A stretch of DNA of 24,397 nt from a virus. The notes under the pieces were generated by a model. The model was not told the origin of the DNA and ran no database searches. It saw nothing but the letters and a program-made list of their open reading frames with translations. This document shows positions 1 to 24,397 of this stretch, piece by piece; within the stretch, counting starts at the first letter, position 1, and every line of letters begins with the position of its first letter. The DNA lies in the IMG/VR virus record IMGVR_UViG_3300028027_000232, positions 1 to 24,397 of that record; one strand, given 5' to 3'. A program made the translations under genes and the position numbers.

Positions 1-1
1 A

Positions 2-175
2 TTATTTAGTTTCTTTCAACTCTTCAATCCAACGAGCAGCAATCTCGTCGGCTTTTTTAGAAATGATTTGATTCATTTCATTTCTCATACGACGATATTC
101 ATTACGCATAATGTCACGTCTTTTGAATTTTTCAGAATCGTAGTTTGTATTTGCAGTAGTATTTTCAGTTTCCAT
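2..175 (-). CDS. Small charged protein, unknown function
   Basis: A 57-residue, strongly charged, probably helical protein rich in Arg, Lys and Glu; the middle reads RRDIMRNEYRRMRNEMNQI, which suggests a coiled coil. I start it at the Met of METENTTAN rather than at an upstream Met, because the longer version would run into the lipoprotein gene next door. A GGAG sequence lies about 14 bases before this ATG, a little far for a ribosome binding site. It lies directly downstream of the lipoprotein gene on the same strand, so the two are probably co-transcribed. I do not recognise a family. The open frame and protein-like composition are the only support. Confidence 0.55.
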   Translation of the reverse strand: METENTTANTNYDSEKFKRRDIMRNEYRRMRNEMNQIISKKADEIAARWIEELKETK

Positions 176-179
176 AAAT

Positions 180-365
180 TTATTTATTTCTCCAAGGACC
201 ATAGCGATAATATCCTCCGTCACGACTAATTCCAAAATTCCAAATTGTAGGAGGATATTCGTGTACTATAATTACTTTTTCAATAATGATTTCACGAGGA
301 GGTGCAGAAACACACCCGCTCAATAATAATGAAGCAAGTAATAATAGTGATGATATTTTTTTCAT
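180..365 (-). CDS. Small lipoprotein
   Basis: A 61-residue predicted lipoprotein. The sequence shows a two-Lys N terminus, a hydrophobic stretch and a lipobox (LLSGC), so the mature protein would begin at Cys18 and be lipid-anchored in the envelope. The rest is short and ends in an aromatic/Gly-rich tail (DGGYYRYGPW). The start is the ATG preceding KKISS, exactly six bases after the encoded CCA of tRNA-Leu(CAA), with no Shine-Dalgarno sequence visible. A phage lipoprotein of this size could be an outer-membrane spanin subunit, but there is no inner-membrane partner beside it and it is not proline-rich, so that is only a possibility. Confidence 0.65.
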   Translation of the reverse strand: MKKISSLLLLASLLLSGCVSAPPREIIIEKVIIVHEYPPTIWNFGISRDGGYYRYGPWRNK

Positions 366-371
366 AAAAAT

Positions 372-456
372 TGGTAGCCGCAGAGGGACTTGAACCCCCA
401 CACCCGAAGGGCACTTGATTTTGAGTCAAGATTGTCTACCATTCCAACATGCGGCC
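372..456 (-). tRNA. tRNA-Leu(CAA)
   Basis: Class II tRNA with a 7-bp acceptor stem (one G-U), anticodon loop CTCAAAA, a variable arm with a CCC-TTCG-GGG hairpin, T-loop TTCAAGT and encoded CCA. It reads UUG. The lipoprotein ATG begins six bases after its CCA. Confidence 0.93.
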
Positions 457-785
457 ATAAAGTAATTTTGCATTGGCAGAGTTACCTGCGTCTCTGCGAC
501 CAAGGTTCATCAGCAGGTGAGTCATCCCCAAGGTTCTCAATGCAAAAAAGTTTTTTCCGACTGCGTGTTGAGTTTGTCATCTCCAGACATGGCCCCGCAG
601 CTAGGCTCCCCTTCGATATACAATCAAGCTACTACCTCAAGGACTCTAGCTCCGACCCATTACGATCAAGCCCGCGTGTCGGGAGTCATTTGCAATTTCA
701 ATCAGTAATAACTACGTATTTGTCATTGTATATCAGCCAGTAAATGGTGCGACGAACACCAAGGTATTTACCACCGGAAAAAATT
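457..785. other. Gene-free spacer rich in inverted repeats
   Basis: No convincing coding sequence. It contains a 10-bp perfect inverted repeat closing an 82-base unit (466-547, listed separately). It also holds hairpins with CTGCG/CGCAG arms near 557-600, an AGCTAG/CTAGCT pair, and a nested hairpin near 742-771 (GTAAAT/ATTTAC around GGTG/CACC with a 7-base loop). Codon-like patterns are absent on both strands. It may encode structured RNA, or it may be decayed tRNA sequence. Confidence 0.35.
466..547. ncRNA. Candidate structured RNA with possible pseudoknot
   Basis: The 82-base unit is closed by TTTTGCATTG/CAATGCAAAA, a perfect 10-bp pairing. Inside, GCAGAG (476-481) pairs with CTCTGC (492-497), and the loop between them carries ACCTGC (484-489), which can pair with GCAGGT (513-518), giving an H-type pseudoknot. 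The strand is unclear; neighbouring tRNAs are on minus. Inverted repeats of this size arise by chance a few times in a window of this length, so only covariation would prove it. Confidence 0.35.
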
Positions 786-868
786 GGTGGGCAGGACAGG
801 ACTCGAACCTGCACGCCTTGCGGCACGAGCTTCTAAGACTCGCATGGCTGCCATTACATCACCTGCCC
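786..868 (-). tRNA. tRNA-Leu(UAG)
   Basis: Class II tRNA: acceptor GGGCAGG/CCTGCCC, anticodon loop CTTAGAA, variable-arm hairpin, T-loop TTCGAGT, A73 and encoded CCA. It reads CUN codons. Confidence 0.93.
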
Positions 869-946
869 AAAATTTTCTATATCAAATAACTATCAACGAC
901 TATAGAACATTTCCTACAGATGTCAATAACTATTTGAAAGAATATA

Positions 947-1168
947 TTAGTCAGTTGGAAATCCTGGAAACGGTATGAAGGATCTCGTCGCCTCATCCCA
1001 TAGATAGGGTTTGCCGTCGGTAGGCAATGGTATTGGAGGAACGAACGATACAGCACTTTCGTCCCAGACCCATGATGCTGGGTGCTCGGCATTAAGTGCG
1101 GCGGTGCGATTTTCGGCGATCTGTTCTGCTGTCGGTTCGGTTTGGTCTTCTGATGTTATCATATTCAA
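947..1168 (-). CDS. Small phage protein with repeated P-x-P / W-D-E motif
   Basis: A 73-residue soluble acidic protein. It contains two related segments, WVWDESAVSFVPP and YLWDEATRSFIPF, separated by a PTDGK turn. Short proteins with this pattern (a Trp-Asn/Asp-Glu box, then PxPxPTDG, then a second box) recur in genomes of aquatic T4-like phages as conserved proteins of unknown function; that is recalled family knowledge, not a search result. The start at 1168 is followed closely by a second possible Met (MNMITSEDQ). There is no Shine-Dalgarno sequence; an ATATATTTATTG box lies three bases before the ATG. It stands alone between tRNA-Leu(UAG) and the cyclic-nucleotide-binding gene. Confidence 0.75.
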   Translation of the reverse strand: MNMITSEDQTEPTAEQIAENRTAALNAEHPASWVWDESAVSFVPPIPLPTDGKPYLWDEATRSFIPFPGFPTD

Positions 1169-1186
1169 TAAATATATGTAAATATT

Positions 1187-1843
1187 TTAAATCTTGTCTA
1201 GTTTAGAAACAATACTACTCATTTCAAGTTGCTTTAACTTTAGTCCCATTGCCGCAGCAGCGGGACCACCCAATGCCATCAATTGGGCTGGAATATAACT
1301 AGCCAATTGGTCCGCTATAGGGTGTAGATTTTCTGGCAATATACTATGTGAGTTTTGTATAAAAAGTAATAGTCCAACACCCGCCATCAATATAAATTCT
1401 TTTGACTTTGCTACATTCATTTTACGCACAGTATCTTTGCAACGCTCATTATGAACGTTCATCATAGTAACTGGAATACATGGATGCATAACTGAAAGTT
1501 TATCAAATCCCGCTTGGTCGAATACAGCAAGTTTAACATTATCTTTTGCAACAATGCTTGCGTTTCTTGGTGCTTTGCTAACAAGGGCACCTTCTCCTAG
1601 AAATACTCCTTTACCAAGAGTTGCTAGTTTCATCTTCTTTGGTCCTTTTAGTACATCCACTTGACCATCTACTATAACAAACATAAAATCTCCTTTTTCA
1701 CCTTCGTTTATTATTGTTGAGCCAGCCGAGTATTCTTTCATTGTACAAATCTTTGGTACATTCTTTAATACTTTTGCCGGAACTCCTGCAAACAAAGAGC
1801 TGTTTGATATATCCGCTACATTTACTTTGATTTTCTTAGCCAT
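1187..1843 (-). CDS. Cyclic-nucleotide-binding domain membrane protein
   Basis: A 218-residue protein. Residues about 15-125 form a cyclic-nucleotide-binding domain of the CAP/PKA regulatory type. The phosphate-binding cassette is recognisable at residues 81-96, with Gly83-Glu84, Ala86-Leu87 and Pro92-Arg93-Asn-Ala95 in the canonical positions; the Glu (ribose) and Arg (phosphate) needed to hold cNMP are both present. No helix-turn-helix follows. Instead there is a hydrophobic segment at about 149-163 and a second weaker one at about 181-200, so it is probably a membrane-anchored cNMP receptor rather than a transcription factor. A class III cyclase is encoded 14 kb away in the same window, an obvious candidate source of the ligand. 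Upstream sequence is extremely AT-rich with no Shine-Dalgarno. An effector of Pycsar type, with its binding and membrane parts similarly combined, is an alternative. Confidence 0.85.
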   Translation of the reverse strand: MAKKIKVNVADISNSSLFAGVPAKVLKNVPKICTMKEYSAGSTIINEGEKGDFMFVIVDGQVDVLKGPKKMKLATLGKGVFLGEGALVSKAPRNASIVAKDNVKLAVFDQAGFDKLSVMHPCIPVTMMNVHNERCKDTVRKMNVAKSKEFILMAGVGLLLFIQNSHSILPENLHPIADQLASYIPAQLMALGGPAAAAMGLKLKQLEMSSIVSKLDKI

Positions 1844-1969
1844 AGTATATGATATATATTATATATATGAGCCAAAAGTGGCCCGTTATTCACGGGGTTG
1901 GTTGTCTGTTTCAGTCGCTACTAACAACGTCAACAGCGCCCATAGTATTATTGCTGTTGTCATAAAAAT

Positions 1970-2055
1970 TGGTGGTCGCGGTGGGAGTTGAACCCACAAT
2001 CCTTTCGGAACATGCACCTCAAACATGCGCGTATAGCCAGTTCCGCCACGCGACC
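1970..2055 (-). tRNA. tRNA-Leu(GAG)
   Basis: Class II tRNA: acceptor GGTCGCG/CGCGACC, anticodon loop TTGAGGT closed by a U-G pair, variable arm TCCGAAAGGA, T-loop TTCAACT, A73 and CCA. Confidence 0.92.
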
Positions 2056-2072
2056 AAAATAGAAACTAACAA

Positions 2073-2252
2073 CTAATCAAATTCTTCGATTGTAGGAGCA
2101 TGTTTCTTGAACTTTCTTCTACCCTCTCCAATACGACCACACACAGAACATTTTATATTGGGAATTATCCAGTTGGCATCACAACCAAAACAATAACCTC
2201 TACTTCTTTTTGGTTTTTGCAAAATGCGACGATTCTTATGCGGAATTTTCAT
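2073..2252 (-). CDS. Small zinc-ribbon-like protein
   Basis: A 59-residue basic protein with two CxxC pairs, CFGC and CSVC, 15 residues apart (first Cys to first Cys), the layout of a zinc ribbon or rubredoxin-like knuckle. A Lys/Arg-rich N terminus precedes them and an acidic tail (IEEFD) ends the protein. I start it at the ATG that lies six bases after the CCA of tRNA-Thr(GGU); the longer upstream frame would be inside that tRNA. No Shine-Dalgarno is present. Its 3' end lies 17 bases before the 5' end of tRNA-Leu(GAG). Nucleic-acid binding is plausible from charge and zinc motif, but no specific family is recognised. Confidence 0.65.
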   Translation of the reverse strand: MKIPHKNRRILQKPKRSRGYCFGCDANWIIPNIKCSVCGRIGEGRRKFKKHAPTIEEFD

Positions 2253-2258
2253 ATAAAT

Positions 2259-2333
2259 TGGAGCCAGTACAGGGATTTGCGCCCTGCTTCCTACATTACC
2301 AATGTAGTTCATCGCTACCTATGATTTACCGGC
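2259..2333 (-). tRNA. tRNA-Thr(GGU)
   Basis: Acceptor GCCGGTA/TACTGGC, anticodon stem CTACA/TGTAG with loop TTGGTAA, discriminator U and encoded CCA. The T-loop (GCGCAAA) departs from the TTCRA consensus. Confidence 0.85.
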
Positions 2334-2339
2334 ATAAAA

Positions 2340-2416
2340 TGGAGGTAGTGATGGGATTCGAACCCATATAAAACACCTTATGAGGATGCTGCCTTAACCA
2401 ATCGAGCCACACTACC
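2340..2416 (-). tRNA. tRNA-Met or tRNA-Ile with CAU anticodon
   Basis: Class I tRNA: acceptor GGTAGTG/CACTACC, anticodon loop CTCATAA, T-loop TTCGAAT and CCA. The anticodon stem lacks the three G-C pairs of an initiator and position 1-72 is paired, so it is an elongator Met or a lysidine-modified Ile tRNA. Confidence 0.9.
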
Positions 2417-2428
2417 GTAAAAGCCGAT

Positions 2429-2493
2429 ATTGTTGCATTCACGGCATTTCAATTTGGTTGGACCCAAACCTACTATTGCTATGAAGCAACAAT
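2429..2493. ncRNA. Candidate structured RNA (family member 1)
   Basis: Closed by the perfect 8-bp pairing ATTGTTGC/GCAACAAT. It contains a TTTGG/CCAAA hairpin within a block (2452-2472) that is nearly repeated at 14460-14481, including the flanking bases. That sharing, 12 kb away, makes this the best supported of the non-tRNA elements. Further inverted repeats follow: CATTGC 2494-2499 with GCAATG 2547-2552, and GTAGAATG 2560-2567 with CATTCTAC 2582-2589. Confidence 0.4.
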
Positions 2494-2671
2494 CATTGCT
2501 ATCTAAAATAATTTTGTTTATTCAACCTTCTAACTTGGGGGTTGTCGCAATGTCTGATAGTAGAATGCATTTCCATTATTTCATTCTACCCTGCGTCTCG
2601 CTAAATTACTCACATTTCTAAATGGGTTTTTGAAATGCTTTCACGACATAATCTTGAACTGAACAAACAAA

Positions 2672-2748
2672 TGGTCCTCCTGGTAGGACTTGAACCCACA
2701 ACCCTGCGCCTATAAAGCACCCGCTCTAACCAATTGAGCTACAAGAGG
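2672..2748 (-). tRNA. tRNA-Ile(UAU)
   Basis: Acceptor CCTCTTG/CAGGAGG, D-stem GCTC/GAGC, anticodon loop TTTATAG (anticodon UAU), T-loop TTCAAGT, A73 and CCA. The top pair of the anticodon stem is a mismatch. It decodes AUA. Confidence 0.87.
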
Positions 2749-2765
2749 AAAATATAAAGAACTAG

Positions 2766-2837
2766 GAAGGCGCATATTTCGGTTCGCGTCCTTCGGTGGA
2801 AAACAAGCCGTCCCACCGTGTGGTAGATTCACCACAC
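2766..2837. other. Three consecutive hairpins downstream of glycosyltransferase gene
   Basis: GAAGGCGC (2766-2773) pairs with GCG-CCTTC (2786-2794) with one bulged base. CGGTGG (2794-2799) pairs with CCACCG (2813-2818). GTGTGGT (2818-2824) pairs with ACCACAC (2831-2837). They abut each other and fill the gap between the glycosyltransferase stop and tRNA-Ile(UAU). There is no U-run on the minus strand, so they are not a simple terminator; they may be a processing or stability element. Confidence 0.35.
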
Positions 2838-2877
2838 CCTTTTCTTGAGTAAGAGAGTGAAGGAATTTTATCTAAAG

Positions 2878-3876
2878 TCAAATCTTTTTTACTAAATTCT
2901 TTTGAAATATGTTCCAACACTCTTCCCAAGACCAAACGGCACTTGCTTGTTTAACCTTTTCATTATTAAGAGTTAAACATTTATCAATAGCTTCACGCAA
3001 ATCGTTTGATAAAAATCCTGTTAGTCCTTCTTCAACAATGTCAATAGGACCAGATACAGGATATGCCGCAACCGGCGTTCCTATGCTCATTGCTTCTATT
3101 ATTACAATGCCAAAAGTGTCTGCTTTACTAGGAAAGCAAAATACATCCGCTTGTGCATAACAGTCTGCTAAATCTTTACCTGTTTTATATCCTAGAAATC
3201 TAACGTTTGGATATTTTGCAGCAAGTTCTTCTTTATATGGACCGTCGCCAACAATATCAATGCAATACAGGTGTTGATATTTGCACAAATCATCTAATCC
3301 TTTTTCTTTTGATACTCTGCCCACATATAAAACCACAGGCTTTATGTTTCTAAATCTTTCAACTCTCGGCTTTAATGAGTTTCTATCAACGCCACGAGTC
3401 CAAGGAATAACTTCGGCGGTAAAATTGTGTTGCTTCAATTCATTCACCATAGATTTTGTGGTAGTAAGAACCTTTCCAGAATGTTTATGAAACCAACGAA
3501 CATACATATATGTAATAAATTCGGGTATACGATATATCTTCTTTAAGAACTCGGGAAATTTTGTATGATATGAAGTGTTATACTTATATCCTTTTCTGTC
3601 ACAATGTATTCTAGCCGCAAGACCGAGCGGACCTTCTGTAGCAATATGAATATAATCCGGTTCTGTTTCTTCTATCATATTAGCCACGCCGAATGGTATA
3701 CTGATTTTTACTTCTGGATATTTAGGCATTGAGAAGTGACGAAAATATGATGGATCGAGAACACGAATGTCATATCCATTCTTTTCCCCAATCTTTGATA
3801 CATTTTTAAATGTCGTAACCACGCCATTTATTTGGTCTGGCATATTGTCAGATATAATCAAGATTTTATTCTTCAT
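2878..3876 (-). CDS. GT4-family glycosyltransferase
   Basis: A 332-residue GT-B glycosyltransferase of family 4. The N-terminal Rossmann half begins KNKILIISDNMPDQINGVVTT; the donor-binding half has VVLYVGRVSKEKGLDDL and the retaining E-x7-E signature in the segment ADTFGIVIIEAMSIGTPVA (about residues 256-274). The resemblance is to mannosyl- or sulfoquinovosyl-type transferases acting on diacylglycerol or lipid carriers, so a cytoplasmic-face glycolipid synthesis role is likely; donor and acceptor cannot be read from sequence. Its ATG overlaps the end of the phosphoesterase gene, indicating translational coupling. This pair is common side by side in bacterial chromosomes, so it was probably acquired as a unit. 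Length is normal for the family. Confidence 0.88.
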   Translation of the reverse strand: MKNKILIISDNMPDQINGVVTTFKNVSKIGEKNGYDIRVLDPSYFRHFSMPKYPEVKISIPFGVANMIEETEPDYIHIATEGPLGLAARIHCDRKGYKYNTSYHTKFPEFLKKIYRIPEFITYMYVRWFHKHSGKVLTTTKSMVNELKQHNFTAEVIPWTRGVDRNSLKPRVERFRNIKPVVLYVGRVSKEKGLDDLCKYQHLYCIDIVGDGPYKEELAAKYPNVRFLGYKTGKDLADCYAQADVFCFPSKADTFGIVIIEAMSIGTPVAAYPVSGPIDIVEEGLTGFLSNDLREAIDKCLTLNNEKVKQASAVWSWEECWNIFQKNLVKKI

Positions 3877-4615
3877 CGTGGCGAGTATAATGTATTATTT
3901 CCCAACTGCCGTCAAGATGCTCGACAAGTGCAGTCATAGACTCTACCCAATCTCCGCAATTCATATATTTCACGCCGTCAATTTCTTTTATTTCGGCATG
4001 ATGAATATGTCCGCAAATAACACCATCGTATTTTTTGCGTTTGCAATGATTTGAGATATTGATTTCAAACTTAAAAATAAAATCTACCGCTTTCTTTACT
4101 CTATGTTTTAGATATTTTGAAAAACTCCAATAGCCAAAACCAAACTTATGGCGTATCCAATTATATTTTGCGTTCATTGAGATAATGAGGTCGTATCCCT
4201 TGTCTCCAAGAAAACTCAACCATGGAGCAAGTCTAGTAATACCATCAAACAAATCTCCATGTACTACGAGGTACTTTTTACCGTCGGCACCTATATGTTC
4301 TATATCGTTATGTATTTTGATATTACCAAAATCCATTTGATATGGTATAATCATTCTTACAAATTCATCATGATTGCCGGGTATATAAACCACATTCGTT
4401 TCACCATTAGCAATCTTTAATATTCTACGAACTACTTCGGAATGACTTTTCTTCCATTTAGAACGGTTCTTTTGAAATTTCCAACCGTCGATAATGTCAC
4501 CGACCAAATACAAGTTTGTAGATGTATTGTTTTTTAAAAATTCATCTACTTGTTTGGCTTTACTGTTTTTTGAGCCAAGATGAATATCTGATATAAAGAT
4601 TGAGCGATATAACAT
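3866..4615 (-). CDS. LpxH-like metallophosphoesterase
   Basis: A 249-residue calcineurin-type metallophosphoesterase, close in layout to UDP-2,3-diacylglucosamine diphosphatases. All metal-binding motifs are visible in order: SDIHLG near residue 9, GDIIDG near 40, GNHDE near 80, VVHGD near 118, and GHIHH near 200. The expected reaction in that family is hydrolysis of a UDP-sugar lipid pyrophosphate on the inner face of the membrane, but related enzymes act on other nucleotides or lipids, so the substrate is inferred. It overlaps the following glycosyltransferase start (GAT GAA GAA TAA read in one frame, ATG AAG AAT in the other). The start is the first Met of LYRSIFISD; no Shine-Dalgarno is evident. 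Confidence 0.88.
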   Translation of the reverse strand: MLYRSIFISDIHLGSKNSKAKQVDEFLKNNTSTNLYLVGDIIDGWKFQKNRSKWKKSHSEVVRRILKIANGETNVVYIPGNHDEFVRMIIPYQMDFGNIKIHNDIEHIGADGKKYLVVHGDLFDGITRLAPWLSFLGDKGYDLIISMNAKYNWIRHKFGFGYWSFSKYLKHRVKKAVDFIFKFEINISNHCKRKKYDGVICGHIHHAEIKEIDGVKYMNCGDWVESMTALVEHLDGSWEIIHYTRHDEE

Positions 4616-4630
4616 TTGATTTGTGCCATT

Positions 4631-4915
4631 TTATTGGCTCTTATCACCAAACATCAGTTTGTTAGCAACCGCATCAATGTTATGATATGCTTGGCTAATC
4701 AAGTCAATCATCCAAGGCTCTAGCTTAACGTTTTCAGACTTCATGATTTCAAGCATCTTGGCCGATTTTTGATTCAAGCCATTCAATTGAGTGGTTGTCA
4801 TTTGTTCTTGCTTCTCTGGATTGAGTTGCACATCTTCGGCAAACCAATCTTGATTCATTGCTTTTGTTTCTTGTACAACCTCTTTGATTAGTGCTTTAAG
4901 TTCTGATTTTGTCAT
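4631..4915 (-). CDS. Small phage protein, unknown function
   Basis: A 94-residue, helical, acidic protein starting MTKSELKALIKEVVQE. Short helical N-terminal segments of this type (a Lys/Glu amphipathic helix ending in a basic/acidic patch) occur repeatedly at the start of unrelated small proteins in T4-like and aquatic phages. The C-terminal half (MIDLISQAYHNIDAVANKL) is another amphipathic helix. No enzymatic motif is seen. It lies 15 bases upstream of the phosphoesterase start and may head that operon; a CATATATTTATAAG box lies immediately before its ATG. I see no reliable function. Confidence 0.7.
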   Translation of the reverse strand: MTKSELKALIKEVVQETKAMNQDWFAEDVQLNPEKQEQMTTTQLNGLNQKSAKMLEIMKSENVKLEPWMIDLISQAYHNIDAVANKLMFGDKSQ

Positions 4916-4942
4916 ATGCTTATAAATATATGCAGAAACAAC

Positions 4943-4971
4943 AAAAAACCCAACCGATTAAAGTTGGGTTT
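4943..4971 (-). terminator. Rho-independent terminator after beta-helix gene
   Basis: Minus-strand hairpin AACCCAAC/GTTGGGTT (4963-4970 with 4947-4954, 8-base loop) followed by a run of six T residues. It lies just after the stop codon of the beta-helix gene and ends just before the next gene's start region. Confidence 0.85.
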
Positions 4972-4977
4972 GAGTTA

Positions 4978-5655
4978 TTATAATTTTTCTTCGTCTGTTA
5001 TGACGTTCCAGCCGTCAAACTTTCTAGTATCGCCAAACTTACGGTTATATGCCCAATATAGTTTGGTTAATAGTTCTGGCCAAATCCATACTTTGGCTTT
5101 TGTGTTATTTAGCACAAGACTGTCTTTTTCAAAATATTTGCCACGAATGATAATTGCACCGCCGTCAAGATTCTTACAATTATTAAATGTAAATCTACGA
5201 GCCTTTGGTCTATCAGCTTGATCATATATGCTATAATCGCCGATAAGAATATCATTCAACACACAATCGTTAAATGTAACATCGCGAATACCACCCTTCA
5301 TGCCAATATCGCATTGTTCGGCGATAGCATATGGTGATGTTATTTTTTTACGACTGCCATCATTTTCAAAACGACAGTTGTTAAATGTTATGTTGCCGCC
5401 GCGAACCATATCAAACGAACGAGCAGTTGCATTTTTGAATATGCAATTATTGTAGGTATGATTAAATCCATTTGAGGCTTTGCTGCCCCATCTTGCACTT
5501 TGACCGTCGATAACGCAGTTTTCAACAACTACATCTCTTTTGCCACTAAAGCACAACACAGACAAATGATCACACTTGTTATCAGGTGTGTCAGGATTAT
5601 ATGAATTGGCTTGATTAAACGACTTATCTTGTACTAATATAATATTGGTATCCAT
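4978..5655 (-). CDS. Right-handed parallel beta-helix protein
   Basis: A 225-residue protein made of beta-helix coils. The rungs are visible as repeats of about 22-28 residues: VVVENCVIDG, HTYNNCIFKN, ITFNNCRFEN, VTFNDCVLND, FTFNNCKNLD, LVLNNTKAKV. The recurrent Asn-Asn/Asp-Cys at the turn would stack into an asparagine/cysteine ladder. Phage proteins with this fold are usually tail spikes or polysaccharide-binding and -cleaving enzymes; here no catalytic residues can be assigned and the protein is short for a tail spike. There is no signal peptide. It is followed by a strong terminator and preceded by an AATATATTTATTG box five bases before the ATG. The gene forms its own short transcription unit. 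Confidence 0.8.
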   Translation of the reverse strand: MDTNIILVQDKSFNQANSYNPDTPDNKCDHLSVLCFSGKRDVVVENCVIDGQSARWGSKASNGFNHTYNNCIFKNATARSFDMVRGGNITFNNCRFENDGSRKKITSPYAIAEQCDIGMKGGIRDVTFNDCVLNDILIGDYSIYDQADRPKARRFTFNNCKNLDGGAIIIRGKYFEKDSLVLNNTKAKVWIWPELLTKLYWAYNRKFGDTRKFDGWNVITDEEKL

Positions 5656-5713
5656 AGTACCAATAAATATATTATAGTTATATTATAACATATATTATAA
5701 CCTTTTTATAAGA

Positions 5714-5788
5714 TGGAGCAGCATCCGAGAATCGAACTCGGTTTTCAAGTTTACGAAACTTGTACATCACCATTTATGTTTATGCGGC
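5714..5788 (-). tRNA. tRNA-Thr(CGU)
   Basis: Anticodon stem CAAGT/ACTTG with loop TTCGTAA, T-loop TTCGATT, discriminator U and CCA. The acceptor has one mismatch (C3 against U70). Body closely related to tRNA-Thr(UGU) at 13995. Confidence 0.88.
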
Positions 5789-5795
5789 ATAAATT

Positions 5796-5867
5796 GACAA
5801 GTTAGAAGGGATCGAGCCTTCCTTCACTCGCCGCCGAATGCGTGCTAACATTACACCATAACTTATC
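5796..5867 (-). tRNA. tRNA-like gene, no CCA, abnormal anticodon arm
   Basis: Has a 9-bp acceptor (GATAAGTTA/TAACTTGTC, one G-U) and a good T-arm (GAAGG-CTCGATC-CCTTC). The anticodon arm folds only as CACGC/GAGTG around a 10-base loop, with one mismatch and a three-base variable loop. CCA is not encoded. The anticodon cannot be assigned. It is either a decayed tRNA or a deliberately altered tRNA-like RNA. Confidence 0.5.
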
Positions 5868-5871
5868 AAAA

Positions 5872-5961
5872 TGGCAGAGGGGGTGGGATTCGAACCCACG
5901 AAGGTTTTTACGCCTTAATAGTTTTCAAGACTATCCTGATCAGCCGCTCTAGCACCCCTCT
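5872..5961 (-). tRNA. tRNA-Ser(UGA)
   Basis: Class II tRNA: acceptor AGAGGGG/CCCCTCT, anticodon stem ATAGT/ACTAT with loop CTTGAAA, long variable arm, T-loop TTCGAAT, G73 and CCA. Confidence 0.94.
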
Positions 5962-6171
5962 ATATAAACATATGTATAAAGCAAATTGAATTATATTACA
6001 GAATACATATTAAAAATTTTCCTATAGTCAAGCTGTCCCACAGCTATCTCACTTTAGCATGTTACGTGGCTAGGTTAAACCACCATTATTGCCGTTTACT
6101 AAGTTAGGAGCAACCCCAACGCTTCAAACAACAGATTCAGAGTCTGCCGCCCCTTTTGTCACTATAGAAAA
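5962..6171. other. Spacer with hairpins, no gene
   Basis: Contains an AGCTGT-CCC-ACAGCT hairpin near 6030-6044, CTATAGT near 6023 matching ACTATAG near 6161, and a hairpin near 6132-6146 whose minus-strand loop reads CTCTGAA, like the anticodon loop of a tRNA-Gln(CUG). The rest of that putative tRNA does not fold into a cloverleaf, so I do not call it. Confidence 0.3.
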
Positions 6172-6263
6172 TGGCGGAAGACTGAGTACTCGAAACTCAT
6201 CCGGCTTTTACACCAGACAATCTGTTTAGCAAACAGTTACAACGCCTTGTTGTTTAATCTTCC
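6172..6263 (-). tRNA. tRNA-Ser(GCU)
   Basis: Class II tRNA: acceptor GGAAGAT/GTCTTCC, anticodon loop TTGCTAA, long variable arm, T-loop TTCGAGT, G73 and CCA. Confidence 0.92.
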
Positions 6264-6270
6264 AAAAAAA

Positions 6271-6359
6271 TGGCGGAGAATAATAGAGTCGAGCTATTGC
6301 GTTTTTAGGCGCACCACAACTTTCCAAGTTGTTCGTGGAAACCCCCCACGGTATTCTCC
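6271..6359 (-). tRNA. tRNA-Ser(GGA)
   Basis: Class II tRNA: acceptor GGAGAAT/ATTCTCC, anticodon stem ACAAC/GTTGT with loop TTGGAAA, long variable arm, G73 and CCA. The T-loop reads CTCGACT instead of starting TTC. Confidence 0.91.
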
Positions 6360-6365
6360 ATAAAG

Positions 6366-6443
6366 TGGAGTCGCAGATGGGAGTCGAACCCACATAAATG
6401 CCTTTTGCAGAGGCTGCTCTATCCATTTCGAGCGCACAGCGAC
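6366..6443 (-). tRNA. tRNA-Cys(GCA)
   Basis: Anticodon stem AGCCT/AGGCA with loop CTGCAAA, T-loop TTCGACT, discriminator U (a Cys identity base) and CCA. One U-U mismatch in the acceptor. Confidence 0.92.
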
Positions 6444-6450
6444 GTAAAAT

Positions 6451-6525
6451 TGGTGCTAATGATAGGACTCAAACCTATATGATACAGTTTAGGAAACTGG
6501 TGCCTATTCTTTAGACTACATCAGC
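6451..6525 (-). tRNA. tRNA-Arg(CCU)
   Basis: Acceptor GCTGATG/CATTAGC, anticodon stem CCAGT/ACTGT with loop TTCCTAA, T-loop TTTGAGT, A73 and CCA. It decodes AGG. Confidence 0.9.
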
Positions 6526-6530
6526 ATAAA

Positions 6531-6604
6531 TGGCAGGATGTGCAGGAATCGAACCTGCATAAACGCTTTTGGAGAGCGCAGTAATACCGTTATACGAACA
6601 TCCT
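6531..6604 (-). tRNA. tRNA-Trp(CCA)
   Basis: Acceptor AGGATGT/ACATCCT, anticodon stem GCGCT/AGCGT with loop CTCCAAA, T-loop TTCGATT, G73 (Trp identity base) and encoded CCA tail. Confidence 0.92.
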
Positions 6605-6612
6605 ATATAAAT

Positions 6613-6691
6613 TGGGGCGATATGGGGGAATTGAACCCCGTCTCTCGAATCTTCACAGGATTCTGTGCTAAACCATTACACTAATATCGCC
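6613..6691 (-). tRNA. tRNA-His(GUG)
   Basis: Anticodon stem GAATC/GATTC with loop CTGTGAA. The extra G(-1) opposite C73, the hallmark of tRNA-His, is encoded. T-loop TTCAATT, CCA present. Confidence 0.92.
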
Positions 6692-6697
6692 ATAAAT

Positions 6698-6772
6698 TGG
6701 TCGGCGCGATGTGGATCGAACACACGTGGTCCTGTTCCCAAAACAGGTGCCTGGCCTCTAGGCTACACGCCG
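6698..6772 (-). tRNA. tRNA-Pro(UGG), copy 1
   Basis: Acceptor CGGCGTG/CGCGCCG, anticodon stem CCTGT/ACAGG with loop TTTGGGA (G37 as expected for Pro), T-loop TTCGATC, A73 and CCA. Confidence 0.93.
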
Positions 6773-6832
6773 AAAAAATCTAAAAATTTGTCAATCTGCT
6801 CTTACAATAAATAAGTATCATACTATGTCAAT

Positions 6833-6858
6833 AAAAAAGGCTCCATTTCTGGAGCCTT
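6833..6858 (-). terminator. Rho-independent terminator after Ala-rich protein gene
   Basis: Minus-strand GGCTCC/GGAGCC hairpin with a six-base loop followed by six T residues, about 70 bases past the stop of the Ala/Val-rich gene. Confidence 0.88.
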
Positions 6859-6926
6859 CGTGTTAGATTAGAATAAATTTAGTATCCAGCGTCGAACACT
6901 ATCTAACTTTTGTCCTACGCTGGCTG

Positions 6927-8000
6927 TTATTTTCCCAATGCACCAACTTTCTCTTCTACTTTTTCCAAACGTTCAGCGATAGCGTCCAATTCTGGATCAG
7001 AGGCAACGGCTCCATCAACTTGAGCTTGTACTTCGTCAGAAATTTCAGTTACACCGGTAGCGGCAGCAACAACTTCTGCAACGGCTTCTGAAATTTGAAG
7101 TTGAACGGCGGCAGATTCCGACGGTGCGATTTCAGCAACAGCGGCGGTGATTGCAGATGTGATTGCATCAGCATCTTGCACAACTTCTGGTTCCGCGTTA
7201 ACAACGGCGGCAACGGCAGCAGCAACAGCGGCAGCAACGTCTGGTTGTGTTTCTGCTTCGGCAGAAACAACAGACTCAACTACGGCGTTTACGATTTCAG
7301 CAGCGGCTGGAACTTCTGCACTTGGACTTTCAGCAACGATTTCGTTGATGATAGTTTCAACTACAGCGGCTGGAGCAGCATCTGCAAAAATAACTTCGGA
7401 GATTGCGGATTCAACCGGACATGCGGTAACTGCGTCAGTGATTTGGTCAACAACGGCTGCTGTTGGAGCTTCACCTGTTGCGGTTTCAATAATTTGAGCA
7501 ACGATATCAGCGGCTGCTTGAGCAAATGCCGGATCGGCGATTGTCGCTGTCCCAGAAACAGCGTCTGTGATAGCATCTACCAGAGCTACTGGATCAACGA
7601 CAACATCAGCGGGAGCATTTACGATTGCAGCGATTGCAGCAGTTACCACGTCGGCAACTTCTGGGGCTGGAGCTTCTGCGGCTGCTTGAGCAACCACAAC
7701 ATCAGTTACGATGGCGGCAGCGGCTGGAACTTCGGCAGATGGGCTTAGTGCAACAACTTCGGCAATTGAAACTGGAGATTGATACGCTGGAGCAGCAACC
7801 AATTCAGAAACTGCATCAACAGCTGGTTTTTCAATTAGTGTATCTACCGCATTTTCAACGATAGACAAACGAATGTTTAATTCTTGGATGCTTGTAGCAT
7901 CGACGCCAATGGACTCAAATCCAGAAAGCGTGTTTAACTTTGCTTCGACCACCGACAAACGTGCGGCTAGGTCTTGAATAGTATTGATTTTTTTACTCAT
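6927..8000 (-). CDS. Ala/Val-rich coiled-coil repeat protein
   Basis: A 357-residue low-complexity acidic protein. Residues 1-60 contain two coiled-coil repeats (IQDLAARLSVVEAKLNTL and IQELNIRLSIVENAVDTL); the last 20 residues form a third similar heptad segment (LDAIAERLEKVEEKVGAL). The middle is almost entirely Ala, Val, Glu, Asp, Ile and Thr and is an imperfect tandem duplication of about 105 residues: both copies begin SPSAEVPAAA and contain IVNA and DAIT(D/S)A(V/I) at matching places. I start at MSKKINTIQD; a longer upstream frame has unlike sequence. Such helical, metal- and cofactor-free proteins may be structural (fibre or whisker-like) or membrane/lipid-associated; function unknown. 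It has its own terminator and a possible TATAAATG late-type box 54 bases upstream. Confidence 0.8.
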   Translation of the reverse strand: MSKKINTIQDLAARLSVVEAKLNTLSGFESIGVDATSIQELNIRLSIVENAVDTLIEKPAVDAVSELVAAPAYQSPVSIAEVVALSPSAEVPAAAAIVTDVVVAQAAAEAPAPEVADVVTAAIAAIVNAPADVVVDPVALVDAITDAVSGTATIADPAFAQAAADIVAQIIETATGEAPTAAVVDQITDAVTACPVESAISEVIFADAAPAAVVETIINEIVAESPSAEVPAAAEIVNAVVESVVSAEAETQPDVAAAVAAAVAAVVNAEPEVVQDADAITSAITAAVAEIAPSESAAVQLQISEAVAEVVAAATGVTEISDEVQAQVDGAVASDPELDAIAERLEKVEEKVGALGK

Positions 8001-8053
8001 ATGGTTTTCTAATGTTGATTTACTCGAACATCCTATAACTATAAATCGACGGC

Positions 8054-8061
8054 TCATTTAT
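8054..8061 (-). promoter_or_regulatory. Possible late-type promoter box
   Basis: Minus-strand TATAAATG, one base from the T4 late promoter TATAAATA, 54 bases upstream of the Ala/Val-rich gene start. A single octamer in AT-rich DNA is weak evidence. Confidence 0.3.
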
Positions 8062-8124
8062 ACACAAAAAATGAATTTGGTTTGTATCATATTGGTGACA
8101 TACCTAATGTGTAATTTTTATAAT

Positions 8125-8153
8125 AAAAAGACCCGTGTTTTTACACACGGGTC
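8125..8153 (-). terminator. Rho-independent terminator
   Basis: Minus-strand GACCCGTG...CACGGGTC hairpin followed by TTTTTATT, just past the stop of the 80-residue gene at 8179-8421. Confidence 0.88.
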
Positions 8154-8178
8154 AATGATGAACGTTTATACGTGTTCT

Positions 8179-8421
8179 TTACTTAGATTCGATAAACTTG
8201 TATAGTTTCTCAGCGATTTTTAAACCATCCTCGACTCTAGTATCTGGTGCAGGAACCGGAGTTGCAACCAATCCAAGTTTAATTTTGGACTCAGCTTCCA
8301 TTCTAGAGGCTTCGTTTGACATATGCCAACTACCTTCGGCCATATCAAGTGCTCGTTGAAGCACTTCTAAACGAATTTCGTAACCACTCTTGCCTGTCTT
8401 TTGTGTGTTTGTATCTTTCAT
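8179..8421 (-). CDS. Conserved small phage protein, unknown function
   Basis: An 80-residue soluble helical protein. The segment SGYEIRLEVLQRALDMAEG (about residues 12-30) resembles a motif seen at the start of small conserved proteins of T4-like phages, where a Tyr-Glu-Ile-Arg-Leu-Glu core begins a long helix; this is from memory, not a search. The remainder is a second helix (DGLKIAEKLYKFIES) after a proline-rich linker. It is a monocistronic unit: a sigma70-like promoter lies at 8469-8496 and a strong terminator at 8125-8153. No enzymatic residues are recognisable. Confidence 0.72.
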   Translation of the reverse strand: MKDTNTQKTGKSGYEIRLEVLQRALDMAEGSWHMSNEASRMEAESKIKLGLVATPVPAPDTRVEDGLKIAEKLYKFIESK

Positions 8422-8468
8422 GTGTGTGTATGAAATGATTTGCGGTATTGCATCTCATTTCAATCATC

Positions 8469-8496
8469 ACAATATGCATAAATTTGGGTTTGTCAA
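8469..8496 (-). promoter_or_regulatory. Sigma70-like promoter
   Basis: Minus strand: perfect -35 TTGACA (8496-8491), 16-base spacer, -10 TATTGT (4 of 6). It would give a leader of about 40 bases, containing a GAAATGA/TCATTTC hairpin (8431-8460), before the gene at 8421. Confidence 0.5.
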
Positions 8497-8559
8497 CAAT
8501 AAAAATTTGACGTGATAAAGTATGTCGTCACCACTAAGGGGCTTCCCTCATATGCGAAA

Positions 8560-8635
8560 TGGTACCGGGTAAGGGACTCGAACCCCTGATAGCTTCGATG
8601 TAAACGAAGTGCATTAGCCACTGTGCTAACCCGGT
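8560..8635 (-). tRNA. tRNA-Val(UAC), copy 1
   Basis: Acceptor ACCGGGT/ACCCGGT, anticodon stem CTTCG/CGAAG with loop TTTACAT, T-loop TTCGAGT, A73 and CCA. Body almost identical to the copy at 9197, but with a different acceptor stem. Confidence 0.94.
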
Positions 8636-8739
8636 GTAAAATGAGTAGATATTCGGTGTATTTGTCAATTTCCGCGCCGTAATAATCAGCCCTAGACATA
8701 TTGGGCGATTATTTTCATTAAACGGGCATCTACCTAAAA

Positions 8740-8815
8740 TGGTGGACCAGACAGGGATCGAACCTGCGACCTTCTGCTTGCAAAGCAGCTTCTCTACCAA
8801 CTGAGATACTAGCCC
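8740..8815 (-). tRNA. tRNA-Ala(UGC), copy 1
   Basis: Acceptor GGGCTAG/CTGGTCC including the G3-U70 pair that defines Ala identity; anticodon loop TTTGCAA, T-loop TTCGATC, A73 and CCA. Confidence 0.93.
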
Positions 8816-8867
8816 ATAAAATATTTAACTATCAATACTCTAAATTATTTTTATTAAATGTCAAGTG

Positions 8868-8966
8868 TTATTGATGCTTTTTCATTTGTTTAATTATGGC
8901 AAATCTGCCGTAATTAGAAGTCGCATATAAAACATACACCCTAGACATATCGTCATATGTCATCAT
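8868..8966 (-). CDS. Possible 32-residue ORF
   Basis: A short open frame starting MMTYDDMSRVYV and ending IIKQMKKHQ in an otherwise gene-free gap between two tRNA-Ala genes. Composition is protein-like, but there is no ribosome binding site and a 7-bp hairpin (GACATAT/ATATGTC) lies just inside the start. It may be a remnant. Confidence 0.25.
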   Translation of the reverse strand: MMTYDDMSRVYVLYATSNYGRFAIIKQMKKHQ

Positions 8967-9031
8967 TTGTATATTCAAATTGAGTGCGTCATCATTTTTA
9001 TATGAGAGAGGCGGTCTCGGGTGAAGAAAAT

Positions 9032-9108
9032 TGGTGGAAAGGATGGGAATCAAACCCACAACACAAACATTGCAAGTGTTCGTCGCTATTCTTAGTACAT
9101 GCCCTCCC
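9032..9108 (-). tRNA. tRNA-Ala(UGC), copy 2
   Basis: Acceptor GGGAGGG/CCTTTCC with G3-U70, anticodon stem GAACA/TGTTT with loop CTTGCAA, T-loop TTTGATT, A73 and CCA. It differs throughout from copy 1. Confidence 0.88.
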
Positions 9109-9116
9109 GTAAAATA

Positions 9117-9194
9117 TCGAAGAAGGGTGGACTTGAACCACCGACCTCACAGACGTTGAAACACCGGCGCTCTTTCTCTGAGCTACTTCTTCAA
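9117..9194 (-). tRNA. tRNA-like gene, no CCA, abnormal anticodon arm
   Basis: Acceptor TTGAAGAAG/CTTCTTCGA (9 bp with one G-U; core GAAGAAG/CTTCTTC), normal D-stem GCTC/GAGC and T-arm GGTGG-TTCAAGT-CCACC. The anticodon arm folds only poorly (CGCCG/CTGTG with a mismatch and a 12-base loop containing TTTCAA). CCA is absent. A Glu(UUC) ancestor is possible, but the anticodon is not assignable. Confidence 0.5.
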
Positions 9195-9196
9195 AT

Positions 9197-9272
9197 TGGT
9201 GGGCGATGAGGGACTCGAACCCCCGATAGCTTCGATGTAAACGAAGTGCATTAGCCACTGTGCTAATCGCCC
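9197..9272 (-). tRNA. tRNA-Val(UAC), copy 2
   Basis: Acceptor GGGCGAT/ATCGCCC; the D-arm, anticodon arm (loop TTTACAT) and T-arm match copy 1 apart from one base. A73 and CCA present. Confidence 0.94.
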
Positions 9273-9280
9273 ATATAAAA

Positions 9281-9355
9281 TGGTGGTCAAGGACGGTTCC
9301 GACCCGTCTTCTCCCGGTTATCAACCGGAGGCTCTAGCCACTGAGCTACATGACC
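9281..9355 (-). tRNA. tRNA-Ile(GAU)
   Basis: Anticodon arm TCCGG/CCGGG with loop TTGATAA, acceptor GGTCATG/CTTGACC with one U-U mismatch, A73 and CCA. The T-loop is GTCGGAA instead of TTCRANN. Its 5' half overlaps the last codons of the homing endonuclease gene. Confidence 0.85.
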
Positions 9356-9923
9356 AAAAGTTATATGGAGGACTTGATAAGTCCTTTCTTTTTAGGATGA
9401 GTAACGGTTCATTAAACTGTGCCCATTTTGCTCTATCCTTGTCTGTTTCATATCCTTTTACCTCAACATATTGATTTTTTTCTGTTAGATAAAAATCCGG
9501 ATAGTATTTTCTTGATTTTCCACCAAAGTAATACGGAAAAGATTTTTTGTTTCTGACCCAAGGGATTTTGTTTTCATCAAGCCAGACCGCAAACATTTTT
9601 TCCCACGTTCCATGCAACTTGACTTCTCCAGCAATCGGAGATAAATGGGCGATTGATCTACATCTTCCGGAGTTTTCTCTCAAACCCCCTATTTTTGACA
9701 TTTTCTGTCTATGCTTTTCTGTTCTCCACGGAGACAAATCAACATTTCCAAGTTTATATTGGAGACTAATACTTTCTCCCTTGGTTCTACAACTCAACAG
9801 TTTATTTTTTACCGCCCAAGTTAAGCACGTTCTGGAATATCCAAGGTCTTTCCACCGAACCCCAGAATCGTATTTTTGTTGAACCGATTTCCAATCAATA
9901 GATTTATATTTATCATACTTCAT
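9321..9923 (-). CDS. Free-standing homing endonuclease (PD-(D/E)XK type)
   Basis: A 200-residue nuclease. A DNA-binding NUMOD3-like motif (WRTEKHRQKMSKIGG) lies near residues 67-81. The catalytic core follows: YYPDFYL then YVEVKGYE around residues 140-165, the Asp...Glu-x-Lys arrangement of PD-(D/E)XK or Vsr-like nucleases. Genes of this kind make a site-specific DNA break and spread into unoccupied sites; they often sit in phage tRNA clusters. The frame has no stop before it enters tRNA-Ile(GAU), so the last 12 codons are tRNA sequence. I start at MKYDKYKS; an upstream Met lies inside tRNA-Val(GAC). No Shine-Dalgarno is seen. It is inserted between tRNA-Val(GAC) and tRNA-Ile(GAU). Confidence 0.8.
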   Translation of the reverse strand: MKYDKYKSIDWKSVQQKYDSGVRWKDLGYSRTCLTWAVKNKLLSCRTKGESISLQYKLGNVDLSPWRTEKHRQKMSKIGGLRENSGRCRSIAHLSPIAGEVKLHGTWEKMFAVWLDENKIPWVRNKKSFPYYFGGKSRKYYPDFYLTEKNQYVEVKGYETDKDRAKWAQFNEPLLILKRKDLSSPPYNFWSCSSVARASG

Positions 9924-9975
9924 ACATATAAGTAGTTCATCGTCTTGATTTTTATCAAGTTTTTTCAAAATATTT

Positions 9976-10052
9976 TGGTGGTCGCCGTGGGACTCGAACC
10001 CACCCAATCTGCAATGTCGATGCAGTGCCTTAACCCCGAAGACTAGAAGACC
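9976..10052 (-). tRNA. tRNA-Val(GAC) with C33
   Basis: Anticodon stem CTGCA/TGCAG with loop TCGACAT, giving GAC but with C instead of the nearly universal U at position 33. T-loop TTCGAGT, A73 and CCA. One mismatch in the acceptor. Confidence 0.83.
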
Positions 10053-10121
10053 GTAAAAGGAGAGTATCGGAGATTTCTCAGCTTAACTAGTATTTTTGCT
10101 TTAGTCCCGTCAACTCTATAG

Positions 10122-10195
10122 TGGCTGCCCGACATGGATTCGAACCATGACTAGACGAGTCAAAGTCGTCTGTGCTGCCATTACACAATCAGGCA
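10122..10195 (-). tRNA. tRNA-Gln(UUG), copy 1
   Basis: Acceptor TGCCTGA/TCGGGCA, anticodon stem GACGA/TCGTC with loop CTTTGAC, T-loop TTCGAAT, G73 and CCA. It starts one base after the stop codon of the 85-residue gene upstream. Confidence 0.93.
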
Positions 10196-10196
10196 A

Positions 10197-10454
10197 TCAA
10201 CCAATCTTATTAAAGCCTATTTCTTTTAGGCACTTTAAAATATGAATAGCTTTGTCAAAATCGCCGCAATCTATTGCAGCCATCAAAGCTTTTTTGAGAT
10301 CATATACAACATCAACATCGGCACCGGCAAAAAATCCAGCAGCACTTGTGCTCATAGATATTGGACTATTTTTGCTATATATCTTAGCCGCAGTTTGAAT
10401 GTTTACTGGAGAACTATTTGCTCCAGCCGATGATTGTATTGGTGATATAGTCAT
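10197..10454 (-). CDS. Small protein, unknown function
   Basis: An 85-residue protein. The N-terminal half is Ser/Ala/Pro-rich and probably disordered (MTISPIQSSAGANSSPV); the C-terminal half is helical (DLKKALMAAIDCGDFDKAIHIL) and looks like a helix-turn-helix of a repeat such as TPR. I start at MTISPI; the upstream part of the frame reads as AT-rich leader sequence. There is no Shine-Dalgarno, and the region before the ATG is a dense run of TATAT. The stop lies one base from tRNA-Gln(UUG), so the mRNA is presumably separated from the tRNA by 5'-end processing. No family recognised. Confidence 0.6.
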   Translation of the reverse strand: MTISPIQSSAGANSSPVNIQTAAKIYSKNSPISMSTSAAGFFAGADVDVVYDLKKALMAAIDCGDFDKAIHILKCLKEIGFNKIG

Positions 10455-10508
10455 ATATAATATATATAGCATATAATATATCGTAAATATACACCTCGTA
10501 TTTTTTAT

Positions 10509-10820
10509 AATCAAAATAATTAACGTCCAACCGATGGGTTCGCACCACGAGAGGTTCCTGTGTCAACTGCACCTCTTTGCTATTCGACTTTAACGTATCG
10601 GACGTTTAACTCCGGTAATTAATCGGAATCAAAATAATTGGGTAAGGAGGTGCGCTCTTACCCCCTACTAGGCTTGCAATCACCGGCACTCGGCTAGCCT
10701 CACTGAAGGGCGGTTACCTAACGTAGAAAAATATGAAAGGGTGTTTGGTCATGTGTGCGTATTAGGCTACGTGAACCCACCGCGTATGTCCGGTGGCAGT
10801 ACCCTTTACCCTCTGTAAAA
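10509..10820. other. Modular gap with three cloverleaf-sized elements
   Basis: No coding sequence. A 13-base repeat (AATCAAAATAATT) occurs at 10509-10521 and again at 10627-10639, each just before an inverted-repeat-closed unit: 10522-10606 (AACGTCC/GGACGTT) and 10638-10721 (TTGGGTAA/TTACCTAA, one mismatch). A third unit is 10736-10807 (AAAGGGT/ACCCTTT, containing CCACCG/CGGTGG with an 8-base loop). On the minus strand the first has a near-standard T-loop (TGCGAAC). The others have no standard loops. None encodes CCA. Confidence 0.4.
10522..10606 (-). ncRNA. tRNA-like element, expanded anticodon-position loop
   Basis: Minus strand: 7-bp acceptor-like stem AACGTCC/GGACGTT. A central stem AGAGGT/ACCTCT carries a 15-base loop where a 7-base anticodon loop would be. 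The T-arm-like hairpin has loop TGCGAAC and one bulge. No CCA. Probably derived from a tRNA; no anticodon can be assigned. Confidence 0.35.
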
Positions 10821-10895
10821 TGGCGGGATGGACGAGATTCGAACTCGCAGTCTACAGCGTGACAAGCTGTTGCTTCACCATTAAGCTACCACCCC
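10821..10895 (-). tRNA. tRNA-Asp(GUC)
   Basis: Acceptor GGGGTGG/CCATCCC, anticodon stem ACAGC/GCTGT with loop TTGTCAC, T-loop TTCGAAT, G73 and CCA. Confidence 0.94.
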
Positions 10896-11040
10896 TAAAA
10901 TTGAAGCCCGTTGCAGGAAGTTATTTCAACGTGCATTTAAATATCCTTTCGGTCCTGTTTTGTCTGATCAGACTAAAATTGACGCAGCCATTATTGTCAT
11001 TGATATAAATCAATAGGACTACTGTGTATGTTAAAATTAT

Positions 11041-11112
11041 ACTCATGATAGGCGAGATGGTTGGCGGTTTCCCGTGCCATCTACCAACTTTCCTCCCTGT
11101 GGAGGCATGAGT
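11041..11112. ncRNA. Candidate cloverleaf-sized structured RNA
   Basis: 72 bases closed by ACTCATG/CATGAGT (7 bp, perfect). A CCTCC-CTGT-GGAGG hairpin abuts the 3' strand of the closing stem on the plus strand, as a T-arm would, but with a 4-base loop. GATGG/CCATC or GTTGG/CCAAC can form the middle arm. No canonical tRNA loop on either strand. Confidence 0.3.
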
Positions 11113-11874
11113 TATTTGAAGAGTGTGCTTTTACGCCAAAAGAGCTGTCACCGTTTCGCGGCCAAATATATAACAACTATATTTGCGCTTACATTTTCGG
11201 CACCGAGCTAAGGTCAATTCCCTAGTTCTTATCGGTTCAATCGTCTGAATTGCCTCCGAGCAAAACCATTATAGTTGGTAATGGGAAATGCAGAATTCAA
11301 GAATTCATCGCTGCACTTTTACTTGCATGGAGTACGGACTCTACTCATTATAGGATTGCTGCCTCTAGGCCAACCTCCTCATCAAAAATTTTTGAATAGG
11401 TGTAGCTTTGCTTTATATGACTACACTATAGCGAGTTTCTTAGTTGCGCATAGATTCCAACAAGTTTAATGTTTCCCAATAAACCTATTGTTATGAACCC
11501 AGAGGCTTTTCGTTACTTCCTTGTTTTTCCGCTGACGGTTAGACCCCATGCTCGTACCGAAGATGGAAACAATCTTCTACACTCCGAGCTGCTATTCAAA
11601 ATTAATTTGAGTCGGATAGGGCTTGATACCTATTGATGACATTGAATCTGACCCGATCTATTAGGTAGTCATCGCTTCGTTTCAGAGGCACAGCTTTATG
11701 TACACTATACTGTGCGTAATAGAACTTCTCAAGGCTGCATGTCCTTCCACGCTGCCGCTCAAAATTAATTACTACATCACCACGCGCTACCCATCCCTGT
11801 TTAACGTTCAAGTTTGACTTGTCATACACTTGAACTTCGGGCCAAAGCCTTGTCCGTGTGTAGTAAATTGGTTC

Positions 11875-11927
11875 CTTCTGCCATACAAGTCTTCCGGAGC
11901 TTTCCAGAAGATAAATGCACTTGTATG
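11875..11927. ncRNA. Candidate H-type pseudoknot
   Basis: CTTCTG (11875-11880) pairs with CAGAAG (11905-11910), and CATACAAG (11882-11889) pairs with CTTGTATG (11920-11927). The two pairings interleave, 6 and 8 bp, both perfect. The strand is unknown. Convincing only if covariation is found in relatives. Confidence 0.35.
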
Positions 11928-12052
11928 CGTTACACTCTTAAACCCCCTAAAGGAACGCAACCTTTTAAATATATGATTGCCCAGTTTCGTAGCAACATGG
12001 AGCTTACCTTAGTCGGCGAGGCTGTAACGGTCTGCATAAACACAGAAGAAAT

Positions 12053-12131
12053 TGGTGGCGATACTCGGGAGTCGAACCGAGCTTTTGATGTTGAAAACAT
12101 CCTGTCCTTTCCAAACATAGACGATATCGCC
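12053..12131 (-). tRNA. tRNA-Glu(UUC), copy 1
   Basis: Acceptor GGCGATA/TATCGCC, anticodon stem GATG/CATC with loop TTTTCAA, T-arm with loop TTCGACT, A73 and CCA. A73 is less usual than G73 for Glu. Confidence 0.87.
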
Positions 12132-12245
12132 GTAAAAGTTAAAGAATATATTCGCGTTCTAATGCAACTTCGCAGCCGCCCGCTTATATATCCTCAGTCA
12201 TATCCCTTACTAACATGTATTGTATAGGATTACTGTTTGCAAAAT

Positions 12246-12321
12246 TGGTAGCCCCACCGGGTCACGATCCCGGCTCTCTTGCTTGAAAGGCAAGCGAACT
12301 CAACCATTATTCTATAGGGCC
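12246..12321 (-). tRNA. tRNA-Glu(UUC), copy 2
   Basis: Anticodon stem CTTGC/GCAAG with loop CTTTCAA; T-stem CCGGG/CCCGG with loop ATCGTGA, which departs from TTCRA; A73 and CCA. Acceptor with two G-U pairs. Confidence 0.88.
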
Positions 12322-12326
12322 AAAAA

Positions 12327-12403
12327 TGGTGCTTATGGAAGGATTCGAACCTTCAACCTACAGATTCGTAATCTGTTGCTCTATCCAGTTGAGCTACACA
12401 AGC
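12327..12403 (-). tRNA. tRNA-Arg(ACG)
   Basis: Acceptor GCTTGTG/CATAAGC, anticodon stem ACAGA/TCTGT with loop TTACGAA (A34 normally becomes inosine), D-loop with GGA, T-loop TTCGAAT, A73 and CCA. Confidence 0.93.
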
Positions 12404-12408
12404 ATAAA

Positions 12409-12484
12409 TGGTCAGTGTGACAGGACTCGAACCTGCATAATTTCCGTTCCAAGCGGAATCGCCAGCCTTTGGCACCACACACTG
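12409..12484 (-). tRNA. tRNA-Pro(UGG), copy 2
   Basis: Acceptor CAGTGTG/CACACTG, anticodon stem TTCCG/CGGAA with loop CTTGGAA (A37 rather than the G37 typical of Pro and present in copy 1), T-loop TTCGAGT, A73 and CCA. Confidence 0.88.
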
Positions 12485-12569
12485 ATAAAAATTGGGTGCT
12501 CTGATTTTTCCAATTGAAAGAGTCGTATGTCACTCTATCTTCTTTTGGTCCGAAACACGAATACGAAAA

Positions 12570-12652
12570 TGGAAGCAGAGATGTGAATCGAACACATCAT
12601 ACCTTTCGGCTGCGTTATGAGCGCAGTTAGCGTCCCTTGGCTTGTCTCTGCT
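12570..12652 (-). tRNA. Class II tRNA with CAU anticodon
   Basis: Acceptor AGCAGAG/CTCTGCT, anticodon stem CTGCG/CGCAG with loop CTCATAA, and a 12-base variable region containing CC-GAAA-GG. T-loop TTCGATT, U73, CCA. CAU normally belongs to class I Met or Ile tRNAs; a class II body is characteristic of Leu, Ser and Tyr. Its amino acid is therefore uncertain. Confidence 0.85.
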
Positions 12653-12658
12653 ATAAAA

Positions 12659-12734
12659 TGGTGGTGCCCGTGGGAGTCGAACCCACCTTATACGGATTAA
12701 AAGTCCGCTGCATTAACCGCTCTGCCAGAGCACC
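12659..12734 (-). tRNA. tRNA-Lys(UUU), copy 1
   Basis: Acceptor GGTGCTC/GGGCACC, anticodon stem GCGGA/TCCGT with loop CTTTTAA, T-loop TTCGACT, A73 and CCA. Standard class I. Confidence 0.93.
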
Positions 12735-12746
12735 ATGTTTAAAAAT

Positions 12747-12830
12747 TGGTGGTGTCGGTGGGACTCGAACCCACGATGTTTATATTTCCGGTTAAAAGCC
12801 GGAACCAATCGCCGCTATGGGGACGACACC
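12747..12830 (-). tRNA. tRNA-Lys(UUU), copy 2, long variable loop
   Basis: Acceptor GGTGTCG/CGACACC, anticodon stem TCCGG/CCGGA with loop CTTTTAA, T-loop TTCGAGT, A73, CCA. The variable loop is 12 bases, mostly A and T, and the D-loop AGCGGCGA is shared with tRNA-Lys(CUU) at 14961, so the two form an unusual subfamily. Confidence 0.9.
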
Positions 12831-12933
12831 ATAAAAGTTTAGTAAGTTTAAACTATTACCCCATTGCCACTCAAAGTTTGGGGAAACCCGAATGAGCGAG
12901 CCTATTAATTGCCCGCCGATTAAACCTACAAAT
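12831..12933. other. Spacer with GAAA-tetraloop hairpin
   Basis: A unit closed by GTTTAA/TTAAAC (about 12848-12925) containing a TTTGGG-GAAA-CCCGAA hairpin on the plus strand. No gene. Confidence 0.3.
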
Positions 12934-13009
12934 TGGCTGGATAGGTAGGGATCGAACCTACGACCTACGCATTAACAGTGCGCCGCTACTGCCACTGAGC
13001 TACTATCCA
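12934..13009 (-). tRNA. tRNA-Asn(GUU), copy 1
   Basis: Acceptor TGGATAG/CTATCCA, anticodon stem GCGCA/TGCGT with loop CTGTTAA, T-loop TTCGATC, G73 and CCA. Confidence 0.94.
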
Positions 13010-13015
13010 GTAAAA

Positions 13016-13090
13016 TGGCTGCGAAAAATGGACTTGAACCATTACCTAAACGCTTAACAGGCGCTCGTGCTACATTAACACTATATCGCA
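13016..13090 (-). tRNA. tRNA-Asn(GUU), copy 2
   Basis: Acceptor TGCGATA/TTTCGCA with one mismatch, anticodon loop CTGTTAA, T-loop TTCAAGT, G73 and CCA. It differs from copy 1 everywhere except the anticodon loop and discriminator. Confidence 0.9.
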
Positions 13091-13097
13091 ATAAAAT

Positions 13098-13171
13098 TGG
13101 CTGAGATACTTGGAATCGAACCAAGACTAAGAGTTTCAAAGACTCCTTTGCTACCACTACAACATATCCCA
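13098..13171 (-). tRNA. tRNA-Gln(UUG), copy 2
   Basis: Acceptor TGGGATA/TATCTCA, anticodon stem GGAGT/ACTCT with loop CTTTGAA, T-loop TTCGATT, G73 and CCA. Confidence 0.93.
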
Positions 13172-13182
13172 ATAAAAATGAA

Positions 13183-13252
13183 GCAGTGTGACGGGTTACA
13201 TTCACCCATATTACTAAGTCACCGAGTTCATTGAATTCGGCTACCACACTAC
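13183..13252. ncRNA. Candidate two-hairpin RNA in tRNA spacing
   Basis: Occupies exactly one slot between tRNA-Gln and tRNA-Phe, with the same AT-rich linkers. Closed by GCAGTGT/ACACTAC (7 bp with one G-U). Inside, GGGT-TACATTC-ACCC and an 8-bp hairpin CCGAGTTC-ATT-GAATTCGG replace the three tRNA arms. No CCA. Strand uncertain. Confidence 0.4.
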
Positions 13253-13258
13253 ATAAAA

Positions 13259-13334
13259 TGGTGGGAGCTGTTGGAATTGAACCAACTTCTTCGCATCTTC
13301 AGTGCGACGTGAGGACCGCCTTCACCAAACTCCC
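13259..13334 (-). tRNA. tRNA-Phe(GAA)
   Basis: Acceptor GGGAGTT/AGCTCCC, anticodon stem TCGCA/TGCGA with loop CTGAAGA, T-loop TTCAATT, A73 and CCA. Confidence 0.94.
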
Positions 13335-13384
13335 GTAAATAGTTTTGATAATGTATGGTTGGCTTGCTCAACCCACCCTACAAG

Positions 13385-13458
13385 TAGTTGGCCGGACTTC
13401 GAACCCAGTTACACGTCTTCCATATGCCGTAAGTTTTTAGAGACGAAAACACACACTA
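13385..13458 (-). tRNA. tRNA-like gene with 22-base anticodon-position loop
   Basis: A good T-arm (CTGGG-TTCGAAG-TCCGG) directly abuts acceptor strand CCAACTA. A 5-base variable loop leads to a perfect CGTCT/AGACG stem, which carries 22 bases instead of 7. The acceptor pairs at five of seven positions and the D-arm is reduced to about six bases. No CCA. Clearly tRNA-derived, probably non-functional or divergent. Confidence 0.45.
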
Positions 13459-13468
13459 TCAAAATTAA

Positions 13469-13546
13469 AGGTCGAGCCAAGAAAGGTGGCTGCTGGTTAT
13501 TAACCAGCCGTTTCATCAAATCGCACGTATTTGTTCTGTTCGACCT
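13469..13546. ncRNA. Candidate cloverleaf-like structured RNA
   Basis: Closed by AGGTCGA/TCGACCT (7 bp, perfect) with three internal hairpins: GCCA/TGGC (7-base loop), CTGGTT-ATT-AACCAG, and CAAAT/ATTTG (7-base loop). No standard tRNA loop motif on either strand, no CCA. Confidence 0.35.
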
Positions 13547-13550
13547 AAAG

Positions 13551-13628
13551 TGGTAGGCATGGTGGGACTCGAACCCACAGAATTTTCATTTTGAATGAAA
13601 CACGGTTATCCAGTTACGTCACACGCCC
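13551..13628 (-). tRNA. Class I tRNA with CAA (Leu) anticodon
   Basis: Acceptor GGGCGTG/CATGCCT, D-arm ACG/CGT with D-loop AACTGGATA, anticodon stem TTTCA/TGAAA with loop TTCAAAA, 5-base variable loop, T-loop TTCGAGT, A73, CCA. The anticodon reads Leu UUG, but the body is class I and resembles an Arg tRNA. A class II Leu(CAA) tRNA is also present at 372. Confidence 0.85.
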
Positions 13629-13635
13629 ATAAAAA

Positions 13636-13713
13636 TGGTAGCCATGGAGGGACTCGAACCCCCAACATTTACGTTCTAAGCGTAACACGACTATCCAGTT
13701 GCGTCACATGGCC
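13636..13713 (-). tRNA. Class I tRNA with UAG (Leu) anticodon
   Basis: Sister of the preceding gene: acceptor GGCCATG/CATGGCT, same D-arm, anticodon stem TTACG/CGTAA with loop CTTAGAA, 5-base variable loop, T-loop TTCGAGT, A73, CCA. A class II Leu(UAG) tRNA also exists at 786. Confidence 0.86.
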
Positions 13714-13725
13714 ATAAAATATTGA

Positions 13726-13827
13726 TTCGCATGGTTGGATTTGAACCAACGGCCCGTGCTTTATCCCACTTTTGCGGTGTCATTTACCATCATAGGGAGC
13801 ACTGATCTACCACTGAACTACACACGA
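13726..13827 (-). tRNA. Interrupted tRNA: 37-base anticodon-position loop
   Basis: Acceptor TCGTGTG/CATGCGA, D-arm, 5-base variable loop and T-arm GTTGG-TTCAAAT-CCAAC are all standard. The anticodon stem GTGCT/AGCAC encloses 37 bases rather than 7, including a nested TCCC/GGGA pairing. CCA is not encoded (A73 followed by TCA). A 30-base insertion or short intron is possible; the anticodon cannot be stated. Confidence 0.6.
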
Positions 13828-13830
13828 AAC

Positions 13831-13906
13831 TGGTGCAGTAGGCGGGACTTGAACCCGCAGACCTCTTCGTTGGCAACGAAGCATTCTACCATTGAACTAC
13901 TACTGC
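13831..13906 (-). tRNA. tRNA-Gly(GCC)
   Basis: Acceptor GCAGTAG/CTACTGC, anticodon stem CTTCG/CGAAG with loop TTGCCAA, T-loop TTCAAGT, A73 and CCA. Confidence 0.94.
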
Positions 13907-13912
13907 ATAAAT

Positions 13913-13988
13913 TGGTGGCGATGGTAGGACTCTAACCTACAACCTGCTGTTTCGAAGACAGTCGCTCTATACATTGAGCTACATCGCC
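13913..13988 (-). tRNA. tRNA-Arg(UCG)
   Basis: Acceptor GGCGATG/CATCGCC, anticodon loop CTTCGAA, T-loop TTAGAGT (variant), A73 and CCA. Confidence 0.91.
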
Positions 13989-13994
13989 ATAAAA

Positions 13995-14069
13995 TGGAGC
14001 CAGATGCGAGAGTCGAACTCGCTTTTCAACTTTACAAGAGTTGCACATCACCACTTATGTTTATCCGGC
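13995..14069 (-). tRNA. tRNA-Thr(UGU)
   Basis: Acceptor GCCGGAT/ATCTGGC, anticodon stem CAACT/AGTTG with loop CTTGTAA, T-loop TTCGACT, U73 and CCA. Related to tRNA-Thr(CGU) at 5714. Confidence 0.93.
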
Positions 14070-14080
14070 ATATATAAATT

Positions 14081-14168
14081 TGGCGGAAGGAGAGGGATTC
14101 GAACCCCCGGAAACTTGCGCTTCGGGAGTTTAGTAAACTCCTGCTTTAAGCCACTCAGCCATCCTTCC
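14081..14168 (-). tRNA. tRNA-Ser(ACU)
   Basis: Class II tRNA: acceptor GGAAGGA/TCCTTCC, anticodon stem GGAGT/ACTCC with loop TTACTAA (anticodon ACU, rare), long variable arm, T-loop TTCGAAT, G73 and CCA. Confidence 0.9.
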
Positions 14169-14179
14169 GTATTCTAAAA

Positions 14180-14265
14180 TGGTGGGCACGCTTGGACTCG
14201 AACCAAGGGTTATCCGAAGAGGGGAGATTTACAGTCTCCTGCAATAGCCGCTATGCGACGCGCCC
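14180..14265 (-). tRNA. tRNA-Tyr(GUA)
   Basis: Class II tRNA: acceptor GGGCGCG/CGTGCCC, anticodon stem GGAGA/TCTCC with loop CTGTAAA, variable arm, T-loop TTCGAGT, A73 and CCA. Confidence 0.94.
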
Positions 14266-14275
14266 GAAAATAATC

Positions 14276-14366
14276 AGTCAGAGCTGGTAAATCTCCAGTT
14301 CGCATTAGAATCATGACTTCAATGCTTGCCTTAAGAACGACTTTCCTCGTCCTTGTACTCCTGACT
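14276..14366. ncRNA. Candidate structured RNA, 91 bases
   Basis: Closed by AGTCAG/CTGACT. Contains CTGG-TAAATCT-CCAG (7-base loop), GTTC-GCATT/AATGC-GAAC, and ACGA/TCGT hairpins, roughly a cloverleaf, without tRNA consensus bases or CCA. A nested hairpin GTCATT(TTGAG/CTCAA)AATGAC follows at about 14374-14404. Confidence 0.3.
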
Positions 14367-14424
14367 AAAAGTTGTCATTTGAGTCAACCTCAATTTCGCC
14401 AATGACGTGGCGTTTGCAAAATGG

Positions 14425-14486
14425 TGTACACCGTTCATGCTTTTTGTCATGAATCTTCGATTTGGTTGGATACCAAACCTAGTACA
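14425..14486. ncRNA. Candidate structured RNA (family member 2)
   Basis: TGTAC/GTACA closes two hairpins, TTCATG/CATGAA (8-base loop) and TTTGGT-TGGAT-ACCAAA. The second hairpin and its flanks match the element at 2452-2472 over about 20 bases. It lies immediately upstream of tRNA-Gly(UCC). Confidence 0.4.
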
Positions 14487-14489
14487 AAG

Positions 14490-14564
14490 TGGAGCACCGG
14501 ACAGGATTCGAACCTGCAACAGCCTGTTTGGAAAACAGGGACTCTACCATTGAGCTACCGATGC
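14490..14564 (-). tRNA. tRNA-Gly(UCC)
   Basis: Acceptor GCATCGG/CCGGTGC, anticodon stem CCTGT/ACAGG with loop TTTCCAA, T-loop TTCGAAT, U73 and CCA. Starts five bases after the holin stop codon. Confidence 0.94.
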
Positions 14565-14569
14565 AAAAA

Positions 14570-14887
14570 TTATTTTTTATTTAAGAAATCTTCTGGTTTC
14601 TTAGCAAACTTCTTTGAAAGAAGTGTTAAACCTTGAAGGATTTCTGGACTTATCACACCAGTTATGCCATAACTGATTGCTTTTGTCAAGCTACTTACTT
14701 CAACTTGTTCTAAAATAAACCAAGCTATTGTAGAACATATCGCCGCCGCGATGATTCGTTTGATTTGTTCAGTATAAGTGCGCTTTACACCATCCATGAA
14801 AGACCTTGCTACCATACCCAGTGCTCCAATCAGAGCAACAATCCATCCGCCTCTTAAAAACTCCATGAGTAAATCTTTTTCTTCCAT
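14570..14887 (-). CDS. Phage holin
   Basis: A 105-residue membrane protein with three hydrophobic segments: GGWIVALIGALGMVARSFM (about 13-31), RIIAAAICSTIAWFILEQ (about 44-61) and a weaker third (KAISYGITGVISPEILQGL, about 69-87), then a basic C-terminal tail. The size, three-helix layout and charged C terminus fit a LydA-like or related holin, which accumulates in the inner membrane and opens it to release an endolysin. No endolysin is next to it. It lies inside the tRNA array between tRNA-Lys(CUU) and tRNA-Gly(UCC), presumably on the same transcript. Upstream, a TGTATTTATTATATA box precedes the start by about 18 bases; no Shine-Dalgarno. Other small membrane proteins are possible but less likely. 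Confidence 0.72.
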   Translation of the reverse strand: MEEKDLLMEFLRGGWIVALIGALGMVARSFMDGVKRTYTEQIKRIIAAAICSTIAWFILEQVEVSSLTKAISYGITGVISPEILQGLTLLSKKFAKKPEDFLNKK

Positions 14888-14960
14888 AAATTATGTTGTG
14901 TATATAATAAATACAACATCTACTTAACAAAACTTTACTTTTCTTCACTTTTTTTAAATT

Positions 14961-15044
14961 TGGTGGTGCCGGTGGGACTCGAACCCACGTTGTTTGTATA
15001 TCTGGTTAAGAGCCAGAGCTATTCGCCGCTATAGGAACAGCACC
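14961..15044 (-). tRNA. tRNA-Lys(CUU), long variable loop
   Basis: Acceptor GGTGCTG/CGGCACC (one G-G mismatch possible), D-stem CTAT/ATAG with loop AGCGGCGA, anticodon stem TCTGG/CCAGA with loop CTCTTAA, 12-base variable loop, T-loop TTCGAGT, A73, CCA. First gene of the array after the late-type promoter. Confidence 0.9.
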
Positions 15045-15058
15045 ATGTTATAAGTTTT

Positions 15059-15066
15059 TATTTATA
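15059..15066 (-). promoter_or_regulatory. T4-type late promoter box
   Basis: Minus-strand TATAAATA, identical to the T4 late promoter octamer. It lies 14 bases before the 5' end of tRNA-Lys(CUU), so transcription would begin about 8 bases before that tRNA and read through the array. Confidence 0.5.
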
Positions 15067-15100
15067 GTCGCAACTTAAAACAACGACTGGAAATTGTTTA

Positions 15101-15148
15101 GAGAAGGACGCTCATTTTACGATCCGTAAAGAATATTGCATCCTTCTC
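15101..15148. other. Two-tier hairpin
   Basis: Perfect 8-bp outer stem GAGAAGGA/TCCTTCTC and a 6-bp inner stem TTTACG/CGTAAA with a 3-base loop, just upstream of the array promoter. Function unknown. Confidence 0.4.
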
Positions 15149-15391
15149 CAACTTTATATTAAAAATAACATATCACTTCGGCCTCACAACAGATAAAACT
15201 CTCTCTGTTGATATTGATTCCCACAAAACGGTCGCTATCGCGCCGGTGGCTATTTTAGTGCTTCGGGGTGCATTTTTACCCATCTAAATTGTACTGTGAA
15301 AAAACTTAAAATTGTTACTCTATCGCCAACTTCACTAACTCTACTTACTTTTTATTATTTGTCAAACTTTTTTTAATAAATCTTCTAAAAT

Positions 15392-15421
15392 AAAAAACCC
15401 ACCTCTTTTTAGGAAGGTGGG
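15392..15421 (-). terminator. Rho-independent terminator
   Basis: Minus-strand CCCACCT/AGGTGGG hairpin with a 10-base loop, followed by TTTTTT. It ends the small transcription unit that starts at about 15590. Confidence 0.85.
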
Positions 15422-15452
15422 GCATTTTAGGTTAGATTTTTTATAATCTCCG

Positions 15453-15566
15453 TTATGCCACACCTTTCATATCACGACCTTCATTGGCTCCTGTTGTCGG
15501 TTGCACAATAAAGCACAAGCTCCAATAGGAGTTTAGATTTTGCGATTTATGTGAAACGTTGTTCAT
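15453..15566 (-). CDS. 37-residue ORF in its own transcription unit
   Basis: A short open frame (MNNVSHKSQNLN ... GRDMKGVA) lying exactly between a sigma70-like promoter (15597-15625) and a terminator (15392-15421). It contains no recognisable domain, and no Shine-Dalgarno precedes the ATG. A CTCC-TATT-GGAG hairpin lies inside it. The roughly 200-base transcript could equally be a small non-coding RNA, with the frame a coincidence. Confidence 0.35.
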   Translation of the reverse strand: MNNVSHKSQNLNSYWSLCFIVQPTTGANEGRDMKGVA

Positions 15567-15596
15567 GATTTGATGCTTTGTTATTTAATAAATACA

Positions 15597-15625
15597 ACTA
15601 TGGTATGAAAAAAATCAAATGTCAA
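15597..15625 (-). promoter_or_regulatory. Sigma70-like promoter
   Basis: Minus strand: -35 TTGACA (15625-15620), 17-base spacer, -10 CATAGT (4 of 6). It points away from the cyclase stop codon into the 37-codon ORF and terminator. Confidence 0.5.
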
Positions 15626-15689
15626 ACACTTTTTTATTAAAAAGATGATATTTTTTCACTTTTTTCGTTTTTATATGCAAAATAGTGGT

Positions 15690-17747
15690 TTATTTGCTCG
15701 TGGCACGATACACTCCGTCCCAATTTTCATCAAGATTGCTGTTTCGTAGTCCCTCTATTCTTTCTATCATCATCTCATAATAGTGTATAAGTTCTTTGTT
15801 ATGTTTCATTAACACATCTGCTGTGCTGATAGCTTTGTCCCAACTCTGTGCTCTGTATTGATTTAAGAATTCAGAATGTACCGAGAATACAGCACTTTGA
15901 AAAGATATTTCTTGGTTTTCCATTATGGTGTAAATTTTTACACCTTCTTTTTTACCTTTGACGGCGATGCAGTCTAGCTCAAAGCATTTATACTCATCTT
16001 TTATCATTTCATATGTTCTTGGTCCAATGATAATACGCACACCGTATGCTTTGCTTTGACCTTCTAATCTAGAAGCAAGATTAACATGGTCGCCAAGACA
16101 AGTATAATCAAATCGTTGCACAGAACCCATATTTCCTACAACAACATCTCCAGTGTTTATACCCAGCCCCATTCCGAATGCGGGAATGCCTTCCTTTTTT
16201 ATTTCTTCATTAAATGCGTCCAATTCTTTAAGCATAGACAACGCAGTTTTAGCAGCATCTTTAGCATGGTTTGGATTGTCCAATGGAGCATTCCAGAAAG
16301 CCATTTGAGCATCGCCGATATATTTGTCTAATGTACCATCATTTGCTAGAATAGCTTTGGTCATAGCTGTCATATATCTGTTCATAATGCCTGTAAGTCC
16401 TTGAACATTCTTACCATAGTGTTCAGATATAGCTGTAAATCCACGAACGTCTGTAAACATTATGCTCAATTCTCTTTCGTCGCCGCCAAGTTGTAGCAAA
16501 CCAGGATTTTTTTGTAGCTTTTCAACGAGTGCAGGTGCGAGGTATGTACCGAACTGCTTCTTGATTTGCATCTTGAGTTTAAACTCCATTACAAATCTCA
16601 TGAATATTGCTCCTACCCACGGTAAAAATGCCGCCATCAATGGCCATGTATAATCTATTAAGTATCCGTTGTTTCTAAATAAATAAAATCCAGCAGCAAC
16701 AATAGCAGTAGTTAATATTTTTACTAGTGCCGCGTTCCAAACATATCCAAGATATGCCGCAGATGTTACTAAAATCAATCCAAGTGTTATACCAACGGCT
16801 AGTTCATATAAATCAAACTCTGCTTTTCTTTCTAGTCTATTTCCATCAACAAGCATTTGTAGTGTTTGCATACTTACTTCATGACCATATGCTATTCCAA
16901 CTGGTGTAGCTACTGTATTACTTAATCCTTCGGCAGTTAGTGCAATAACCACAATCTTTCCTTTTATCTTTGACCAATCATTATCTGTATAAGACATAGT
17001 ATCAAACTTATACTTGAAATTTATCCACACTCTTCCATTAGCATCTGTGTTTATTGGCGGTGTGCCTTTTACTCTAACAGCTTGAATACCCGCATCATTG
17101 ATTTTTGCTTGATAACTTGGTTCTCCACTAAAAACACGAAGTACTTCTAATGGTAGTGTTGGATATGTTTCTTTTTTAACTTGAATTATCAAAGGTAAGC
17201 GGCGAACAACACCATCAAGTTCAGGTGCCGTCAACAACATACCAACCCCAGCAGAAGATTCTCCGATTTCTTTTACAGGTCCAATTGCATTTGGATAATC
17301 ATATAGCCATCCATCAGATTGACCTCCTACAGTTGCCAGTCCTCTTGGTACAGGAACTCCTTTGCCTTTTACAGACGCGGATTGTGATGTAATCACCGGA
17401 ACTTTTTGTAGCATATCTACAAATTCAGCATCTCCACCCATTCTATCTTTTTCTGCAAATATAATAGGAAGCACTACAACGACTGCTTCATTTTCAAATG
17501 CTTTCTTGATACCATTTGCCAGTTCTGTTCTTGGCCACGGCCATTGTCCATTCTTTTCTAAACTATCTTCATCTATCTCTATAACTACAACATTATCACT
17601 TTTAACTTTAGTTTGAGTGCGTTGATAATAGTCCAATCCTTTTAAGCGTATAACTTCTATTGGATACGGGTCTATTACTCGTAGTGCTACTAGAGCGACT
17701 AGTATCAATAAACCAACGCCAAACAGTTTTATCAGATATTTTTTCAT
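15690..17747 (-). CDS. CHASE2-domain adenylate cyclase
   Basis: A 685-residue membrane enzyme predicted to make cAMP. An N-terminal signal-anchor (about 7-25) precedes a periplasmic CHASE2 sensor domain (about 30-300), three transmembrane helices (about 313-337, 340-358, 366-386) and a class III cyclase domain (about 425-605). Catalytic residues are all present: metal-binding Asp433 (FTDVRGF) and Asp479 (YIGDA), adenine-selecting Lys475 and Asp553, and transition-state Asn556 and Arg560 (HVNLASRLEG). The enzyme therefore looks active and ATP-specific. Its ATG overlaps the stop of the FecR gene (ATGA), so the two are translationally coupled; FecR-CHASE2 cyclase pairs are a known arrangement in bacteria. 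Length and domain order are those of bacterial chromosomal homologues. I did not find a terminator directly after it. Confidence 0.92.
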   Translation of the reverse strand: MKKYLIKLFGVGLLILVALVALRVIDPYPIEVIRLKGLDYYQRTQTKVKSDNVVVIEIDEDSLEKNGQWPWPRTELANGIKKAFENEAVVVVLPIIFAEKDRMGGDAEFVDMLQKVPVITSQSASVKGKGVPVPRGLATVGGQSDGWLYDYPNAIGPVKEIGESSAGVGMLLTAPELDGVVRRLPLIIQVKKETYPTLPLEVLRVFSGEPSYQAKINDAGIQAVRVKGTPPINTDANGRVWINFKYKFDTMSYTDNDWSKIKGKIVVIALTAEGLSNTVATPVGIAYGHEVSMQTLQMLVDGNRLERKAEFDLYELAVGITLGLILVTSAAYLGYVWNAALVKILTTAIVAAGFYLFRNNGYLIDYTWPLMAAFLPWVGAIFMRFVMEFKLKMQIKKQFGTYLAPALVEKLQKNPGLLQLGGDERELSIMFTDVRGFTAISEHYGKNVQGLTGIMNRYMTAMTKAILANDGTLDKYIGDAQMAFWNAPLDNPNHAKDAAKTALSMLKELDAFNEEIKKEGIPAFGMGLGINTGDVVVGNMGSVQRFDYTCLGDHVNLASRLEGQSKAYGVRIIIGPRTYEMIKDEYKCFELDCIAVKGKKEGVKIYTIMENQEISFQSAVFSVHSEFLNQYRAQSWDKAISTADVLMKHNKELIHYYEMMIERIEGLRNSNLDENWDGVYRATSK

Positions 17748-18946
17748 CGTTGTATGATATTCACTTTTAGTTTAGATCCGTAATTTAACGGATACTCTTT
17801 TGTGCTATCTTTATCTGTAACTGTGAAGGTTGCGTTCGTATCCACCTTGACTTTGTAAAAAATTACTCCGCTATTGTTGATATACAAAATAGCACTTGTA
17901 CCGTCTGTAGTAAAACCGTTGTTTACTGTTGATGTTGGTACTGTTATTGTAGGAATAACGGAAGTTGTTGCTGCTGCTACTTTCGTAGATATTGCCTCGA
18001 TTATAGATTTGTTTACTTCTGGTTGTAACTTGTTTATATCTAAAGATACAGATGCTAGTGTAGCCGACGCTTCTTGTGTTTGTGCAGATGCAGCCGATTG
18101 TGATTCTTCCGGAGGTGCGGAATTTGCAGATGTGCTATCGACTTGAGCTACGGATGTGGCTCCAGAAGAATTTCCACTTTGTGCGGTTGATGCCGCTTTT
18201 GACTCCGACTTTGTTCCCTTTTTGTTTGATGAGTCGTCAGAGTCTTTACTTATTTGTACAGGAGCTTTCTTTGCTTCTTTTGCAGATTGCGTAACTGATT
18301 TTGGTGTGTCCAATAAAAGTCCGTTGTTTACGCTTGTTTCATCTTCTAAATTTAATAATACGGGAGCAGATGGCACTACATTGGATGAAGCGACCATTGT
18401 TGCTTGATATGCTTTTGTCATTAAAACTGTTCCCAACCCGTTACTAACTTCTATACTGCCGACAACGGGAGGACCAAATTGTGCAAGAGAGGGTAGAAGA
18501 ATAATTAAACTTCTACCCATCTCATCGACTGTAAGAGAAAAGTCAGTACCACGAACTGCGACAGATGCAGTTGGTGTTTTGATTTTAACTTCGTCTCTGC
18601 TATTTTTTGCGATAAGTCCGGAGGCGTATCTTACTGTACCAAGCGATGCTTTCAACCCTATCTTGCCTTTACCGCTTGATGGATCATATACAAATGTGTC
18701 TATAACCAGTTTGCTGAATTCGGTGCATTGAACCCGAGTACCGTCTTCAAAGGTTATTCCAGCCCGTCCTTTTAACGTTTCAATTGTATCATCCATTTCT
18801 ATTCCAACATCAACCTTGCCTTCAATTTTATCTTGGTTTCTTGTCACTTGAGTAGGACCAGTCACCTCGGTAATTTTACCGGCTGCGGCAAATAAGTTGG
18901 AGCAGAATAACGCCCCAGCCAATATCAATATAACTTTTGCAACCAT
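17744..18946 (-). CDS. FecR-domain envelope protein
   Basis: A 400-residue exported protein. A signal peptide covers the first 21 residues or so (LILAGALFCSNLFAAAG). A FecR domain follows at about 25-165, recognisable by the run VGIEMDDTIETLKGRAGI, FEDGTRVQ and the VKIKTPTASVAVRGTDF box. The middle (about 215-300) is a Ser/Ala/Lys-rich low-complexity linker, and the last 60 residues look like a small beta domain (VIFYKVKVDTNATFTVTDKD). In CHASE2-cyclase neighbourhoods such proteins are thought to act as periplasmic partners of the sensor. The start follows an AAGGA sequence that touches the ATG, and the upstream gene's TAA lies four bases away. Role as ligand or anchor for the cyclase is inferred. 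Confidence 0.85.
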   Translation of the reverse strand: MVAKVILILAGALFCSNLFAAAGKITEVTGPTQVTRNQDKIEGKVDVGIEMDDTIETLKGRAGITFEDGTRVQCTEFSKLVIDTFVYDPSSGKGKIGLKASLGTVRYASGLIAKNSRDEVKIKTPTASVAVRGTDFSLTVDEMGRSLIILLPSLAQFGPPVVGSIEVSNGLGTVLMTKAYQATMVASSNVVPSAPVLLNLEDETSVNNGLLLDTPKSVTQSAKEAKKAPVQISKDSDDSSNKKGTKSESKAASTAQSGNSSGATSVAQVDSTSANSAPPEESQSAASAQTQEASATLASVSLDINKLQPEVNKSIIEAISTKVAAATTSVIPTITVPTSTVNNGFTTDGTSAILYINNSGVIFYKVKVDTNATFTVTDKDSTKEYPLNYGSKLKVNIIQR

Positions 18947-18949
18947 TCC

Positions 18950-19753
18950 TTATGGAGTTGGAGGACTGATACCGGTTGTTGGAGCCGCCGGACCTGTTGG
19001 ACCAGTTGTTCCACCAGTTGTCATAGCGGGAGCTGCACCACTTGTAGTTTGTACTACGCGAACGGTGTTTCCACTACCTACCAAACTATATTGGAATGTT
19101 TGTTTTTCTACGCCAGATTGATATACTGTTAGGTCGTTTGTACTTCCTTGGATGGTGACTGTTTGTTCGTGACCATCTTTAGCAGCAACGCCGCCAGTCG
19201 AACCAATTTGAGTAGATTTGACAGTGTTTGAGTTACCAGTGATACTGTAATTCACGTAGTTGTAGTTGGCGTCTTTGATACCAAACTTCAATACGTTAGA
19301 ATTTCCAGTAACATCCAAGATTACGTCAGTGTTATCCATAGTTGCTTTACTGCTGTCGGTGTTGGATGTATGATCAACGGTTACGTCTTTGTTGAACAAT
19401 ACACTGTTGCTATTACCATTTAGAGCAATGTTCATTTTATTGGTTGCTCCGTCAAAGTAATATTTTTGGGTATTGCTATTTCCGGTTGCAACAGACAATA
19501 ATTTCAGATTGTTTGCTCCAGTGATAGAGAAGTCTGTTGTATTGTTGTCGCCCATTTGTCTCATTTCAAACAAGATGTTATCTCCTGTTATGTCAGACGG
19601 TGTTCCGCTAGAAACTCCAATTTTATTGAGGCTTCCTACTTGTATCAACGTCGTGCTACCAGCGGTAGTTATTTGATTTACATATATTTGGTTTTGACCG
19701 TATCCGATACTTGCCAAACATATGAATGCTAGTGTTGTTATTAGTTTCTTCAT
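18950..19753 (-). CDS. Secreted curlin-like repeat protein
   Basis: A 267-residue exported protein, with a signal peptide (KKLITTLAFICLASIGYGQ) and then a beta-solenoid of imperfect repeats marked by G-N-S-N or G-x-x-N at the turns: MGDNNTTDFSITG, TGNSNTQKYYF, NGNSNSVLF, TGNSNVLKFGI, TGNSNTVKSTQ, VGSGNTVRVVQ. These resemble curlin-associated repeats of CsgA/CsgB, though the Ser-x5-Gln-x4-Asn spacing is loose and Gln is less regular. The C terminus is a Thr/Pro/Gly-rich tail (GTTGPTGPAAPTTGIS). Its stop is adjacent to the FecR gene, and its start overlaps csgG's stop. The csgG and csgF genes upstream make it the likely secreted substrate. An amyloid fibre or a non-fibrillar beta-solenoid are both possible. 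Confidence 0.72.
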   Translation of the reverse strand: MKKLITTLAFICLASIGYGQNQIYVNQITTAGSTTLIQVGSLNKIGVSSGTPSDITGDNILFEMRQMGDNNTTDFSITGANNLKLLSVATGNSNTQKYYFDGATNKMNIALNGNSNSVLFNKDVTVDHTSNTDSSKATMDNTDVILDVTGNSNVLKFGIKDANYNYVNYSITGNSNTVKSTQIGSTGGVAAKDGHEQTVTIQGSTNDLTVYQSGVEKQTFQYSLVGSGNTVRVVQTTSGAAPAMTTGGTTGPTGPAAPTTGISPPTP

Positions 19754-20556
19754 AATGCTTTCTTATTAGGGTTGAATTTCCAGAGCTTCATTCTCTCGCC
19801 TTGATTAACTATCTCTATAACGGCTTTGTCTATTGCACTGCGAACAGCAATAGTGTTTGGTTCATTTGCTGTTAATCCTAATTCAGACTCTATAGGCAAT
19901 GTTCCATGCTCATAGAATTTGAATAGATTGCCAGATACTGCAACACTGGAAATTGTCTTGGTAACTGCAACACTTAAAAGTACTTCTCCGGTTTGTACGC
20001 TTACAAATCGTAATGAAACTGTAACTACATCTTTGCGATATTGAGCATTTGATGATATGCCGAGCACACTTGCTCCAGCACCTCCGGTTAAAATGTTTGA
20101 ATCATATCCTATGATACCACCTTCGGCTATAACTCCGGCAAAAAGCATAGGTGTAAGCTTTTCTGCGTTCTTTCCTTGAAATGTTTCTCTAGTTTGACTG
20201 ATCAGTTGTCGCTCTTTGATGATGTTATCAAGATTTGCTCTTTCTAACACTTGAAACCATGCACCGCCACCAGCCAGTCGTAAAGAATCAATCAGCCAAC
20301 TTTCAGCACCTTGTGTAACGGCGGATGAAAATGATGCATACGCATCAGAAACTTTACGCTGTCCTGTTTTATCAGTATATGAATATACCGCAACAGTCAT
20401 TCTCGGTCCTTCCGGTGCAGGAAGTTCCATAAGCTCTTTTTCCAAAGGAGAAGCTTGATACTTTGGTATCTCTAATATTGACGGTTTAGATGGTACGGAT
20501 GCACAACCAGCCAATAGTAGAGGCAAAATGAATATAAGTGCATACTTTTTCATCAT
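19750..20556 (-). CDS. csgG: Curli secretion channel CsgG
   Basis: A 268-residue outer-membrane lipoprotein; E. coli CsgG is of similar length (277). A lipobox (LLLAGC) gives Cys18 of the mature protein. The conserved CsgG body follows: MTVAVYSYTDKTGQRK, WFQVLERANLDNIIKERQLI, FAGVIAEGGIIGYDSN, and VTVSLRFVSVQTGEVLLSV near the C-terminal part. In the family, nine subunits make a channel through which curli subunits leave the cell, and CsgF caps it. The ATG (MMKKYALIF) lies within the sequence TAATGATG that ends csgF, showing translational coupling. The gene lies between csgF and the curlin-like gene. The homology is clear; whether the product works as a secretion pore, or as a lysis pore in a phage, is not. 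Confidence 0.93.
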   Translation of the reverse strand: MMKKYALIFILPLLLAGCASVPSKPSILEIPKYQASPLEKELMELPAPEGPRMTVAVYSYTDKTGQRKVSDAYASFSSAVTQGAESWLIDSLRLAGGGAWFQVLERANLDNIIKERQLISQTRETFQGKNAEKLTPMLFAGVIAEGGIIGYDSNILTGGAGASVLGISSNAQYRKDVVTVSLRFVSVQTGEVLLSVAVTKTISSVAVSGNLFKFYEHGTLPIESELGLTANEPNTIAVRSAIDKAVIEIVNQGERMKLWKFNPNKKAL

Positions 20557-21017
20557 TAGCCAACTGGTATTGGGCTTAAAGAACCGACTGGTACGGTTAT
20601 TTCTGTTGTTGTTCCGGTGGACGGATCTACGATATATAAAGTAGCAAAATCGCCATTGCGTTGCCAAGTAATTGTAGAGCCACCTTGTAAATTGATAACT
20701 CCAAACGTAGCACCGTTAGAATTGAATATCTGGTCGGTTACTTGAGAAGCTAGTTGTGAGTATATTCTAGCCTGTAGATTGTTTATAAACGTGTTTAACG
20801 GCGTATTAGACGCTTGTATCTTGGCTTGTTCAGCTTCTGCTTTGGCCGTGTCTTTTACCGATTGCTTTCTTGTTCTTGCCAAGTTTTCAATCGTCATGGC
20901 GGTGTTGGAGAAATTCACTCCACTAAAAGTAGCCGATCTAAAGCTATGCACCATGTCACTTGCATACGATGTGCAAGCCATTATTATAACTAAAAATATA
21001 TAAAATTTGTGTTTCAT
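20556..21017 (-). CDS. csgF: Curli assembly protein CsgF
   Basis: A 153-residue exported protein, close to E. coli CsgF in size (138). The signal peptide probably ends after YAS (residues 1-20). The N-terminal mature segment SFRSATFSGVNFSN corresponds to the CsgF region that plugs into the CsgG channel. The middle is charged and helical (RKQSVKDTAKAEAEQAKIQ), followed by LNTFINNLQARIYSQL and a beta-rich end (GDFATLYIVDPSTGTTTEITV). The C-terminal match to CsgF is the more convincing part. It heads the operon; a TATAAT-like element is in the very AT-rich upstream stretch 21018-21060. CsgE and the transcription factor CsgD, normally found with it, are absent. Confidence 0.85.
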   Translation of the reverse strand: MKHKFYIFLVIIMACTSYASDMVHSFRSATFSGVNFSNTAMTIENLARTRKQSVKDTAKAEAEQAKIQASNTPLNTFINNLQARIYSQLASQVTDQIFNSNGATFGVINLQGGSTITWQRNGDFATLYIVDPSTGTTTEITVPVGSLSPIPVG

Positions 21018-21080
21018 AGTCAGTTATATATTATATATCATATATATAACCTAGAAACACACAAAGTTTTTATATATACA

Positions 21081-21275
21081 CTACATACATTGGTAATAAT
21101 ATTCAGCCCACATATCTTCCCAATGTTCTTCGCATTCTTTCCAGCAATCGGGGCATAAAGTTATATAATTACGTTCTATTTCAACGTATCTAGTGTTCAT
21201 ATGACCTCTTTTGGCATCTTCGCGGTCACATGGGCCGTGCCAACCTTGGCACTTTAGTTTTATGGGCTGTTCCAT
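21081..21275 (-). CDS. Small cysteine-rich protein
   Basis: A 64-residue protein with paired cysteines (CQGWHGPC and CPDCWKEC) suitable for one zinc site, and an acidic aromatic end (EEHWEDMWAEYYYQC). I start at MEQPIKLKC; the sequence GAATAACATGG around this ATG is the same as at the start of the gene upstream. It lies at the end of the ligase operon, one base after the stop codon of the preceding gene. The chemistry suggests zinc binding, no family recognised. Confidence 0.65.
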   Translation of the reverse strand: MEQPIKLKCQGWHGPCDREDAKRGHMNTRYVEIERNYITLCPDCWKECEEHWEDMWAEYYYQCM

Positions 21276-21276
21276 G

Positions 21277-22113
21277 TTATTCTTCGTCACGACGATGCTC
21301 ATCTTTAGTAGCAATTTTTTTCCATTTGGTCATTGTACTATTCCAAAGTCCATGATTTGAAGTTTGGCTACCAGATCCACAAGTTGGTGCGTAATTGATA
21401 CGCAATATACTAATTATCTGATGAATATATTCAAATTCTGAAAATGTTTTTGCTGTATCTTTACTTGGTGTACTGGCAAAACGCGATGGTGCATTACTCC
21501 AAATTCTGGAGCGATATTTTTCAAGAGATTTTTCAACTTCTTTCTCTATACCCTTGCGAGTATATGTGTCACCGTCTTGTTTTATAAAAATTTTAATAAT
21601 TCCCGCATCTTCACACTTTAATATGTCCACTTCAAGCAAACTTTGCCACACGCTTTCTTTTATCATCATAACCGACACTGCCAGTTTGCATTTGGGATTG
21701 TGTACATAAACTCGCCCGAGTTGTAATGCTTTTAAAATTTCGTCTAAAGTAAAATCTTGTGGAATGGCAAGATCGTGATATTTGTTTTCGCCAACTTTAA
21801 GCCGGATAGCATATTTTTTCAATGCCTCCATAAATTGAGTAAGTTCAGCCTTGTCTTGTCCAGTTTTTTCAGGAATTTTTTTTATTGAGCCATAATCATT
21901 ATATTCGCCGCGAATTGGCAAGCACAATGGTACCCAAAAATTGGTTATATAGCAACCAGAACCACCTTTCGGTAGAACTGGTGCTTCGTCGTTTGGAAAT
22001 CCTTTTTGAGCATTAAAAAGAAAAGGATTTTGAACAATCGGCAAAAACCGAACTTGTTCTCCGTCGTAAATGGTCATTTTACTGACCGCGCATGTTTCGT
22101 TCCAGCATCCCAT
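21277..22113 (-). CDS. Conserved phage protein of unknown function
   Basis: A 278-residue soluble protein beginning MGCWNETCAVSKMTIYDGEQVRFLPI. The opening, MGxWNxTCxxSxxPIxxGxxV, recurs in a family of phage proteins of unknown function; this is from memory of phage genomes. The first 20 residues contain two cysteines that could bind metal. No catalytic motif is clear in the rest; residues about 180-230 are helical and charged. Its ATG follows the RNA ligase stop at a GAATAACATGG junction, so it is the second gene of that operon. The gene after it starts across an identical junction. Confidence 0.75.
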   Translation of the reverse strand: MGCWNETCAVSKMTIYDGEQVRFLPIVQNPFLFNAQKGFPNDEAPVLPKGGSGCYITNFWVPLCLPIRGEYNDYGSIKKIPEKTGQDKAELTQFMEALKKYAIRLKVGENKYHDLAIPQDFTLDEILKALQLGRVYVHNPKCKLAVSVMMIKESVWQSLLEVDILKCEDAGIIKIFIKQDGDTYTRKGIEKEVEKSLEKYRSRIWSNAPSRFASTPSKDTAKTFSEFEYIHQIISILRINYAPTCGSGSQTSNHGLWNSTMTKWKKIATKDEHRRDEE

Positions 22114-22114
22114 G

Positions 22115-23140
22115 TTATTCTTTGTACTTCTCAAGGAAGCGATTTGATATTGTCTTGAAACTCATACGACCTTTAAGAACGTCGCTGTATGTTTCCGTGG
22201 CTGGTCGCCAAACTATTCCTTCGGCGGGAGTGCCGTTGTCATAGTTTAGATTGTTAGCAATGTTCAAAAGATGATTAACATCTTTAGGTTCCATATCATT
22301 GTCAAACTGGATGACACTTTTGGTATCAACAACTTTAAGATTGTGCTTTTGGCCAAACTCAACAAGTTCTTTATATCCAAGGTATTTTCCAGTATCAATG
22401 TCGTATAAGTTGAATAGATATAAATCTACTTCTTTGAAACCCATGCGGTTGCCTTGAATGCCTGGCCCAACCATTTCTCCTTGAATAGAAAGATTGCGAG
22501 GTTCACTACGAAGAATTTCTTCAAGTTTAAGCTTGCGAGCCATCTTCCAATGAGCATTGTCCTCGGTTTCTTTCAAATCGAGGTTGCGAGAACAAACGCC
22601 AAAGTCAGCGTCCCTTCTGTATGCAGTAAAACTGGTGCCATCCATTTTGAGTGTGCCAACCAGCACAAGGTTTTTTGAAACGGCTTCATCAAGGACTCTT
22701 GGTTCAGATTGTAAACGAGGTTCATCGGTTTTATGTAAAAATGCTGGAAAGTTGCCTTTAGCCATACCAGATAGGTGAGCGGGTACAACAGGTTCGTATT
22801 TAGTAACGCCGATGAGTTGTGTAACATCTTGACCCACTTCATATTCACCGGATGGAATAATAGACAATGGCATAGCCAAACCTTGGCTCAATTGTCCACG
22901 AAGTCGTATAGTTTTGATACGCAATGGCTTGGCTGGATCTTTACGAAGATGATCGTTCCATGTAGCTATTGGCAAAACACTGTCAATTTCAAAGTATACA
23001 CACTTATCTCCAACTTGGAACTCTGTTTTCTTTGCAACAAGTTCCCAACCAAGCACTTTAGCAAGTAAAATAGCGTCGGCACCTTCGATTGGTGTTAAAG
23101 AAAGTATGGTTTGAATAGATGCTAGTTTTCTTTCGCTCAT
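22115..23140 (-). CDS. RNA ligase, Rnl5 (DraRnl-like)
   Basis: A 341-residue ATP-dependent RNA ligase. An N-terminal OB domain (about 1-120; SIQTILSLTPIEGADAI, VGDKCVYFEIDSVLP) precedes the nucleotidyltransferase domain, the Rnl5 order typified by the Deinococcus enzyme and opposite to most ligases. Motif I is KMDGTS with Lys165 as the AMP-accepting residue; motif III is in YLFNLYDID, motif IV in AEGIVWRP, and motif V in SFKTISNRFLEK. Such enzymes seal nicks in RNA paired to DNA or RNA. Phages often carry RNA ligases for repair of cleaved tRNAs, a plausible role here. Its promoter (23151-23178) places the start point only a few bases before the ATG, so the message may be leaderless. It heads a three-gene operon. 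Confidence 0.92.
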   Translation of the reverse strand: MSERKLASIQTILSLTPIEGADAILLAKVLGWELVAKKTEFQVGDKCVYFEIDSVLPIATWNDHLRKDPAKPLRIKTIRLRGQLSQGLAMPLSIIPSGEYEVGQDVTQLIGVTKYEPVVPAHLSGMAKGNFPAFLHKTDEPRLQSEPRVLDEAVSKNLVLVGTLKMDGTSFTAYRRDADFGVCSRNLDLKETEDNAHWKMARKLKLEEILRSEPRNLSIQGEMVGPGIQGNRMGFKEVDLYLFNLYDIDTGKYLGYKELVEFGQKHNLKVVDTKSVIQFDNDMEPKDVNHLLNIANNLNYDNGTPAEGIVWRPATETYSDVLKGRMSFKTISNRFLEKYKE

Positions 23141-23150
23141 ATATCATATC

Positions 23151-23178
23151 AATATACACAGAAATAACCACTCGTCAA
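23151..23178 (-). promoter_or_regulatory. Sigma70-like promoter of RNA ligase operon
   Basis: Minus strand: -35 TTGACG (23178-23173), 16-base spacer, -10 TATATT (23156-23151). The predicted start point is about four bases before the ATG at 23140. Confidence 0.6.
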
Positions 23179-23224
23179 GGACTTTTTATGCCCTTTTGTA
23201 TATATTTATTGTTATATTCTATCT

Positions 23225-24397
23225 ATGAAACTTACTGAACTTTTAAATCTTGACGAACTTGAATTGGCCGAAGCAATGACAGGCCCAGAATTTTATAATA
23301 AACTCACCAGTCCAGAGTTTAAATCAAAAGACACTTTTAATGTTACCGTTCCATTCAAGATTGACAACAAGAAGGTCGATTTACAAATTCCAATTACGTT
23401 GGAAATGGGCAATCTTGATCAAGAAGTTGAACAATATCTAAAAGCAACTCCTGAACTAAAAAAGAAGTTTGATACATACGCATATTGGTATGACAATTTT
23501 AACAAACTTGTTTTCGGCAGTATGCCAGAAAATGATGCATGTCTTTTCTTGGCTGGTTGTGCATATTGTTCTGCCAATACAGCACTTGACCAAAATATTT
23601 TAGAAGCTGCTAAACTTTTTGACGCTGTAAAAGCTGACATGGCGTTGCCAAACGGCAAACAAATGCTAGAAGCTCTTTCTACAAATGTTAAAGACAATAT
23701 GAACAATGAAACATTGGCGTATTTGAAGACATTCCAAGGAAAAGGATCAAAGTATGCCGATTTGCTCGCTCCAAAGAAAGATTATAAAGGTGGAACAGTA
23801 GACGCTGGCGCTAGAAAGGGTCAAGATGACGTTTTTAGTGAAATCACCGTTTCAAATGCTAAGATTCCAAACTTCAACTTGTTTGTAAAATATTATTTAG
23901 CAAACGACGGCAAGATAACCAAAGACCAATTATTCAATGATCTAAAAGGTGGCAAGTTGAAGATTGGCGGCACCAAGATTAACTCTTTCTTTATGAATCT
24001 AATTTTTCCAGGTTATAAATGGGACGACAAGATTGATCCAGCCACAGTTGACCGTTGGATGATTCGTGTATTCTTCGACAAGCCACTTGCTCGCATGGTT
24101 GAAGAAGATGTTAGTGACTGGATTCAACACATCACCGACCAATCAAAAGTCAAATCTGGTAAAAAGGATACAGAAGAAACATTGCTTAAAAAGAAACAAG
24201 CACTTTTACAAAAGAACAAAGACGGTATTGTTAATGCCGCCATCATGCAGCTGTTCGGTAGCGATGAAGTTCGTCAAAATCTTGTTAAAATTCTACACGA
24301 AGCTGGTCAAAAGATGGGACTAACATCATATCAATTACAAGCTCTTGCTTGGGTAAACATTCGTATTCGTTACAAAGAACCGGCAGCAAAGTTTGCT
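23225..24397 (+). CDS. Partial gene, DUF7178-like C-terminal region, unknown function
   Basis: The only plus-strand gene. It is open for 391 codons from ATG 23225 to the right edge and continues outside the window. The protein begins MKLTELLNLDELELAEAM. Residues about 255-391 resemble a recurrent phage and mobile-element domain with a helix-hairpin-helix-like layout: INSFFMNLIFPG, then DPATVDRWMIRVFFD, and near the edge GLTSYQLQALAWVNIRIR. That likeness to DUF7178 is recalled, not searched. There is no signal peptide or catalytic motif I can name. A TATATATTTATTG box is 13 bases before the ATG; no Shine-Dalgarno. It diverges from the RNA ligase operon across an 84-base shared promoter region. 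Confidence 0.85.
   Translation, partial: MKLTELLNLDELELAEAMTGPEFYNKLTSPEFKSKDTFNVTVPFKIDNKKVDLQIPITLEMGNLDQEVEQYLKATPELKKKFDTYAYWYDNFNKLVFGSMPENDACLFLAGCAYCSANTALDQNILEAAKLFDAVKADMALPNGKQMLEALSTNVKDNMNNETLAYLKTFQGKGSKYADLLAPKKDYKGGTVDAGARKGQDDVFSEITVSNAKIPNFNLFVKYYLANDGKITKDQLFNDLKGGKLKIGGTKINSFFMNLIFPGYKWDDKIDPATVDRWMIRVFFDKPLARMVEEDVSDWIQHITDQSKVKSGKKDTEETLLKKKQALLQKNKDGIVNAAIMQLFGSDEVRQNLVKILHEAGQKMGLTSYQLQALAWVNIRIRYKEPAAKFA

Follow-up and report, generated by a model that had tools for sequence, protein, structure and literature searches.

A curli-type secretion module with a putative second-messenger branch of its own in a lineage of jumbo T4-superfamily myophages

What a phage does with a curli exporter, and to what a cyclase encoded behind that exporter reports, are the questions raised by the locus described here. 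It lies in a 24-kb IMG/VR virus record, analysed over its whole length of 24,397 nucleotides and called the window below. CsgG is an outer-membrane pore and CsgF is its partner, and CHASE2 is an extracytoplasmic sensor. The function of the phage curli module has been an open question since 2020, when csgF and csgG were reported in pelagimyophages (PMC7029224). The features of the window are:

20556–21017, minus strand: csgF, 153 aa, signal peptide (PF10614, E=6e-15; phrog_35372, E=3e-28)
19750–20556, minus strand: csgG, outer-membrane pore lipoprotein, 268 aa, lipobox LLAGC (PF03783, E=4e-48)
18950–19753, minus strand: curlin-repeat secreted protein, 267 aa, predicted from profile comparison, without a Pfam match of its own
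17744–18946, minus strand: FecR-domain protein, 400 aa, signal peptide (PF04773, E=2e-9; phrog_37870, E=4e-67)
15690–17747, minus strand: CHASE2, transmembrane and class III adenylate cyclase protein, 685 aa (PF05226, E=5e-41; PF00211, Guanylate_cyc, E=1e-22)
14570–14887, minus strand: holin-like small membrane protein (phrog_6384 holin, E=3e-7), 3' neighbour of the cyclase, subtype-specific
1187–1843, minus strand: cyclic-nucleotide-binding (cNMP) domain with hydrophobic C-terminal helices, 218 aa (PF00027, E=1e-16), proposed receptor
1854–1865, minus strand: TATATAATATAT, directly 5' of the cNMP gene, possible but weak candidate for a promoter in common with the csg operon
21026–21037, minus strand: TATATAATATAT, directly 5' of csgF, possible but weak candidate for a promoter in common with the cNMP gene

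The genes for CsgF, CsgG, the curlin-repeat protein, FecR and the CHASE2 class III cyclase follow each other head to tail from 21017 to 15690 on the minus strand, and the order and the overlapping or abutting junctions given in the original prediction were found throughout; the genes make up one compact operon. csgF and csgG have one base in common (TAATG, with the csgF TAA and the csgG ATG at 20556), the csgG/curlin and FecR/cyclase junctions are 4-base overlaps, and the curlin and FecR genes are separated by 3 bases, with AAGGA ahead of the FecR ATG. The ATG at 20556 was taken as the start of csgG; the listed ORF, which opens with a TTG at 20667, is overlong. The N-terminus of CsgG is MMKKYALIFILPLLLAGCASVP, a lipoprotein signal. 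The holin-like gene is located about 0.8 kb past the cyclase and has the same downstream place in 20 other loci (21 with the window); the subtype of the window is characterized by a single curlin gene and by this holin-like neighbour of the cyclase. The ORFs 5' of csgF (21081–21314 and 21277–22134) had no Pfam domain and included no histidine kinase, and neither CsgE nor CsgD was found in Pfam scans of the submitted window ORFs. The sequence TATATAATATAT is present in three copies in the window against 0.01 expected; the third copy (10454, plus strand) precedes no recognised gene.

The curlin-like protein of the window gave no Pfam match, even at E ≤ 10, and a call by Pfam alone thus failed; it was rescued by profile comparison. 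The profile of its 19-member family matched the curlins of Melnitz and HTVC008M (hhalign 99.5%, E=2e-22, 212 columns) and PDB 8c50, a solved curlin-associated-repeat protein (E=2e-6), and by these matches the protein is a genuine curlin-repeat relative. Curlin_rpt was detected by Pfam in 2 of the 19 family members. The AlphaFold2 model was repetitive and consisted nearly entirely of strands (pLDDT 78); a Foldseek search with this model returned nothing significant, only weak beta-solenoid look-alikes.

The viral origin assumed in the original prediction was borne out. The window contains 38–39 tRNAs within 15 kb and a phage RNA ligase (phrog_968), and is syntenic with a contig of 297,258 bases (G012) that has 36 tRNAs and a tmRNA and encodes tail sheath, tape measure, portal, major capsid protein, baseplate wedge, DNA polymerase, UvsX and rIIA. 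Identities between the two were 85% for the RNA ligase, 74% for CsgG, 75% for the cyclase, 90% for the holin-like protein and 81% for the cNMP protein. That the window is a fragment of bacterial chromosome might be argued from CsgG, FecR and CHASE2 cyclases being common in bacteria, but this origin is refuted by the synteny with the 297-kb phage contig, and the IMG/VR virus assignment, the tRNAs, the RNA ligase and the holin-like gene also stand against it, so that its probability is negligible. The capsid protein of the syntenic contig showed 58–62% identity to those of Flavobacterium phage immuto, Microcystis phage Mel-JY01 and an uncultured phage of 484 kb, against only 30% to that of HTVC008M; judged from these sequences, the virus of the window belongs to a jumbo T4-superfamily myophage lineage, with a capsid lineage other than that of HTVC008M. 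The capsids encoded by other contigs with the module are HTVC008M-like or of a third type.

The question posed in the original prediction, whether further viral contigs show the five-gene order, was answered positively by the searches of IMG/VR with CsgG and the cyclase. At least 580 relatives of CsgG (with identities to the window protein of up to 87% among the matches listed) and at least 546 of the cyclase were confirmed, and the best loci, on more than 100 contigs, had the order csgF-csgG-curlin-FecR-(curlin)-cyclase with few exceptions; a chance gene order is excluded by this recurrence. In essentially every complete locus among them a curlin-repeat gene with a signal peptide is placed directly 3' of csgG. 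In a tblastn search of 50,697 phage records, genes of the operon were detected in HTVC008M, a Pelagibacter phage, and in four records of Methylophilales phages Melnitz.

The five-gene phage module has already been published, and the claim that a curlin substrate together with a sensor and a cyclase was unknown in phages is wrong: the full set CsgF-CsgG-CsgA/B-FecR-(CsgA/B)-AC, with transfer between viral families, was described in 2022 in pelagi-podophages and pelagimyophages (PMC9599517), and HTVC008M and Melnitz have the same order. According to that study, the module of HTVC023P-type podophages and pelagimyophages forms a viral clade with alphaproteobacterial-like roots, and CsgE and CsgD are absent. 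The window is alike in gene order and shares the features of that module, with adjacent csgF and csgG over the Pfam cut-offs, a curlin-repeat gene after csgG, and FecR followed by the cyclase. A histidine kinase before csgF, lacking in the window, is given there as the podophage form, and its absence does not exclude membership. What is new beyond the published modules is the jumbo capsid lineage, the subtype with its single curlin and its holin-like gene 3' of the cyclase, and the linked cNMP membrane protein; the terms "cyclic nucleotide" and "cNMP" do not appear in the available text of PMC9599517. Melnitz and HTVC008M (PMC9004378, PMC7029224) have the operon order of the window, with 35–46% protein identity outside the curlins (CsgF 35–37%, CsgG 45%, FecR 35–36%, cyclase 41–42%), but, unlike the window, carry a second curlin gene between FecR and the cyclase and no cNMP gene. 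A csgF-csgG-csgA block was also described in the genome of a T4-like marine Bacteroidetes virus (PMC7198788), placing curli genes outside the pelagiphages, as in the window; the available text names no FecR, cyclase or cNMP genes for this virus.

When 129 viral cyclases were aligned, that of the window proved to have kept all six catalytic residues checked (the two Asp for metal, the Lys and Thr for substrate, the Asn and the Arg), in agreement with the intact active site predicted originally. Lys and Thr as substrate residues are those of adenylate rather than guanylate cyclases, and a class III cyclase that has Lys and Thr/Asp produces cAMP. The catalytic Asn is replaced by Ser in 31 of the 129 viral loci, including Melnitz and two cNMP-gene-carrying phages (L007 and L162); this substitution in about a quarter of the viral sequences weighs against a simple cAMP loop operating everywhere. 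In a quick tree, in which the bacterial rows are on long branches, the viral cyclases formed one clade apart from the bacterial ones (SH-aLRT 100), and the window cyclase fell within a 19-row clade (support 100) holding all cNMP carriers in the tree and all three capsid types. From the mixture of three capsid types within one cyclase clade it is inferred that phage lineages have exchanged the module. The closest bacterial CHASE2-cyclase loci were mostly alphaproteobacterial, with at most 38% identity. Among the best 80 of them several had a FecR gene within 10 kb and none had CsgG or CsgF beside the cyclase; therefore, as far as this cyclase-led scan can tell, since it would miss curli operons of bacteria whose cyclases are highly divergent, the five-gene block would not be a common chromosomal block of hosts, the alternative named in the original prediction.

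A membrane-tailed cNMP-binding protein is encoded at the other end of the window, 14 kb from the cyclase and beyond the tRNA array; it was absent from the original prediction and is a concrete candidate partner for the cAMP idea put forward there. CNB domains bind cyclic nucleotides, the cassette Glu contacting the ribose and the Arg the phosphate. As read from sequence and model, the protein has the features of the CNB family: a beta-barrel and a phosphate-binding cassette, FLGEGALVSKAPRNASI, whose Glu84 and Arg93 do not vary among nine relatives. At the position considered for the choice between cGMP and cAMP, next after the cassette Arg, the residue is Asn. The cNMP domain is followed by a helix, a hydrophobic peak at about 144–170 and a weaker hydrophobic segment. 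The barrel was modelled with pLDDT of about 90 and matched the structures of cAMP-bound Crp, PKA regulatory subunit and SthK, and the membrane tail was of low confidence (pLDDT 36–63). No counterpart of the tail was found in 190 alphaproteobacterial genomes, where matches covered the cNMP domain and ended at about position 156 of 215.

The cNMP family comprised 21 members on 21 viral contigs in IMG/VR, plus one weak partial match, and a search of named phages returned one weak partial match only. The module was present on all 11 contigs long enough to judge, the other 10 ending too near the gene; since several are near-copies, the independent cases number about seven. Those of the window subtype with at least 18 kb 5' of the gene held the module in five of five cases (G001, G002, G008, G009 and G012; G008 counted on its cyclase alone), and in six others (G017, G022, G023, G024, G025 and G026) the cNMP gene is divergent beside csgF, the gap being a few tens of bases in L007 and L162. 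The check with the A7 profile covered 32 contigs; ten large module-bearing contigs lacked the gene, which is also absent from HTVC008M and Melnitz, so the cNMP loop would be optional. The pairing of a class III cyclase with a membrane-tailed cNMP-binding domain is reminiscent of Pycsar; the window differs from it in being phage-encoded, CHASE2-regulated and tied to a secretion system, and its cyclase has the adenylate-type Lys and Thr. Nor is it a two-gene operon as in Pycsar: 14 kb separate the genes in the window, and where relatives have the divergent layout the two are encoded on opposite strands.

The anatomy read from the sequence is a pore, its partner, a substrate, FecR and a CHASE2 cyclase, with a cNMP protein transcribed separately and present in a subset of relatives. 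On the basis of gene order and domains, of the intact cyclase residues with Lys and Thr, of the substrate gene kept in essentially every whole operon, of the viral cyclase clade, of the linkage of cNMP gene and module, of the matches of the barrel to cAMP-bound structures and of the tail without alphaproteobacterial counterpart, it is considered somewhat more probable than not that a jumbo T4-superfamily myophage here carries a type VIII (curli) secretion module together with a second-messenger branch belonging to it. CsgG and CsgF would assemble in the host outer membrane during infection and export the curlin-like protein, which may coat the infected cell or link neighbouring cells, and FecR and CHASE2 would sense the state of the envelope or of export in the periplasm and report to the cyclase. 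The cAMP produced would then bind a membrane-anchored receptor encoded by the phage itself and take effect at the inner membrane, where it may influence the timing of lysis, a role made attractive by the position of the holin-like gene. That cyclase and receptor constitute such a self-contained circuit, tied to the exporter and acting during infection, is proposed tentatively, at less than even confidence. Against the secretion module with its own messenger branch stand the many module phages without a cNMP gene, the 14-kb distance, the Asn to Ser replacement, the low-confidence tail and the Melnitz cultures, in which clumping was not seen (PMC9004378).

The same missing cNMP genes and wide separation would favour a simpler explanation, in which the exporter works unchanged, the cyclase only raises host cAMP acting through a host Crp-type receptor, and the cNMP membrane protein is unrelated and travels nearby by chance. 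This is less likely, given that six contigs have the cNMP gene divergent from a neighbouring csgF and that no cNMP contig of sufficient length lacks the module; moreover, the cNMP protein has no HTH and, unlike Crp, bears a predicted membrane tail. For Melnitz, a role of the pore genes in lysis was discussed in 2022, with the proposal of a gated pore or pinholin and the statement that fibre genes are lacking (PMC9004378). Extended to the window, CsgG and CsgF would be repurposed to time lysis, with fibre export lost, and the structural argument of that paper and the holin-like gene 3' of the cyclase in 21 loci agree with this. It is nevertheless unlikely, as the signal-peptide curlin-repeat gene is retained directly after csgG, and Pfam finds Curlin_rpt in Melnitz itself, against the statement on fibre genes. 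Counter-defence, in which the cyclase floods, or the cNMP protein soaks up, the cyclic nucleotides of host defences such as Pycsar, is very improbable: the cyclase and cNMP domains score against the PADLOC PycC and Pycsar-effector models, but these matches are limited to common domains and the Pycsar assignment was rejected; a cyclase and a sponge would have opposing effects, and the constant linkage to the curli exporter would be left unexplained.

These results bear on phage biology in two respects. The occurrence of the module with three capsid types, jumbo phages among them, indicates that it is transferred whole and is maintained beyond the pelagiphages as well. Earlier papers left the cyclase without a phage-encoded target; the linked putative membrane receptor is a testable partner for it and suggests an output at the inner membrane.

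The element TATATAATATAT was present in three copies in the window, against 0.01 expected, and two of them were placed as follows:

1854-1865, TATATAATATAT, immediately upstream of the gene for a cyclic-nucleotide-binding protein (cNMP gene)
21026-21037, TATATAATATAT, immediately upstream of csgF

In the viral loci L007 and L162, where the cNMP gene and csgF are divergent, the palindrome ATACTTATAAGTAT was found between both genes.

The alignment of 129 viral cyclases showed that the catalytic Asn was replaced by Ser in 31 of them, including those of Melnitz, L007 and L162, while the remaining catalytic residues were kept. The cyclase gene of the syntenic 297-kb contig G012 (81430-84297; L111:1430-4297) was interrupted past residue ~590 by an ORF of 804 bases (83202-84005), which looks like a homing-endonuclease-type insert; the C-terminal part beyond it continued as a separate ORF.

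The window also harboured 38-39 tRNA genes within 15 kb (372-15044; ARAGORN, Rfam), all of them on the minus strand. A tRNA match of 102 bases in Rfam (13726-13827) had no ARAGORN call. Other features were:

2878-4615, two overlapping genes, one for a GT4-type glycosyltransferase and one for a calcineurin-like phosphoesterase
6927-8057, Ala/Val-rich repetitive protein, 376 aa
9117-9193, minus strand, tRNA with anticodon TCA, 77 nt

The short length of this last tRNA favours a UGA-reading tRNA over a tRNA-Sec, despite the use of TGA as stop in several genes of the window. The overlapping pair is possibly involved in glycolipid modification. The Ala/Val-rich protein shared 67% identity with its G012 counterpart, and the copies of G012 and the viral contig G023 were 54% identical.

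Melnitz has been described as devoid of fibre genes (PMC9004378). This statement is contradicted by its two Curlin_rpt proteins (Pfam, above cut-off), encoded at L002:12845-13564 and L002:14623-15639.
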